DNA of 57,679 nt, from the NCBI RefSeq assembly GCF_004078655.1, contig NZ_RZNC01000009.1:1-57679 (forward strand), written 5' to 3'. A model generated the notes under the pieces. The model saw only the letters and a list, made by a program, of their open reading frames with translations, had not been told where the DNA came from and ran no database searches. Both the position numbers and the translations under genes were made by a program. Positions 1 to 57,679 of this stretch are shown here, one piece after another (position 1 is the stretch's first letter; every line of letters begins with the position of its first letter). The DNA comes from Labedella populi (lineage in GTDB: Bacteria > Actinomycetota > Actinomycetes > Actinomycetales > Microbacteriaceae).

Positions 1-149
1 TCTGCTGGGCCCACCACCAAAACATCGACACCGGCCCCTGGCGCATCAGCACGCCCAACGGCGTCCCCCACGTGAGAGGACCGGCACACGTCGAATGGAC
101 GCACGCCACGAAATCGCGGGCTCGGCCGCCGCTTCCTGCTGCGGGCTGA
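1..149 (+). CDS. HNH endonuclease, DUF222 (13E12) family, 3' end only
   Basis: The window opens inside a gene whose last 48 codons read in the frame starting at base 3 and stop at TGA 147-149. The fragment contains CWAHHQNIDTGPW followed by NGVPHVRGP, which matches the end of the HNH domain and the conserved tail of DUF222 proteins. These are multi-copy nucleases of mycobacteria and Microbacteriaceae, often called 13E12 repeat proteins. The Cys and His-His would contribute to the metal site. Function in the cell is poorly known. The N-terminal DUF222 part lies outside the window, so completeness cannot be judged. Confidence 0.7.
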   Translation, partial: CWAHHQNIDTGPWRISTPNGVPHVRGPAHVEWTHATKSRARPPLPAAG

Positions 150-338
150 CTCGAGCGCCGAGACGACCCCGGCTCCAGCGTGCCCGCATTCCGGACCCCG
201 CAGCTCGACCCTGACGTGTGAAGCGCGGCGTCCGCACTCTCGGGCATCACCGACTCCCCGATACTCCTCCGATCCGGCACGTGCCGCGCGTCGAACACCA
301 TGCAGCGGGCGATCCGGCCCGCGGGTTCGGAGGCAGAC

Positions 339-2057
339 GTGACGAGGCGGGACAACAAGACCGGCGAGGTCGACTCGACCGGCACGGCTGGCACGGCGGG
401 CACGGCTGGCACGGCTGGCACGGCTGGCGCAACGGTCGGCACCAGCACGGCAGGCGCGACGCGAGGACCCCAGCACCCGTGGGTCTGGGCGGCGCTCGTC
501 GGTACCGTGAGCGCGGCCGTCTTCCTCGCCGTCGCCGAACTCGTGGCGCTCGTCGTCGCCCGGAACGGCAGCCCCATCCTCGCCGTCGGATCCTTCGTCA
601 TCGACATCGTCCCGCAGTGGGCGAAGGAGTTCGCCATCGCGACGTTCGGCGAATACGACAAGATCTTCCTGCTCGTCAGCCTCGGCATCGCGATCGTCAT
701 CGCCGCGGCCGTCGGAGGCGTGCTGCAGTACATCAAGCCACCGACCGGCCTCGTCATCATCGCGATCGCCGGCATCGCCGCCACGACCGCAACCGTCACC
801 CGCGCCGGCGCGACACCACTCGCGGCACTCCCCGGCATCCTCGGCACCCTCGGCGGCGGTGCGATCCTCCTGATCCTCGCCCGGCGCCTCCGCGCCTGGC
901 ACCGCGACGCGAAGACGGCGACGGCGACGGCGACGGGGGCGACGACGACGACCTCGCCTGCCGCCGGAACCCCCGCAGGCCGCGCCGCGCTCGACCGTCG
1001 TGGCTTCTTCCGCATCCTCGGCATCTCGGCAGCGGGAGCGGCCGTCGTGGGAGTCGGGTCACGCCTCGTGAACGTCGCCACGTCGTCGATCACCGCGATC
1101 CGCAACGCGGTCACCCTGCCTACGCCCTCGTCGACGGTCACGATCCCCGAAGGTGCCGAACTCGACATCGACGGCGTCTCCCCACTTTTCACCCCCAACG
1201 AGGACTTCTACCGCGTCGACACGGCGCTCACCGTCCCGACCGTCGATACGTCCACCTGGAGTCTCACCGTCTCGGGTCTCGTCGACGAACCGCTGACCTT
1301 CAGCTTCGATGACATCCTCGCCATGGACCTCCGCGAGTTCGTCGTCACACTCACGTGCGTGTCGAACGAGGTCGGCGGCGGGCTCGTCGGCAACGCCAGT
1401 TGGCTCGGCGTGCCGGTCCGCGAGATCCTCGCACAGGCGTCGCCGCAGTCCAGAGCCGACATGGTCCTCTCGCGCAGCGTAGACGGCTACACCGCGAGCA
1501 CGCCGCTCGCCTCCCTCACCGACGACAACCTCGACGCGATCCTCGCCGTCGGAATGAACGGCGAGCCCTTGCCGCTCGAGCACGGCTTCCCCGTGCGCAT
1601 GGTCGTACCGGGCCTCTACGGCTACGTCTCCGCGACGAAGTGGCTCACGGAGCTCAAGGTCACGACCTTCGCCGAGGACGACGCATACTGGACGCCCCGC
1701 GGCTACAGCGCCGAGGCGCCCATCAAGCTCTCCTCCCGCATCGACACCCCGCGCACGGGCAAACCCATTACCGCAGGGCCCACGAAGGTCGCGGGTATGG
1801 CCTGGGCGCAGTCCGTCGGAATCGACCTTGTCGAGGTGCGCATCGACGACGGCGACTGGCAGCCCGCCACGATGTCCTCGCCGATCAACGACGACACGTG
1901 GGTGCAGTGGTACGTCGACTGGGAGCCCGACGCTGGCTCGCACTACCTCGCGGTTCGCGCCACGGACAAAGCAGGCAACCTCCAGATCGAGGAACGCGCC
2001 CCCATCGCGCCCAACGGTTCGAGCGGCTGGCAGCGCGTCCTCGTCCAGGTGCAGTAG
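339..2057 (+). CDS. Membrane-anchored molybdopterin-dependent oxidoreductase, sulfite-oxidase fold
   Basis: The protein is about 572 aa, with start GTG at 339 chosen for the GGAGG five bases upstream; an ATG at 300 lacks such a site. Residues 15-40 are a low-complexity Gly-Thr-Ala stretch made by a 9-bp repeat. About four hydrophobic helices follow (roughly 48-75, 108-129, 137-157, 167-183), then a Ser/Thr/Ala linker. An internal Tat-like RRGFFRILGISAAGA at about 220-235 precedes the catalytic domain. That domain carries LTCVSNEVGG, whose Cys (about 340) is the expected Mo ligand, and a C-terminal Mo-co dimerisation domain. The enzyme should therefore sit outside the membrane. Substrate and electron acceptor cannot be told, and no haem subunit or Moco genes are nearby. 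Confidence 0.85.
   Translation: MTRRDNKTGEVDSTGTAGTAGTAGTAGTAGATVGTSTAGATRGPQHPWVWAALVGTVSAAVFLAVAELVALVVARNGSPILAVGSFVIDIVPQWAKEFAIATFGEYDKIFLLVSLGIAIVIAAAVGGVLQYIKPPTGLVIIAIAGIAATTATVTRAGATPLAALPGILGTLGGGAILLILARRLRAWHRDAKTATATATGATTTTSPAAGTPAGRAALDRRGFFRILGISAAGAAVVGVGSRLVNVATSSITAIRNAVTLPTPSSTVTIPEGAELDIDGVSPLFTPNEDFYRVDTALTVPTVDTSTWSLTVSGLVDEPLTFSFDDILAMDLREFVVTLTCVSNEVGGGLVGNASWLGVPVREILAQASPQSRADMVLSRSVDGYTASTPLASLTDDNLDAILAVGMNGEPLPLEHGFPVRMVVPGLYGYVSATKWLTELKVTTFAEDDAYWTPRGYSAEAPIKLSSRIDTPRTGKPITAGPTKVAGMAWAQSVGIDLVEVRIDDGDWQPATMSSPINDDTWVQWYVDWEPDAGSHYLAVRATDKAGNLQIEERAPIAPNGSSGWQRVLVQVQ
381..425 (+). repeat. 9-bp coding tandem repeat, 5 units
   Basis: Five nearly identical 9-bp units (GGCACGGCT) encode Gly-Thr-Ala repeats in the N-terminal tail of the molybdopterin oxidoreductase. 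Copy changes keep frame and would only change tail length. Confidence 0.9.
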
Positions 2058-2085
2058 CGCCTCTCGCCGATCGGGCACTCCTCCG

Positions 2086-2129
2086 ACGACGCGGCGGCCG
2101 CCACCTTCCGGCGACGGCCGCCGCGTCGT
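2086..2129. terminator. Hairpin between convergent genes
   Basis: A perfect 14-bp inverted repeat, ACGACGCGGCGGCC at 2086-2099 and its complement at 2116-2129, with a 16-base loop. It lies in the 86-base gap between the ends of the oxidoreductase gene and treZ. It has no T run, so it would act as a strong GC stem for either direction. Confidence 0.6.
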
Positions 2130-2143
2130 GCAGCCCAACCGGG

Positions 2144-3982
2144 CTAGCGGGCGAGGATCACTGCGGTACGCGGACCGACCTCGATGCCACGAGACCCGGC
2201 CGCGGACGCGGCGCTGTCGCTGCCGCCGTCCGCGTCCGAGAGAATCGCGTCGGTCGCGAGCAGCACCGTGCCCGCGACGTCGAACGACGCCGGCTGCTCG
2301 CCGAGGTTGACGACGATCGTGAGCTCGTCGGGCTCGGCCCCGCGGTGGATCACGAGGGTGCGTGCGGTCTCGTCGACGTCGACGCTCACACGTCCGAGTC
2401 GCGGATCCGTCAATTCCGGACGCTGCTTCCGCAGCGCGAGGAGCGCTCGGTAGAGCTCGAGCATGCGGGCGTGCGGGGCGTCGGAGCGGCCCGACGTCTC
2501 CGACGGGTACGGCTCGCTCCAGTCGAGCTTCGAGCGCGAGAACGTTTCGGGATCCTGCGGGTCCGGGACCACGTCGGGGTCCCAGCCCATCTTCTCGAAC
2601 TCGGCGATGCGCCCCTCGGCGGTCGCCTTCCCGAGCTCGGGCTCGGGGTGCGACGTGAAGAACTGCCAGGGCGTCGACGCCGCCCACTCCTCGCCCATGA
2701 AGAGCATCGGCGTGAACGGCGCCGTGAGAGTCAGGAGCGCCGCGATCGCAAGGCCGCCGTTGTCGACCGTCTCCGCGAGCCGGTCACCCGTCGCCCGGTT
2801 GCCGATCTGGTCATGGTCCTGATTGAACACCACGAGCTTCCAGGCGGGGGTGCGCTCGAGATCGATGGGCCGCCCATGCACACGACCCCGGAACGTCGAC
2901 AGCTCACGGGCGTGGAAGAACCCCTTCTCGAGAACGTCGCCGAGCGCGCTGAGCGATTCGAAGTCCTCGTAGTAGCCGGTCGTCTCACCGGACACGGCGA
3001 CATGCACGGCGTGGTGGAAGTCGTCGCTCCACTGCGCGGTGAGTCCGTAGCCGTGCGCCTCGCGCGAGCGGATGAGTCGCGGGTCGTTGAGGTCCGACTC
3101 CGCGATCAGAGTGAGGGGCCGTCCGACGTGCGCCGAGAGAACGTCGACCTCCTCGGCGATCTCCTCGAGGAGGTGCACGGCGCGGTGGTCGACGAGCGCG
3201 TGCACGGCGTCGAGCCGGAGCCCGTCGACGTGGAAGTCGCGCAGCCACATGAGGACGTTGTCGATGATGTACCGGCGGACCTCGTCCGAGTGCTCGCCGT
3301 CGAGGTTGACGGACGAACCCCACGTGTTCGCGTGCCCCTCGTGCAGATACGGGCCGAAGTTGGGCAGGTAGTTGCCGCTCGGGCCGAGGTGGTTGTAGAC
3401 GACGTCCTGGATGACCGCGAGTCCGCGCTCGTGGCATGCCTCGACGAAGCGCCGGTACGCCTCGGGCCCGCCGTACGTCTCCTGGACGGCGTACCAGAGC
3501 ACGCCGTCGTACCCCCAATTGTGCGTGCCGTTAAAGGCATTCACCGGGAGGATCTCCACCGCGTCGACGCCCAGTCCGACGAGGTGGTCGAGTCGATCGA
3601 TCGCGGAATCGAGGGTGCCCTGAGGGGTGAACGTGCCGATGTGCATCTCGTAGATGACCGCACCGGGCAACTGCCGGCCCGTCCACGCGGCGTCCGTCCA
3701 CTCGTGCGCGAGCGGGTCGTCGGTGCGACTGAGTCCGTGGACCCCGTCGGGCTGGCGGCGCGAGCGGGGGTCGGGCAGGGGCCTCGCCTCGGCGCTCGAC
3801 GGCTCCTTCGGGTCGACGTCGATGAGGAAGCCGTAATCGTTCCCCTCGGGTCCGGGCACCACGGGGGTCGCGGGTGTCCACCAGCCGTCGCCGTCCGCCC
3901 GCATCGGGAGACGGTCACCGTCGAGCTGGAGGACGACGTTGTTCGCCTTCGGGGCCCACACGTCGAAGATCGGTCGAGTCAT
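2144..3982 (-). CDS. treZ: Malto-oligosyltrehalose trehalohydrolase
   Basis: This 612-aa GH13 enzyme hydrolyses maltooligosyl-trehalose to free trehalose and a shortened maltodextrin, the last step of the TreY-TreZ pathway in the cytoplasm. An N-terminal CBM48-like segment (1-90) begins with [11 protein letters not shown]. The barrel shows [10 protein letters not shown] (111-120), [10 protein letters not shown] with nucleophile Asp258, LIAESDLND with acid/base Glu295, and NQDHDQIGN (387-395) with the third carboxylate. Length is normal for TreZ. It lies 56 bases after treY on the same strand and is probably cotranscribed. The ATG at 3982 fits the family N-terminus, although the ribosome site is weak (AGGAAG about 11 bases upstream). 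Confidence 0.96.
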
Positions 3983-4038
3983 CGGAGTTCTGCTTCCTGG
4001 GTCAGGTGCTGGCTGGGGGCGTTCATGCTCGGGTCTCG

Positions 4039-6558
4039 CTACTCGGCCGTCGTGTCGACCGGCGCGAGGAGCGCGACGGGCAGGACGTCGAGCAGCGCGG
4101 CGACCTCCTCGACGCCGTCGACGGCGCGACCGGTGAGAGCATCGACGTACGCACCGGCGGGGATGCTGACGGTCGTGTCACCCCAACCGCCGCGCGCGAC
4201 GAGCCCGAGGGGAAGACGCGTCGCAAGGGCGATCGCGCCACCGTAGTCGACCGCGACGAGATGGCCGGCTGCCTCGCCCGAGACCGGAAGCGGCGTGTAG
4301 GAGCCGAAGAGCTCCGGACGATCACGGCGGAGCCGGAGCGCCGACGCGGTGACCAGCAGCTTCGCGGCTCCTGAGTCGTCGACGGCGGGGACGGCACCGC
4401 CGTCGATCTCCGCGAGCAGGCGACGCCGGTGACCGTAGTCGACCGGCCGACGGTTGTCGGGGTCGACGAGGGAGAGGTCCCAGAGCTCGCTGCCCTGGTA
4501 GACGTCCGGCACTCCGGGACCCGTGAGCTGCAGCAGCTTCGCACCGAGCGAGTTGCTCCGGCCGGCCGCGAGCACACGATCCACGACCTGCTCGATGATG
4601 CCGCGCAGCTTCTCGTGATCGATCGCCGCGTCGACGAACGCGTGCATCGCCGTCTCGAACGCCTCGTCCGGGGCCGTCCACGCCGTGGACGTCTCCGCCT
4701 CGCGGGAGGCCTTCTCCGCGTACGCGTGCAGCCGTCCGCGGTACTCGGCGAGCGCGGCCTCGGACTCGAGCACGACGTCGGACGGCCAGGACCCGACGAT
4801 CGCCTGCGCGAGCAGGTTGTCGAACGGCCCGTCGGGAGTTCCGGCGATCTCGCGCATCGCGTCGAGAGCGAACGCCCACTCCTCGGGGATCTCGGCGAGC
4901 ACCGAGATCCGGGCGCGCACGTCTTCGCTCCGCTTCGTGTCGTGCGTCGACAGCGTCGTCATGCTGAGGGGCAGGTTCTCGAGGCGGTCGAGCTGCCGCT
5001 CGTGGAATTCGGCCACGTCGACGGAGAACTCGTCGGGTTCGGCGCCGACCTCCGTGAGGGTCGTGAGCCGCGTCCAGCGGTAAAAGGACCGGTCCTCCAC
5101 TCCCTTCGCCATCACCATGCCGGAGGTCTGCTGGAAGCGCTTCGCGACATCGGTCGTGGGCTCGGCGAGCACGGGCACGAGGCGGTCGATCGCCTCGGTG
5201 AGCTCGGGACGGCGACGCTTCGCCTCGTCGGCCGACGCGTGCAGGTTCTCGATGCCGTCCGTGTACGTTTCGGTCGGCGCCTCGCCCTCGACGGGCGCCG
5301 CGAGGTAGGAGCGGTAGACGGGGAAGCACGCGAGCAGCTCCGCGATCGCCTCGTGCGCGTCGTCGCTGTCTGCGTCGGGTCCGGTTCCGGCGTCCGCCGT
5401 TCCGAGCACCTGAGCCGACTCGCGCGCGAGGCGCGCGACCTCGGAGCCGAGGATCCCGTCGGTCACCTCGCGCTTGCCGTCGTGAACCATGTCGCGCCAG
5501 TCGACGGGTCGAGCATCGTGACCGCGCAGCCGCGTGTCGAGGGCGTCGAGCGCCTCCTCGCCGGCGGGGTCGACGAAGAGGCGGTCGATCGACGCGAGCG
5601 CGTCGTACCCCGTCGTCCCCTCGGTCTTCCAGTGCGCCGGCATCCGCTCGGCGACGCTGCGCCCCTCCTCATCCGTGTGGCGGGCGAGGATCTTCTCGAT
5701 CAGGACGTACGCACCACCGGTCGCCTCGGCGAGAGCGTCGAGGTACGCGCCGGGGTCGCGGAGCCCGTCCGGATGGTCGGCGCGCACACCGTCGGCGATG
5801 CCGTCGCGGATCCAGCCGACGATCGTCTCGTGCGACTCGGCGAAGACCCAGGGGATCTCGACCCGGATCGCGGCGAGCGTGTTGACGGCGAAGAACCGGC
5901 GGTAGTTGAGCTCGCTATCGGCACGGCGCCAGTTGACGAGCTCGTATGACTGTCCCGCGTGCACCGCGACGGGATCGGAATCCGCACCCTGCGGCGCCGT
6001 GCCCTCGGCGACCGGGTACTCGGTGTCGTAGTAGAAGAGGCGCAGGGCGCTCGAACCCGATTCGTCCTCGACGGTCTTGAGCGTGAGCTTGCCGAGCTCG
6101 CCGCCCTCATCGGCGGGGTCGTCGTCGCCGAGGACCGGGATGCGCAGCTTCCCGCCGCCGAAGTCCCAGTCGACGTCGAACGCCTCGGCGTACCGGGAGT
6201 CGCGCCCTTTCTCGAGCACGTCCCACCACCAGACGCTCTGGACGGGGGTCGCGACGCCCACGTGGTTCGGCACGATATCGACGAGCACGCCGAGGTCACG
6301 CTTGCGCGCCGCGCTCGAGAAGGCTCGCAGTCCCTCGTCGCCGCCGCGATCCGGGTCGACGAGCGAGTGGTCGGTCACGTCATAGCCGTGGTTCGAGCCC
6401 TTCTCGGCCTGAAGGATCGGGGAGAGGTAGACCCAGTCGGCGCCGAGCGATGCGATGTAGTCGGTCAGCTCGGCCGCCGCGTTCAGATCGAAGCCCTCGT
6501 GGATCTGCAGGCGATACGTCGAACGGGGAGCGCGGAGAACGTGGCGAGGAGCGGGCAT
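4039..6558 (-). CDS. treY: Malto-oligosyltrehalose synthase
   Basis: This 839-aa GH13 enzyme converts the reducing-end alpha-1,4 bond of a maltodextrin into the alpha,alpha-1,1 bond of a trehalosyl end. The N-terminus [13 protein letters not shown] is diagnostic of Tre[21 protein letters not shown] (41-60) and VDIVPNHVG (93-101) are barrel motifs. [13 protein letters not shown] holds the nucleophile Asp261, YVLIEKI holds Glu288, and [14 protein letters not shown] is the TreY-specific late motif. Length is usual for the family. It precedes treZ and should form an operon with it. The usual third partner, glgX, is not adjacent but at 29546-31750, same strand. Confidence 0.96.
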
Positions 6559-6620
6559 GCCCCCATCCTGCCGGTCGGAAACGGTGTGGCGCGGGGACTT
6601 GCGCTCACGGCATCCGTCCC

Positions 6621-7733
6621 TCAGGGTTCGACAGGCGCGCTCGGCGTGGAAGCCGGCGCCGGAGACGGAGACTCGGGAGACGGAGACTCGGGCACGACCG
6701 GCGCCGGCTGCGATCCGCTTTCCCCGTCCTTCTCCGTCGCGCAGGTCTCGTGGCCTCCCGCGAGCGGCTGCACCGCATCGAACGGCGGTGCCGGAGTTTC
6801 GAAGGTCGCGGGGTCGGGAACCACGTCACCGTCGCCGAAGCGCGCGTGGAAGAGCGGGAAGACGTTCCATCCCGATCCGGGATTCGTGTCCGGATTGGGC
6901 ACGAGCGCGGTTTCGACGCCCTCGTCGTAGGCGATGAGCCAATCGTCGCTCCCGCCCGAACCGACGGCGAGAGGGTGGCCGTCCTGGTCGAAGAGCTGCA
7001 CCCCGACGAGCGGCGCACCCGCGCAGTCGTAGGCGAAGACGTTCGTGACCTGTGCGCCGTTCGCGCTGAGCTCCTGCGGGGCGACCTCGATCTCGTCGTA
7101 CGCGTAGCTCGCACCGATCCCCGCACGGAAGGACGCCTCCGCGACGAGACCGGGGAGTGCCAAGATCGCGACGACGCTCACCACGGTCTTCGCGATCCGC
7201 AGCCACGCCCAGGGCAACCACCGCCCACGGCCCCACTGCACACTCACGACGACGACTCCGGCGAGAAGGAGCCAGCCGGTCAGCTCCGTGGGCAGCGGGC
7301 CGAGAGCACCGAACATGAAGACGATTGCGAACACGACCCAGCCGCGCAGCACCCACCAGGCCGGTCGGAGCGTGACGAGGAAGTCGAGCACGGCCGCGAC
7401 GGCCGCGTTCCCGCGGCGCTCCTGCACCCACGCCGAACCGTTTCTCCACATGCGTTTGAAGCCGCCGAACCACTCGTCGTCGGGGCGGCGGGAGTCACGC
7501 GGGGGCAGGCCGGCGGCGGCGCGCAACTCGTCCGCGTACTCGCGGGCATCGCCGAGCGGTTCGCCGGAGTCCTCGCGCTGCTCGATGAGGTCGGCCTCGA
7601 GCCCGTCGACGAGCTCCTCGACCTCGTCCGGCGGGAGGTCGTCGAGGTGGGAGCGGACCGCGGCAGCGAAGCGAGCGACGTCATCGTCGTGCGCCGCGTC
7701 GACACCACCGTCGAAGGTGTTCGTTGTCGTCAT
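6621..7733 (-). CDS. HAAS-domain membrane protein partnered with PadR
   Basis: This 370-aa protein has N-terminal helices with LPPDEVEELVDGLEADL and a downstream REYADELRAAAGLP, the pattern of HAAS-type (DUF1700-like) domains that accompany PadR regulators. About three membrane helices lie at roughly 118-150, 152-165 and 175-205. A probably extracellular domain follows and ends in a Pro/Ser/Glu-rich tail (about 335-370). The start codon overlaps the stop of the PadR gene (ATGA at 7730-7733), so the two are translationally coupled. Such pairs are common in Firmicutes and Actinobacteria, but the molecular role of the membrane partner is not settled. Confidence 0.7.
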   Translation of the reverse strand: MTTTNTFDGGVDAAHDDDVARFAAAVRSHLDDLPPDEVEELVDGLEADLIEQREDSGEPLGDAREYADELRAAAGLPPRDSRRPDDEWFGGFKRMWRNGSAWVQERRGNAAVAAVLDFLVTLRPAWWVLRGWVVFAIVFMFGALGPLPTELTGWLLLAGVVVVSVQWGRGRWLPWAWLRIAKTVVSVVAILALPGLVAEASFRAGIGASYAYDEIEVAPQELSANGAQVTNVFAYDCAGAPLVGVQLFDQDGHPLAVGSGGSDDWLIAYDEGVETALVPNPDTNPGSGWNVFPLFHARFGDGDVVPDPATFETPAPPFDAVQPLAGGHETCATEKDGESGSQPAPVVPESPSPESPSPAPASTPSAPVEP

Positions 7734-8086
7734 CGTGCTACTCCGATCGAGGGGATCGTGTCGGCGGGGTTCCCGGCGATCACGCGAGTGAGGGTGGCGG
7801 AGAAGTCGGTCCAGGCGGTGCGCTGCTCGGCGAGGAGCTCTCGGCCCTCGCGGTTGATGCCGTAGTACTTGCGGTGCGGCCCGCCGTCCGATGGCACGAC
7901 GTACGTCGTGAGCGCTCCGGCGGCATACAGCCGGCGGAGGGTGCCGTAGACCGACGCCTCCCCGACCTCGTCGAGTCCGGCGGCGCGTAACCGCCGGACC
8001 ACGTCGTACCCGTAGCCGTCGTCCTGCTCGATGACGGCGAGTACCGCCGCGTCGAGCACCCCCTTGAGGAGCTGTGTGGTGTCCAT
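7730..8086 (-). CDS. PadR-family transcriptional regulator
   Basis: This 118-aa winged-helix regulator begins MDTTQLLKGVLDAAVLAVIEQ and carries GYGYDVVRRLRAAGL, EASVYGTLRRLYAAGALT and GPHRKYYGI, the standard PadR signature with the conserved Tyr residues. ATG 8086 is chosen because AGGAGG sits six bases upstream; a longer open frame to 8122 has no such site. It is coupled to the HAAS membrane protein and probably represses both genes from the repeat pair at 8100-8128. Confidence 0.9.
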   Translation of the reverse strand: MDTTQLLKGVLDAAVLAVIEQDDGYGYDVVRRLRAAGLDEVGEASVYGTLRRLYAAGALTTYVVPSDGGPHRKYYGINREGRELLAEQRTAWTDFSATLTRVIAGNPADTIPSIGVAR

Positions 8087-8099
8087 AGAACCTCCTGCG

Positions 8100-8128
8100 A
8101 TGCACGGTACCACGGAATGCACAGTACC
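8100..8128 (-). promoter_or_regulatory. Direct-repeat candidate operator before padR
   Basis: Two copies of ATGCACRGTACC on the + strand (8100-8111 and 8117-8128), 17 bases apart and just upstream of the ribosome site of the padR gene. PadR proteins usually autoregulate from such sites. The assignment rests on position and repetition only. Confidence 0.45.
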
Positions 8129-8195
8129 GCGAGGAACGCGGATGTGGGTGTCACTGCAGGCCGTCGGAAGCGGAGCACGACCGGCGGAGTCGCGC

Positions 8196-8220
8196 TGTAG
8201 ATTGAATATATTTATTGGGA
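8196..8220 (+). promoter_or_regulatory. A+T-rich promoter/operator before the mannan regulator
   Basis: TTGAATATATTTATTG at 8202-8217 is an A+T island in otherwise GC-rich DNA. TATATT can serve as a -10 box, with GAAGGA as the ribosome site before GTG 8244. It resembles the A+T segments before the GH125 operon and before the secreted GH76 gene. Confidence 0.4.
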
Positions 8221-8243
8221 CGGCTCTCGAGAAGGACGGTCAC

Positions 8244-9347
8244 GTGCTCTATCGCCAGGTGTACGACGCGCTCCGCGCCCGTATCGTGGACGGCCGCTAC
8301 GCCGTGGGCGACAAGCTGCCCTCCGAGGCCGAGCTGTCCGAGGAGTACTCGGTCAGCGCGATCACCGTGAAGCGGGCCCTCGACCTCCTCCGCACCGACG
8401 GGTTCATCGTGCGCCGACCGCGACTTGGAACGTTCGTGACGAGCGCGACCCCGAACGGGACGACGCCGACGGAACCTGCTCCGCGCACCCGCCCGCTTAT
8501 CGGGTGCGTCGTCACGAACTTCGACGACACCTTCGGCAGCCGCGTCGTCGAGGGGCTCCTCTCCGGGGCCGGCGTCGACGATCCCGTCATCCTCATGCGG
8601 TCGATGGGCGATCACGATCTCGAGGACGCGAGCATCCGCTCGCTCATCGACTCGGGGGTCTCGGGTCTCGTCCTGCAGCCGAGTTCCTCCGAGTTCATCC
8701 CACCGGCGGCGCTCGAACTCGTCACCCGGCGCTTCCCGCTCGTCATCCTCGACCGCGTCTTCGACGGCATCCCCGTCTCAGCGGTCCGCTCCGACAACCT
8801 CGCCGGAGCCATGAGCGCCACCGAGCATCTGCTCACCCTCGGGCACCGCAGCGTGGGATTCCTGAGCGCGGCGAGCCATGTCTCCTCGAGCGAGGAGCGA
8901 CGGAACGGCTGGGTGCACGCGCACGCGGCCTTCCACCGCCCCCTCGACGACACGGCCGAACTGCGCACGCTCGACTCGACCATCCCGGGCAGCACGACGA
9001 GCGCCGAGGACGACATCCAGCGGATCGTGGCCTTCGTCCGCGAGCACCCCCATGTCACCGCGTACCTCGCGGCGGAGTACAACATCGCATTGCTCTTGCG
9101 TGAAGCCTGCCGCCGGCTCGGGCTGAGCATCCCCGACGACGTCTCCGTCGTCTGCTTCGACCACCCGGATGCCGCCTTCGACGCGAGCCTCTTCCGCTTC
9201 ACGCACGTGCGCCAGCAGCAGAGCGCCATCGGCGAGCGCGCGATCGACGCCGTGCGGGCGCAGATCGCCGCCCCCGGCTCGATCGAGAAGGTGCTGCTCC
9301 CGACGGAGCTCGTGCTCGGCGCCTCGACGGCCCCGCCCCGCGCCTGA
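8244..9347 (+). CDS. GntR/LacI hybrid (AraR-like) sugar-responsive regulator of the mannan locus
   Basis: The 367-aa protein joins a GntR winged helix (1-70: VYDALRARIVDGRYAVGDKLPSEAELSEEY, then VSAITVKRALDLL) to a LacI-type periplasmic-binding-protein domain (about 80-365), which includes PDDVSVVCFDHPDAAF. This architecture is known from AraR, where the C-terminal domain binds a sugar and releases DNA. GTG 8244 is supported by GAAGGA six bases upstream and by the family N-terminus LYRQVYDAL. It faces the GH76/ABC/GH125 operon end to end, so it is the obvious candidate sensor of manno-oligosaccharides or mannose (inference). Confidence 0.88.
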   Translation: MLYRQVYDALRARIVDGRYAVGDKLPSEAELSEEYSVSAITVKRALDLLRTDGFIVRRPRLGTFVTSATPNGTTPTEPAPRTRPLIGCVVTNFDDTFGSRVVEGLLSGAGVDDPVILMRSMGDHDLEDASIRSLIDSGVSGLVLQPSSSEFIPPAALELVTRRFPLVILDRVFDGIPVSAVRSDNLAGAMSATEHLLTLGHRSVGFLSAASHVSSSEERRNGWVHAHAAFHRPLDDTAELRTLDSTIPGSTTSAEDDIQRIVAFVREHPHVTAYLAAEYNIALLLREACRRLGLSIPDDVSVVCFDHPDAAFDASLFRFTHVRQQQSAIGERAIDAVRAQIAAPGSIEKVLLPTELVLGASTAPPRA

Positions 9348-9382
9348 GTCACTCGCCACCCCGCTTCCCCTGTCCCCACGCA

Positions 9383-9452
9383 GCATTTGCGTACGCAACT
9401 GCCGACGGCGGGTGGAATTTCACCCGCAGGAGCGAGTTGCGTACGCAAATGC
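9383..9452. repeat. Nested perfect palindrome, 18-bp arms
   Basis: GCATTTGCGTACGCAACT at 9383-9400 is perfectly inverted at 9435-9452. Each arm itself holds the palindrome TTGCGTACGCAA. Between them lies a second 7-bp hairpin (GCGGGTG 9408-9414, CACCCGC 9421-9427). It occupies the gap between the convergent ends of the regulator gene and the GH76 gene, so a bidirectional terminator is plausible. Confidence 0.85.
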
Positions 9453-9509
9453 CGGAGAGGGGTGGGTTCCGGGCGGTGGGGAGGGGTGAGGTGGGGAGGG
9501 GGATCGGGG

Positions 9510-10694
9510 TCAGCGCGTCTCGAGCGTCGCGCGCTGCTCGATCGCCATGATCGCGCTGAGCTGGGTCGAGTACGGGATCGACTCGACGGAACTCACCGAC
9601 CAGTCGTTCGCGGGGCGCAGCCACTCGCCGTCGAACGCCGTCGCCCACAGCACATCGGTGCCTCGGCGCACGAAGCCCTCGAGTTCGGCGCGCTCGGCGT
9701 CGCGTCCCGCGGCCGCGAGCACGAGCGTCACGCAGCCGAGGTAGCGGTAGAAGACGCCCTTGAAGAGGCCCTCGTCACCGCCCTCGCCCTCGTCGCGGAA
9801 GACGACACCATCACTCAACTCCGCGATCGCGGTGCGCGCCGTGCGCACGGCTCGGTCGAGGAGCGCCGTGTCGCCCGTGCTCTGCGCGAGCTCGACCGCA
9901 GCCCCGATGTAGAGACCCTGGTTGTAGGTGAAACGCCACTGCGTGTCGACGCGGCCGTCACCCTCGCGGTTGATGCCGTCCTCGACGAAGCCGTCGTCGC
10001 CCACGAGGTGGGTCTCGAGCCACTGGAACGCCGTGGTCGCATAGCCGCGGAAATCGCGATCCCCGGCCTCGCCCTCGGGCACGACGCGCTCGAGCCGCAG
10101 CGACAGGATCACGAGCGGACCGTTCGCCGGCGTGTTCTTGTACTCGAGCTGCTGCTTCCGCCACGCGAGGCTCGCCCCGCCGGCGTCGTTCCAGCCCTCC
10201 GCGATCACGTGGTCCCAGATCGCGACCGCATCGGCGAGGTAGGACTCGCGCCCCGTCGCCCCGTGCAGCCGCACGATCGCGAGCGCGAACCACAACATGT
10301 CGTCGAAGTAGTCGTTGAAGAGCTGACCGCCGTTGCGTTCGACGATGTTGCGGTAGCCCTCCTCGGCCTGATCCCGCCACGCCGCGTCGCCCGTGCGCTC
10401 GAACGCGTCGAGACGCGCGTCGATCACGTGGGCGAGCCACCAGTAGTTGAACGTCTCGGGGACGCCGGTCCCGGCGGGATGGCTGTTCTCGAGGAACTGC
10501 GGCCACTCCGCCCCGAAGTAGTGATCGAGACTGCGCTGCGCGACGTCGGCGCGGTGGGACCACTCGGCGCCGGCGCTGGTGCTGGTGCTGGTGCTGGTGC
10601 TGGTGCTGGTGCTGGTGCTGGTGCTGGTGCTGGTGCTGGTGCTGGTGGTGGTGGTCGAGGCCGCCGTGGCGGGTGCGGGGGTCGTGCTGGTCAT
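9510..10694 (-). CDS. GH76 alpha-1,6-mannanase, cytoplasmic type
   Basis: The 394-aa protein matches the (alpha/alpha)6 barrel of GH76 endo-alpha-1,6-mannanases. The catalytic pair is Asp129-Asp130 in FNDYFDDMLWFALA, with FTYNQGLYIGAAVEL later in the barrel. It lacks a signal peptide. The N-terminal 40 residues are instead a Thr-Ser dipeptide run encoded by a 6-bp microsatellite, so it should act in the cytoplasm on imported oligosaccharides. It is the last gene of the GH125-permease-permease-binding protein run, 59 bases after the binding-protein gene. GH76 is otherwise known mainly from secreted fungal and Bacteroidetes enzymes. Confidence 0.88.
   Translation of the reverse strand: MTSTTPAPATAASTTTTSTSTSTSTSTSTSTSTSTSTSTSAGAEWSHRADVAQRSLDHYFGAEWPQFLENSHPAGTGVPETFNYWWLAHVIDARLDAFERTGDAAWRDQAEEGYRNIVERNGGQLFNDYFDDMLWFALAIVRLHGATGRESYLADAVAIWDHVIAEGWNDAGGASLAWRKQQLEYKNTPANGPLVILSLRLERVVPEGEAGDRDFRGYATTAFQWLETHLVGDDGFVEDGINREGDGRVDTQWRFTYNQGLYIGAAVELAQSTGDTALLDRAVRTARTAIAELSDGVVFRDEGEGGDEGLFKGVFYRYLGCVTLVLAAAGRDAERAELEGFVRRGTDVLWATAFDGEWLRPANDWSVSSVESIPYSTQLSAIMAIEQRATLETR
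10575..10646 (-). repeat. Hexanucleotide microsatellite, 12 units, inside the GH76 gene
   Basis: Twelve uninterrupted GCTGGT units (+ strand) encode the Thr-Ser tail near the GH76 N-terminus. Six-base slippage preserves frame but changes tail length. Confidence 0.95.
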
Positions 10695-10753
10695 GTTTCT
10701 CCGTTTCGGAAAGAGTGAGGGGGGGGGGAGGGCCGGGGGGCTCTCGGACAGCG

Positions 10754-12007
10754 TCAGCCGCGCGCGTCCGCGAGGATCTGGTCGCCCTGCTCCTGGGCCT
10801 GGTCGAGCGCCTGCTCGGCCGTGAGCTCACCGACGAGGAACTGTTCGAGAGCCGGGACGAGGGCCTTGCCCTCGACGTCCGAGAAGCCTTCGACGCTCGG
10901 ACGGACCTCGGCGTACTCGAGCGTCTCGATGAAGGCCGCGTAGTGCGGGTCCTCGGTGAAGTACGGGTCGTTCGCCGCCTCGATGTTCGCAGGGATCCAG
11001 CCCGAGATCTTCGCGAAGTCGACACCGTTCTGAGGCTCGGTCGTCCACCACTTCATGAGCTCCCACGCCCCCTCGACGTTCTGCGCACCCTCGGGGATCA
11101 CGAGACCGAAACCACCCATGTAGGCGCCGGTGTCACCGTCGGGACCGGCGACGGGCGGGGTGATGCCGTACTCGAGGCCCTCGACGGCATCGAGGGTGCT
11201 GAGCGCCCACGGGCCGTCGTACTTCATCGACATCGTGCCTTCGGCGAAGGGCGTCGCGCCGTCGCCGAAGCCGGGCTCGAAGACGCCCTCGTCCATGAGC
11301 TCCTGCCAGAACTCGAGGACCTCGAGGCCCTCGGGGCTGTTGAACGCCGTCTTCGTCTCGTCCTCGTTGAGGAGCGAGCCGCCCGCTTGCGCGAGGTACT
11401 GGTTGAACAGACCGGGGTCGCTGAGGTCGAAGCCGGCGCGCTCGAGCGTGCCGCCGTCGTTCTCGGTGAGCGCCACCGCCGCGGTCTTCAATTCGTCCCA
11501 CGTCGTCGGCGGAGTGATGCCGGCCTCGTCGAGCTGCGTCTGGTTGTAGAACAGAGAGCGATTGTCGACGAGCAGTGGCAGCCCGTAGAGGTCCTCTCCG
11601 ACCTCCATCTCGCTGAGCGCCGGCTGGTAGAACGCGTCGAGATCGATGTCGTCCTCCTCGACGAGCTCGTCGATCGGGGCGAGTGCACCCTTCGGGGCGT
11701 AGAGCGACGTCTGGTACCGGTCCCACAGCACGATGTCGGGGACTTCGCCGCCGGCGAGCGCCGTGAGCAGCTTCTCCTCGACGAGTTCCTGCGCGACGTA
11801 TGAGACCTCGTAGTCGTCTTGCGACTCATTGAACGCGGCCGCCTGGGCCTCGAGCTGGTCGACCTGCTCGCCCGACCATGAGCCCCACATGACGACCTTC
11901 TCGGCTCCGCTCGCGGTGGTGTCGCCGCCGCTCGATCCGCAGCCGCTCAAAGCGACGACGCTCAGGGCGGCGACGCCGATGCCGAGTGCCGTGGTGATCT
12001 TCTTCAT
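10754..12007 (-). CDS. Sugar ABC transporter substrate-binding lipoprotein
   Basis: The 417-aa precursor starts MKKITTALGIGVAALSVVAL and has a lipobox LSGC (Cys about 23), so the mature protein is anchored outside the membrane. Motifs typical of family 1 sugar binders are visible: VVMWGSWSGEQ near the N-terminus, GGEVPDIVLWDRYQ, TPPTTWDELKTAAVAL and YMGGFGLVIPEGAQN. ATG 12007 follows GGAG. It is encoded after the two permeases in the GH125-to-GH76 operon, so alpha-1,6-manno-oligosaccharides are the likely ligand (inference). Confidence 0.93.
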   Translation of the reverse strand: MKKITTALGIGVAALSVVALSGCGSSGGDTTASGAEKVVMWGSWSGEQVDQLEAQAAAFNESQDDYEVSYVAQELVEEKLLTALAGGEVPDIVLWDRYQTSLYAPKGALAPIDELVEEDDIDLDAFYQPALSEMEVGEDLYGLPLLVDNRSLFYNQTQLDEAGITPPTTWDELKTAAVALTENDGGTLERAGFDLSDPGLFNQYLAQAGGSLLNEDETKTAFNSPEGLEVLEFWQELMDEGVFEPGFGDGATPFAEGTMSMKYDGPWALSTLDAVEGLEYGITPPVAGPDGDTGAYMGGFGLVIPEGAQNVEGAWELMKWWTTEPQNGVDFAKISGWIPANIEAANDPYFTEDPHYAAFIETLEYAEVRPSVEGFSDVEGKALVPALEQFLVGELTAEQALDQAQEQGDQILADARG

Positions 12008-12034
12008 CGAATGTCTCCTTGATTGGTGGTGATG

Positions 12035-12076
12035 TGACTGTGAACGGGCGACTGCGAACGGGTGACTGCGAACGGG
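12035..12076. repeat. 14-bp tandem repeat, 3 units, inside the ABC operon
   Basis: Three units of the form YGACTGYGAACGGG follow one another in the gap between the second permease stop and the binding-protein start. The position could affect mRNA processing or relative expression of the binding protein, but no strong stem is visible. Confidence 0.8.
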
Positions 12077-12098
12077 TGTGAGCAAGGGGGCCGTCTCG

Positions 12099-13127
12099 TC
12101 ACTTGCCGCCGACGTGAGCGACGCCCTCGATGATGTAGCGCTGCGCGACGATGAAGATGAGCAGCACGGGGAGGCTCGCGACGACGGTGCCCGCCATGAG
12201 CGGGCCGAACGCCGTCTCGTAGTTGTTGACGAACGAGGACAGCCCCACCTGGACGGTCATCATGTCGGGGTTGTTGAGCACGATGAGCGGCCAGAGGAAG
12301 TTGTTCCACCCCGCCTGGAAGCTCAGGATGGCGAGCACGGCCATGCCCGCTTTCGCGAGGGGGAAGTAGATCTGCGCGAAGATGCGGAACTCGCTCGCGC
12401 CGTCGATGCGCGCGGCCTCGCCGAGCTCGTCGGGCATTGTCTCGAAGAACTGCTTCATGAAGAACACCGCGAAAGCGCCGGCCGCGCCCGGCACGATCAC
12501 CGCCGCGTACGTGTTGAGGAGGCCGAGACCGCCCTGGCCGAGGACGTCGTTCCCGCCGAAGAGCGGGAAGCCGCGCAGGATCAGGAAGGTCGGGATCATC
12601 GTGACGATGCTCGGGATCATGAGGGAGGCGAGGAACAGGGCGAAGACGCCGGACCGGCCCCGGAACCGCAGCTTCGCGAGGGCGTATCCGCCGAGACCGC
12701 CGAAGAACACGTTCGTGATCGCGCCGCCGATCCCGAGGATGAGGGAGTTCACGAAGTAGCGCGCGAAGGGGACGTCCTCGAACACGGTGAGGTAGTTCTC
12801 GATCGTGGGGTCCGCCGGGATGAGGTTGAGCGCTCCCGCGAGGATCTCGGTTGCGGGCTTGAGCGACGTCGAGAGCGTCCAGACGAGCGGCGCGATCGTG
12901 ATGATGCTGAGGACGATCACCGCGACGTACCAGATCAGCGATCCGACCCGCGAGCGGGTGCTTCGGCGGCGGCGAGCGGGGATGTCCGCCACCGGCGTTG
13001 GCGTTGGCGTGGGCGTGGGTGTGGGTGTGGGTGTGGGTGTGGACGTGGATGTTGCCGACGCCGTCGGGCGGTGGCGCTCGACGGGGCCGGATCCGGCCGC
13101 GGTCGTGTTGGACTCGAGAGCGGTCAT
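12099..13127 (-). CDS. Carbohydrate ABC permease, MalG/LacG type
   Basis: The 342-aa inner-membrane permease has six hydrophobic helices and the EAA motif ELGEAARIDGASEFRIFAQIYFP, which contacts the ATPase. An N-terminal cytoplasmic tail carries a Thr-Pro repeat made by a 6-bp repeat near 13010-13040. The start ATG overlaps the stop of the upstream permease (ATGA, 13124-13127). No ATPase gene is in the locus, so a shared MsiK/MsmX-type ATPase encoded elsewhere is expected. Confidence 0.93.
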   Translation of the reverse strand: MTALESNTTAAGSGPVERHRPTASATSTSTPTPTPTPTPTPTPTPVADIPARRRRSTRSRVGSLIWYVAVIVLSIITIAPLVWTLSTSLKPATEILAGALNLIPADPTIENYLTVFEDVPFARYFVNSLILGIGGAITNVFFGGLGGYALAKLRFRGRSGVFALFLASLMIPSIVTMIPTFLILRGFPLFGGNDVLGQGGLGLLNTYAAVIVPGAAGAFAVFFMKQFFETMPDELGEAARIDGASEFRIFAQIYFPLAKAGMAVLAILSFQAGWNNFLWPLIVLNNPDMMTVQVGLSSFVNNYETAFGPLMAGTVVASLPVLLIFIVAQRYIIEGVAHVGGK

Positions 13128-14173
13128 CGCGCACTCACCGCCTTCCGCGCCAGGCGGCGCGATCGTCGCTCCCCCGCGTCGCCGCTCGGGTTGCTGAGCC
13201 GCGCGTTCGCGAGCGAGAAGATCAGGATGATGAGGAAGAGGACGAACGACAGCGCCGAGGCGTAGCCCATCTCGAGGGCACCGAAGCCCTTGTTGTAGAT
13301 GTAATAGACCATCGTGACGGTCGAGTTGCCCGGTCCGCCCTTCGTGAGGACGTAGGCCTGGTCGAACACCTGGAAGGCGCCGATGATGAGCAGCGTCGTG
13401 ACGAGGAACGTCGTGCGTGACAGCGAGGGCAGCGTCACGTACCGGAACTGCTGCCACGCGTTGGCGCCGTCGAGCCGCGACGCCTCGTAGAGGTCGCCGG
13501 GAACACCCTGGAGCCCTCCGAGGAAGATGATCATGTTGACGCCGAAGCCCGCCCACACGCTCATGAGGACGATCGCGGGCATCGCCCACTGCGAGTCGTA
13601 GAGCCACGCGGGACCGTCGATGCCGAACCAGCCGAGGGCGACGTTGAGCAGGCCCTTCTGGGGGTTGAGCAGCCAGTACCAGATGGTCGCCGTCGCGACG
13701 GTCGACGAGACGACCGGAATGTAGAAGAGCGTGCGGAACAGGCGGACGGCGCGGCGACTGCGGTTGAGCAGCAGCGCGGCACCGAGGGCCACGACGAGGC
13801 CGAGCGGCACGTAGAGGAGCGTGTAGTAAGCCGTGTTCCGGAGGGCGATCCAGAAGAAGGCGTCCTGGAAGATGCGCGTGTAGTTCTCGAGCCCCACCCA
13901 TTCGGAGTCGCCCACGATCGCGTAGTCCGTGAAACTGATGACGGCCGCCATGACGATGGGCAGCAGCATGAAGACCGCGAACAGGGCGAGCGGCACGGCG
14001 AGGAACGCCCAGGCGTTCCAGCGCATCTGCCGAGCGGTGGGGTGGGCAGGACGACGTCCGCCGGAGCCGGAGCCGCGCCGCGGCGGCCCCCCGGCCGCGC
14101 CCGGGGATCCGACGACGTCGGCGGGAAGCGCTCCGGAGGGCAGGGTGCCCGACGCGACAGGCTGAACACTCAT
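13124..14173 (-). CDS. Carbohydrate ABC permease, MalF/LacF type
   Basis: The 349-aa permease has a Gly/Pro-rich cytoplasmic tail (1-45), six membrane helices, the segment FTDYAIVGDSEWVGLENYTRIF typical of sugar permeases, and the EAA motif DLYEASRLDGANAWQQFRYVTLP. It forms the channel with the downstream permease. Its start overlaps the GH125 stop (ATGA, 14170-14173), which ties import directly to intracellular mannan breakdown. Confidence 0.94.
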   Translation of the reverse strand: MSVQPVASGTLPSGALPADVVGSPGAAGGPPRRGSGSGGRRPAHPTARQMRWNAWAFLAVPLALFAVFMLLPIVMAAVISFTDYAIVGDSEWVGLENYTRIFQDAFFWIALRNTAYYTLLYVPLGLVVALGAALLLNRSRRAVRLFRTLFYIPVVSSTVATATIWYWLLNPQKGLLNVALGWFGIDGPAWLYDSQWAMPAIVLMSVWAGFGVNMIIFLGGLQGVPGDLYEASRLDGANAWQQFRYVTLPSLSRTTFLVTTLLIIGAFQVFDQAYVLTKGGPGNSTVTMVYYIYNKGFGALEMGYASALSFVLFLIILIFSLANARLSNPSGDAGERRSRRLARKAVSAR

Positions 14174-15555
14174 GACAGGCTCCCCGCCGCCACGGGCTCG
14201 CGCGTGAGGGTGCGGAGTCCGGCGACGTCGAGGACGAGCTCGCAGAACATGGCGTTGGCCCAGGAGAACCAGGGTCGTGTGTAGACGCCCGGGTCGTCGA
14301 CGTGGAAGGACTCGTGCATGACGGACGTGCCCGCGTCGGTGTCGAGGAGTGTGCGGAGGACGCGGCGCTTGTCATCGGGGTCGGTGCTCGTGAGCCCCTC
14401 GACGGCGAGCGCGATCGGCCAGATGTGGTCGTCGGGGGTATGGGGGCTCCCGACGCCGCGGCCCGCAGTGCCCGCGGAGTACGTGGGGTTCGCGTCACTC
14501 AGGATGAACGAGCGGGTCGCACGGTACAGCGGGTCGTCGACGCCGCACCATCCCAGCAGCGGGAGCGACAACAGGCTCGGCACGTTCGCGTCGTCCATGA
14601 GGAGTCGTCCACCGAATCCGTCGACCTCATAAGCGTAGATCGGGACCGTCTCCCCACCGGGTGACGGGGCCTGCACGACGGCGTGCTCGCGGATCCCGGC
14701 GACGATCTCGGCGCGCAACGCTGACGCGTCGGCGGCGAGGGCGTCGTCGCGGAGCACCTCCGACGCGATCTCCTCGATGTCGGCGAGGACGGTCGCGGCG
14801 AACGCGTTCCCTGGCACGTTGTAGCCGTAGGTGCACGCGTCGTCACTCGGCCGGAACGCCGACCAGGACATCCCCGTCGGAGCGGTGAGCGAACCCCGTC
14901 CCTCACGCACGAGCGTGTCCGTGAGCGGTGCATCGTGCCTCTCGAACCGGTACGACGAGCGGTTCTCGTGGTCCTGCTCGATTCGCCAGAGCTCGATCAC
15001 ACGACGGACGGCGTCTCGGAAGCGCCCGTCGAGGTGATCGGTGCGCCCGGTCGCGCGGTGGATGTCGCTCGCGAGACGGATCGGGTAGCAGAGCGAGTCG
15101 ATCTCGTACTTGCGCTCCCAGATCCTCGGGGAGGAGTCGGTGAGATCACCCTGATGGCCCGCGCCGTTCGCCTCAGCATTGAAGGCGTTCGCGTACGGGT
15201 CGTGCGCGATGTCGTCGAGCTGTCGTCGGTTGATCGCGACGAGGAGGTCGGCGAGCTGCGGGGTGGAGGCCGCGAAGTGCAGGTAGGGGGTGAGTTGGGT
15301 CGTCGAGTCGCGCAACCACATGGCGGGGATGTCCCCGGTGAGCACGAACACCGTGCCGTCGGGCAGCGGTGTCATCGTCGCTTCGAGCGTGTCGGCGAAG
15401 CACCGCGCGAAGACTGCGGCGGTGCGTTCATCGGTCCGTTCGGCGACGCTCTCCGTCACCGAACGCACGAGTTCGGGTATCCACATCGACGTCGATCCTG
15501 CCCGGGCGCTCGTCGCGCCGACGGTGCCGCTCAGGGCTGTTGCGTCACTCTTCAC
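14170..15555 (-). CDS. GH125 exo-alpha-1,6-mannosidase, cytoplasmic
   Basis: The 461-aa enzyme carries the GH125 hallmarks: LTGDIPAMWLRDST (72-85), RKYEIDSLCYP (149-158), GMSWSAFRPSDDAC (about 228-241), LMDDANVPSLLSLP and HESFHVDDPGVYTRPWF with WANAMF near the C-terminus. GH125 enzymes remove alpha-1,6-linked mannose from non-reducing ends by an inverting, metal-independent mechanism. There is no signal peptide, so it acts on imported oligosaccharides. Start GTG 15555 is backed by GGAGGAGAGG upstream. It is the first gene of the five-gene operon and is transcribed from the A+T-rich region at about 15615-15650. Confidence 0.93.
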   Translation of the reverse strand: MKSDATALSGTVGATSARAGSTSMWIPELVRSVTESVAERTDERTAAVFARCFADTLEATMTPLPDGTVFVLTGDIPAMWLRDSTTQLTPYLHFAASTPQLADLLVAINRRQLDDIAHDPYANAFNAEANGAGHQGDLTDSSPRIWERKYEIDSLCYPIRLASDIHRATGRTDHLDGRFRDAVRRVIELWRIEQDHENRSSYRFERHDAPLTDTLVREGRGSLTAPTGMSWSAFRPSDDACTYGYNVPGNAFAATVLADIEEIASEVLRDDALAADASALRAEIVAGIREHAVVQAPSPGGETVPIYAYEVDGFGGRLLMDDANVPSLLSLPLLGWCGVDDPLYRATRSFILSDANPTYSAGTAGRGVGSPHTPDDHIWPIALAVEGLTSTDPDDKRRVLRTLLDTDAGTSVMHESFHVDDPGVYTRPWFSWANAMFCELVLDVAGLRTLTREPVAAGSLS

Positions 15556-15614
15556 TGAGTTCCTCTCCTCCGGCGGCGAGCGTCACCTCCGAAGGGGCCG
15601 CGTCGCCGTCCTCC

Positions 15615-15650
15615 TATTGTGCATGTTAAATATGCTTTAGCAAGCCACAA
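15615..15650 (-). promoter_or_regulatory. A+T-rich promoter/operator before the GH125 operon
   Basis: GTTAAATATGCTTTAGCAAG at 15625-15644 is an A+T island about 70 bases before the GTG of GH125. Its core AAATATGCTTTA resembles AATATACTTTTA before the divergent secreted GH76 gene, so a common regulator is possible. Confidence 0.4.
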
Positions 15651-15764
15651 TTCCTGCAACGTGTCACGTGGGGACGACCTTCGCGACCTCCGCACCGAAC
15701 GCTTGCCCCGATTTGCGCCAATCGAGCCCATGATATTGACGGCCGCCGCTCTGAGCACGACACT

Positions 15765-15790
15765 AGCTTTCAATATACTTTTATTGTTCA
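15765..15790 (+). promoter_or_regulatory. Promoter and candidate operator before secreted GH76
   Basis: CAATATACTTTTATTG (15771-15786) has CAATA/TATTG ends in inverted orientation and contains TATACT, a good -10 box. AGGAGG at 15791-15796 is the ribosome site for GTG 15801. An operator overlapping the -10 box would suit repression by the GntR/LacI protein. Confidence 0.45.
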
Positions 15791-15800
15791 AGGAGGAACA

Positions 15801-17327
15801 GTGAAGACGATCTCACGGCTCGTGATCACCGCCGTCGCCGCCCTGGCTCTCGTGGCACCGGCCCACGCACCGACCCCGGCCTCAGCATTCACCGCCGACC
15901 AGGCCACAGAAGCGTTCGAGGACTTCCTCGACGTCTACTGGGACGACTCGGCGGATTACTTCTTCACCTACAGCGACCACCAGATCCATCCGGAGCACGC
16001 CCACGGGCCACAAGGCGGTCTGTACACCGACTACTGGTGGGAGGCGCAGCTCTGGGAGATGGTCATGGACCGCTACGAGCGCACGGGCGACGCGCAATCG
16101 CGCCAACTCATCGACGACGTCTTCGCCGGCTTCCAGGCCCAGTACCCCGACTTCAGCGAGAACGACTGGAACGACGACATCGGCTGGTGGGCCCGCGGCA
16201 GCGTTCGGGCCTTCGAGCTCACGGGTGACCCCGACTACCTCACCGCCGCCGAGACGATGTTCGCGTTCATCGCCGATTACGAGGACACCACCTACGGCGG
16301 CGGGATCTGGTGGAAGAACGTCGACGTCGGAGACGGGTCACGCAACGAGAAGAACGTCGCGACGAACGCGACCGCCGTCTACACGGCGATGCGGCTCTAC
16401 GAAGCGACCGGGGACCCGGCCTACCGCGCGACCGCAGTCCGCCTGTACGACTGGCTCGACGCGAACTTCAACAATGCCGGCCATTTGCGTGATCACGTGG
16501 CGGGCACCGGGCAGTACACCGATTGGGACTGGACCTACAACCAGGGCAACTTCGCGGGGGCCGCTCTCGAGCTCTACCTCGACACGGGTTCATCGGCTTA
16601 CCTCGACGATGCGACCGACGCCGTCGATTGGGCCGTCGCGAACCTCACCTCGTCCGGGATTTTCCTGCGGGAGGGCATCGACGACACGGGCGGCTTCAAG
16701 GCGATCCTCACCCGCAACATCCGCGCGCTCATCGACGAGGCAGGCCAGACGCAATACGAACAGCTCCTGACCGACAACGCGACCCAGGCGGCGAACCACG
16801 TCAACGCTGCGGGCGTCGGCGGCTACGACTGGACGGCCCCGACGCCCGACCTCTCGACCACGGCGCTGCAGAGCCTCGCGGCGGGAGCGACCGTCGCGAT
16901 CCTGCAGCAGGCCGCGCCGGACGGCTACACCGGCGTCGTCGAGGGGTCGGGGGTCTACGAGGCCGAGAACGCGGTGCGTGACGGCGTCGACTCGGAGAGC
17001 ACCGCGGCCGGTCGGAGTGGCCGCGGTTACCTCGCGGGCTGGAACGCGAGCGGGACGAGCGTGACGTTCCACGTCAACGTCGTCGACGGCGGGACTTACC
17101 CCGTCGAGTTGCGTTACGCCGCGGCCGCCGGGCACGCGGTGCGCTCGCTGAGCGTCAACGGCGGCGCCGCGACATCCGTGACGTTCGCGGGAACGTCGGA
17201 ATGGGACGCGTGGGCGGCCGTGTCGACGACGGCGACCCTCGTGCCGGGGCACAACACCATCACGGTGTCGTACGGCCCGGGCGACGCGAACTTCCTCAAC
17301 CTCGACCGGCTGGCGCTCGCGCTGTAG
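15801..17327 (+). CDS. Secreted GH76 alpha-1,6-mannanase with C-terminal carbohydrate-binding module
   Basis: The 508-aa precursor has a signal peptide cleaved near ASA-FTADQ (residue 29). The GH76 barrel spans about 30-370, with catalytic Asp125-Asp126 in NDWNDDIGWWARG and YTDWDWTYNQGNFAGAALEL later. A beta-rich module follows (about 380-508) with YEAENA at its start and NFLNLDRLAL at its end, the pattern of CBM35/CBM6 modules. It should cut alpha-1,6-mannan backbones outside the cell and stay bound to polymer. It is transcribed divergently from the GH125 operon. Confidence 0.92.
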   Translation: MKTISRLVITAVAALALVAPAHAPTPASAFTADQATEAFEDFLDVYWDDSADYFFTYSDHQIHPEHAHGPQGGLYTDYWWEAQLWEMVMDRYERTGDAQSRQLIDDVFAGFQAQYPDFSENDWNDDIGWWARGSVRAFELTGDPDYLTAAETMFAFIADYEDTTYGGGIWWKNVDVGDGSRNEKNVATNATAVYTAMRLYEATGDPAYRATAVRLYDWLDANFNNAGHLRDHVAGTGQYTDWDWTYNQGNFAGAALELYLDTGSSAYLDDATDAVDWAVANLTSSGIFLREGIDDTGGFKAILTRNIRALIDEAGQTQYEQLLTDNATQAANHVNAAGVGGYDWTAPTPDLSTTALQSLAAGATVAILQQAAPDGYTGVVEGSGVYEAENAVRDGVDSESTAAGRSGRGYLAGWNASGTSVTFHVNVVDGGTYPVELRYAAAAGHAVRSLSVNGGAATSVTFAGTSEWDAWAAVSTTATLVPGHNTITVSYGPGDANFLNLDRLALAL

Positions 17328-17333
17328 CGGGAT

Positions 17334-17368
17334 CCGGTCCCTGAGCTCGTCGAGGGCTCAGGGACCGG
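17334..17368. terminator. REP-like hairpin between convergent genes
   Basis: CCGGTCCCTGAGC (17334-17346) is perfectly inverted at 17356-17368 around a 9-base loop. The core CCCTGAGCTCGTCGAGGG resembles the CTGAGCTTGTCGAAG palindrome that recurs in many bacterial genomes. It separates the ends of the GH76 and azoreductase genes. Confidence 0.75.
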
Positions 17369-17386
17369 AGAGCGAGCTGCGCGGAC

Positions 17387-18046
17387 CTACGCCGCGGAGC
17401 CCTGGCCGCGACGTGCCGCGATCTCTTGGCCCGAGACGCGGGCCTGCTCCTCGGCCTGGACCTTGATCTCGGCGGCGATGTCGGTGAAGGCGTCCATCGC
17501 CGGGTTCACACCCACGAGGGTGAAGGGCCGCTGGACGACGCGGAGGTCGAGGCCCCAGACGTCGGCGAAGGCGCGGCGCAGCCACGGTGTGGAGTGGTCC
17601 CAGCCCTCCTTCGGCGATCCCGGGTTGTAGTTGCCGCCGAGCACCGTGACGAGGGTCGCGGGCTTGCCGTTCAACGCCGTGCCGCTCGGGTTGATGCGCT
17701 CGTCCGTGTAGGCGAGGTCGAACCACGTCTTGACGTGCTGCGAGACGCCGTAGTTGTAGAGCGGGATGGCGAAGAGGATCGCGTCGGCGTTCACGAGTTC
17801 GTCCGCGAGAGTCGTGGCGAGGGCGATCGCCTCTCGCTGCTCGGGCGTGCGGTCGGCCTCGGGCGTGAAGCGACCGACGACGGAGTTCTGCCACGCGGTC
17901 GCCGAGATGGGGTCGGCGGCGAGGTCACGGCGGAGGACGGTGGAATCGGGGTGGGCCGAGACCCACTGCTCCTCCACGATGTCGCCGAGTGCGTGGCTGG
18001 CGGACGTGGCGGGCATGATGCTGGCGTCGAGGCGGAAGAGGGTCAC
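17387..18046 (-). CDS. FMN-dependent NADH-azoreductase family flavodoxin-fold reductase
   Basis: This protein of about 219 aa begins with GTG 18046 (VTLFRLDASI), which matches family N-termini; an ATG at 18085 would add 13 unlikely residues. AIPLYNYGVSQHVKTWFDL is the FMN-binding loop of AzoR proteins, and VTVLGGNYNPGSPKEG is the second cofactor loop. These enzymes reduce quinones and azo compounds with NAD(P)H in the cytoplasm. The gene is divergent from an HxlR regulator, an arrangement like the YodB/AzoR1 quinone response of Bacillus. Confidence 0.85.
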   Translation of the reverse strand: MTLFRLDASIMPATSASHALGDIVEEQWVSAHPDSTVLRRDLAADPISATAWQNSVVGRFTPEADRTPEQREAIALATTLADELVNADAILFAIPLYNYGVSQHVKTWFDLAYTDERINPSGTALNGKPATLVTVLGGNYNPGSPKEGWDHSTPWLRRAFADVWGLDLRVVQRPFTLVGVNPAMDAFTDIAAEIKVQAEEQARVSGQEIAARRGQGSAA

Positions 18047-18087
18047 TGTTCGTCCAATCGGAAGGAAGTGCGAGTGAGGAGTCATTA

Positions 18088-18102
18088 CTCTGTTTTTCAG
18101 AG
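18088..18102. promoter_or_regulatory. Inverted repeat in the azoR/hxlR divergent promoter
   Basis: CTCTG-TTTTT-CAGAG sits midway between the two divergent genes. A binding site for the HxlR protein is plausible; only position and symmetry support it. Confidence 0.4.
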
Positions 18103-18137
18103 CGACTCCGCTAAAGCTAGCACGCTACAATCGTGTC

Positions 18138-18503
18138 ATGGCGAACCGAGGCGGTGGAGAACAAGGCGAGTCACGCGGGGACGTGCACATGTGCGACGCG
18201 TCCGTCACGCACGCCTTCTCGATCCTCGGCAAGCGGTGGAACGGCATGATCATCGAGGTGCTCGGTCGCGGCCCGCTCTCCTTCGCCGCTTTGCGGCGGG
18301 CCGTCGGCGGCATCAGTGACGCGGTGCTCTCGGACCGACTCACGGAACTCGCGGAGGCGGCGCTCCTCTCCCGGTGCGTGGCCCCCGGGCCGCCGGTGAC
18401 CGTCAGCTATGCACTCACCGAGAGCGGCGAGCGACTCCTCCCCGTGCTCACCGACCTCGGCGCCTGGGCGCGCGACAACCTCCCCCTCGATTCGACCAGC
18501 TAG
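18138..18503 (+). CDS. HxlR-family transcriptional regulator
   Basis: This 121-aa winged-helix protein has the HxlR core FSILGKRWNGMIIEVLGRGPLSFAALRRAV, then GGISDAVLSDRLTELAEAALL and SYALTESGERLLPVL. A conserved N-terminal Cys (about residue 19, HMCDASVTHAF) is in the position used by redox-sensing members such as YodB and HypR. It likely controls the divergent azoreductase. Its stop overlaps the phosphoketolase stop by four bases, tail to tail. Confidence 0.9.
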   Translation: MANRGGGEQGESRGDVHMCDASVTHAFSILGKRWNGMIIEVLGRGPLSFAALRRAVGGISDAVLSDRLTELAEAALLSRCVAPGPPVTVSYALTESGERLLPVLTDLGAWARDNLPLDSTS

Positions 18504-20947
18504 CGCTCGAATCGCCAGTCGGTGATCCACGACGGGTCCTCGCCGTGCTCGTAGGCGTAGGCGCGCGCTTCCGTGCGCGCGAGGTGCCACTCGTCCGCCA
18601 GCCTCCGCATCCCCGGCTTTCCCTCGAGCCCGGGAATGCGGTGCAACACGTCGAGCGCGAGACGGTACCGGTCGAGGTCGTTGAGATGGACCATGTCGAA
18701 GGGAGTCGTCGTCGTCCCCTTCTCGACGAAGCCGCGCACATGGATGTTGCCATGATTGGTCCGGCGGTAGGCGAGTTGGTGCACGAGCGTCGGATAGCCG
18801 TGGAACGCGAAGATCACCGGCCTGTCCCGCGTGAAGAGGGCGTCGAACTCCTCGTCGGGCAAGCCGTGGGGGTGCTGATCCGGGTCCTGCAGCTTCATGA
18901 GATCGGAGACGTTCACGACGCGGATCCGCAGACCCGGCACGCGCTGACGCAACAGTTGAGCGGCGGCGATCGTCTCGAGCGTCGGCACGTCTCCGGCGCA
19001 CGCGAGCACGACGTCCGGATCCACGCCCGAATCGGAGTCGGCCGCGTCTCCCCCGTCGAGCTCCGTCCCGGCCCAGTCCCATCGCCCGAGCCCGGCATCG
19101 ACGTGGGCGCGCGCCTCCTCGAGCGACAACCACGCGGGCTGCTCCTGCTTCCCCGCGACGACGACGTTGATGCGGTCCTCGGTGCGGAAGACGTGCTCCA
19201 TCGTGACGAGCAGCGTGTTCGCATCGGTCGGCAGATACACCCGCACGACGTCGGCCTGCTTGTTCACGACGACGTTGAGGAAGCCGGGGTCCTGATGTGA
19301 GAAGCCGTTGTGGTCCTGCCGCCACACGTGGGAGGAGAGCAGGTAGGTGAGCGACGGGACGGGCTTGCGCCACGGTACGCCCGCCGCGGACTCGAGCCAC
19401 TTCGCGTGCTGGTTGAACATCGAATCGACGATGTGGACGAACGCCTCGTACGTCGTGATGAGACCGTGGCGGCCGGTGAGCAGGTAGCCCTCGAGCATGC
19501 CCTGCATGAGGTGCTCGCTCAGCGCCTCGATGACGCGGCCGTCGGTCGCGAGGTGCTCGTCCGTGGCCACCGTCGGCAGCTGCCACGCGCGATCGGTCTC
19601 CTCGAACACCGCCTGCAGTCGGTTCGACGCCACCTCGTCGGGGCCGAAGAGCCGGAACGTCGTGGGGTTCGCCGCGACGACGTCGCGCAACCACCCTCCG
19701 AACACCCCGGTCGCGCCCGCGGTCTCCGTGCGGGCGCCGTCGCCGTCGGGGTCGACCGCCACCGCATGCGGGGCGATGTCGGGGAGCACGAGCGGTTCGA
19801 CGGTTCCGCCGTTCGTGTGCAGACTCGCGCTCATCCGGAGTCCGCCGACGGGGCGGAGCGCATCGAGCACGGCGGACGGCGAACCATCGGACTCGAAGAG
19901 CTCCTCCGGACGATACGACCGCAGCCATCGCTCGAGTTGGGCGAGGTGGTCCGGGTTGTCGCGCACTCCGGAGAGCGGCACCTGGTGCGCGTGGAACGTG
20001 CCCTCGACCGGGGCGCCGTCGACCTCCGCCGGACCGGTCCACCCCTTGGGCGTGCGGAGGACGATCATCGGCGGTCGTTCGACGGTGCGGTCGGCGGTGC
20101 GGTCGGCGGTGCGGTCGTCGAGCGTCTCGGCGTCGCGTGCACTCGTCCAGATCCGGCAGATGCGGTCGTAGGCGTCGTCGAGCGCCCGGGCGAAACTCCG
20201 GTGCACGAGCATCGGATCCTCACCGTCGAAGCCCCCGCTCACGAGGATCGGCTCGTAGCCGTGGCCGCGGAAGAACTCGACGAGCTGCGTCTCGGGGATG
20301 CGCGAGAGGATTGTCGGATTCGCGATCTTGTAGCCGTTGAGGTTGAGGATCGGCAGGACGGCGCCGTCCGAGCGCGGATCGAGGAACGCGTTGCCCCACC
20401 AGCTCGTCGCGAGCGGTCCCGTCTCGGCCTCCCCGTCGCCGATGACGCACGCGACCACGAGGCCAGGGTTGTCGAGGGCCGCGCCGTACGCGTGCATAAG
20501 GGAATAGCCGAGCTCACCGCCCTCGTTGATCGAACCGGGTGTCTCGGGAGCGGCGTGGGAGGGGATCCCGCCCGGGAAGGAGAACTGCCGCACGAGTCGC
20601 CGGAGACCGGCCTCGTCGAGCGTCACGTCGGGGAACAACTCGGAGTAGGTGCCGTCGAGCCACGCGTTCGCGACCATCGCCGGACCGCCGTGCCCGGGGC
20701 CGCAGACGTAGACCGTCGGCACCCCCTTCTCCACGATGAGTCGGTTGAGGTGGGCATAGACGAGGCTGAGCGCGGGAGAGGTCCCCCAGTGCCCGAGGAG
20801 CCGGGGCTTGATGCTGTCGGGCTGCAGACTCTCCCGCAGGAGGGGGTCGCCCATGAGGTAGATCTGCCCGACGCTCAGATAGTTCGCGGCGCGCCACCAG
20901 GCGTCGACCGCCTCGAGTGAATCACTCGACCCGTCCTCAGTACTCAT
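18500..20947 (-). CDS. xfp: Xylulose-5-phosphate/fructose-6-phosphate phosphoketolase
   Basis: The 815-aa thiamine-diphosphate enzyme splits xylulose 5-phosphate (and often fructose 6-phosphate) with phosphate to acetyl phosphate and an aldose phosphate. Visible family motifs include WRAANYLSVGQIYL near the N-terminus, GHWGTSPALSLVYAHLNR, GPGHGGPAMVANAWLDGTY, VACVIGDGEAETGPLATSW with the ThDP GDG motif, and SHVWRQDHNGFSHQDPGFL. ATG 20947 is preceded by GGGGGTGGAAG. A 12-bp repeat (20084-20119) inserts three Arg-Thr-Ala-Asp-like repeats in a surface loop. No acetate kinase gene is adjacent. Confidence 0.96.
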   Translation of the reverse strand: MSTEDGSSDSLEAVDAWWRAANYLSVGQIYLMGDPLLRESLQPDSIKPRLLGHWGTSPALSLVYAHLNRLIVEKGVPTVYVCGPGHGGPAMVANAWLDGTYSELFPDVTLDEAGLRRLVRQFSFPGGIPSHAAPETPGSINEGGELGYSLMHAYGAALDNPGLVVACVIGDGEAETGPLATSWWGNAFLDPRSDGAVLPILNLNGYKIANPTILSRIPETQLVEFFRGHGYEPILVSGGFDGEDPMLVHRSFARALDDAYDRICRIWTSARDAETLDDRTADRTADRTVERPPMIVLRTPKGWTGPAEVDGAPVEGTFHAHQVPLSGVRDNPDHLAQLERWLRSYRPEELFESDGSPSAVLDALRPVGGLRMSASLHTNGGTVEPLVLPDIAPHAVAVDPDGDGARTETAGATGVFGGWLRDVVAANPTTFRLFGPDEVASNRLQAVFEETDRAWQLPTVATDEHLATDGRVIEALSEHLMQGMLEGYLLTGRHGLITTYEAFVHIVDSMFNQHAKWLESAAGVPWRKPVPSLTYLLSSHVWRQDHNGFSHQDPGFLNVVVNKQADVVRVYLPTDANTLLVTMEHVFRTEDRINVVVAGKQEQPAWLSLEEARAHVDAGLGRWDWAGTELDGGDAADSDSGVDPDVVLACAGDVPTLETIAAAQLLRQRVPGLRIRVVNVSDLMKLQDPDQHPHGLPDEEFDALFTRDRPVIFAFHGYPTLVHQLAYRRTNHGNIHVRGFVEKGTTTTPFDMVHLNDLDRYRLALDVLHRIPGLEGKPGMRRLADEWHLARTEARAYAYEHGEDPSWITDWRFER
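20084..20119 (-). repeat. 12-bp coding tandem repeat, 3 units, in phosphoketolase
   Basis: Three units of GGTGCGGTCGGC (+ strand, last unit with one change) encode RTADRTADRTVE in the phosphoketolase. The length keeps frame. Confidence 0.9.
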
Positions 20948-20982
20948 GCTTCCACCCCCGTCGGTGCTCGACGCCGTCACCG

Positions 20983-21342
20983 TCAGGGAGCCGGCGCCTC
21001 GCCGTCCGTCGGCTGCGCGTCCGTCGGGAGTCCGGCGGGGGCGCCCGTGCCGGCTCCGTCGCCCGCTCCGTCCAGCTGGCTCCAGTCGATCGACGCGTCG
21101 TCGACCATCGGGCCCTGGCGGCCCGCTCCGGGATCGTCGGTGCGCTCTCCGGCCCCGTCGGGGCCGTCGGCGCCGTCGCGGCCGTCGGGCAAGCCGCCGC
21201 CGGTCGCGGTCGCGCTGTCGTTCGCGTCGTCGCCCGGAAGGGCTGTGCCGACGCCGTCGTCTCCGAATCCACCGGTGCCGAGTCCGTCCGGGGCCAGCTC
21301 GGGATCGACGCCTTCGGGACCGGTGCTGCTCTGATCAGTCAT
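20983..21342 (-). CDS. Small acidic low-complexity protein
   Basis: This 119-aa protein starts MTDQSSTGPEGVDPEL at ATG 21342 with GAAGGA upstream. It is rich in Gly, Asp, Pro and Ala, has no membrane helix or known domain, and ends in a Pro/Asp-rich tail after PMVDDASIDWSQLDG. It is probably disordered. It lies upstream of xfp on the same strand, 35 bases from the xfp start, so it may share that transcript. No function can be offered. Confidence 0.5.
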   Translation of the reverse strand: MTDQSSTGPEGVDPELAPDGLGTGGFGDDGVGTALPGDDANDSATATGGGLPDGRDGADGPDGAGERTDDPGAGRQGPMVDDASIDWSQLDGAGDGAGTGAPAGLPTDAQPTDGEAPAP

Positions 21343-21460
21343 GTCCTTCACGCTACGTCGGGCGCCCGCCGACGTCAGCGCCTTGCCAGAGCCGTGAACG
21401 GGCGCTAGGCAGGAGGGCTTTCCCCAGAGCCAGTTCCAGTCGTAGCATGTCGGAAACAAG

Positions 21461-21476
21461 TGGGCTATACCATTTG
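21461..21476 (+). promoter_or_regulatory. DasR/HutC-type operator (dre-like)
   Basis: AGTGGGCTATACCATT agrees at 13 of 16 positions with the DasR-responsive element of Streptomyces (A-C/G-TGGTCTAGACCA-C/G-T). It overlaps a possible -10 box and lies 45 bases before the PTS gene start. The matching regulator type is encoded at 24024. Confidence 0.55.
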
Positions 21477-21521
21477 TGCATCCCCGTCATCTCTCCCCGC
21501 CGTCCCAGGACAGGAGCTCCC

Positions 21522-23384
21522 ATGTCGACCTTCGAGGACATCGTCGAAGTCATCACGAACAACCTGTTCAGCCAGGTCGCGGTGCTCATCGGCATCATCG
21601 CGATCGTCGGGCTCGCGTTGCAGCGCAAGCCCGTCGAACAGGTCATCGCCGGCGGTCTACGCGCGACGATCGGCGTCGTCGTCCTCAACATCGGCGTCGA
21701 GATCTTCGTCGGTGGACTGTCGAGCTTCCAGGTCATCGTGGCGAGCGCCATGGGCCTCGAACCACCGAGGGCGGAGTCGACGCTCGTCGACTTCGGGGCC
21801 GGCCAGGGTTCCGTCGTCCCACTCATCATCGCGGGCGGATTCCTCGTCCACCTGCTGCTCGTGCGCCTGTTCCGTGCCGCGCGATTCGTCTACCTCACGG
21901 GCCACCTCATGTACTGGATGAGCGTCGTGATCGCCGCGAGCCTCGTCGAGGCCTTCGGCGACGTGAACCGCTGGGTGCTCGCGGCCGTCGGCTCGCTCCT
22001 CATCGGCTGCTACTGGGTGCTCCAGCCGCTCTGGACGGCTCCCCTCATGCGGAAGGTCATGGGCGACGAACAAGTCGGGCTCGCCCACACCGACTCGACC
22101 ATCGCGATCGCCGCCGGTTACGGGGCGAAGGCGCTCCGCCTCGGCGACCCGAAGCGGCACGACTCCGAGAACCTGAAGCTGCCGCGCGCGCTGTCGTTCT
22201 TCAAGGACATCAACGTCTCCACGGCCTTCGTCATCGGCGTCATCATGCTCGTCGCGATCGCTTTCGCCGACGCGACGGTCCTCGAGGAGCAGATGGGCGA
22301 CGCGACGGTCCTGCCCGGCGTGTGGGCACTCCTGCAAGCCCTCCGGTTCGCCGCGGGAATCGCGATCCTCCTTTTCGGCGTGCGGATGTTCCTGTCCGAG
22401 ATCGTCCCCGCGTTCAAGGGGCTCTCGGAGCGTGCCCTCCCCGGAGCGAAGCCGGCCCTCGACCTGCCGGTGACCTTCACGCAAGCACCGACGGCCGTGA
22501 TGCTCGGCTTCCTCTCATCGACCGTCGTGTTCCTGCTGCTCATGGGACTCTTCGCGAGCATGGGCTGGTTCGTCCTCGTTCCGCCCATGATCATGCTCTT
22601 CTTCGGCGGCGGCGCGGGCGGCGTCTTCGGCAACGCCGTCGCCGGCTGGCGCGGTGCGGTCTTCGGTGGTGTGCTCAACGGCGTCGTCCTCGCGTTCGGG
22701 CAGTGGATCGGCTGGGGCGTCTGGGGCGACACCGCACCAGAACTCGCGACGCTCGCGGACTCCGACTGGTTCGTGGTCGGGTGGTTGCTCGCGGGCCTCG
22801 GTTCGCTTCTCGCCCCGCTCGGCGCGTGGACGCTGTGGGTGATCGCGGGGATCGTCGTCGCGGCGACCGTGCTGATCCTCGTCGCTCTCGGGCGCCGACA
22901 CCGCGACGAACCCGCGGACGCCGACGCGGACGCCGAGACCGCGGGCACCGCGGGCAACGCGGACGCCTCTGCACCGGCCGCCGTCACCGTTCCCGATCCC
23001 GCCCATCCGGCCGACGGCTCGGAGGCGGGCGACACGGCCGGAGCGGCGTCGTCACGGCGGACGGCGCGCGCCGCTCATGCGGCGATCCCGCGCCCGGAGA
23101 TGCTGTCGGTGCTCGCTGTGTGCGGTGCGGGGATGGGCTCGAGCCTCATCCTCCGGACCACGGCGCAGAAGGCGCTCGAACAGATGGGCATCGACGCGAC
23201 GATCGACCACTCCGACGTGGGGTCGGCGCGCGGTCGCCGAGTCGACCTCGTGATCGCCCAGGCGAGCTACCTGTCCGAGGTCGGAGACATCGCGCCCGTC
23301 GCGGTGCCGATCACGAGCTTCGTCGATGTGAAGCACGTGCGTGCCCGCCTCGAGGACGCGCTGGAGGCGAAGGGATGGCTGTGA
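21522..23384 (+). CDS. PTS transporter, ascorbate (Ula)-type EIIC fused to EIIB
   Basis: The 620-aa protein has an UlaA-like EIIC membrane domain (about 1-465, around ten helices). Its motifs include LQRKPVEQVIAGGLRATIGV, GFLVHLLLVRLF and FGGGAGGVFGNAVAGWRGAV. A disordered Ala/Asp linker (about 467-520) leads to an EIIB domain with VLAVCGAGMGSSL, whose Cys534 is the phosphocysteine. EIIA is not encoded nearby. Family members take up ascorbate, but the neighbours (SIS isomerase, nagB, DasR-like regulator and site) argue for an amino sugar or related hexose. The ATG follows AGGAG. Confidence 0.88.
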   Translation: MSTFEDIVEVITNNLFSQVAVLIGIIAIVGLALQRKPVEQVIAGGLRATIGVVVLNIGVEIFVGGLSSFQVIVASAMGLEPPRAESTLVDFGAGQGSVVPLIIAGGFLVHLLLVRLFRAARFVYLTGHLMYWMSVVIAASLVEAFGDVNRWVLAAVGSLLIGCYWVLQPLWTAPLMRKVMGDEQVGLAHTDSTIAIAAGYGAKALRLGDPKRHDSENLKLPRALSFFKDINVSTAFVIGVIMLVAIAFADATVLEEQMGDATVLPGVWALLQALRFAAGIAILLFGVRMFLSEIVPAFKGLSERALPGAKPALDLPVTFTQAPTAVMLGFLSSTVVFLLLMGLFASMGWFVLVPPMIMLFFGGGAGGVFGNAVAGWRGAVFGGVLNGVVLAFGQWIGWGVWGDTAPELATLADSDWFVVGWLLAGLGSLLAPLGAWTLWVIAGIVVAATVLILVALGRRHRDEPADADADAETAGTAGNADASAPAAVTVPDPAHPADGSEAGDTAGAASSRRTARAAHAAIPRPEMLSVLAVCGAGMGSSLILRTTAQKALEQMGIDATIDHSDVGSARGRRVDLVIAQASYLSEVGDIAPVAVPITSFVDVKHVRARLEDALEAKGWL

Positions 23385-24073
23385 ACGACCTCGGCTCCTA
23401 CGTCACCGACGTCGTCGCTCGGAACGCCGCGGAGATCCGCGCGGCGGCCGAGGCCATCGCTCGGACAGCCGAGCAGGGCGGACTCGTCCGGCCGGCCGGC
23501 GCCGGTCACTCGATGGCGGCCGTGCTCGAGACCTTCTTCCGCGCCGGCGGGCTCGCGTTCGTCCGCCCGCTCTGGCACCCGAGCGTTCTGCCCTTCACCG
23601 GGGCGCGTCTCGCGACGGCGGCCGAACGCGAGTCCGGTCTGGGGGAGGCGGAAGCGCGACGAGCGGGCATCACCGCGGCCGACACGATCGTCGTGTTCTC
23701 CAATTCCGGGACGAATCCGTTCCCCGTGGAGATCGCCGAGGTCGCGGCCGAGGCGGGCGCCACAGTGGTCGCAATCACGTCCCCGGCGGCGGGGCTCGCC
23801 GCGCCGCGCCGCGCCGCGCGGTCGCTCATCGAGGTCGCGGACATCGTCATCGACACCGCCGTGCCGCCGGGAGACGCGACGTGGCCGCCCGATGCACCGG
23901 TGACGGCGCCAGTATCGAGCCTCGCCACGACGACGGTGTGGACGATGATCCTGCGCGAGCTCTACGAGATCGCGCCCGACGCGCCGCGGTGGCGCAGCGC
24001 CAACATGCCTGGGAATGACGGCTTCAACGACGAACTCGTAGCGCGCTTCGCGGCGCGGATCCCTGAACTGTGA
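23375..24073 (+). CDS. SIS-domain sugar isomerase-like protein (UPF0309 type)
   Basis: The 232-aa protein begins at ATG 23375, overlapping the PTS stop by ten bases, so it is coupled to the transporter. PAGAGHSMAAVLETFFRAGG and IVVFSNSGTNPFPVEIAEVA are the phosphosugar-binding SIS motifs (Ser-rich loops). A late SSLATTTVWTMILREL helix completes the fold. Such proteins bind or isomerise phosphosugars; with nagB nearby a role on an amino-sugar phosphate is likely. Its last 50 bases overlap the gntR gene on the other strand. Confidence 0.82.
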   Translation: MAVNDLGSYVTDVVARNAAEIRAAAEAIARTAEQGGLVRPAGAGHSMAAVLETFFRAGGLAFVRPLWHPSVLPFTGARLATAAERESGLGEAEARRAGITAADTIVVFSNSGTNPFPVEIAEVAAEAGATVVAITSPAAGLAAPRRAARSLIEVADIVIDTAVPPGDATWPPDAPVTAPVSSLATTTVWTMILRELYEIAPDAPRWRSANMPGNDGFNDELVARFAARIPEL

Positions 24074-24770
24074 CCGGCGCGATCCGAGCGGAGAGTTCGA
24101 AGCGGGAACCGGGGTACGTCGAGGTCGTCCACTCGATGACCTCGCCGTGGGAGACCGACGTGCGCACGAGCTCGAGCACAGCGGAGCCGTGGGGGATCTC
24201 GAGCGTTTCCGCATCGGCCGGGCGAGCGATCGCCGACCTGATGACCTGCTCCCCCGCTTCGAAGCGCACGCCGTACTCCTCGATGAGCACGCGGTAGAGC
24301 GACTCGTGGCGGAAGTCGATGCCCTCGATGCCCGGGAGGAGCCGCGCCCGCAGATGACTGCGCTCGATGGCGATGGGCACGCCGTCGGCGAGGCGCAAGC
24401 GTGCGAGCAGCATGACGTCGGATCCGACAGTGAGGCCGAAGACCGACGCGACGTGCTCGTCCGCCGGCACGAGTCCGGCGTGCAGCACGGAACTCGATGG
24501 CGTGTAGCCGCGGGCGAGCATGTCCTCAGTGAAGCTCGTGAGTTGCAGCGGCACGCTCACGACGGGCCGGGCGACGAAGGTCCCGCGTCCCACCTGTCGC
24601 GTCAACAGCCCCTCGCGGACCAGTTCGTCGATCGCCCGCCGCGCTGTCATCCTGGAGACGCCGGTGTCCTCCGCGAGTTGCCGTTCGCTCGCGGTGGGCG
24701 AGCCGACGGGCGCGCGCACGATCTCCGCACGGAGAGCCTCGGCGAGCTCACGGTACTTCGGCACGGTCAT
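24024..24770 (-). CDS. GntR-family regulator, HutC/DasR subfamily (UTRA domain)
   Basis: The protein of up to 248 aa has the GntR winged helix (1-70: YRELAEALRAEIVRAPVGSP, RQLAEDTGVSRMTARRAIDEL, RGTFVARP) and a UTRA effector domain with TSFTEDMLARGYTPSS and a late EWTTSTYPGSRFEL. DasR and NagR of this class sense glucosamine-6-phosphate or GlcNAc-6-phosphate. GAGGA directly abuts the ATG at 24770 and is better spaced for GTG 24764, which may be the true start. It is divergent from nagB and likely binds the site at 21461-21476. Confidence 0.9.
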   Translation of the reverse strand: MTVPKYRELAEALRAEIVRAPVGSPTASERQLAEDTGVSRMTARRAIDELVREGLLTRQVGRGTFVARPVVSVPLQLTSFTEDMLARGYTPSSSVLHAGLVPADEHVASVFGLTVGSDVMLLARLRLADGVPIAIERSHLRARLLPGIEGIDFRHESLYRVLIEEYGVRFEAGEQVIRSAIARPADAETLEIPHGSAVLELVRTSVSHGEVIEWTTSTYPGSRFELSARIAPVTVQGSAPRSALRVRR

Positions 24771-24805
24771 TCCTCGATCCTGTCACCTCGACCCGCCGCT
24801 CCACC

Positions 24806-24829
24806 CACCGCTCGATTCACCGCTCGATT
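24806..24829. repeat. 12-bp direct repeat between gntR and nagB
   Basis: Two adjacent copies of CACCGCTCGATT lie in the divergent gntR/nagB promoter region. No DasR-like site is visible in this gap. Confidence 0.7.
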
Positions 24830-24849
24830 CACACGGAAAGATCACTGCC

Positions 24850-25629
24850 ATGGCTGAAGTCATCATCGTCACCGACCCGGAGTCCGCCGGCGCCCTCGTC
24901 GCCGACGAGATCGTGAGTCTCCTGCGGCGACGACCGGATGCGGTCCTCGGGCTCGCGACGGGGTCCACTCCTCTTCCGGTGTATCGCGCCCTGCAGCCGC
25001 GCCTTGCGGGGGTGGACGTGTCGCGGGTGCGCGGGTTCGCCCTCGACGAGTACGTCGGCATCGATCCGGCGCACCCCGAGTCGTATCGCTCCGTGATCAG
25101 CCGCGAGGTCGTCGAGCCACTCGGACTCGATCCCGCGTTCATCCGCACACCCGATGGGAGCGACGACGGCATCGAGCACGCGGGGGAGGATTACGAGGCG
25201 GCGATCGCCGCAGCGGGCGGCATCGATCTGCAGATCCTCGGCATCGGAACCGACGGCCACATCGGATTCAACGAGCCGGGGTCGTCCTTCGCCTCGCGCA
25301 CTCGAGTGAAGACCCTCACCGAGCAGACGCGCGCCGACAACGCGCGCTTCTTCGACTCGATCGACGACGTGCCGATGCACTGCATCACGCAAGGGCTCGG
25401 CACGATCCTCAGCGCACGGCACCTCGTGCTGCTCGCGTTCGGCGCCGAGAAGGCCGCGGCGGTCGCGGGTGCCGTCGAGGGCCCCGTGTCTGCATCGCTC
25501 CCCGGCTCGGCCATCCAGTTGCACCCGCACGTGACGGTCGTGGTGGATGAGGCGGCGGCGTCAGCACTCCGCGATGCGGACTACTACCGCTACGCGTTCG
25601 CCCACAAACCCACCTGGCAACCCCTCTAA
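24850..25629 (+). CDS. nagB: Glucosamine-6-phosphate deaminase
   Basis: The 259-aa enzyme converts glucosamine 6-phosphate to fructose 6-phosphate and ammonia, feeding amino sugars into glycolysis. LGLATGSTPLPVYRAL (about 34-49), GFALDEYVGI with the catalytic Asp, GIGTDGHIGFNEPGSSF (about 136-152) and FGAEKAAAVAGAVEGPVSAS are classic NagB motifs, and the length is standard. It stands next to the PTS-SIS-GntR genes, which together form an amino-sugar uptake and catabolism cluster. NagA (deacetylase) is absent from the window. Confidence 0.95.
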   Translation: MAEVIIVTDPESAGALVADEIVSLLRRRPDAVLGLATGSTPLPVYRALQPRLAGVDVSRVRGFALDEYVGIDPAHPESYRSVISREVVEPLGLDPAFIRTPDGSDDGIEHAGEDYEAAIAAAGGIDLQILGIGTDGHIGFNEPGSSFASRTRVKTLTEQTRADNARFFDSIDDVPMHCITQGLGTILSARHLVLLAFGAEKAAAVAGAVEGPVSASLPGSAIQLHPHVTVVVDEAAASALRDADYYRYAFAHKPTWQPL

Positions 25630-25640
25630 CCCCCCTCTCA

Positions 25641-25700
25641 CCCCCCTGAACACTTCCTATGTGCACGAAAATTCGAGCACATAGGAAGTGTTCAGGGGGG
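25641..25700. repeat. Perfect palindrome, 24-bp arms
   Basis: The 24-bp arm at 25641-25664 (starting CCCCCCTGAACACTTCC) is perfectly inverted at 25677-25700, and the 12-base loop is itself CGAA-AA-TTCG. It lies between nagB and the following same-strand esterase gene. It could end the nagB transcript but lacks a plain T run. Confidence 0.9.
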
Positions 25701-25745
25701 TTAGGTGGAGGGGAGGGAGAGGGGCGGGTCTGGCAAGGTGAGGGG

Positions 25746-26420
25746 ATGAACGTGGAGAAGGCGGCCGTCTGGTCGCGGCCGGACGACGGGGTCGCCCCGC
25801 TCGTCGTGCTGCTGCACGGGCGCGGTGGGACCGAGCAGGACCTCACGCGGCTCTTCCCGTTCCTGCCGGACGACGTCGTCGCCGTGTCGCTCCGCGGGCT
25901 GCTTCCGCGCCCGGACGGATTCTCGTGGTTCAGCGTCGGACTCGATGCGAGGGAAGCGACGGCGGAGCACGTCGCCCCGGCGGCCGACGCCGTGCTCGCA
26001 TGGATCGCCGACCACGCGCCGACCGGCGAAACCGCCCCCCGCCGCGCCGTCGCGGTGGTCGGCTACTCCCAGGGCGGAGCGGTCGCCGTCCACATGATGC
26101 GCCGGGCGCCGCTGGCCCTCGACACGCTCGTCCTCATCGCGGCGCTGCTCGGCACCGGCGACGAGCCCGGCGACGACGAACTCCTCGACGTCCGGCCGCC
26201 CGTGTACTGGATGCGGGGACTGCGCGACGAGGCCATCACGCTCATGGACGTGCAGCGCGTCGCCTACTTCCTTCCCCCGCACAGCCGCCTCACGACCGCC
26301 GAGCACCCGCTGCTCGGCCACGACCTGTCCGACACGTTCCTCGCGGCGACCGGCGCGTACCTCGCGCGCTGGGTCGAGGCCCTCCCGAGGCCCTCCCGAG
26401 GCCCGGAGCCTGACGCGTGA
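25746..26420 (+). CDS. Phospholipase/carboxylesterase-family alpha/beta hydrolase
   Basis: The 224-aa protein shows the YpfH/carboxylesterase pattern: LVVLLHGRGGTEQDL near the N-terminus (oxyanion hole), VVGYSQGGAVAVHM with the nucleophile Ser, MRGLRDEAITLM with the Asp, and HPLLGHDLSDTF with the His. It should hydrolyse short acyl or glycerol-linked esters in the cytoplasm; the natural substrate is unknown. ATG 25746 is preceded by AGGTGAGGGG. Its C-terminal codons and stop lie in short direct repeats. Confidence 0.85.
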   Translation: MNVEKAAVWSRPDDGVAPLVVLLHGRGGTEQDLTRLFPFLPDDVVAVSLRGLLPRPDGFSWFSVGLDAREATAEHVAPAADAVLAWIADHAPTGETAPRRAVAVVGYSQGGAVAVHMMRRAPLALDTLVLIAALLGTGDEPGDDELLDVRPPVYWMRGLRDEAITLMDVQRVAYFLPPHSRLTTAEHPLLGHDLSDTFLAATGAYLARWVEALPRPSRGPEPDA

Positions 26421-26453
26421 CGGCCGACGCATGACGGCTGACGCACGACGGCC
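26412..26453. repeat. 14-bp tandem repeat, 3 units, spanning a stop codon
   Basis: Units GACGCGTGACGGCC, GACGCATGACGGCT and GACGCACGACGGCC run in a row. The esterase stop TGA (26418-26420) is inside the first unit, and the array fills most of the gap to the yidC-like gene end. Confidence 0.85.
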
Positions 26454-26465
26454 GCCGACGCCTCG

Positions 26466-27272
26466 TCAGGCGGGGACCGGCGCCGTTCCCGGGCTCGTCG
26501 CGTCGGCGGGCGGCAGGAGCCGCCGAAGAATCCACCGCTCCGAGAACGTCCAGACGGTCGTCACGACGAGGTAGAGCGTCGCCGCGAGCGGGACGAAGAG
26601 AGCGACGATCGCCGTCATGAACGGCAGGAAGCTCAACGTCCGCATCACCCCCGTGAGATCGGGAGCGCCGGGTGTCGTGGGTGCGGCGGGCGGCCCGCCC
26701 GGGGTCCCGGGGAGGGGCTCGGCGAGTATCCGCCGCGACAGCTGCGCCGTCACCGCGATGACGACGACGGCGATCGCCGCCATCACGACGGTTCCCGCGT
26801 CGAGGGATCCCGTCGTCGCGAGGCTCGCGAAGCTCGAACCGAGCGGCATTCCAAGCAGCCGCTCGCTCAGGAGCGCGTTCGGATGCCCGTTGACCGTCAC
26901 GACGATGAAGAGGCCGTAGATCGTCGAGACGACCGGGATCTGCAGGAGCATCGGGAGGCACCCGGCCGTCGGCGAGACCTTCTCGCGTTGGTAGAGCTCA
27001 AGGGTCTTGCGGCTGAGCGCGTCGCGGTCCTTCCCGTACTTCTTCTGCAGTTCGGCGAGCTTCGGCGCGATCCGCTTGCGCGCATTCGCCGCCTTCACTT
27101 GGGAGACACCGACGGGGATGAGAGCCCCCCGCACCACGAGGGTGACGAGGACCACGGCGAGCGCCGCAGCGGCGGTGCCGGCGACGGGTTCGAGGAGGGA
27201 GCTGAGGGACATGACAACCGCGTATGCGGCGTCGAGCACGGCCGCGATGGGGCCGAATTCATAGGGGTTCAC
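26466..27272 (-). CDS. YidC/Oxa1-family membrane protein insertase, second-copy type
   Basis: The 268-aa protein has about five membrane helices and the Oxa1 core. VTLVVRGALIPVGVSQVKAA includes the conserved Arg of the first core helix, then RIAPKLAELQKKYGKDRDAL and TAGCLPMLLQIPVVSTIYGLF. Start GTG 27272 (NPYEFGPIAAVL) has AGGA seven bases upstream. It inserts membrane proteins alone or with SecYEG. It is not next to rnpA or rpmH, so it looks like an accessory paralogue, and it sits beside a small membrane protein gene that may be its partner. Confidence 0.88.
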   Translation of the reverse strand: MNPYEFGPIAAVLDAAYAVVMSLSSLLEPVAGTAAAALAVVLVTLVVRGALIPVGVSQVKAANARKRIAPKLAELQKKYGKDRDALSRKTLELYQREKVSPTAGCLPMLLQIPVVSTIYGLFIVVTVNGHPNALLSERLLGMPLGSSFASLATTGSLDAGTVVMAAIAVVVIAVTAQLSRRILAEPLPGTPGGPPAAPTTPGAPDLTGVMRTLSFLPFMTAIVALFVPLAATLYLVVTTVWTFSERWILRRLLPPADATSPGTAPVPA

Positions 27273-27433
27273 GAGAGATCCTGACTGTGTGACGAGGTCA
27301 TACGGAACGGAGGCGTATGGCTGTCGTCGGTCGGGGTCGATGGCGCGATGGCGCAGCATCGGACCTCGGCGGGCCTAGAGACCGCGCGACTCGCCGCGTC
27401 CCACCGGGACGAGCGGTCAGCGAGACGGTCGGA

Positions 27434-27730
27434 TCAGCGGGCGACAGCCGGGACGAGCCGTCCCGGGGCTCGCGGACGCGGGTGTCCCTCGGTCGTCGGG
27501 TCGTCCTGCGCGCAGACGATCACGACGGGCGGCGGTTCCACGGCACGATCGGTCGGCGTGGACCCGAGGAGCGCCGCGACGACGCGCATGACCGCTCGCG
27601 TGGTCATTGCGGCACCCGCCGCGAGGGCGAGCACACCGACGACGGCGATCGTCGTGACCGACGGCGCGGACACCGACACCTCGAATGCCGCGGTGAAGAA
27701 CCGCACGAGCATCTCGAGGTACGCGATCAC
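27434..27730 (-). CDS. Small membrane protein, DUF6412-like, next to the YidC paralogue
   Basis: The 98-aa protein has two hydrophobic stretches (about 1-18 and 24-46) and a C-terminal RPRAPGRLVPAV motif. I associate that motif with DUF6412 proteins found beside actinobacterial YidC paralogues (from memory, not checked). It is upstream of the yidC-like gene on the same strand with a 161-base gap. A joint role in membrane protein insertion is inference. Confidence 0.6.
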   Translation of the reverse strand: MIAYLEMLVRFFTAAFEVSVSAPSVTTIAVVGVLALAAGAAMTTRAVMRVVAALLGSTPTDRAVEPPPVVIVCAQDDPTTEGHPRPRAPGRLVPAVAR

Positions 27731-27770
27731 CCGCTCAGGCTACCAGCGCGCGCTCCCCTGAACCTGAGAC

Positions 27771-28616
27771 TCAGGCGTGGTCACGCCAGGTGTGGCGCGG
27801 TTCGAATCCGAGGACCCGTCGTGCCTTGTCGATCGACAAGAGGGTGTCGTTCTCGCCGAGGTCACGCACGATCGGCACCTCCGGGAACACCTCCGCGACG
27901 AGTTCGGCGTTCGGCCGCGTCATGACCGTGTCGGCGGCCGCGATGATGAATCGATCGAAGCCGGGACCGGCCGTCTCGAGCGCCCGCTGCACGGCTTGGG
28001 CGCCGTCGCGCGCGTCGATGTAGCCCCACGCGTTCCACTTCCGCGCCCGCGCGTCCTCGTCGAACTCCGGGAACGCGGCGTAGTCCTCCGGGTCCATGAC
28101 GTTCGAGAAGCGCAGCGCCGTGATGGAGAGCTTCGGATCCCAGCGCACGAGCTCGATCGCGAGCTGCTCCTCGAGGTGCTTCACGAGCGAGTAGACGCTC
28201 TCGGGACGCGCCGCGTACTCCTCGTCGATCGGGAGGTAGGGCGGCGGCACGTCGAACGGGAGACCGAGCACGGTCTCCCTCGACGCGTAGACGATGCGCT
28301 CGATACCGAGGCGATGCGCCGCCCAGAAGACGTGGAACGTCCCGTTCATGTTGTTGTGGAACGTCGCGACGTCGCTGTGCAGGCCCGGCGCCGGGATCGC
28401 GGCGAGGTGGACGAGGGCGTCGATCCCGTCGTGCTGGTCGTTCACGCCGGCGAGCGCGTCGACGACCTGACCGTAATCGGACAGGTCGACCCGCACGAAG
28501 CCGTCTCCGCGTTCGCCGTGCTGATCGAGGTTGACGACGTCGTGGCCCTCGTCGCGCAACGTGCTCACGACGGTGCGACCGAGTTTTCCGGATCCTCCGG
28601 TAACGGCGATTCTCAT
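27771..28616 (-). CDS. NAD-dependent epimerase/dehydratase, uronate-dehydrogenase-like
   Basis: The 281-aa extended short-chain dehydrogenase starts MRIAVTGGSGKLGRTVV with the Rossmann GxxGxxG motif. It has LVHLAAIPAPG, VYASRETVLGLP and the active-site pair in SVYSLVKHLEE (Tyr-x3-Lys). Overall length and the absence of a long substrate domain resemble uronate dehydrogenases and similar sugar dehydrogenases; substrate is unknown. ATG 28616 is preceded by AGGATGACCGC. A 17-bp repeat array lies directly upstream. Confidence 0.82.
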   Translation of the reverse strand: MRIAVTGGSGKLGRTVVSTLRDEGHDVVNLDQHGERGDGFVRVDLSDYGQVVDALAGVNDQHDGIDALVHLAAIPAPGLHSDVATFHNNMNGTFHVFWAAHRLGIERIVYASRETVLGLPFDVPPPYLPIDEEYAARPESVYSLVKHLEEQLAIELVRWDPKLSITALRFSNVMDPEDYAAFPEFDEDARARKWNAWGYIDARDGAQAVQRALETAGPGFDRFIIAAADTVMTRPNAELVAEVFPEVPIVRDLGENDTLLSIDKARRVLGFEPRHTWRDHA

Positions 28617-28625
28617 GCGGTCATC

Positions 28626-28693
28626 CTGTCAGTGTCGTCGGGCTGTCAGTATCGTCGGGCTGTCAGTGTCGTCCGGCTGTCAGTGTCGTCGGG
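28626..28693. repeat. 17-bp tandem repeat, 4 units
   Basis: Four head-to-tail copies of CTGTCAGTRTCGTCSGG lie 10 bases upstream of the epimerase start and after the end of the acidic protein gene. They cover the place where the epimerase promoter would be. Confidence 0.9.
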
Positions 28694-28760
28694 GCCGCCG
28701 CGCACGGTCTCGTCGCGGCGGCCGTTCGTGCTCACTCGCGGCGTGCTCGGCGCTTCGTGC

Positions 28761-29303
<543 letters not shown>

Positions 29304-29445
29304 GGTCACTCCGTTTCCGACGCCACGGACCGGCGCCTCGATTCCCACGCTAGGCGCGCGACACGGGTGCGCTCACCCCCTTGCGCCCACGACACCCGGC
29401 CCTCCGAAACCCCGCAATTCCCACGAACCGACCCCCCGAAAGCCC

Positions 29446-29487
29446 TTGAGCGCACATACGCCGGTACACCGGCGTATGTGCGCTCAA
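29446..29487. repeat. Perfect palindrome, 20-bp arms
   Basis: TTGAGCGCACATACGCCGGT at 29446-29465 is perfectly inverted at 29468-29487 with only AC between. It sits in the 242-base gap after the glgX stop and before the acidic protein gene, both on the minus strand, so a glgX terminator is a possible role. Confidence 0.9.
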
Positions 29488-29545
29488 AAGCTGTATCTCG
29501 TGGATGAAGGCAGCCTGGAGGGGTGCGCGGAGAGGGGGCGGCGGG

Positions 29546-31750
29546 TCAGCCGTTCGACTCGGGCGGCTGCGTGCCGATGACCGGGATCGCGGAGGTGCGC
29601 ATCGCGAGCGAGGCGGCGACGGAGTGGTCCGGCTCCGTCTCCGGCTCGCTCGCCGCGCGCAGGACCACGAGGGACCGCGACGCGAGCCTGAGCTTCGCTC
29701 CCGCGGCCAGCGGCGGACCGTCGACCGCCTCCTCACCGGTGTCGACGACGGCCTCCCACGCCGCACCGAACGACGCCGGCGGAATCGTCACCTCGACGTC
29801 CTCGACGTCGGCGCTGAAGTACAACAGGAAGTCGTCGTCCTGTATGGCGGCACCGCGGCGGTCGCGCTGCCGGATGCTGCCACCGTTGATGTAGATGCCG
29901 ACGGTGCGCTGGAGCGCCGCACCCCAGTCCTCCTCCTTCATCTCCGAGCCGTCGGCGTCGAGCCAGACGATGTCGGGGAAGGGGTCGCCCTCTTCGCGCT
30001 CGTAGGGCTTGCCGTCGAAGAAGCCGCCGCGACGGAACGTCGGGTGCTCGCGACGCAGTCGCGAGACCGCCGCCGTGAACTCGATGAGGGGCTCGTCGGC
30101 CTTGTCCCAGTGGACCCAGCTGATCTCGTTGTCCTGCGCGTACGTGTTGTTGTTGCCGCCCTGCGTGCGGCCGAGCTCGTCGCCGTGCAGGATCATCGGC
30201 ACACCCTGCGAGAGCAGCAGCGTCGCGAGGAAGTTGCGCTGCTGGCGCGCACGCAGTCCGAGCACCTCGGGGTCGTCCGTCTCGCCCTCGACACCCGAGT
30301 TCCACGAGCGGTTGTGCGATTCGCCGTCGTTGTTGTCCTCACCGTTCGCGTCGTTGTGCTTCTCGTTGTACGAGACGAGGTCGCGCATCGTGAAGCCGTC
30401 GTGAGCGGTCACGAAGTTGATCGACGCGAACGGGCGACGGCCCGAATTCTCGTAGAGGTCGGCGGAACCCGTGATGCGTGCAGCGAATTCGCCGAGCGTC
30501 GAGGGCTCGCCGCGCCAGTAGTCGCGGACGGTGTCGCGGTACTTCCCGTTCCACTCGGTCCACTGGGGCGGGAAGTTGCCGACCTGGTAGCCGCCGGGGC
30601 CCACGTCCCACGGCTCGGCGATGAGCTTGACCTGCGAGACCACCGGGTCCTGCTGCACGAGCTCGAAGAAGGTCGACAGGCGGTCGACATCGTAGAACTC
30701 GCGGGCGAGGGTCGACGCGAGGTCGAAGCGGAAGCCGTCGACGCGCATCTCGTTGGCCCAGTAGCGCAGCGAGTCCATGATGAGCTGGAGCGAGTGCGGG
30801 TGACGCACGTTGAGCGTGTTGCCCGTGCCCGTGTAGTCGGTGTAGTACCGCTTGTCGTTCTCCTCGAGGCGGTAGTAGGCCTCGTTGTCGATGCCCTTGA
30901 AGCTCAGCGTCGGGCCCATGTGGTTGCCCTCCGCCGTGTGGTTGTAGACCACGTCGAGGATGACCTCGATGCCGGCGGCGTGCATCGCGCGCACCATGGA
31001 CTTGAACTCCTGCACCTGCTGGCCGAGCTCACCCGTGGCCGAGTACGTGTTCTGCGGCGCGAAGAAACCGATCGTGTTGTAGCCCCAGTAGTTCGCGAGG
31101 CCCTTGTCCTCGAGCGTGGAGTCCTGAACGAACTGGTGGACCGGCATGAGCTCGATCGCCGTGATGCCGAGCTTCTTCAGGTGGTCGATGACGACGGGGT
31201 GGGTGAGGCCCGCGTAGGTGCCGCGCTGCTCCTCCGGGATCTCGGGGTGCAGTTCGGTGAGGCCCTTGACGTGCGCCTCGTAGATGACGGTGTCCGAGTA
31301 CGGCGTGTGCGGCTTGCGGTCGCCGGCCCAGTCGAAGAACGGGTTCACGACGACGCTCAGCATCGAGTGGGGGGCCGAGTCCTCGTCGTTGCGGGAGTCG
31401 GGGTCGCCGAAGTTGTAGGAGAACAGCGCGTTGTCCCAGTCGTACTGACCGGTCGTCGCCTTCGCGTACGGGTCGAGCAGGAGCTTGTTCGGGTTCGCAC
31501 GCTTCCCGTTCTCGGGGTCGTATTCGCCGTGGACGCGGTAGCCGTAACGCTGGCCGGGCTGCACGTTGGGGAGGTAGCAGTGCCACACGTACGCGTCCAC
31601 CTCGACGACGTCGACACACGTCTCCGTCCCGTCCTCATCGAAGAGGCACAGCTGCACGCGCTCCGCCGCCTCGCTGTAGAGGGCGAAGTTCGTGCCGCCG
31701 CCGTCATAGGACGCTCCGAGCGGGTAGGCGGTTCCGGGCCAGGTTTCCAC
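29546..31750 (-). CDS. glgX: Glycogen debranching enzyme, isoamylase type
   Basis: The 734-aa GH13_11 enzyme opens WPGTAYPLGASYDGGGTNFA in its CBM48 domain and has VIYEAHVKGLTELHP (156-170), VILDVVYNHTAEG (263-275), RVDGFRFDLAS with nucleophile Asp343, LIAEPWDVGPGGYQVGNFP with Glu379, and FVTAHDGFTMRDLVSYNEKHN with Asp451. It hydrolyses alpha-1,6 branches of glycogen and supplies linear maltodextrins to TreY/TreZ. In many actinobacteria glgX/treX, treY and treZ are adjacent; here 23 kb of other genes separate them. Confidence 0.95.
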   Translation of the reverse strand: METWPGTAYPLGASYDGGGTNFALYSEAAERVQLCLFDEDGTETCVDVVEVDAYVWHCYLPNVQPGQRYGYRVHGEYDPENGKRANPNKLLLDPYAKATTGQYDWDNALFSYNFGDPDSRNDEDSAPHSMLSVVVNPFFDWAGDRKPHTPYSDTVIYEAHVKGLTELHPEIPEEQRGTYAGLTHPVVIDHLKKLGITAIELMPVHQFVQDSTLEDKGLANYWGYNTIGFFAPQNTYSATGELGQQVQEFKSMVRAMHAAGIEVILDVVYNHTAEGNHMGPTLSFKGIDNEAYYRLEENDKRYYTDYTGTGNTLNVRHPHSLQLIMDSLRYWANEMRVDGFRFDLASTLAREFYDVDRLSTFFELVQQDPVVSQVKLIAEPWDVGPGGYQVGNFPPQWTEWNGKYRDTVRDYWRGEPSTLGEFAARITGSADLYENSGRRPFASINFVTAHDGFTMRDLVSYNEKHNDANGEDNNDGESHNRSWNSGVEGETDDPEVLGLRARQQRNFLATLLLSQGVPMILHGDELGRTQGGNNNTYAQDNEISWVHWDKADEPLIEFTAAVSRLRREHPTFRRGGFFDGKPYEREEGDPFPDIVWLDADGSEMKEEDWGAALQRTVGIYINGGSIRQRDRRGAAIQDDDFLLYFSADVEDVEVTIPPASFGAAWEAVVDTGEEAVDGPPLAAGAKLRLASRSLVVLRAASEPETEPDHSVAASLAMRTSAIPVIGTQPPESNG

Positions 31751-31967
31751 GTGCGACCTCCAGGTCAGGGACGGGTTCGGATGCGGGTGATACCGGTGCG
31801 GGCTTCGGTGCGGCGGAGCTGTGCCGACACTCGGCTGCTCCGAATCGAGCCGAGTACCGTCGATCTAACGTTAACGTCTGAGAGCGGCCGCGCTCGCATC
31901 GACCGGACCGCTTGACATCATCCGCCGCGAGCCCGACGACGATCGACCCGGCGAGCGACCGGGACGG
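31751..31967. other. Intergenic region before glgX
   Basis: The 217 bases between glgX and the ANTAR gene hold the 10-bp palindrome ACGTTAACGT at 31868-31877, a possible operator or promoter element. No open frame of gene quality was seen. Confidence 0.4.
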
Positions 31968-32678
31968 TCAGACGATGATCTCGCGCTCGACGATCGCGCG
32001 TGCGACCTCGGTGAGCGCGCGGCGCGATTCCCGCGCGTACGAGCGGATGCGACGGAACGCCTCGTCCATCCCCTCGCTGTGCGTGTAGGCCACGACCCCT
32101 TTGGCCTGCTCGATGACGACGCGCGAATCGAGCGCCGTCTGTAGTTGCCGTCGGGCCAGTCGGTTCTCTCGGATTGCCCGTTCCTGCAGGATCCCGATCG
32201 TCGCGACGTCCGCGAGCGCTTGCGCCGCCTGGATGTCGGCTTCACCGAGCGACTGCGGCCCGCTCTCGAAGAGAGTCAGGGCGCCGATGCTCTGATCGCG
32301 CAACCGCATCGGGAGGGCGTGGAGACCGGTGAACCCGTTGTCGAGGGCGACGGAACGGAAGCGGGACCAGTCCTCGCCGTCGCGCAGGTCGGGGACGCTG
32401 ACCGGGACGCCCCGGTGGAAGGCGTCGAGACATGGCCCCTCGTCGGCCGCGAGCATCATGAGCTCGACGGTGCGGCTCTCCTCGCTCGTCGACGCCAGGA
32501 GGTCGAGCCCGCCGTCGCCGGGGTCGAGAAGGAGAGCCGTAGCGGCGACATCGAAGGTCGACTGGCACGTCTCGACGAGCATCTGGAGGACGTCGACGAG
32601 GTCGAAGTCGGCGACGAGAGTGTCCGCGAGTTGGACGAAGACCTGGAGGAGCTGCTGCTCCCGGGTCGACTCGATCAC
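31968..32678 (-). CDS. GAF-ANTAR regulator, downstream member of pair
   Basis: The 236-aa protein has a GAF domain (about 25-165; LVADFDLVDVLQMLVETCQ, DEGPCLDAFHRGVPVSVPDL) and a C-terminal ANTAR domain (about 170-230; SRVVIEQAKGVVAYTHSEG, DEAFRRIRSYARESRRALTEV). ANTAR domains bind paired-hairpin RNAs to prevent transcription termination, and the GAF part should sense a small ligand. The start overlaps the upstream GAF-ANTAR stop (32675-32678), so the two are translated together and may form heterodimers. Confidence 0.88.
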   Translation of the reverse strand: MIESTREQQLLQVFVQLADTLVADFDLVDVLQMLVETCQSTFDVAATALLLDPGDGGLDLLASTSEESRTVELMMLAADEGPCLDAFHRGVPVSVPDLRDGEDWSRFRSVALDNGFTGLHALPMRLRDQSIGALTLFESGPQSLGEADIQAAQALADVATIGILQERAIRENRLARRQLQTALDSRVVIEQAKGVVAYTHSEGMDEAFRRIRSYARESRRALTEVARAIVEREIIV

Positions 32679-33385
32679 CGCGCCCCCTCGATCCGTGCGC
32701 CCGTGACGGTGAAGGTGAGCGTCCGGTCGAGGATACGCTGCGCGACGTCCGCCATGCTCTCGCCCTTCGCGAATGCGTGCGCCTGGATGAGCAGCACGGT
32801 GTCGTCGGCCGAGACGCCGAGCTGCGCGATCACGAAACCCGTCGCTTGGTGGATAAGACGACGCGTGTGTCGGGAGGTCACTCCGTCCTCGGAGTCGCCC
32901 GAGAGCCGGATCGCGCGTTCGAGGACACGGCGCCCGAGGAGCCCGCTGAACACGATGAGCTGATCGGTCGTGGCCTCGTCGAGCCGCAGCGGGTCATCGT
33001 TGTAGAGGTCGACCGCTCCCAACCGCAAGGACCCGACACTCAACGGGAAGGCGAAGATCGCGCCGATGTCCTGCTCGTGCCGCAGCGCGGCCGAGAACGC
33101 CGGCCATTCCCGGACGGGACGCCGGAGGTTGGGCTCAAGGACTGGTACGCCACCGATCAGTGCGTCCCAGCACGGCCCCTCGCCCAGGTCGAACTGCAAC
33201 TCATCGATCCGCCCGATGACGGAGTCGCTGGCCTCGACCGTCTCAGAACCGAGCACCTCGCCGATCGTGGAGATCGAGACGCCCGACACGGGGATGACCT
33301 CGAGGATCGGTTCGGTGAGCGAACCCGTCCCGTCGTGTGGGCGTGAGAGCGCGGCGACGGCCGTCGCGAAACGATCCTCGCTCAC
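32675..33385 (-). CDS. GAF-ANTAR regulator, upstream member of pair
   Basis: This protein of about 236 aa starts at GTG 33385 (VSEDRFATAVAALS). The frame stays open to 33568 only because the upstream 13-bp repeat contains no stop codon, and that extension would be Arg/Pro-rich and unlikely. A GAF domain (about 20-150; DLGEGPCWDALIGGVPVLEP, GAIFAFPLSVGSLRLGAVDL) is followed by an ANTAR-like domain (about 165-225; RRLIHQATGFVIAQLGVSAD, AHAFAKGESMADVAQRILD). The DEGPC/GEGPCWDA motif is shared with its partner. No hairpin target was recognised. Confidence 0.82.
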   Translation of the reverse strand: MSEDRFATAVAALSRPHDGTGSLTEPILEVIPVSGVSISTIGEVLGSETVEASDSVIGRIDELQFDLGEGPCWDALIGGVPVLEPNLRRPVREWPAFSAALRHEQDIGAIFAFPLSVGSLRLGAVDLYNDDPLRLDEATTDQLIVFSGLLGRRVLERAIRLSGDSEDGVTSRHTRRLIHQATGFVIAQLGVSADDTVLLIQAHAFAKGESMADVAQRILDRTLTFTVTGARIEGAR

Positions 33386-33457
33386 GGGCGACGCCCGGCT
33401 TCGTCGACGTGGTTCTTCAGCGGGTCCACGCCTCAACGCTAGTGCAGGCGCCTGCCC

Positions 33458-33548
33458 GCGGGAACGGTCCGCGGGAACGGTCGGCGGGAACGGTCGGCGC
33501 GAACGGTCGGCGCGAACGGTGGGCGCGAACGGTGGGCGCGAACGACCG
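33458..33548. repeat. 13-bp tandem repeat, 7 units, upstream of a GAF-ANTAR gene
   Basis: Units of GCGSGAACGGTSS follow one another from 33458; the seventh is partial in sequence. The array lies between the divergent GAF-ANTAR and glycosyltransferase genes. Its length (91 bp) and sequence drift from GCGGG to GCGCG suggest stepwise duplication. Confidence 0.9.
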
Positions 33549-33668
33549 TGGACGACCGGTCGGTGCACGCCCCGGGCATTCCGCGTAACGTGGACGGCTT
33601 GCAGGTGATCGGCGACACGGTCGGGGGCGCGCTGGCGACGCGATCACTTCGCGAGAGGGGACGAGTGG

Positions 33669-35255
33669 ATGACGGCGGCGCGAACAGGTCGAGCAGGACA
33701 AGCAGGACAAGCAGGACGACGAGCGGCCGACTCGCCCGCCGCGATCGCGCGGCGAGCAATGCAGCGGCTGCACACCGTCGTGACGGATCGGACCCGCGCC
33801 GCTCGCGGGCTCCTTCCCACCGGGCGGCATTTCGCTCTCACCTGGTCCGTCTCCGACGGGTACGGCGGCATGACCGCGGCTCTGCTCGCGCGGACGCGCG
33901 CCTTCGTCCGCCACGGCGGCGTGCGTGTCGACGTCCTGACTCTCGACGAGCAGGCCGACTACCCGACTCTCGAGAGCCGATTGCGTCAGCGCGGAGAGCT
34001 CATCGACGGGATGCGCCTCCTCAATCTCTGGGACTGGTTGCGCGACAACCCGCTCCCCGGCGGGTCCCTCCGACTCGACCGGCACCCGCTCTCACCGCTT
34101 CCCCTCGGACCGGGGCCTGGCGCGACCGAGATCCGCCGCGGCGGCACGGTGCTCAGCCGCACACGGTGGTCGGAGGACGGCGCTCGTGCCCTGCAGACGG
34201 ACCACTACCGTCTCGATGGCACTCTGCTCGTGAGCGATCGCCGCGACATCGAGGGCGGTGGCCGCTCCATCGTGCTGTGCGACGAGAGCGGCAGCCCCGT
34301 GCGGTCGTGGGGCCGCATCTGGCACCTGTACGCCGCGTGGCTCGATCGGTTGTCCGCCCGGCGTCCGACCTTCCTCATCGTCGACAGCAAGACCGTGGCC
34401 CCGTTCGTCGCGGAGTACCGACGCCCGCACGTCACGACCGTTCACCTCGTGCACGCGTCGCACCTCGAGGGGACCGAACGGCCGATGGGGCGATTGCGTG
34501 AGTCGCGGCGCCGCGTCTTCGAGAACCTCGCGGCGTTCGATGCGGTCGCCGTCCTGAGTGAGCGGCAGCGTGCCGACGTCGAAGCCCTGCTCGGCCCGCA
34601 GGACAACGTCATCGTCGTACGGAATGTGCGCGAGGAGGTGCCCGGCCGTGCCTCGCAGAATGCGCTCACCCGGCCCCGCGACATCACCGCGGGCATCATG
34701 CTGGCATCACTCGAGAAGCGGAAGCGCGTCAGCCACGCCGTCCGGGCGGTCGCCGCTCAGCGCGTTCTCACGACGGCGGGGGCCGGTCGCCCCGTGACCC
34801 TCGACGTGTATGGAGAGGGTCCGCGGCGTGCGACGCTCGAAGCGGTCGTCGATCGGTTGGAGGCCCGCGATTTCGCGCGGCTCCGAGGATTCGACCCCCA
34901 TGCCCGTGAGCGGCTCGCCGATGCGTCGTTCCTGCTCCTCACCTCGACGTCGGAGGGGTTCCCCCTCGTCCTCGCAGAGGCTCTCTCCGTCGGGTGCCTC
35001 CCCATCGTGTACGACGTGCCGTACGGGCCCGCCGACATCATCCGATCGGGGTGGAACGGTTGGGTCGTCCCCGCCGGTGACGTCGACGCGATGGCCGCCG
35101 CGATCGAGGAACTCGTCAGCCTTCCCGACGAGCGGATCGCGGCGATGCGTCGGAACGCTGTGGCGTCGGCGCGATCGTTCGATCCGCTCGCGGTCACTCG
35201 GGCCTGGGCCCGCGGCCTCCGGGCGGCGCGACGACGGTCGCGCCGGCGGGCGTGA
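33669..35255 (+). CDS. Glycosyltransferase, GT4 family (TagE-like)
   Basis: The 528-aa protein has GRHFALTWSVSDGYGGMTAALLARTRAF near the N-terminus (about 52-80), a donor-binding Rossmann half with VTLDVYGEGPRRATLEAVVDRL, and the retaining-GT motif TSTSEGFPLVLAEALSVGCLP (Glu-x7-Glu). HLVHASHLEG and the size resemble poly(glycerol-phosphate) alpha-glucosyltransferases that decorate wall teichoic acids. It acts at the cytoplasmic side. Start ATG 33669 follows AGGGGACGAGTGG. Its last 62 bases overlap the acyltransferase gene on the other strand. Confidence 0.8.
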   Translation: MTAARTGRAGQAGQAGRRAADSPAAIARRAMQRLHTVVTDRTRAARGLLPTGRHFALTWSVSDGYGGMTAALLARTRAFVRHGGVRVDVLTLDEQADYPTLESRLRQRGELIDGMRLLNLWDWLRDNPLPGGSLRLDRHPLSPLPLGPGPGATEIRRGGTVLSRTRWSEDGARALQTDHYRLDGTLLVSDRRDIEGGGRSIVLCDESGSPVRSWGRIWHLYAAWLDRLSARRPTFLIVDSKTVAPFVAEYRRPHVTTVHLVHASHLEGTERPMGRLRESRRRVFENLAAFDAVAVLSERQRADVEALLGPQDNVIVVRNVREEVPGRASQNALTRPRDITAGIMLASLEKRKRVSHAVRAVAAQRVLTTAGAGRPVTLDVYGEGPRRATLEAVVDRLEARDFARLRGFDPHARERLADASFLLLTSTSEGFPLVLAEALSVGCLPIVYDVPYGPADIIRSGWNGWVVPAGDVDAMAAAIEELVSLPDERIAAMRRNAVASARSFDPLAVTRAWARGLRAARRRSRRRA

Positions 35256-36441
35256 CGGTGGGCGTGACGGTGGGCGTGACGACGCGACGGTCACGGCGCG
35301 CCCGCAGCGCGTCGGCTGCGCGACCGACGGCACGACCGGTGCGCCGGGCGAGGGTGTGCGACGGTCGTTCGACGAGCCGGAAGAAGATCTCGGCGAGGAG
35401 AAGGCTCGCGGGCACACCGATGAGGCCGACGATCCACCACGACCGGTCGCCGAGGGCATAGGCGATCGTCGCGAGCACGGGGACGTGCACCAGGTAGAGG
35501 CTGAACGACACGCGGCCGAGCCACTGCGGGATCCGGGTTGAGAGCACGCGCTCCGCCGCGGCCGAGCAGACGGCGACGAGGACGAGACCGAGCGCCCCGA
35601 GCCCCGCCAATCCCCACAAGACCTCGGAGACGAGGGTGTGCGGTGCGGCGATCGGCCGGGCGAGCCAACTCGCGATGAGCAACAGGGCGGATCCCGACCC
35701 GGTCACGGACCAGAGGATCGGGCGCGGGCGCCGGCGCGCCCACGCGAGCAGGTCGTCGAGCCGCACGGCTACGAGGGTCCCGAGCAGGAAGACGGGCAGG
35801 TAGACGAGCGCGTCGACGCCGATGACGCGACCGACGACCGTCGCGGCCGCCGCCGCGACACCTGTGAGCGCGAGGGCGCCGACGCTGCGTCGCAACAGGA
35901 GGGACACGCCGACGGCGACCGGGAGGAGCGCCGTGAACACGAGCTCCCAGCGCAGCGACCACAGCGTGTTGACGATGTCATAGCTCGCAGGCATCAGGCT
36001 CGCCTCGCGGAGGAACGAGGCGACGGTCACGGTCGACGCGTTCGCCTCGTCGATCCACTCGCCGGTCGTGACGGCGCCCGATCGCCGTGGCACGAGGTGG
36101 ATCAGGATCACCGCCAACACGAGCGCTCCCCACACGGGGACGTAGAGCCGGACGAGCCGCGACGCGAAGAACGCGGCCCACGACGTCGTGCGCCGCACGA
36201 GCGGGAGGGCGACCACGAGGCCGCTCAGCACGAAGAACACGAGGACCGCCTCGGTGCCCGCGAAGAGGAGTTTCAGAGGGGACTCGGTCACGCCGGTCCA
36301 GACCGCCTCCGCGCGACCGCCTCCCGACGCGAACGGACGGGCGATGAGGCTCACGTGGTACACGACGACGACGAACGCGGCGACCCCACGCACGCCGTCC
36401 AGTGCGCGCAACCGCGCCGAAGCCGTCGTCCCCTCTCGCAT
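35194..36441 (-). CDS. Acyltransferase 3 family membrane protein (OafA-like)
   Basis: The 415-aa integral membrane protein opens LRALDGVRGVAAFVVVVYHV, with the catalytic His of acyltransferase-3 proteins, then FFVLSGLVVALPLV and FFASRLVRLYVPVW with the conserved Arg. About ten helices end in FSLYLVHVPVLATIAY and a positively charged tail with Thr-Val-Thr-Pro repeats. It should O-acylate a cell-surface glycan, possibly the product of the neighbouring glycosyltransferase (inference). The two genes overlap tail to tail. Confidence 0.9.
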   Translation of the reverse strand: MREGTTASARLRALDGVRGVAAFVVVVYHVSLIARPFASGGGRAEAVWTGVTESPLKLLFAGTEAVLVFFVLSGLVVALPLVRRTTSWAAFFASRLVRLYVPVWGALVLAVILIHLVPRRSGAVTTGEWIDEANASTVTVASFLREASLMPASYDIVNTLWSLRWELVFTALLPVAVGVSLLLRRSVGALALTGVAAAAATVVGRVIGVDALVYLPVFLLGTLVAVRLDDLLAWARRRPRPILWSVTGSGSALLLIASWLARPIAAPHTLVSEVLWGLAGLGALGLVLVAVCSAAAERVLSTRIPQWLGRVSFSLYLVHVPVLATIAYALGDRSWWIVGLIGVPASLLLAEIFFRLVERPSHTLARRTGRAVGRAADALRARRDRRVVTPTVTPTVTPAGATVVAPPGGRGPRPE

Positions 36442-36489
36442 CCGTCGATGCTAGACACCCAACCTGCGAAGTGGGAGGGGTGGTCTTCG

Positions 36490-38142
36490 TCAGCCCTCGG
36501 ACGTACTCGAGACGACGCGCGCGGGCACGCGTACGGTGACCGTCGTTCCGACGTTCGGCTCGCTCTGGACCCCGATCGTTCCGCCGTGGGCCTCGACGAT
36601 GCCGTGTGCGATGGAGAGCCCGATGCCGAAGCCGCCCGCCGCACCGTCACGCGCCTGCCTCGCGCGGTAGAACGGGTCGAAGAGCTGGGCGACCTCCTCC
36701 GGCGACATCCCCACGCCGGTGTCGCTCACGCGGAGCTCCGCGACTCCCTCGATCTCTCGCAGCGAGATGGCGGCGACCCCTCCCGGGGGCGTGTACTTCA
36801 CGGCGTTCGAGAGCAGATTGTCGATGACCTGCCGGAATCGCCCCTCGTCGACGTCAGCGATCACGGGCGGCGCGACGTCAACATCGATCCTCACCCGACT
36901 CGAGTCCGCCCGCGGGGCCACGTCCTCAACACTCCGTTCGGCGAGCCGGGAGACGTCGACCGTGACGGGTTCGATGGCGACTTCGGCGTGAGGCAGCCGG
37001 AGCAGATCCTCGATACGGGCGAGAAGCAGATTCGCGTTGCGGGTGATGACCTCGAATTCGCGCTCGATGCCGGCCTTTTTCCAGTCCGTCACGTCGGAGA
37101 TGAGGTCGATGTAACCCACGATCGAGGTGAGCGGTGTTCGCAGTTCATGGGAGACCGAGAGCAGGAAGTCCTCCCGAATCTGCACGGCGTGGGCGAGCTG
37201 GGTGACATCGTGCGCGACGACGACCGTCCCGAGACGGCTGCCGTCGTCACGGGTGACGGCCCGCGCCGAGCCGAGCACGGCTCGCTGGTTCCCCGGTTCT
37301 CCGATCCAGACGAGTTCGTTGGCGATGTGCTCTCCCGCGAGCGCCCGAGCGGGGATCTGCCGCTCGGGCGGGACGGGCGTGAGGCGATCCGGACCGAAGA
37401 CGAGCCGCGCGGCCCGATCGTCGATGCCCTCGGGTTTGCCTGCGGTGCGGAACAGGTCGCGAGCGGTCGCGTTGATGTGCCGGACCATCCCGTCGCCGTC
37501 GTAGTAGATGACACCGACATCGACCGCGTCGATGAGAGCCTCGGTGAGGTGTTTACGGTCCTCGAGCTCCACGACCGACTCGAACAGATCGTTCGAGGTG
37601 CGCTCGATCTGTCCCGCATGCTCGAGCAGGAGCCGCGACAGTCGATTGAGCCAGATCGCGGCGAGCGCCGCCGTGAGCGGGAGGATCATCGCTCGTCCCC
37701 ATTCGAGAGGACTGTCGGGTATCTCACCGTGAGCCACGAGCGGGACGAGCGAGACGAGGAGCGCACCGGCGATCGCGACCAGTAAACCCGAGCGGTGGAA
37801 GCCGTAGCCGAGCCACAGCACCGGGAAGACGCAGAGGAGGAACGCCTCGGGGAGCGTTTCGTGGCTCGCGAGGTAGATGAGGGCGGCCGAGACGAGATCG
37901 AGGACCGGTATCAACACGATCCATTGCCCGACGAAACGCTCCCAGGGCACGACCAGACCGAGAACGGTCGACACGACCGCGACCACGGTCCCCGCGAGGA
38001 ACGCTCGCGGATGGTGGGAGGCAGCGCCCGAGAGGACGACGAGGGGCGCCACGAGGATGAAGATGACGACGAACGGCAACTGACCACGAGTGAAGAGTTC
38101 GAGGCGCGTCCGCATGGTCGAGCCGTGAGCGTGCAGCGGCAT
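36490..38142 (-). CDS. Membrane PAS-histidine kinase, orphan
   Basis: The 550-aa sensor kinase has about five hydrophobic helices (20-170) without a large external domain, a PAS domain (about 200-315; IDAVDVGVIYYDGDGMVRHI), the H box SVSHELRTPLTSIVGYIDL with phospho-accepting His332, and a HATPase domain with DNLLSNAVKYTPPGG, SDTGVGMSPEEV and GIGLSIAHGIVEAHGG. ATG 38142 is preceded by GGAGGGGGCCC. No response regulator gene is in the window, so its partner is elsewhere. Confidence 0.92.
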   Translation of the reverse strand: MPLHAHGSTMRTRLELFTRGQLPFVVIFILVAPLVVLSGAASHHPRAFLAGTVVAVVSTVLGLVVPWERFVGQWIVLIPVLDLVSAALIYLASHETLPEAFLLCVFPVLWLGYGFHRSGLLVAIAGALLVSLVPLVAHGEIPDSPLEWGRAMILPLTAALAAIWLNRLSRLLLEHAGQIERTSNDLFESVVELEDRKHLTEALIDAVDVGVIYYDGDGMVRHINATARDLFRTAGKPEGIDDRAARLVFGPDRLTPVPPERQIPARALAGEHIANELVWIGEPGNQRAVLGSARAVTRDDGSRLGTVVVAHDVTQLAHAVQIREDFLLSVSHELRTPLTSIVGYIDLISDVTDWKKAGIEREFEVITRNANLLLARIEDLLRLPHAEVAIEPVTVDVSRLAERSVEDVAPRADSSRVRIDVDVAPPVIADVDEGRFRQVIDNLLSNAVKYTPPGGVAAISLREIEGVAELRVSDTGVGMSPEEVAQLFDPFYRARQARDGAAGGFGIGLSIAHGIVEAHGGTIGVQSEPNVGTTVTVRVPARVVSSTSEG

Positions 38143-38316
38143 GGGCCCCCTCCGTGTCGGCACGACGGCGTGTCGTGTCAGAAATGCTAGAGCAGGAAGA
38201 ACCTCCTGCTCGTCCGATCGGCGCTGCATCACCCGATTGTTACGAAACGGAATCGAGTCCGCCGGATGAGTGTCGGCAGCGGCACGACCACACGCCCCAC
38301 GCTGCCACCGCACGCG

Positions 38317-39360
38317 TCACTCCAGGTCGATGAGCACCTTTCCGACGGTGTCCGCTTCGACGGCGCGGTGCGCGTCCGCGGCCTGCTCGAGCGGGAAGTG
38401 GTGGAGGGGCAGCCCGTTCTCCTCCCCGACCTCGAGGGCGCCCGCCGCGACGGCGGCCGTGACGTCCTCCGCGGCGGCCGCGAGCGCCTCGGCTCCCATC
38501 GTGTAGATGAGGATGAACTGCAGGCGCGTGTTGCGGACCATGCTGGGTCGGATGGCGACCTCGACGGTGTCGCCGCCGCCGTCCGCGTAGCTCGCGACGA
38601 CCCCGCGGGGCTTCAGGACCGACTGGTCGAGTTCGAGGTTGGCGGCGACCGCGACCTCGACGACCATGTCGACGCCGTCGGGTGCGATCGAGCGGATCTG
38701 CTCCACCGCGTCGTCCTCGCGGTAGTTGACGACGTGGTGCGCTCCTGCCGCTCGCGCGAGCTCGGCCTTCTCGGGCCCGCTCACCGTCGTGATGACGGTC
38801 GCGTCGGCCCAGCGCGCGAGCTGGATCGCAGCGTGTCCGACGGCGCCGGCACCCCCGGACACGAGCACGATGCGACCGTCGAGCGCGCCCGGGGCGAGCC
38901 GCCGCGGGCCGTCTTCCGAGACCGTAAGCGCCCGGTGCGCCGTGACGGCGGGGACGCCGAGGCTCGCGCCGACGTCGAAGGACGCGGAGTCGGGAAGCGG
39001 AGCGATCCGGTTCACGGGGAGGATCGTGAACTGCTGCGCCGTGCCCGTCGGCCGCTCCTGCGCCGAGAGGAACGTCCACACGCGGTCGCCGACGGCGAAG
39101 CCGTCGACCCCCTCGCCGATCGCGTCGACGACGCCGGAGCCGTCCTGGTTCGGGACGACCTCACCGAAGGGCAGCCGCTGGCCGGGTCCGCCACCCGTTC
39201 TCGACTTCCAGTCGGTGGGATTCACACCGGAGCGGACGACGCGCACGCGCACCTCGCCCGGGCCCGGTTCGTGGACGTCGCGCTCGACGAGGTGGAGGAC
39301 GGAGGCGTCCCCCGTCTCCTGGTAGACGACGGCCGACTGGGTTCTCGTTTCGCTGCTCAT
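38317..39360 (-). CDS. NADPH:quinone reductase, zinc-free MDR family
   Basis: The 347-aa protein matches quinone oxidoreductases: VRVRVVRSGVNPTDWKSRTG, EVVPNQDGSGVVDAIGEGVDGF, GDRVWTF, VLVSGGAGAVGHAAIQLA (NADPH-binding motif) and VTTVSG..EKAELARAAGAHHV. It lacks the zinc-binding Cys cluster of alcohol dehydrogenases. It should reduce quinones or enones with NADPH in the cytoplasm. It is followed in the genome by an isochorismatase-like gene on the same strand, 85 bases upstream. Confidence 0.88.
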   Translation of the reverse strand: MSSETRTQSAVVYQETGDASVLHLVERDVHEPGPGEVRVRVVRSGVNPTDWKSRTGGGPGQRLPFGEVVPNQDGSGVVDAIGEGVDGFAVGDRVWTFLSAQERPTGTAQQFTILPVNRIAPLPDSASFDVGASLGVPAVTAHRALTVSEDGPRRLAPGALDGRIVLVSGGAGAVGHAAIQLARWADATVITTVSGPEKAELARAAGAHHVVNYREDDAVEQIRSIAPDGVDMVVEVAVAANLELDQSVLKPRGVVASYADGGGDTVEVAIRPSMVRNTRLQFILIYTMGAEALAAAAEDVTAAVAAGALEVGEENGLPLHHFPLEQAADAHRAVEADTVGKVLIDLE

Positions 39361-39445
39361 GATGCCTCCGACGCTACGACTCCCGACGCACGACCTCCAC
39401 CCCCTGGACGCGGCGCGGTCGATACGGTGCTGACCTCGCGCCCCG

Positions 39446-40123
39446 TCAGGGGGCGACGGGCATCACACGGCCGTAGGACGGCGTCGTGAAGGCACGGTCC
39501 CACGCGGCACCCGGGGCGAGGAGTTCGCGCCAGGGCGCGACCTCGACGTAGAGGACCCGCATCGCGTCGAGCGCGGCGACGTGCAGCGCCTCGCCATCGG
39601 TCGACACGGCATCGTCGGGGACGGCCACCTCGAAGCCCATCATCATGGCCGAACGCGATGTCGTCTCGACGCAGACGTTCGTCTGCAAACCCGCGACCAG
39701 AAGTCGGCGGACACCGAGGTTGCGCAGGATCACATCCAGCTCCGTGCGGAAGAACGCGTCCCACCGCAGTTTCTCGAGCACGATGTCGCCCGGCTGCGGG
39801 GCGACCGCGTCGAGGATCTCCGACGCCCAGCCGTCCGGCCGGGTGTCGACGAGTTCCTCCTCCGCGGCCGGCACGGACGCGCGCAGCTTGCGCATGCTCG
39901 GGGTCATGTCGGCGCCGTCGGCGCGTTGGACCTGCCGCGTGTAGATGATCGGAAGGCCCTGGGACCGCGCCTCCTCGAGCAGCTCGGCGCATGCCGCGAC
40001 GACCTCGTCGAAGCGAAAGATCGGCGGCCAGCCGAATCGGTCGCGCTTGTCCTGTTCGAGATACATGTTCTGCATGTCGATCATGAGGACAGCGGTGTCG
40101 GCGACGGGTGCGAGAGCGTTCAT
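39446..40123 (-). CDS. Isochorismatase-family cysteine hydrolase
   Basis: The 225-aa protein has the triad Asp16 (AVLMIDMQNMYL), Lys118 (DIVLEKLRWDAFFRTELDVIL) and Cys151 (VAGLQTNVCVETTSRSA). The EKxRxxAFxxTxLDxxL pattern and N-terminal extension resemble ureidoacrylate, biuret and similar amidohydrolases more than true isochorismatase. It is divergent from an MFS exporter gene, and a symmetrical site lies between them. Confidence 0.85.
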   Translation of the reverse strand: MNALAPVADTAVLMIDMQNMYLEQDKRDRFGWPPIFRFDEVVAACAELLEEARSQGLPIIYTRQVQRADGADMTPSMRKLRASVPAAEEELVDTRPDGWASEILDAVAPQPGDIVLEKLRWDAFFRTELDVILRNLGVRRLLVAGLQTNVCVETTSRSAMMMGFEVAVPDDAVSTDGEALHVAALDAMRVLYVEVAPWRELLAPGAAWDRAFTTPSYGRVMPVAP

Positions 40124-40148
40124 CTACTTTTCCAACCCTTCAAGTCTT

Positions 40149-40164
40149 ACTATCGTTTGATAGT
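40149..40164. promoter_or_regulatory. Inverted-repeat operator between hydrolase and MFS genes
   Basis: ACTATC-GTTT-GATAGT is a perfect 6+6 inverted repeat in an A+T-rich 102-base divergent promoter region. An operator controlling both genes is likely. The regulator is not encoded next to it. Confidence 0.55.
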
Positions 40165-40225
40165 CCACTATTGTTATATCCGACGAGCGTTTCCGTCGCG
40201 TTAAATCGATCCACCGGGAGGACCC

Positions 40226-41689
40226 GTGGTCTCACAGCTCGTCACGGAACGCAGTGCGCCCCCGATCCATCCCCGTGCCTGGCCGATCTTCGCGCTCCTC
40301 GTCGCGACCGCTGCCCTCACCATCCTCGACGTTTCCAAGGTCGGAGTCGTCCTCCCGGCCATCCAGGAGTCCACCGGAGGATCCGAGACGACGATCCAGC
40401 TCATGCTCGTCGGGTACACGATCGCCTACGCCGTCCTCCTCCTTCCGGCCGGGCGGCTCGGCGACATCCTGCCTCGATCGACGGTCTTCCTCGTCGGCGC
40501 GTCCGTGTTCGTGCTCGCGAGTGCGCTCTGTGCCCTGGCGCCCGACGCCGGCTGGCTCGTCGGAGGGCGGATCGTCCAGGGCGCCGGTGCCGGCATCCTG
40601 ATGCCGCAGGTCCTCGGCCTCATCCAGCGCCTCTTCCCACCGCAGGCACGCACGAAGCCCCTCGCCATCCTCGCGGGCACAACGGCCGTGACATCGACGT
40701 TCGGTCCCCTCCTCGCCGGCTTCGTGATGGAGTGGGTGCCCGGGGACGACGCCTGGCGCGTCCTCTTCTGGATCAACGTCGCTCTCGGTGCCGTCATCCT
40801 CCCCTTCGCGATCGGCATCCTCCGCGAGCCGCCGAGCGATCGCACGCGCGGGTTCGACCTCGTCGGAGCACTGCTCCTCGTCCCGGCCGTCATCCTCACC
40901 ATCGCGCCGGTCTCCGTCATTTCCTCGACGACGCCGCCCCACGTGTGGATGCTCGCGAGCGTCGCGCTCGGGTTCGCGTCGGCGGGGGCCTTCGTCAGTT
41001 ACGAGCGCCGACTGACGGGGCGTGGCGTCCAACCGCTCGTCGACCCGGCACTCTTCCGATTCCGGCACCTGCCGGCCGGCGTGCTCATCTCGGGATTCAT
41101 GCACGCGGCCGGAACGGCGAGCACACTCATGATCACCCTCTATTTGCAGCAGCGTGCCGGCCAGACCCCCCTCGAGACCTCGCTGTGGATGCTGCCGGCG
41201 GCCCTGTCCATGATCGTCGGGTCGTGGGTCGCCGGGCGCTTCACTGCGGCCACCAGCAATCGTCCCGTCCTGATCGGCACGGCCGTCGGCGTCGTCGGCC
41301 TCACCGCGATCTCCGTCACCATCGGCACGGTGCCCGTCACCGTGGCTCCGGTCGTCATCGCCGCAGTACTACTCGTGTCCTCGTTCGGAACCGCGCTCGT
41401 CGGTCCCGCGAATCAGGGGCGCTCGCTCACCGCGATTCCCGACTACCGCTCGAGCGTCGCGGGCTCGTTGCTGCAGTTCAGTCAGCGGGTCGGCTCCGCG
41501 ATCGGGATGGGCCTCGCGCTCATCGTCTTCTACCCGCTGCTCACCGCGACGACGTTTGCGGGTCGGCCGACCCTCGGGTCGATGCTGGCGGTCGGACTCA
41601 CCGCCCTCTTCACGTTGGGTGCGCTCCTCACGGCTGTCGTCGACCGCGAGCGCCCGCAGAACCGTCGTCGGGGCGGACAGCGGGCCTGA
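40226..41689 (+). CDS. MFS multidrug exporter, DHA2 (14-helix) type
   Basis: The 487-aa transporter has about fourteen helices, LDVSKVGVVLPAIQESTGGS in helix 1, GRLGDILPRSTVFLVG (motif A), GRIVQGAGAGILMPQVLGLI (motif B) and ILAGTTAVTSTFGPLLAGFV (motif C, antiporter). Start GTG 40226 follows GGGAGGAC. It should export drugs or metabolites with proton exchange; the divergent hydrolase may handle a related compound. No substrate is evident. Confidence 0.92.
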   Translation: MVSQLVTERSAPPIHPRAWPIFALLVATAALTILDVSKVGVVLPAIQESTGGSETTIQLMLVGYTIAYAVLLLPAGRLGDILPRSTVFLVGASVFVLASALCALAPDAGWLVGGRIVQGAGAGILMPQVLGLIQRLFPPQARTKPLAILAGTTAVTSTFGPLLAGFVMEWVPGDDAWRVLFWINVALGAVILPFAIGILREPPSDRTRGFDLVGALLLVPAVILTIAPVSVISSTTPPHVWMLASVALGFASAGAFVSYERRLTGRGVQPLVDPALFRFRHLPAGVLISGFMHAAGTASTLMITLYLQQRAGQTPLETSLWMLPAALSMIVGSWVAGRFTAATSNRPVLIGTAVGVVGLTAISVTIGTVPVTVAPVVIAAVLLVSSFGTALVGPANQGRSLTAIPDYRSSVAGSLLQFSQRVGSAIGMGLALIVFYPLLTATTFAGRPTLGSMLAVGLTALFTLGALLTAVVDRERPQNRRRGGQRA

Positions 41690-41912
41690 CGGCTCTGCCC
41701 GACGACATCCACGACGGAGAGGGCGACGGCCAGGTGTCCGACGAAACGGCCCGTCGACGACACGGTCCAGCCCGGCCGCCCTTCCCGGTCACCTCGGCGA
41801 GGCGATCGGTCCCACCGACGACGTCCGGGTTCCTGCCCGACACGAAAGCGGCCAGGCCGACTCCGAGAAGAGTCGACCCGGCCGGGGACGATGAGGGGAA
41901 CGCGGGAAAGCG
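41690..41912. other. Intergenic region between convergent genes
   Basis: These 223 bases between the MFS and peptide-binding-protein gene ends show no gene-quality frame, repeat or clear hairpin. Confidence 0.5.
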
Positions 41913-43499
41913 CTACTCCTCGATCGAGACGTTCGTGAAGTCGATCCACCAGCTCTTCGGCTGCTCGAAGCCCTTCACGTAGGAGGCCATCGCCCGGGGG
42001 GCGGTGTCGTTGACGACGTACATCCACCCGGCGTCCTCGGTCTGGAGGCGTCCGGCCTCGGTGAGCAGCGCCGCCCGCTCGGCATCGTCGCTCGTGACGA
42101 GCGCCTCGGCGTGCAGCGCGTCGAACTCCTCGTTGCAGTATCCGAAGTAGTTGGTCCCGCAGAGCATCGACCAGCTCCAGCTCGAGGGCTGCTCGAGGCT
42201 GAATGCCTGGTTCGCCGCGTTCCAGCCCGTGTTCCCCTCGCCGAGAGCCGCGTACATGCCGGAGAAGTCGACGGGGTCGAGCGTGACGTTGATGCCGACC
42301 TCGGCGAGCTGCGACTGGAGGGCCTCGTTCATGGCCTTCGCCTGCATGGCACCCGACCCGGCAGTGATGTAGCCGACCGTGATGTCGAGCCCGTCCGCGT
42401 AGCCCGCCTCGGCGAGGAGCGATCTCGCCATCTCCGGGTCGTAGCTGTACAGATCGTCGGCCTCGTCGTAGTACAGGCTCGCCTCGGCGAAGAACTGGTA
42501 CGCGGGCACCGCCGTTCCATGGAGCAGGTCGTTCGCGATGGCCTCGCGGTCGATCGCGTAGTTCATCGCCTGTCGTACGCGGATGTCGTCGAAGGGCGCG
42601 ACGTCCGTGAAGAGCTGCCACGACCACTCCCAATCGAATGGGTTCCCGGTCGAGACGAAGCCGGCGTCCTCCAGGGAGGCGAGATCGTCGGGGAGCGCCG
42701 CCTCGATCCAGTCGACCCGTCCGGAACGCAGCGCCGCCGTGCGCGCCGCGGGGTCGGGGATGAGCTCGACGCTGATGCGGTCGAGCTCGGCGGCCTCACC
42801 CCAGTAGTCGTCGTTCCGCGTGAAGCTGATCGACTGGTTCTCCGTGAGTTCGTCGAAGACGAACGGCCCGGTCCCCACCGGGTTCTTCGCCTGCCCCTCG
42901 TTCCCGTCCGCATCGAGCGACTCCGGGCTCGCGAAGTAGACGTTGTAGAGGTCAGCGAGGAAGAATGCGAACGGTTCGTTGAGGGTGAATGCGACTGTCG
43001 AGTCGTCGACGGCCTCCACGGACTCGACGTAGGCGAGCACGGCGTAGTACGTGCCCACCGCCGCGTCGTAGTGCGGGTCGTTCTCGTCGGTGTACCGGTT
43101 GACGTTGTAGACGACGGCGTCCGCGTCGAAGTCGGTGCCGTCGTGGAACGTGACACCCTCCTGGAGCGCGAACGTGTAGGTGAGCCCGTCGTCGCTGATC
43201 TCCCAGGACTCGGCGAGCGCAGGAGCGACGCCGGCCGCGGCGTCGGGGTCCGAGACGTCGCGCTTCGTCAGGCCCTCGTAGACGAGGTTGCCGATGAGGC
43301 GCTGTCCCTCGTAGCCGGCGAGCGTGATGGCTCCCGTGTCGAGGCTCGGGAGCGACGCCATCTGGCTGCCGATAACGAGCTCCTGTTCGTCCGGAGCCGA
43401 TTCGCCGCCGGCGGAGCAGCCGACGAGCGCCAACGCGGCGACGATGGTGCCTGCTGCGGCGCCGAGCAGGCGGCGCGAGCGGCGTGAGGTGTGCTGCAT
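41913..43499 (-). CDS. ABC peptide/nickel-type substrate-binding lipoprotein (SBP family 5)
   Basis: The 528-aa precursor has an Arg-rich N-terminus, a hydrophobic stretch and a lipobox ALVGC (Cys about 28). SBP-5 motifs include GNLVYEGLTKRD, LAESWEISDDGLTYTFALQEGVTFHDGTDFDADAVVYNVNR in pieces, and VGTGPFVFDELTENQSISF. DIRVRQAMNYAIDREAI marks the second lobe. It is the last gene of a five-gene importer operon, 61 bases after the ATPase genes. Ligand may be an oligopeptide, glutathione or another small molecule. Confidence 0.94.
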   Translation of the reverse strand: MQHTSRRSRRLLGAAAGTIVAALALVGCSAGGESAPDEQELVIGSQMASLPSLDTGAITLAGYEGQRLIGNLVYEGLTKRDVSDPDAAAGVAPALAESWEISDDGLTYTFALQEGVTFHDGTDFDADAVVYNVNRYTDENDPHYDAAVGTYYAVLAYVESVEAVDDSTVAFTLNEPFAFFLADLYNVYFASPESLDADGNEGQAKNPVGTGPFVFDELTENQSISFTRNDDYWGEAAELDRISVELIPDPAARTAALRSGRVDWIEAALPDDLASLEDAGFVSTGNPFDWEWSWQLFTDVAPFDDIRVRQAMNYAIDREAIANDLLHGTAVPAYQFFAEASLYYDEADDLYSYDPEMARSLLAEAGYADGLDITVGYITAGSGAMQAKAMNEALQSQLAEVGINVTLDPVDFSGMYAALGEGNTGWNAANQAFSLEQPSSWSWSMLCGTNYFGYCNEEFDALHAEALVTSDDAERAALLTEAGRLQTEDAGWMYVVNDTAPRAMASYVKGFEQPKSWWIDFTNVSIEE

Positions 43500-43560
43500 G
43501 TCACTCCTTGAGGGTGGGTGCGGTGAGGCAGGGGGTGGTGTTCCGTGATGGAGCGGTCGT

Positions 43561-44319
43561 TCAGGGCACCCCGACGACGGATCGGGCGGCCAGCAGTTCG
43601 CGCGTGTACGCGTCCTGCGGGTCGCCGAGCACGTCGCGCGTGCGACCGGATTCGACGGTGATGCCGCGGTTCAGAACGAGGACGTCGTCACTGATGTGGT
43701 CGATGACCGCGAGGTCGTGGCTGATGAAGAGGAGGGCGACGCCCATCTCCTTCTGCAGGTCTGCGAATGTGTTGAGGACTTGGGCCTGCACCGACTTGTC
43801 CAGTGCGGACACGGCTTCGTCGCACACCAGGACGTCGGGGCGACCGGCGATCGCCCGCGCGATTGCGATGCGCTGGGCCTGCCCTCCCGAGAGTTCGTAC
43901 GGCCAGGCGTGCACGTAGTCGCGCGTGAGGGCCACCTGATCGAGCAGCTCGTTCGTGCGCGCCGTCCACGTCGCTCGGGGCAGCCTCTGCGCCGCGAACT
44001 GGAATCGCAGGTTGTCGCCGACGGTCATCGCCGGGTTGAGCGCATGACGCGGGTCCTGTGGCACGAGCTGGATCCGGCGTCGCGCCGTCCGGAGCGGCGT
44101 CGCGCGGAGGCCGAACAGGTCGGTGCCTCCGAGCTCGACCGTTCCCGCGTCCGGTTGCAGCAGTCTCATGACGATCCGCCCCAGTGTCGACTTCCCGCTG
44201 CCGGATTCGCCGACGACGCCGAGCGTCCGACCGGCGTGGAGCTCGAATGAGCAATCGTCGAGGGCGGTGAAGCCGGAGTAGGTCTTGCGGACGCCGTGGG
44301 CCGAGAGGACGACTGTCAC
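43561..44319 (-). CDS. ABC transporter ATPase, OppF/DppF type
   Basis: The 252-aa ATPase shows Walker A GESGSGKSTLG, Q loop QLVPQDPRHALNP, signature YELSGGQAQRIAIARA, Walker B VLVCDEAVSALD and switch His in LFISHDLAVIDH. Start GTG 44319 is preceded by GGAGG and overlaps the stop of the OppD-like gene by four bases. It lacks most of the usual C-terminal oligopeptide extension, so it is slightly short for the class. Confidence 0.93.
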   Translation of the reverse strand: MTVVLSAHGVRKTYSGFTALDDCSFELHAGRTLGVVGESGSGKSTLGRIVMRLLQPDAGTVELGGTDLFGLRATPLRTARRRIQLVPQDPRHALNPAMTVGDNLRFQFAAQRLPRATWTARTNELLDQVALTRDYVHAWPYELSGGQAQRIAIARAIAGRPDVLVCDEAVSALDKSVQAQVLNTFADLQKEMGVALLFISHDLAVIDHISDDVLVLNRGITVESGRTRDVLGDPQDAYTRELLAARSVVGVP

Positions 44320-45341
44320 GATGCGCCTCCTTCCGTTGCAGCGGCGGAGCCCGTTCGAGCGGATCTCGTCGACGTCTCCTCGAGGACCGACGAGGACACG
44401 GCGTGCCCGGGCTCCACCTCGACGAGGGGTCCCCACTCCCTGCGCGTGCGGAGCTCGTCCGACACGACGGCGAGGCGTCCGCGCTCGACGTCGGCGCTGG
44501 GCTCCGCGTCGATGAGGGCACGGGTGTAGGGGTGCAGCGGTCGGGTCAGCACCGAGGACGCCCGGCCGAGCTCGACGATGCGACCCGAGAGCATGACGGC
44601 GACGCGATCGTGATCGGCGCTCGCGATGCGCGCGGCGATGCCGATGTCGTGTGTGATGAAGAGGATCGCTGTGCCGAGCCGCGTGCGGAGGCCGTCGAGG
44701 AGTTCGACGATGCGGACGCCGACCGACGCGTCGAGAGCACTCGACGGTTCATCGGCGACGACGAGTTCCGGGTCGCAGCTCACGGCGATCGCGATCGCGA
44801 TGCGCTGGCGCATGCCGCCGGACACCTCGTGCGGATAGCAGCGGAAGACCCGATCGGGATCGCGGATCTCCACGAGGTCGAGGAGTTCGAGCGCACGGAG
44901 ACGGGCCGAGCGGCGATCGGCCACGGCTCGATGCTGGAGAAGGGTCTCCATGATCTGCGACCCGATCCGTCGCATGGGGTCGAGCGACGCGTTCGGGTCC
45001 TGAGGCACGCTTCCGATCCGCGAACCGTGCACCTGCCGGAGCGTCGACGCCGCGGTCCTCAGCAGGTCCCGTCCGTCGAACAGGGACCGGCCCGTGACGG
45101 TCGCGCCGTGAGGCGCCATCCCGGTGATGCTGCGGGCGAAGACCGTCTTCCCGCTGCCGGACTCTCCGAGGAGGACGGTCACCTGGGATCGCTCGAGCCC
45201 GAGGCCGATGTGGTCGACGACGGTTCGGGCCGAACGGCCGTGACCCGCGAAGCTCACGGTGACGTCGGTGGCGTCGAGCGCGAGAGGGACGTCGGCCGGC
45301 AGGGAGCCGGCGGTCCCGAGCGCGAGGAGGGGATCATTCAT
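44316..45341 (-). CDS. ABC transporter ATPase, OppD/DppD type
   Basis: The 341-aa ATPase has Walker A GESGSGKTVFARSI, QDPNASLDPMRRIG, signature HEVSGGMRQRIAIAIA, Walker B LVVADEPSSALD and FITHDIGIAARIA, then an HPYTRALIDAEPS segment typical of the oligopeptide/nickel class. Its ATG shares a base with the stop of the permease gene upstream (TGATG). It drives uptake together with the OppF-like protein. Confidence 0.94.
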   Translation of the reverse strand: MNDPLLALGTAGSLPADVPLALDATDVTVSFAGHGRSARTVVDHIGLGLERSQVTVLLGESGSGKTVFARSITGMAPHGATVTGRSLFDGRDLLRTAASTLRQVHGSRIGSVPQDPNASLDPMRRIGSQIMETLLQHRAVADRRSARLRALELLDLVEIRDPDRVFRCYPHEVSGGMRQRIAIAIAVSCDPELVVADEPSSALDASVGVRIVELLDGLRTRLGTAILFITHDIGIAARIASADHDRVAVMLSGRIVELGRASSVLTRPLHPYTRALIDAEPSADVERGRLAVVSDELRTRREWGPLVEVEPGHAVSSSVLEETSTRSARTGSAAATEGGAS

Positions 45342-46279
45342 CAGGACTCCCGACCGCGACCGGCGATGGCGTCCCGAATGCCGTCCCCGACGAGCGGGAA
45401 CATGACCGAGAGTGCGAGGATCACGATGACGGGAGCGAGCGCGAGCGACGGATTCGTGTATATCGCGGCCTGCATCTCCTGGAGGATCGAGCCGAGTTCG
45501 GCCTGGGGCGACGGGACGCCGAGGCCGATGAACCCGAGGCCGCCGGCGATTGCGACGTTCGCCCCGACGAGCGAGGTCGAGTACGCCGCGACGGCCGGGA
45601 CCGCGACGGGGAGGATCTGGCGCAGGAGGATCGACCCCATGCCCGCTCCGCTCGACCGGGCCGCCGTCACGAAATCGAGCTCTTTCACGCGCACCACCTC
45701 GGTCTCCGCGATGCGCGCGACGGGGGCGATCCACACGGCGGTGAGCGCCAGGATGAGCGTGCCGAGACCGTTGCCCAGGGTGAGCGCGAGGAGGAGCGCG
45801 AGCAGGACGCCGGGGAAGGCGAACAGGACGTCGACGACCCGCATCAGAAGGAGGTTGGCGAGGCGACCGGAGAAGCCGGCGGTCACGCCGATGGCCAAAC
45901 CGATGATCGTCGCGATGATGATCGGGAGGACGCCTGCGATGAGGGAGGTGCGCGTTCCGTAGACCAGTCGGGACAGCAGGTCGCGTCCCTGTGTGTCGGT
46001 CCCGAGGAGATGCCCTTGCTCACCGAATCCGAGGAGACGCGCTCCGAGGTCTCCGGAGTACGGGTTCGCGAACGGGAGCACCGGGGCGAGGACGACCACG
46101 AGCGCGATCACGGCGACGACCGTGAGGGCGACGCGCGAGCGCACGGGCATGCGTGACAGGAGCCGACGACGCACGAAGCGCACCTGCTCGGGAGCCAGCC
46201 CCGTGCCACCGGGGCCAGGGGGAGACGTCGGTGTCGGAGCGACGGCCGACGTGGACGTCGTTCGGGGATCGGTGATCAT
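45341..46279 (-). CDS. ABC transporter permease, OppC/DppC type
   Basis: The 312-aa membrane permease has a Pro/Thr-rich cytoplasmic tail, six helices, HLLGTDTQGRDLLSRLVYGTRTSL (signature of the OppC class) and the EAA loop ELDFVTAARSSGAGMGSILLRQILP. Its ATG is two bases after the OppB stop, so translation is coupled. Confidence 0.94.
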   Translation of the reverse strand: MITDPRTTSTSAVAPTPTSPPGPGGTGLAPEQVRFVRRRLLSRMPVRSRVALTVVAVIALVVVLAPVLPFANPYSGDLGARLLGFGEQGHLLGTDTQGRDLLSRLVYGTRTSLIAGVLPIIIATIIGLAIGVTAGFSGRLANLLLMRVVDVLFAFPGVLLALLLALTLGNGLGTLILALTAVWIAPVARIAETEVVRVKELDFVTAARSSGAGMGSILLRQILPVAVPAVAAYSTSLVGANVAIAGGLGFIGLGVPSPQAELGSILQEMQAAIYTNPSLALAPVIVILALSVMFPLVGDGIRDAIAGRGRES

Positions 46280-46281
46280 CG

Positions 46282-47259
46282 TCAGACCTTTCCGACTCGG
46301 ATACGGGGATCGAGGAGAGCGTTGATCACGTCGGCCGCGAGGAGCACGAGGACGAAGATGATGGCGATGACGAAGGCGACGCCCTGAACCAGCTGGTAGT
46401 CGCGCAGATTGACCGACTGCACGATGAGCGCCCCGAGGCCGGGGATGCTGAAGATCTGCTCCACGAAGAGCGCGCCGCCGAGCATCCCGCCGACCTGGAT
46501 ACCGAGCACCGTGATCATCGGGGGGAGCGCGTTGTGGTGGCTGTGCACGGCGAGTCGCCAGGACGACAGTCCGCGCGCTTCGAGTGCCGGGAGAAGCTCG
46601 GTCGACTGCAGCGTGCTGATCGAGGTCTTGAGCGAGCGCGCCATCTGGGCGCCCGGCGCGAGCGCGAGGCTGATCGCCGGGAGGGCGAGATGCAGCGCGA
46701 GCGCACCGGGACCGTCGGAGCCGCGCGAGCTGAGCCCCCCGGCGGGGAAGACCGGAACAAGAACGGCGAAGGCGATGAGGAGTATGAGCGCGACCGTGTA
46801 CTGCGGGGCCGACAGGAAGATCGCCTCGAACCAGTCCGTGATGCGGCGCAGCGCTCGTGAGCGCGAGGTCGCGAGGTTGCCCATCACCACGCCGATCACG
46901 ACCGCGATGAGGCTCGCGGCTCCTCCGAGGAGCAGGGTGTTGGTGAGCGCGGGACCGACGACGTCGAGCACGTCCCGCGACTGGCTGTAGGCGTATCCGA
47001 GGTCTCCCCCGAGAACGCGCACGCCCCAATCGACGAACTGCAGGATCAGGGGACGGTCGAGCCCCATGACGCCGCGCAGCTCCTCTCGTTCCTCCGGTGA
47101 GCTGTCGAGCCCGAGGATGAGCAGGGCCGGGTCGCCGGGTATGAGTCGGATGGCGAAGAAGACCACGACCGCGACGAAGATCGCCGTGACCGCTGTGAAG
47201 GCGAGCCGTCCGACGACGAACCGGAAGAACCGGTTATGTGTGATGGATTTATACTCCAT
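46282..47259 (-). CDS. ABC transporter permease, OppB/DppB type
   Basis: This protein of about 325 aa has six helices, FFAIRLIPGDPALLILG near the N-terminus, YAYSQSRDVLDVVGPALTNTLLL and GGALFVEQIFSIPGLGALIVQSV, all typical of OppB. ATG 47259 (MEYKSITHNRFFRF) fits the family start, although no ribosome site precedes it; the A+T-rich TTACAATT just upstream could make the transcript nearly leaderless. It is the first gene of the operon and divergent from a PadR regulator. Confidence 0.9.
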   Translation of the reverse strand: MEYKSITHNRFFRFVVGRLAFTAVTAIFVAVVVFFAIRLIPGDPALLILGLDSSPEEREELRGVMGLDRPLILQFVDWGVRVLGGDLGYAYSQSRDVLDVVGPALTNTLLLGGAASLIAVVIGVVMGNLATSRSRALRRITDWFEAIFLSAPQYTVALILLIAFAVLVPVFPAGGLSSRGSDGPGALALHLALPAISLALAPGAQMARSLKTSISTLQSTELLPALEARGLSSWRLAVHSHHNALPPMITVLGIQVGGMLGGALFVEQIFSIPGLGALIVQSVNLRDYQLVQGVAFVIAIIFVLVLLAADVINALLDPRIRVGKV

Positions 47260-47285
47260 AATTGTAATGTCATACCGGTCTACTG

Positions 47286-47310
47286 TTTCGCCGGTGTTAC
47301 ATCGGCGAAA
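47286..47310. promoter_or_regulatory. Inverted repeat in opp/padR divergent region
   Basis: TTTCGCCG and CGGCGAAA form 8-bp arms around a 9-base loop, 27 bases upstream of the permease start. It could be an operator for the divergent PadR protein or an mRNA hairpin. Confidence 0.45.
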
Positions 47311-47466
47311 AGCGACACGAACTCGAAACAATCCGGCCGTCGCCCGAAGCCCGGGCGATCGTCGATCAAACGGCGACCCTCCAGAACTAGGGGACAGCAT
47401 TCACCGGTGATCCCGACGTATGAATTCGACGGCCAGTAATGTTCTCGAGAGGGAAAGGAGTCCACC

Positions 47467-48060
47467 GTGGCACTCAGACACGCGATCCTCTCGGCGCTGT
47501 CGCGCGGCATTCCGAAGAACGGGTACGAGCTCAACGCGATCTTCAACGATCACGACGAACGCGCCTGGAATGCCAGCCCGTCGCAGGTGTACTCGGAACT
47601 CACGAAGATGCAGAAACTCGGGCTGATCGAGGTCAGCGAGCGGACGGAACGGCGAGCGACCAACTACGTACTCACCGATGACGGCCGTGCAGAGCTCGAG
47701 CGGTGGCTCACGCAGGACGAGCCGGATCACACCATCCGCGACGACGTCGTCATGCGACTGCTGTCGATGTGGATCCTCGACGAGACGACCGCCCGACACC
47801 TGATCGAGGCCGAGATCACGTTCCAACGGCGGCGCGAGCGGGCACTCCGCAACAAGCTCGATACGTCGGCGCAGCTCGCGGAGGACGCTCGCGTCTGGCG
47901 TAACCGGCGGGCCGTCCACGTGCTCTGGCTCGCCCAAACGGCGACGATGATCAGCTGGCTCGAAGGGCTCATCACGATCCTCGACGATCCCGATGCCCCT
48001 GTCGACGACACTCTCGCCGCGCTCCTGTCGTCCGAACCCGTTTCCTCTCCGCGCGCCTGA
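47467..48060 (+). CDS. PadR-family regulator, long (Vir) type
   Basis: The 197-aa protein has the PadR winged helix (ALRHAILSALSRGIPKNGYEL, SPSQVYSELTKMQKLGLIEV, RATNYVLTDDGRAELERWL) and the C-terminal helical Vir domain (about 90-185). GTG 47467 has AAAGGAG seven bases upstream. It is divergent from the peptide/nickel ABC operon and is its likely regulator; ligand unknown. Confidence 0.92.
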   Translation: MALRHAILSALSRGIPKNGYELNAIFNDHDERAWNASPSQVYSELTKMQKLGLIEVSERTERRATNYVLTDDGRAELERWLTQDEPDHTIRDDVVMRLLSMWILDETTARHLIEAEITFQRRRERALRNKLDTSAQLAEDARVWRNRRAVHVLWLAQTATMISWLEGLITILDDPDAPVDDTLAALLSSEPVSSPRA

Positions 48061-48090
48061 ACCACGAGCGCCCGAGGATAGGGTGGCCGC

Positions 48091-48747
48091 ATGACTGGCG
48101 TGACGGATCGGATCGTTCTCCTGGCCGGCGCGACGAGCGACGCGGGCCTCGCCGCCGCCCAGGCCCTCGTCGATGCCGGCGCGCGCGTGATCGCGACGGG
48201 ACGGGACCGCGCGAAGCTCGACGCCCTCGCCGACAGCGTGCCCGGTATCTCGACCGAACTCGTCGACCTCACGGACGAGGCGGCCGTCGACGAGCTCGCG
48301 ACGCAGGTGCGCGAATCGATCGGTCCCGTCGACGGCATTCTCCACCTCGTCGGCGGGTTCCGCCGCGGCGACGGCATCCCCGGGCAGTCGGACGTCGACT
48401 GGGACGCGCTCGCCACGTCCCTCACCGCCCTCCGCCACGTCAGCCGGGCCTTCTACCCCGACCTCGTCGCGTCGCCGGCGGGCCGACTCGCGATCGTCTC
48501 GTCGACCTCTGCCACCAAGCCGCACCGCAACACGGCGAACTACTCGACCGTGAAGGCCGCGGCCGAGGCGTGGACGGCGGCGCTTGCATCCGGGTTCGCC
48601 GCCGACGCGCCGGAGCGGGCCGCCGCGGTGATCTTCGCCGTCTCCTCCCTCGCGGGCCTCGAAGGCACTCTCGCCTCCCGGTTCGTCGATCTCTGGAGCG
48701 AGGACGCGGCCACGCTCAATGCCTCCAGGCACGTCCTCTCGGCCTGA
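48091..48747 (+). CDS. Short-chain dehydrogenase/reductase
   Basis: The 218-aa SDR begins RIVLLAGATSDAGLAAAQAL with a slightly altered nucleotide-binding motif (GATSDAG), then LVGGFRRGDGI in place of the usual NNAG, IVSSTSATKPH and the catalytic NYSTVKAAAEAW. It is 30 bases after padR on the same strand and may be cotranscribed. Substrate is unknown. Confidence 0.85.
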   Translation: MTGVTDRIVLLAGATSDAGLAAAQALVDAGARVIATGRDRAKLDALADSVPGISTELVDLTDEAAVDELATQVRESIGPVDGILHLVGGFRRGDGIPGQSDVDWDALATSLTALRHVSRAFYPDLVASPAGRLAIVSSTSATKPHRNTANYSTVKAAAEAWTAALASGFAADAPERAAAVIFAVSSLAGLEGTLASRFVDLWSEDAATLNASRHVLSA

Positions 48748-49030
48748 CATTCGTCTCTTTCGAAGGCCTACCGGTCACGGCGCCGCGCCGCCTCGCTCAG
48801 GCGATTGCCAGGAAGTGACCCGAGGTTTGCCAGGTTGACCCCTCAGGCTTGCTGACTTGTGCCCGCTGGGGCTGTTCACTGCGCTCCCAGGCACGAACCC
48901 GTCAACCCGAACGCACGACCCGATACGCACTCATCCGAACCGAACGTCCGGAACGAGGACGGCCCGAAGCCGCGAGCCCCGACTCGCCCGCGCCGATCGT
49001 TCCCCGACCGAGAAGAATCACACGTAACGC
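48748..49030. other. Upstream region of the transglycosylase-like gene
   Basis: These 283 bases hold three imperfect 22-bp direct units from 48804 to 48869, the first two sharing TTGCCAGG. I compared the region with the c-di-AMP (ydaO) riboswitch often found before actinobacterial wall-hydrolase genes and did not find its conserved core. Confidence 0.4.
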
Positions 49031-49873
49031 ATGCGCCACGAAACCCCCCGCACCACTCCGCTGTCTCCCCTCCCCCCGGTCACACGTGCCGCCCGCCGCG
49101 CCACTCGCTCGGGCACCCGCCGTCGGCGGTTCGCCGTCGCGGCGACCGTCGCGCTCGTCGGCCTCGGCGCGGGCTCCGGCTTCGCGATCAACGACCGCAC
49201 GATGAGCGAACAGCTCGCGGCCTCCACTGCGCAGCTCGACGCGACGAGCGGACTCCGCTCCGACCAGCTCGGTGTCTACGCCGGCATCGCCACCGCTCAC
49301 GCTGAGGACAAGGCCGTCGAGGTCCTCGAGACGGCCGCCGTCGTGGCCGAGGACGCCGAGGGCAAGGTCGATGCGACCACACTCACCGCGACCATGGATC
49401 AGCTCGGCGCGTACGAGTCCCTCGACTCTGAGACCGTGGTCGACCTCACCCGGCAGGTCGTCGACGTCATGAACGACACGAAGGCCGCCGCGCAGGCGTT
49501 CGACCAGAAGAAGGCCGAGGAGGAAGCGGCCGCCGCTGCCGCCGAGGCCCTCGCACAGGCCAACACGCCGCAGGGCGCGAAGGTGACCGCGCGGTCGATG
49601 GCTTCCTCCGAGTACGGCTGGGGCGACGGCGAGTTCTCCTGCCTGAGCAACCTCTGGCAGAAGGAGTCCGGCTGGTCGTACACGGCGGAGAACGCCTCGA
49701 GTGGCGCCTACGGCATTCCGCAGGCGCTCCCCGGTAGCAAGATGGCGACGATCGGATCCGACTGGCGCACGAACGCCTCGACGCAGATCGCCTGGGGGCT
49801 GTCGTACATCGACCGCGCCTACGGCACGCCGTGCTCCGCGTGGTCGCACTCGCAAGCCAACAACTGGTACTGA
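49031..49873 (+). CDS. Secreted transglycosylase-like (aggregation-promoting-factor type) protein
   Basis: The 280-aa protein has an Arg-rich N-terminus and a signal-anchor helix (about 33-55), an Ala/Asp/Glu-rich helical stretch with a probable coiled coil (about 60-185, including EEEAAAAAAEALAQ), and a C-terminal SLT-like domain. That domain contains FSCLSNLWQKESGWSYTAEN, SSGAYGIPQALPGSKM, DWRTNASTQIAWGLSYI and YGTPCSAWSHSQ. The Glu in WQKESGW is the expected catalytic acid. It probably remodels peptidoglycan outside the membrane. The start has only a weak ribosome site. Confidence 0.85.
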   Translation: MRHETPRTTPLSPLPPVTRAARRATRSGTRRRRFAVAATVALVGLGAGSGFAINDRTMSEQLAASTAQLDATSGLRSDQLGVYAGIATAHAEDKAVEVLETAAVVAEDAEGKVDATTLTATMDQLGAYESLDSETVVDLTRQVVDVMNDTKAAAQAFDQKKAEEEAAAAAAEALAQANTPQGAKVTARSMASSEYGWGDGEFSCLSNLWQKESGWSYTAENASSGAYGIPQALPGSKMATIGSDWRTNASTQIAWGLSYIDRAYGTPCSAWSHSQANNWY

Positions 49874-49921
49874 GCCGGGCCGGTACCGAGCCGGTCCGGG
49901 CCGCCCGGGCGACGGCTGACG

Positions 49922-50491
49922 TCAGGACTGGCTCCACTTTGAGAGCGAGACGACCGCGCTCTCAATGAGCTTCGTGTAGCTCCTCTCGAGATCCGCTGAG
50001 AGCCGGAACGCCCCGGAGGTCTCGAGGCTCACGAAGCCGTGGAGGGCCGACCGCAGGAAGCGCGCGGCATCGATCGCATGGTCGCCGCGGAGATCGTAAC
50101 CGGCGAGCACCGCGAGAAGCACTTCCAGCGCCGCCTCGCTCGCGGCGCGGTCGGCGTCGTCAGAGGGGTCGGGGGCGCTCACCGTGAGCCCGTACTGAGC
50201 CGGATTCTCGAGCGCCCACTGCCGGTAGGCCGCCGCGAGGCTCTGGACGGCGTCGTCGCGGGACCGGCCCATCGTCGCGCGAGCCAGCGCGGCGCCGAGA
50301 CTGCGCTTCGCACGGATCATCATGCCGCGCCGCAATCCCGGCAGGCCGTCGACGTGCTTGTACAGCGAGGGTGTCTTCACCCCGAGGCTCTCAGCCACGG
50401 CCGCGAGGGTGAGCTCCGCCGTGGGGCTGCCTTCGAGCAGTTCGGCGGCGCGCGCCACAACGGTGTCTTCCGTCAGTCCGGCTCTCGGCAT
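49922..50491 (-). CDS. TetR-family regulator with WHG domain
   Basis: The 189-aa protein has an N-terminal TetR helix-turn-helix (TEDTVVARAAELLE, LTLAAVAESLGVKTPSLYKHVDGL) and the TetR_C WHG-type effector domain, with LRSALHGFVSLETSGAFRL near its end. It is divergent from the DUF4260 gene, which it probably regulates from the A+T-rich stretch at about 50528-50570. Confidence 0.9.
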   Translation of the reverse strand: MPRAGLTEDTVVARAAELLEGSPTAELTLAAVAESLGVKTPSLYKHVDGLPGLRRGMMIRAKRSLGAALARATMGRSRDDAVQSLAAAYRQWALENPAQYGLTVSAPDPSDDADRAASEAALEVLLAVLAGYDLRGDHAIDAARFLRSALHGFVSLETSGAFRLSADLERSYTKLIESAVVSLSKWSQS

Positions 50492-50583
50492 GCGGTGGTG
50501 CGCCTCTCCGTCGGTGGTCTGCGTACAGCTTAGTTAACCATCGGGCTATTGACGTTAGCTTTACGGCGAGCGATGATAGCTGG

Positions 50584-51057
50584 ATGACGACAACACCCGT
50601 TCCCCGCACGACCGCCCCGAACGCCGACCACTCGGTCGAGAGGGCCCGCCTCACCAATCCCGAGCTCCTCCAGCGACTCGAGGGCGGACTCATCATCGTG
50701 CTCTCGATGGTCGCCATCGTGGTCATCGCCCCCACCTGGTGGTGGGTCCCGCTCGCCGCGTTCCTGCTTTTCGACCTTTCGCAGCTCGGGTACCTGCTGT
50801 CCACGCGGGCCGGCGCCGCCGCCTACAACGCCGTCCACACCTACGTCTGGCCTGCGGCCCTCGCCGTGGTCGCGTTTCTCACCTGGTCCGAGGCGCCCAC
50901 CGTGGGACTGTGGACGATGCTCTCCGCGTCGGCGTGGGCGTTCCATGTCGCGGTCGACCGTGCGCTCGGATACGGACTCAAGCGCCCTGACGCCTTCACC
51001 CACACCCACCTGGGCTGGATCGGCAAGGACCGCGCGCCGGAGGGCGGGACTCGATGA
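50584..51057 (+). CDS. DUF4260 membrane protein
   Basis: The 157-aa protein has about four hydrophobic helices and the DUF4260 signature: LQRLEGGLIIVLSM, FLLFDLSQLGYLLSTRAGAA, YNAVHTYVWP and HVAVDRALGYGLKRPDAF ending in THLGWIG. The biochemical role of DUF4260 is not known. The divergent TetR regulator suggests induced expression. Confidence 0.88.
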   Translation: MTTTPVPRTTAPNADHSVERARLTNPELLQRLEGGLIIVLSMVAIVVIAPTWWWVPLAAFLLFDLSQLGYLLSTRAGAAAYNAVHTYVWPAALAVVAFLTWSEAPTVGLWTMLSASAWAFHVAVDRALGYGLKRPDAFTHTHLGWIGKDRAPEGGTR

Positions 51058-51072
51058 GTGGTATCCGATCCG

Positions 51073-51468
51073 TCAGCGGGCGGCTCTCGCGTGACGCCGA
51101 CCGACGAGGGTGGCGAGGAGCCGCCAGCCGATCAGCAGCAGTGCGAGGGTGATGGTCGCGACGATGACGAAGGCGATCGCCGCCCCCTGACCGCTCACGA
51201 CTCGGAGGAGCATCCCACCCCCGACCGTGACGAGCCAGACGGGCACGCCGGTGCGGAGCGGGGCGGCCGGTCGGCGCACCGCGAGGGACACCACCCACCC
51301 CACGGCGAGCGCCACGAGGAACGGCCACGTCGTCTCGGCCAGCCCCGCTCCGAACCGGCCGAGCACATCGCCGTCGTGAGTCGCGCGCCCGAGCGCAGCG
51401 AATGCGACGACGAGCACGACATCGAGGGCGAACGCCACGGCGCTCATGCGGATCGGGGAACGGGCCAT
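51073..51468 (-). CDS. DUF3054 membrane protein
   Basis: The 131-aa protein has four predicted helices and the DUF3054 pattern LDVVLVVAFAALGRATHDGD, TTWPFLVALAVGW, VWLVTVGGGMLLRVVSGQG and FVIVATITLALLLIGWR. The family is confined mainly to actinobacteria and haloarchaea, with unknown function. It converges with DUF4260 with a 15-base gap. Confidence 0.88.
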   Translation of the reverse strand: MARSPIRMSAVAFALDVVLVVAFAALGRATHDGDVLGRFGAGLAETTWPFLVALAVGWVVSLAVRRPAAPLRTGVPVWLVTVGGGMLLRVVSGQGAAIAFVIVATITLALLLIGWRLLATLVGRRHARAAR

Positions 51469-51496
51469 GCTTCCATCGTCGCAGGCCGGGGCTCCG

Positions 51497-52015
51497 TCAC
51501 TGTTCGCCCATCACCGGCTCCGAACAGTTCAGCTCAAAGTCGCGCTGCAATCGCTCGGGATCTCCCTCGGCAGCGTCTTCCACCATGGTGACGAGGCCGA
51601 TGTCGCCGCCGTAGTCCTCGCGGAAGGTCGGCGTCTCGAAGAACGATCGCAGGCGCACCATCGCCGCTTGTGCCTCAGGTGACGACGGATCGGCCTGGGC
51701 CAGCCACTCCCCCTCCCACAGGCAGAACCACTGACTGTAGGCAATCGACTCCCCGTAATGCAGGTCGAACGCCTGATCGCCACCGCCGAGATCGCTCGGG
51801 TCGGGCCGCACCATGCTGGTACCCGCGGGACGATCAAGCGCCGCGACGCTCGTCTCCCACTGGGCCAGCATCTCGTCGACGTCGAGGGATTCCTCGCATA
51901 CCGGGGAACTACTGCACCCAACGGACACGCTCGTGTCCGGCACGGGCGATCCGTACGAACATCCGGCGAGGCTCATCACCACGGCGATCACGATGACGAC
52001 GGGCGCTGAACGCAT
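51497..52015 (-). CDS. Hypothetical lipoprotein
   Basis: The 172-aa precursor has a signal peptide with lipobox LAGC (Cys19) and extra Cys residues in GCSSSPVCEE that may form a disulfide. QWFCLWEGEWLAQADPSSPEA and FELNCSEPV are later landmarks. No known domain recognised. It should be anchored outside the membrane. Confidence 0.75.
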   Translation of the reverse strand: MRSAPVVIVIAVVMSLAGCSYGSPVPDTSVSVGCSSSPVCEESLDVDEMLAQWETSVAALDRPAGTSMVRPDPSDLGGGDQAFDLHYGESIAYSQWFCLWEGEWLAQADPSSPEAQAAMVRLRSFFETPTFREDYGGDIGLVTMVEDAAEGDPERLQRDFELNCSEPVMGEQ

Positions 52016-52089
52016 GCGGAGAGGTTATCGCCCGACCCGACAGGAGTTCGTCCGATCGGTCGTCACCTTGTGGATGGGCCGCGTCAGTG

Positions 52090-52134
52090 GCCCAGGGCAT
52101 CAGGGGCGGCGGCATCAGGGGCGGCGACGTCAGG
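52090..52134. repeat. 15-bp direct repeat, 3 units, spanning a stop codon
   Basis: Units related to GGCGGCGGCATCAGG (52090-52104 degenerate, 52105-52119, 52120-52134) run over the stop of the XRE regulator gene (52130-52132) into the gap before the lipoprotein gene. Confidence 0.75.
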
Positions 52135-52987
52135 GGTTGGCGGTGCGGTCCGCGAACTGCTGGGTGCCGATGACCGCGAGGAGCCCCAGCTTCTCCTCGG
52201 ACTCGGAACGCGGGGCAGCCGTGAGCACGAGGAGGACCTGGGATTCGTCCTCCGTGTGCAGGGCCTGGCAGTCGACCTCGATCGCACCCACTTCCGGATG
52301 GATGAGCACCTTGTGGTCCTCGAAGCGCCGCCGAACCTCTTGGGTGTCCCAGATCCGGGAGAACTCGGGGCTGCGGCGGAGCAACTCACGCACGAGCTCG
52401 CCCGCGCGCGACTGCACCCCCATCGCGCCATACGCGGCGCGGAGCGACGAGACGTTGGCGCGGCTCTGCCGGTCGTGATCGTCCGCCGGGTAGTGCGCCC
52501 GCTCCCGCTCGGGATCGAGGAACCAGCGGTACACGGAGCTGCGCTCGAGTCCCGTGAGGTGGCTCACGTCGCCGAACAGCGCTCGGGCGGAGTCGTTCTG
52601 CACGAGCGTCTCACCGAGCAGGTTGAGGATGAGCGCCGGGGTGTCGACGAGGCGATCGAGCACGCGGAGGAGAGCCGGGGCGACGTAGTCCGTGGTCGCG
52701 GCCCGATCGGGAGCGCTGTGGCCGGCGACGCGGAAGAGGTAGTCGCGCTCGTCGGGGCTCAGTCGGAGCGCACGAGCGATCGACGCGAGCATCTGCGTGC
52801 TCGGCTGTGGACCCCGACGCTGCTCGAGGCGCGTGTAGTAGTCGGTCGACATCGCGGCGAGTTGCGCGACCTCTTCGCGGCGCAGCCCCGGCGTGCGGCG
52901 GCGCGGTCCCGCACTCAGACCGACGTCCGCCGGGCGCAGGGCGTCGCGATGTCTGAGGAGGAATTCGGCGAGCGCGTCACGGTTCAC
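52130..52987 (-). CDS. XRE-type regulator with MmyB-like ligand domain
   Basis: The 285-aa form from GTG 52987 (VNRDALAEFLLRHRDALRP) has an N-terminal helix-turn-helix with RRTPGLRREEVAQLAAMSTDYYTRLEQ, RGPQPSTQMLASIARALRL and DERDYLFRVAG. A MmyB-like PAS-type domain follows (about 100-265; RVLDRLVDTPALILNLLGE, SVYRWFLDPERERAHYP). An ATG at 53044 with GGGAG upstream is the alternative start, but it would leave little room for a promoter. Such regulators usually control the divergent SDR gene, as here at 53088. Confidence 0.88.
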   Translation of the reverse strand: MNRDALAEFLLRHRDALRPADVGLSAGPRRRTPGLRREEVAQLAAMSTDYYTRLEQRRGPQPSTQMLASIARALRLSPDERDYLFRVAGHSAPDRAATTDYVAPALLRVLDRLVDTPALILNLLGETLVQNDSARALFGDVSHLTGLERSSVYRWFLDPERERAHYPADDHDRQSRANVSSLRAAYGAMGVQSRAGELVRELLRRSPEFSRIWDTQEVRRRFEDHKVLIHPEVGAIEVDCQALHTEDESQVLLVLTAAPRSESEEKLGLLAVIGTQQFADRTANP

Positions 52988-53087
52988 TCCTGAAGTATCG
53001 TCCCGGACCCTGCCGTGAGCCAGGGACCACCGATCCCCCGACATGCGCTCCCTTGAAGCGCCTCCGCAGCGGCGGGAGGCTCAGACC

Positions 53088-53855
53088 ATGAACATCAGCG
53101 GAAACACCATCTTCATCCCGGGCGCTACGAGCGGAATCGGTCTCGCGCTCGCACTCGCACTCCGAGCGAAGGGCAACGAGGTCATCATCGGCGGGCGTCG
53201 AACCGAACTCCTTGAACGCATCACGGCGGAGAACCCGGGTCTGCACGCCTACCGCATCGACACGACCGACCCTGAGAGCATCGCGACGGTCTCCCGACAG
53301 GTCATCGTGGAGCACCCCGACGTGAACGTCCTCATCCCGATGGCCGGCATCATGCGCGTCGAGGACTGGACGCGGGCCGACGGCTTCCTCGACACGGCCG
53401 AGCAGATCGTCACGACCAACATCCTCGGCCCGATCCGCCTCATCGCGGCGTTCATCGAGCAACTGCAGAGCCGTCCGGAATCGACCATCATGACCGTCTC
53501 GTCGGGGCTCGCGTTCGCTCCGCTCCGTGTGACTCCGAGCTACAACGCGTCGAAGGCGGCGATCCACATGCTGAGCGAGTCGATCCGCCTCCAGCTCGCG
53601 CGAACGAGCGTGCGCGTGCTCGAGCTCGAGCCGCCGTCGGTGCGCACCGACCTCATGCCCGGCCAGGCCGAGAGCGACTTCGCGATGCCCCTCGAGGACT
53701 TCATCGCCGAGGTGATGCAGCTCATCGAGACGCAGCCGGATGCGACGGAGATCCAGGTCGAGAACGTCACGTTCCTCCGCTACGGCGAGGCTCGCGGCGA
53801 CTACGAGTCCGTTGTCGCGACGATCAACCAGCTCGACCCGCACGGACGCCCCTGA
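53088..53855 (+). CDS. Short-chain dehydrogenase, DltE-like
   Basis: The 255-aa SDR starts MNISGNTIFIPGATSGIGLALALAL in its Rossmann motif (GATSGIG), then NVLIPMAGIM, TIMTVSSGLAF and the active site SYNASKAAIHML. The late PPSVRTDLMPGQ segment is typical of oxidoreductases called DltE-like. ATG 53088 follows GGGAGG. It is divergent from the XRE regulator. Confidence 0.9.
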   Translation: MNISGNTIFIPGATSGIGLALALALRAKGNEVIIGGRRTELLERITAENPGLHAYRIDTTDPESIATVSRQVIVEHPDVNVLIPMAGIMRVEDWTRADGFLDTAEQIVTTNILGPIRLIAAFIEQLQSRPESTIMTVSSGLAFAPLRVTPSYNASKAAIHMLSESIRLQLARTSVRVLELEPPSVRTDLMPGQAESDFAMPLEDFIAEVMQLIETQPDATEIQVENVTFLRYGEARGDYESVVATINQLDPHGRP

Positions 53856-53990
53856 ACGCAACGCCTCTGCCTCGAGCACACGGCGAGCAGGTTCCGCAAG
53901 GCCTGCCGATCGACCTCCCCGCTCACGTGTACTGGAATCTCCTCTCCCCCAGACCCCGGGAGCAGTCCACGACGAGGCGAGGTGCGTGAC

Positions 53991-55085
53991 GTGACGGATG
54001 CAGTGATCCCGACGACAGGGCGGGCCGCGGGGCGAAAGACCGGCTCCCGCGGGACGAGCGACTACACGGCGCTCGCCGAACAGATCCGATCAGCGGGTCT
54101 CCTCCGCCGCCGATACGGCTACTACTGGGCGAAGCTGATCGGGCTCCCGCTCGTGGTCCTCGCGGCGCTCGGCGTCTTCGTCTGGATCGGCGAGTCGTGG
54201 TGGCAGCTCGTGACCGCCGCCGTCTTCGGCGTCCTCTTCGCGCAGGTCGCGTTCCTCGGCCACGACGCCGCGCACAAGCAGATCTTCGTGTCGGGGCGGG
54301 CCAACGACTGGGCGAGTCTCATCGTCGGCGACCTCATCGTCGGGATGAGCTACGGCTGGTGGCGGCACAAGCACTCCCGCCATCACGCGAACCCCAACAA
54401 GCTCGGCGCCGACCCGGACATCGAGCTCCCCGTCATCGCCGTGACGCCGGAGCGTGCCCGCGAGGGCAAGAACCCGATCAGCCGCTGGGTCATGTCCCAC
54501 CAGGGGGCGTTCTTCTTCCCGATCCTGCTGCTCGAGGGCGTCTCCCTGCACGCGTCGAGCGTGCGCCGTGTCGTCGCACGCGAGTACGTCGAACGACGCT
54601 GGTGGGAGATCGCGATGCTCACGGTGCGGCTCGTCGGCTTTCCCGTGCTCGTCTTCACCGTGCTGTCCCCGGGGATGGCGGCGGCGTTCCTCGCCGTGCA
54701 GCTCGGCGTCTTCGGCTTCTACATGGGAGCGTCGTTCGCGCCCAACCACAAGGGCATGCCGATCGTGCCGAAGGACGGCCGGCTCGACTTCCTCCGTCGC
54801 CAGACGAGCACCAGTCGGAACATCCGCGGTGGCCGCATCGTCGACGTCGCGATGGGCGGCCTCAACTACCAGATCGAACACCACCTCTTCCCCTCGATGC
54901 CGCGTCCCCACTTGCGGCGAGCTGCCGTGATCGTCAAGGAGTACTGCCGCACGCACGACGTCCCCTACATGTCGGTCGGACTCCTCACGTCGTACGCGAT
55001 CGTCGTCCGCTACATCAACCGGGTGGGCCTCGGCGAGCGCGACCCGTTCGAGTGCCCGCTGGTCGCGCAGCGCCGGGCCGGCTGA
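53991..55085 (+). CDS. Membrane fatty acid desaturase
   Basis: This protein of about 364 aa has the three His boxes of acyl-lipid/acyl-CoA desaturases: GHDAAHKQ (91-95), HKHSRHH (126-132) and QIEHHLFPSMP (294-298). Four hydrophobic segments separate them. The first-box Gln variant in QIEHH is typical of front-end-like desaturases, but no cytochrome b5 domain is present. GTG 53991 has GAGG eight bases upstream; GTG 53982 is an alternative. It introduces a double bond into membrane fatty acids, position not determinable. Confidence 0.9.
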   Translation: MTDAVIPTTGRAAGRKTGSRGTSDYTALAEQIRSAGLLRRRYGYYWAKLIGLPLVVLAALGVFVWIGESWWQLVTAAVFGVLFAQVAFLGHDAAHKQIFVSGRANDWASLIVGDLIVGMSYGWWRHKHSRHHANPNKLGADPDIELPVIAVTPERAREGKNPISRWVMSHQGAFFFPILLLEGVSLHASSVRRVVAREYVERRWWEIAMLTVRLVGFPVLVFTVLSPGMAAAFLAVQLGVFGFYMGASFAPNHKGMPIVPKDGRLDFLRRQTSTSRNIRGGRIVDVAMGGLNYQIEHHLFPSMPRPHLRRAAVIVKEYCRTHDVPYMSVGLLTSYAIVVRYINRVGLGERDPFECPLVAQRRAG

Positions 55086-55100
55086 GCGGCCGGCGGCACG

Positions 55101-55365
55101 TCAGTCGGTGGTCTCCCGCGAAGTGTCGCCGTCCCGGGCGTCGTCGGTAGCGCCGTCGTCTCGGAAGACGCGGAACTGCGGCGGGGTCACGGCTTTGCCG
55201 ATCGAGGAGGACCGCGCGGCGCCGGACGCTGCGCGGCGAGCGACGACTCGACGACTCGACGACTCGACGACGAGCACGGACGATCGTCACGACCGCCACG
55301 ACGAGCCCCACGGCCACGATGACGGCCCACATCCACACCGGGACTCCCCACAGGTGATTCGACAT
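55101..55365 (-). pseudogene. Small single-span membrane protein gene, frame broken at an 8-bp repeat
   Basis: ATG 55365 (AAAGAGGGG seven bases upstream) begins MSNHLWGVPVWMWAVIV, a single membrane helix (about 8-29) followed by Arg-rich sequence. After the octamer repeat at 55242-55271 the reading frame enters Arg-rich shadow sequence and runs 70 bases into the desaturase gene. The next frame instead reads like real protein (GKAVTPPQFRVFRDDGATDD) and stops at 55101, just outside the desaturase. One more (or two fewer) repeat units would join both halves into a 90- or 82-aa protein. Slippage switch, inactivation or sequencing error are all possible. Confidence 0.65.
55242..55271. repeat. 8-bp tandem repeat, 3 units plus 6 bases
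   Basis: Three copies of GACGACTC (55242-55265) plus GACGAC. Because 8 is not a multiple of 3, copy changes shift frame in the overlapping small membrane protein gene. Confidence 0.9.
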
Positions 55366-55391
55366 TCCATGTCCCCTCTTTAGCCGACAGA

Positions 55392-55409
55392 AGTACTTAT
55401 CCAAGTACT
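55392..55409 (-). promoter_or_regulatory. Inverted/direct repeat before the small membrane protein gene
   Basis: AGTACTT-ATCC-AAGTACT has perfect 7-bp arms; each arm is nearly the palindrome AAGTACTT. It lies 27 bases upstream of the ATG and may be an operator. Confidence 0.5.
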
Positions 55410-55455
55410 GCTACGTTAGTCGCGATCGGGGGATCGGCTCTCGGTCACGCGGGGT

Positions 55456-55680
55456 GCCGAGCGCGGCATCGCGGTTCCCGGCACGAAGGCCGCCGAGGTG
55501 ATCGCGTGGCTCGCCGAGGACTACGGTCTTGGTCGCGGGCACGCGATGGCCCTGTACAAGGTGATCACTGACGGTACGACGATCTCCGACACACACGTCG
55601 GCACGGGCGGCACCCACAGCGGTGCCTCCCGCGAGCTGTGGCTCGACGGCGCTGCAACGAACCCGATCCGCTCGACGTGA
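55456..55680 (+). pseudogene. 5'-truncated DUF4287-domain gene
   Basis: In the frame ending at TGA 55678-55680 one reads AERGIAVPGTKAAEVIAWLA, then EDYGLGRGHAMALYKVI and SDTHVGTGGTHSGASRELWL, the main body of DUF4287 proteins. The family N-terminus is missing. An in-frame stop at 55417-55419 closes the frame, and only a GTG at 55498 inside the domain could start a 60-aa remnant. It is therefore a relic; the intact family member is about 75-100 aa of unknown function. Confidence 0.65.
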
Positions 55681-55910
55681 TTCCGGGACCGACTGCGAAC
55701 ATCCGGCCCTTCGATCCGTCCCGGCCCGTGCGCGTCGTGCTCGTCGGGGCGGTCGGCATGGGGCGGCAGTGGCTGCGCACACTCGAGGCCTCGCCGGACG
55801 TCGAACTCGTGGGGTTCGTCGACGATCGAAACCGAGCGCGTGCCCGCGCTCCGCTCCGTGCTCATGTCCTGGACCTCGCCGCTCGGGTGACCGGCACGCA
55901 CGGAGACTGA
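55681..55910 (+). pseudogene. N-terminal fragment of a Gfo/Idh/MocA-type oxidoreductase
   Basis: The frame ending at TGA 55908-55910 reads PVRVVLVGAVGMGRQWLRTL then EASPDVELVGFVDDRNRARA, the first Rossmann strand-helix-strand of Gfo/Idh/MocA dehydrogenases with GxxGMGR. It then degenerates and stops about 60 residues into a family that is normally 330-400 aa. The Gly-to-Val change in GAVGMG also departs from the family. It directly follows the DUF4287 relic. Confidence 0.55.
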
Positions 55911-55957
55911 TTCCGCGGCCCTCGCCTTTCCGGGCGGATCGGACGTAGCCTGACGGC

Positions 55958-56605
55958 GTGAGCCCTGAACGCGCGGCAGAGGTGCTCGGCGTCGACGTCG
56001 AGGCGTTGCCCCACGAGGTGACGAACGCCTTCGCGGCGCGCGCGCGGCGGACACACCCCGACGTCGACGGCGGGAGCGCCGAGGCCTTCCGCGAGGCGGT
56101 CGAGGCGCGGAACGTGCTCCTCTCCCGGAAACGCGCCGGTGCTCCCGGCGACGCCTCGACCGCACCCGACGGCTACATCGTGTTCGACGACGAGCGGACC
56201 GGGCCTCCGGATCCCGCCGACGAGTTCCCCTCCTGGGTGATCGTGCCGCGCGCGCCGAGTCCCGCGCTCATCGCGGTGGGCGGTGCGCTGCTCCTGGTCG
56301 CAGCCTTCCTCTCCATCTACGACGTTCCCTACCCGTGGACGCTCGCTGAGCCGATCGCCCGCTGGGTCCTGCTCATCGCCGCGGCTCTGGCGTTCGCCGT
56401 GACGGGCCGGCGCGGATTCCTCGCCGTCATGGTCGTGCTCGTGGCGGTGACCCTCGTCGTGAACGTCGCGATCACGACGATCGGTGGGCTGCTCGGACTC
56501 TTCATCACGATGCCCGCGATCGTCGCGATCAACGCCGCGGGCTTCGCCGCCCGACGCCGCCGCACGGTTCGCCGTGGCGGCCGCGTCAGTCGCCCTTCAC
56601 GTTGA
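55958..56605 (+). CDS. J-domain-like membrane protein
   Basis: The 215-aa protein starts at GTG 55958 with a short J-domain-like segment (1-50) that keeps the HPD tripeptide in ARARRTHPDVDGGSAEAFRE. An acidic linker and four hydrophobic helices follow (about 105-125, 133-148, 150-168, 172-195), with a basic C-terminus. HPD loops stimulate Hsp70/DnaK ATPase, so recruitment of DnaK to the membrane is possible. The J domain is incomplete compared with DnaJ and there is no Gly/Phe or zinc region. Ribosome site weak. Confidence 0.7.
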   Translation: MSPERAAEVLGVDVEALPHEVTNAFAARARRTHPDVDGGSAEAFREAVEARNVLLSRKRAGAPGDASTAPDGYIVFDDERTGPPDPADEFPSWVIVPRAPSPALIAVGGALLLVAAFLSIYDVPYPWTLAEPIARWVLLIAAALAFAVTGRRGFLAVMVVLVAVTLVVNVAITTIGGLLGLFITMPAIVAINAAGFAARRRRTVRRGGRVSRPSR

Positions 56606-56789
56606 CGAGCTGACGCAGCGTGTGCCGCACCGAGACGAGGTCGGCCGCATCGGCCATGACTTACTGAGCTCGATCGTGGCCCCGGCGTCCGCTCGACGCG
56701 CCGTGCGGCTCCGACCCGGCTCCGCGGCAGTCGGCTTCCCGTTCGGAGTATGACGTCCGACGAGCGGACCTCTTTTCCCTGCACAGCAG
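56606..56789. other. Intergenic region after the J-domain protein
   Basis: Contains a 23-codon minus-strand frame (ATG at 56660, MADAADLVSVRHTLRQLV) with an in-frame stop just upstream. I could not assign it. No hairpin or repeat was evident. Confidence 0.3.
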
Positions 56790-57599
56790 TCAGTGCGGGC
56801 TCGATCGGGCCTCATCGCTCGCGAGCGCGGACTCCGGGGCACAGCCGAGTTCGCCCGGCCGCAGCTTCACGGGAGCGATCGACTTCTGCTCTGTCACCCC
56901 GCCGACGCGCGCGACGAGGACGCATTCGTTCTCGTCGCCCATCGCGACGCCGACGTCACCGCCGTTCACCACCACTCGAGGTGGTGCGTTCTCGACGGGA
57001 AGCCACGAGGTGGAGCCAGACGCATCGAAGAGCGCGGCGATGGCTCCGCCGATCAGCGCGGGGTCTCCCGGTTCGGTGGGAAGCTGCTGCAACACCTCGA
57101 TGGCCGCGTCGGCCGCGTTCGGTGCCGGAAGGATCCGCGTCTCCTTCCCGTAGTCGGTCTCGAGGTCGATCGCAGGGATCGCCCCTTCGGTCGGACACGG
57201 GTATTCGTGAAGGTAGCTGTAGTGGTTGAAGTCGCCGCGCGGGCCCCAGAAGTCGAACTCGACGCTGTAACACGCGTACAGCTGCTCGCCCGTCGCCGCC
57301 CCCATGAACTCGGCCCGCGGGACGCCGACCTGGTAGTACAACGTCCCGATCACGTCTCCGCGCTTCGCCCCCTCGACGACATCGACATCGATGAGCGTTC
57401 CGCCGCGGTTCACCCGCGAGGCCGCGAGGGCGAAATCGTCCATATCGTCGGAGGTCGTGACGGGAATCGCGCGGACGCCCAGGTGCACGGCCTCTCTCGT
57501 CCCATCGGTCCCCGGACCCGCTGAGCACCCGGCGAGCAGGAGCACGGAAACCGCTGCAGTGGCTGCGATACTCCCGATCGTCACCACCCGAGCTGTCAT
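56790..57599 (-). CDS. Hypothetical lipoprotein
   Basis: The 269-aa precursor has a signal peptide with lipobox LLAGC (Cys25). The exported part contains VHLGVRAIPVTTSDDMDDFAL, YACYSVEFDFWGPRGDFNHY with a Cys pair around HEYPCPTEGAIP, and a C-terminal ARVGGVTEQKSIAPVKL. No domain recognised. It ends at the cell surface and has no close neighbour within the window to suggest a role. Confidence 0.8.
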   Translation of the reverse strand: MTARVVTIGSIAATAAVSVLLLAGCSAGPGTDGTREAVHLGVRAIPVTTSDDMDDFALAASRVNRGGTLIDVDVVEGAKRGDVIGTLYYQVGVPRAEFMGAATGEQLYACYSVEFDFWGPRGDFNHYSYLHEYPCPTEGAIPAIDLETDYGKETRILPAPNAADAAIEVLQQLPTEPGDPALIGGAIAALFDASGSTSWLPVENAPPRVVVNGGDVGVAMGDENECVLVARVGGVTEQKSIAPVKLRPGELGCAPESALASDEARSSPH

Positions 57600-57679
57600 G
57601 GTCGCGACTCTAACGATGTCTGCATGCCACTCGGAAGATGCACTCGCAGATCATCCGCGGGAATGATGGTCGGGCGACG

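Follow-up and report, generated by a model that had tools for sequence, protein, structure and literature searches.

A polysaccharide utilisation locus predicted to act on alpha-1,6-mannan in Labedella populi

Alpha-mannan use has been worked out in Bacteroidota. The polysaccharide utilisation loci of Bacteroides thetaiotaomicron and Salegentibacter direct GH76 and GH125 enzymes at fungal alpha-mannan, as is predicted for the Labedella populi locus described here (PMC10154615, PMC9213526). B. thetaiotaomicron uses a surface GH76 and one further GH76 after import, resembling the outer and inner pair in L. populi, whereas the Salegentibacter locus is described with one GH76 rather than two (PMC10154615, PMC9213526). 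Both differ from the present locus in holding several GH92 genes and in importing across the outer membrane, and B. thetaiotaomicron adds GH38 and GH99 (PMC10154615, PMC9213526).

In the Bacillota, a cluster of Paenibacillus taichungensis I5 (V4D07_05390–05415) contains an extracellular GH76, an intracellular GH125, a regulator, a substrate-binding protein (SBP) and permeases, as here, and its substrate, a prediction only, is likewise alpha-1,6-mannan; the description of that cluster mentions neither a second, cytoplasmic GH76 nor an operator (PMC12827396). In Streptococcus pneumoniae, NgtS–NgtP1–NgtP2 imports mannose-rich glycans with no ATPase gene nearby and SpGH125 is predicted to be cytoplasmic, again as here. 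However, the substrate is Man3-5GlcNAc, SpGH125 acts with SpGH38 and SpGH92, the importer is separate from the mannosidase locus, and no GH76 is named in the passages on this system (PMC5215778). Bifidobacterium longum provides an experimentally studied actinobacterial GH125, but its operon, of three GH38 genes and one GH125, serves high-mannose N-glycans and is described without naming a GH76 (PMC10154615).

Two Listeria loci (L056 and L069) share the order gh125–perm1–perm2–sbp–GH76 with L. populi but have no secreted GH76 in the flanks examined, that of L056 being short. The Listeria monocytogenes genes lmo0767–0770 are presumably the counterpart of the operon; no functional study of them was found in a literature search by locus tag. 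lmo0766 and lmo0767 are listed as sugar ABC permeases (PMC2996996).

A preliminary description had called the L. populi system unlike those known from Bacteroides. This was overstated, given ABC import with a cytoplasmic GH125 and an unlinked ATPase in S. pneumoniae (PMC5215778), the GH76/GH125/ABC cluster already predicted in P. taichungensis (PMC12827396) and the outer and inner GH76 enzymes of the B. thetaiotaomicron scheme (PMC10154615, PMC9213526). The locus looks like a good instance of an already known design, and not a new system, because loci built alike are found repeatedly among other Gram-positive bacteria.

Gene content, enzymes and importer

The window, that is, the whole stretch of 57,679 nucleotides analysed, contains the seven genes of the preliminary description, as confirmed by open reading frames and Pfam matches (Table 1); these include the proposed GntR/LacI-type sensor. 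GH125, two permeases, the binding lipoprotein and a GH76 without signal peptide form a minus-strand block, in which ATGA overlaps at the GH125/permease 1 and permease 1/permease 2 junctions bear out the start/stop overlaps reported to tie GH125 to the permeases. The secreted GH76 is divergent from this block, and the regulator is convergent with its other end. An assembly-wide search (E up to 0.001) gave no GH76 or GH125 gene beyond these three.

Table 1. Genes and candidate operator sites of the locus, in window coordinates
Feature	Coordinates	Strand	Remarks
Operator site 1, GATTGAATATATTTATTG	8200-8217		Regulator's own promoter; 30.4 bits, best in window
Regulator, GntR helix-turn-helix and LacI-type sugar-binding domain	8244-9347	+	GTG start; Pfam GntR 2e-21, Peripla_BP_3 3e-24
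Inner GH76, predicted endo-alpha-1,6-mannanase, no signal peptide	9510-10694	-	Pfam 2.5e-33
SBP, sugar-binding lipoprotein of importer	10754-12007	-	SBP_bac_8 1.7e-39, also SBP_bac_1
ABC permease 2	12099-13127	-	BPD_transp_1 (1.7e-20 / 2.1e-19 for the permease pair, in coordinate order)
ABC permease 1	13124-14173	-	BPD_transp_1
GH125, predicted cytoplasmic exo-alpha-1,6-mannosidase	14170-15555	-	Pfam 1.6e-143, 479 bits; GTG start with ribosome-binding site, alternative start ATG at 15486
Operator site 2, overlapping weaker matches TATTGTGCATGTTAAATA / TGTTAAATATGCTTTAGC	15615-15641		GH125 operon promoter; 15.9, 13.4 bits
Operator site 3, CTTTCAATATACTTTTAT	15767-15784		Secreted GH76 promoter; 22.7 bits, second best in window
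Secreted GH76 with C-terminal CBM35/CBM6, predicted endo-alpha-1,6-mannanase	15801-17327	+	GTG start; GH76 5e-37, CBM_35 6e-14

The GH125 combines its strong family match with D215 and E392 (numbered from ATG 15486), which are invariant in 90 of 90 aligned rows, window included, and which we take to be the catalytic residues. Both GH76 proteins match the Pfam family above its cut-off and carry an Asp-Asp pair, at residues 131–132 of the inner enzyme and 125–126 of the secreted one, kept in all 52 aligned rows (window included); this pair has been described as catalytic (PMC9213526). With signal peptides called from hydropathy alone, the secreted GH76 has a single N-terminal hydrophobic segment, while the inner GH76 and the GH125 (scanned from ATG 15486) have none, in agreement with the proposed secreted, CBM-bearing GH76, cytoplasmic GH125 and signal-less second GH76. 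The CBM is likewise present in all three relatives scanned.

The nearest solved structure to the secreted GH76 is 5m77, and to the inner GH76 3k7x (Listeria Lin0763), termed unpublished work (PMC9213526). In a GH76 tree the inner enzyme falls in a signal-less clade, whose 17 rows come from Actinomycetota, Listeria and Enterococcus; the tree, a quick search that is midpoint-rooted and carries a long-branch warning, took domains of at least 200 bits and left out weaker GH76-like matches (e.g. L014, L039, L061 and L091). The earlier claim that GH76 and GH125 act only on alpha-1,6-mannose went too far: we infer this tie from family membership, and BT2949 is a non-canonical GH76 member (PMC9213526, PMC4321491).

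A binding-protein importer lacking an ATPase had also been proposed, and the locus indeed holds an SBP and two permeases but no ATPase gene. The SBP has one N-terminal hydrophobic segment by hydropathy and a lipobox, LSGC, read off the sequence; among solved structures it has only distant relatives (best 120 bits), which do not indicate a ligand. The nearest NCBIfam models are UgpA, GlcT and MalF for permease 1 and UgpE, GlcU and MalG for permease 2, all under cut-off. One OB_MalK-type ATPase is encoded in the genome, unlinked to the locus, a combination consistent with a shared MsiK/MalK-like ATPase, and it probably powers the importer. A scan of the nine proteins encoded from 7730 to 18085 gave none of the SusC/SusD type.

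The solved homologues of the GH125 are 2nvp and 3qpf (443 bits), the latter presumably the pneumococcal GH125 enzyme. Together with an importer that, like NgtS–P1–P2, has no linked ATPase (PMC5215778), this raises the possibility that GH125 and importer scavenge the mannose cores of glycoproteins, as in S. pneumoniae or B. longum. We consider this improbable: N-glycan loci typically pair GH125 with GH38 (PMC5215778), the present locus holds neither GH38 nor an endoglycosidase, and Man3–Man5 glycans need no two endo-mannanases.

Recurrence of the six-gene core

A six-gene core, scored with thresholds chosen by us, was found in 26 of 91 loci, window included, in Actinomycetota and Bacillota. The 91 comprise the window, 80 GH125 loci (22 with the core) and 10 further stretches from nine genomes of the family (3 with the core). 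Close kin are over-represented, because the 80 are the best by similarity of at least 588 confirmed GH125 relatives. The synteny check suggested earlier thus came out positive and, with the block recurring in 25 loci besides the window, the arrangement exceeds chance. Since the window proteins, together with strong matches from the same ORF set, served to build the core profiles, high profile scores arise partly by construction, and the SBP split was therefore repeated by single-sequence BLAST with the window protein, which scored 311 bits or more in each of the 26 core loci and no more than 75 bits elsewhere. This BLAST check did not set core loci apart from others by the regulator nor, by a narrow margin, by the inner GH76. 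Regulator homologues of equal BLAST score adjoin GH125 in loci lacking the importer (L041, L049, L052 and others), which means that the regulator is not confined to core loci.

The order gh125–perm1–perm2–sbp–GH76 is kept in all 14 actinobacterial core loci; further carriers of the core are Listeria, Enterococcus and Paenibacillaceae. A signal-less GH76 is present in 25 of the 26 core loci (one ORF, in L053, has two GH76 domains and was judged on the better one only), and an extracytoplasmic GH76 in 16 of the 26 within the flanks examined; in L036, L056 and L078 absence of a secreted GH76 cannot be concluded, because the flanks are short. This might reflect a cross-phylum Gram-positive strategy of importing first and cutting inside, with importer, GH125, regulator and cytoplasmic GH76 invariant, the extracytoplasmic GH76 optional, and the importer taking chains that need an internal endo-enzyme, a reading we put forward tentatively. 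If it is true, many carriers would live on long chains left undigested or on fragments that others produce.

Carriage is patchy: GH125 occurs in 10 of 199 genomes of the family and the inner GH76 in three of four genomes of the genus, own genome included in each. Such a distribution argues against the recycling of the organism's own mannan or of a mannosylated envelope polymer, as does the combination of secreted enzyme, importer and regulator, which suggests a foreign substrate. The genome has one weak GT87 (mannosyltransferase-like) match (29.1 bits, cut-off 25), which would favour recycling. Self-lipomannan of the corynebacterial type was rejected, MptB being absent while the control, C. 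glutamicum, was positive, and recycling in general seems very improbable.

A candidate palindromic operator

Sequence comparison revealed a palindrome, about GATTnAATATATTnAATC, at all three promoters of the locus, newly described here as a candidate operator. With a matrix trained without this genus, the four top positions in the 57.7-kb window fall at the three promoters, the overlapping matches of site 2 ranking third and fourth and the best position elsewhere reaching 9.7 bits. Of 500 column-permuted matrices, none reached the summed score and one reached the gap to the rest. The motif search gave a log-likelihood of 286 (36 regions from 14 loci, of which L016, L017, L019, L020 and L096 each contribute their sites twice, once from either side of the divergent promoter; best of 60 starts), compared with 38–45 for shuffled controls (six sets, best of 20 starts each). 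Control DNA (409 kb, 20 control loci) held five matches, all within one locus (L101).

In relatives, comparable sites lie upstream of the regulator gene, and the position of the GTG start here is consistent with theirs. In the Bacillota the operator is not significant: the best site lies at the regulator or operon promoter in 6 of 12 core loci, and 54 of 500 permuted matrices also reach 6. A promoter and terminator consensus scan of 8000–17500 gave no signal exceeding shuffled sequence. The regulator would most likely be a repressor released by an imported mannoside.

An AraR-like operator, whose core we take to be TGTACGTACA, was rejected, with 6 sites in the window against 5.2 expected. A perfect TTGCGTACGCAA pair at 9387–9448, initially read as the operator, was dropped because the genes on either side converge and the pair proved to be a repeat dispersed through the genome.

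Proposed pathway and substrate

The locus holds linked glycoside hydrolases (two GH76 and one GH125), linked carbohydrate transport (SBP and two permeases) and a linked regulator (the GntR/Peripla_BP_3 protein, with the palindrome at all three promoters). It is real and coherent and, with a probability of roughly 0.8 judged from sequence, a Gram-positive polysaccharide utilisation locus whose pathway acts on alpha-1,6-linked mannan in general. The secreted GH76, kept near its substrate by CBM35/6, would cut exposed chains, as its family and intact active site suggest. Oligosaccharides would be captured by the lipoprotein SBP and imported by the two permeases, probably driven by the single MalK-type ATPase. 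In the cytoplasm the signal-less GH76 would shorten long chains, and GH125 would then strip mannose from the non-reducing end. The regulator is predicted to bind the palindrome at its own promoter and at those of the GH125 operon and the secreted GH76. Intact active-site residues, conserved synteny and an operator shared by three promoters uphold the single-pathway logic of the preliminary description.

That description had also stressed the lack of a debranching enzyme, which holds for the locus, where Pfam finds none, but not for the genome, which encodes elsewhere one GH92, one full GH38 and one weak GH38-like protein (the window is contig C14, whereas C10 and C1 carry the GH38 matches). 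No operator match lies in the stretches that hold the GH92, the GH38s or the ATPase, and hence no debranching enzyme under the same control emerged. The GH92/GH38 search covered 19 of the 26 core genomes, leaving out L017 and six Bacillota loci. A nearby GH92 in Curtobacterium (L020), suspected from coordinates, was rejected, as no ORF there is of suitable length.

The backbone of lipomannan is alpha-1,6-mannose, and the same machinery could act in nature on lipomannan or lipoarabinomannan shed by other actinobacteria. A locus without a debranching enzyme, and GH92 and GH38 genes without the operator, would suit such a substrate. Nevertheless the genome does carry GH92 and GH38s, and the core is found in Listeria, Enterococcus and Paenibacillaceae, to which fungal mannan should be at least as accessible; a lipomannan source is thus considered unlikely. 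Fungal mannan, such as that of yeast cell walls, is the more likely substrate, and is probably the natural source.

The locus points to a biological role for Lin0763 (3k7x), a protein from structural genomics. It represents a compact, recurring Gram-positive counterpart to alpha-mannan use in Bacteroidota, with a matching candidate operator, and therefore makes substrate, import size and regulation testable in an environmental actinobacterium.

Gene layout, enzymes and transport

Open reading frames and domain matches confirmed the seven genes of the preliminary description. Five lie on the minus strand in the order GH125, permease 1, permease 2, binding lipoprotein (SBP, with a lipobox) and a GH76 without a signal peptide (inner GH76). 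ATGA overlaps are found at GH125/permease 1 and permease 1/permease 2. The bordering genes encode a PadR-type regulator and a protein with a flavodoxin fold. Searches of the assembly (3.42 Mb, 15 contigs; E up to 0.001) returned two GH76 matches and one GH125 match, all within the locus. In the trees and in a GH125 scan of named genomes (best 80 of 588), the closest named relatives are Microbacterium and Curtobacterium, which fits a member of the Microbacteriaceae.

Features of the locus and its surroundings in the window
Feature	Position	Strand	Remark
Operator site	8200		regulator promoter; rank 1, leave-genus-out matrix
GntR/Peripla_BP_3 regulator	8244-9347	+	convergent with operon end
Hairpin	9383-9452		between convergent regulator and inner GH76
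GH125 operon	15555-9510	-	GH125 to inner GH76
Inner GH76	9510-10694	-	no signal peptide
Hexamer array	10575-10653		thirteen copies; inner GH76 N-terminus
14-mer repeat	12034-12078		about three copies; between permease 2 and SBP genes
Second hexamer array	12994-13048		about 9 copies; near permease 2 N-terminus
Operator sites	15615, 15624		GH125 promoter; ranks 3 and 4, leave-genus-out matrix
Operator site	15767		outer GH76 promoter; rank 2, leave-genus-out matrix
Outer GH76	15801-17327	+	secreted; C-terminal CBM35/CBM6; divergent from GH125 promoter
Fused PTS protein	20946-23384		EIIC-GAT and IIB domains; 812 aa

The GH125 scores 443 bits against 3qpf, which we take to be the pneumococcal enzyme, and 422 bits against 2nvp. 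Its two active-site acid columns, presumably catalytic, are unvaried in 90 of 90 rows, the window included. The closest structure to the inner GH76 is 3k7x (Listeria innocua Lin0763; 291 bits), and that to the outer GH76 is 5m77, an alpha-1,6-mannanase (154 bits). Both retain an Asp-Asp pair present in 52/52 rows. PMC9213526 states this pair to be catalytic in GH76 and notes BT2949 as an exception. The earlier claim that the enzymes act solely on alpha-1,6-mannose is strongly favoured, but falls short of certainty because of that exception.

The importer had been described as lacking an ATPase, and no ATPase gene lies within the locus. The nearest NCBIfam models for the permeases are of the UgpA/UgpE and MalF/MalG types, with scores under their cut-offs. 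Elsewhere, the genome encodes a single OB_MalK match (E up to 1e-5). This protein is 366 residues long, also carries ABC_tran and TOBE_2 domains, and would fit the role of a shared ATPase. A Streptococcus pneumoniae importer likewise has no ATPase gene nearby, and MsmK has been suggested to serve it (PMC5215778).

Several repeats accompany these genes. The hairpin downstream of the regulator contains two TTGCGTACGCAA palindromes and has a fold z-score of -8. Its 18-base arm has 13 genome-wide matches with up to 2 mismatches, some being single palindromes counted on both strands, against 0 for a reversed-pattern control; arm pairs 52 bases apart occur at two other places. It may be a dispersed intergenic repeat or a terminator element. 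The first hexamer array encodes a (Thr-Ser)n tract, which looks like a recent microsatellite expansion because the long tract is missing from both same-genus relatives; the second, in the same operon, encodes a (Thr-Pro)n tract. Two ORFs upstream of the fused PTS protein have no Pfam match.

A recurrent core and its two GH76 groups

The named genomes supplied 80 loci (best 80 of 588), and a GH125 search of Microbacteriaceae (10/199 genomes, the window's own included) added 10 further stretches. A six-gene core (SBP, both permeases, GH125, GH76 and regulator), scored by profiles made in this analysis, is complete in 22 of the 80, in 3 of the 10 and in the window, making 26 loci; the conserved synteny for which a search had been proposed thus exists in 25 loci beyond the window. 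The SBP separates these 26 from the rest both by profile (609-700 vs at most 120 bits) and by plain BLAST (at least 311 vs at most 75 bits). The regulator does not, as equally good homologues adjoin GH125 where no importer of the core type is present.

Within the best 80 of 588, actinobacterial carriers are Microbacterium, Curtobacterium, Krasilnikoviella, Isoptericola, Sanguibacter and one MAG; the others are Listeria (2), Enterococcus gallinarum, Paenibacillus, Cohnella, Saccharibacillus and a Paenibacillaceae MAG. Three family genomes beyond the window's also carry the core. Read from domain positions, the order GH125, permease 1, permease 2, SBP, GH76 is kept in 14/14 actinobacterial core loci and both Listeria loci. 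The regulator is convergent in 13/14 of the former; in Listeria it is convergent in one locus (L069) and upstream in the other (L056). In Paenibacillaceae the SBP precedes the permeases (9/9), and in Enterococcus GH125 stands last.

In five Paenibacillus loci (L041, L049, L052, L082, L086), close regulator homologues lie directly upstream of GH125, with no core-type importer or GH76; the pairing of this regulator with GH125 may predate the mannan core or extend beyond it. The proteobacterium Devosia sp. Leaf420 (L018) has a GH125 59% identical to the window's, with an ABC importer adjoining on the opposite strand, and this gene was perhaps transferred between phyla. In another genus of the family, a 2609-residue ORF with many SdrD B-like repeats, perhaps a surface protein, adjoins the mannan locus (L096:12084-19913, minus strand).

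Fifty-two GH76 domains were placed in a quick maximum-likelihood tree (midpoint root, long-branch warning), in which a branch with support 100 parts 14 rows from 38. All 14, among them the outer GH76, have a hydrophobic N-terminus; the 38 comprise 32 signal-less and 6 anchored (Paenibacillaceae) enzymes. The inner GH76 falls in a signal-less group of 17 rows (support 100) whose members come from Actinomycetota, Listeria and Enterococcus, and mapping the signal-peptide label onto the tree takes 2 changes vs about 16 in shuffles. This grouping and the few changes argue that the inner GH76 has long belonged to the system and is not an outer enzyme stripped of its signal. With signals called by hydropathy alone, a signal-less GH76 is present in 25/26 core loci (exception L036); an extracytoplasmic one occurs in the covered flanks, some of them short, of 16/26 (10 secreted group, 6 anchored). 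Within Labedella, 3/4 genomes, the window's included, have the inner GH76.

A shared putative operator

Fourteen actinobacterial core loci supplied 36 upstream regions, in which de novo motif search picked out an 18-bp palindrome, about GATTnAATATATTnAATC. Its log-likelihood was 286 as the best of 60 starts, compared with 38-45 for six shuffled sets (best of 20 starts). Over the window's 57,679 bases, a matrix trained with the window's genus omitted (27 regions, 11 loci) placed its top four positions at the promoters of the regulator, outer GH76 and GH125, and the fifth-ranked position scored 9.7 bits. Among column-permuted matrices, 0/500 equalled the real three-promoter sum and 1/500 the real gap to the rest. 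In 20 actinobacterial control loci lacking a close regulator homologue (409 kb), the full matrix gave 5 matches of at least 17 bits, all in one locus (L101). The best site lies at the regulator or operon promoter in 6 of 12 Bacillota core loci; because 54/500 permuted matrices equal that, operator conservation across phyla is only suggested.

Substrate and place among known systems

No debranching enzyme is encoded in the locus, as had been described, but this does not extend to the genome, where a GH92 with CBM6 (1938-residue ORF) is found, as are a full GH38 and a weakly matching GH38-like protein. No operator site reaches 15 bits in the stretches with these three genes or in that with the ATPase gene. 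Of the 26 core-carrying genomes, 19 were searched; 10 of these have a GH92 and all 19 a GH38 match.

The locus might instead recycle corynebacterial-type lipomannan, whose synthesis involves the mannosyltransferase MptB. A search with a positive control found no MptB in the genome, which speaks against such recycling; GT87 gave one weak match. These results do not discriminate between fungal mannan and lipomannan of foreign origin as the substrate. We infer that fungal mannan is favoured, because the carriers are unrelated Gram-positive genera.

Comparable systems are on record. A predicted alpha-1,6-mannan cluster of Paenibacillus taichungensis comprises extracellular GH76, intracellular GH125, regulator, SBP and permeases (PMC12827396). 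In Bacteroides thetaiotaomicron, a second GH76 and GH125 complete backbone breakdown after import, a two-tier logic common to that system and the window locus; a Bifidobacterium longum operon for N-glycans has three GH38 and one GH125 (PMC10154615). A Salegentibacter system is also described (PMC9213526). Among the literature matches listed, which leave subscription papers and preprints outside, none examines by experiment a GH76/GH125/ABC locus from an actinobacterium or Listeria.

The pathway proposed in the preliminary description is well supported, but the view that the system is unlike others is not: the window locus is a well-preserved example of a type of alpha-1,6-mannan locus that recurs in Gram-positive bacteria. 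Of most interest are its operator, defined here for the first time, and the predicted cytoplasmic endo-mannanase, which is conserved.
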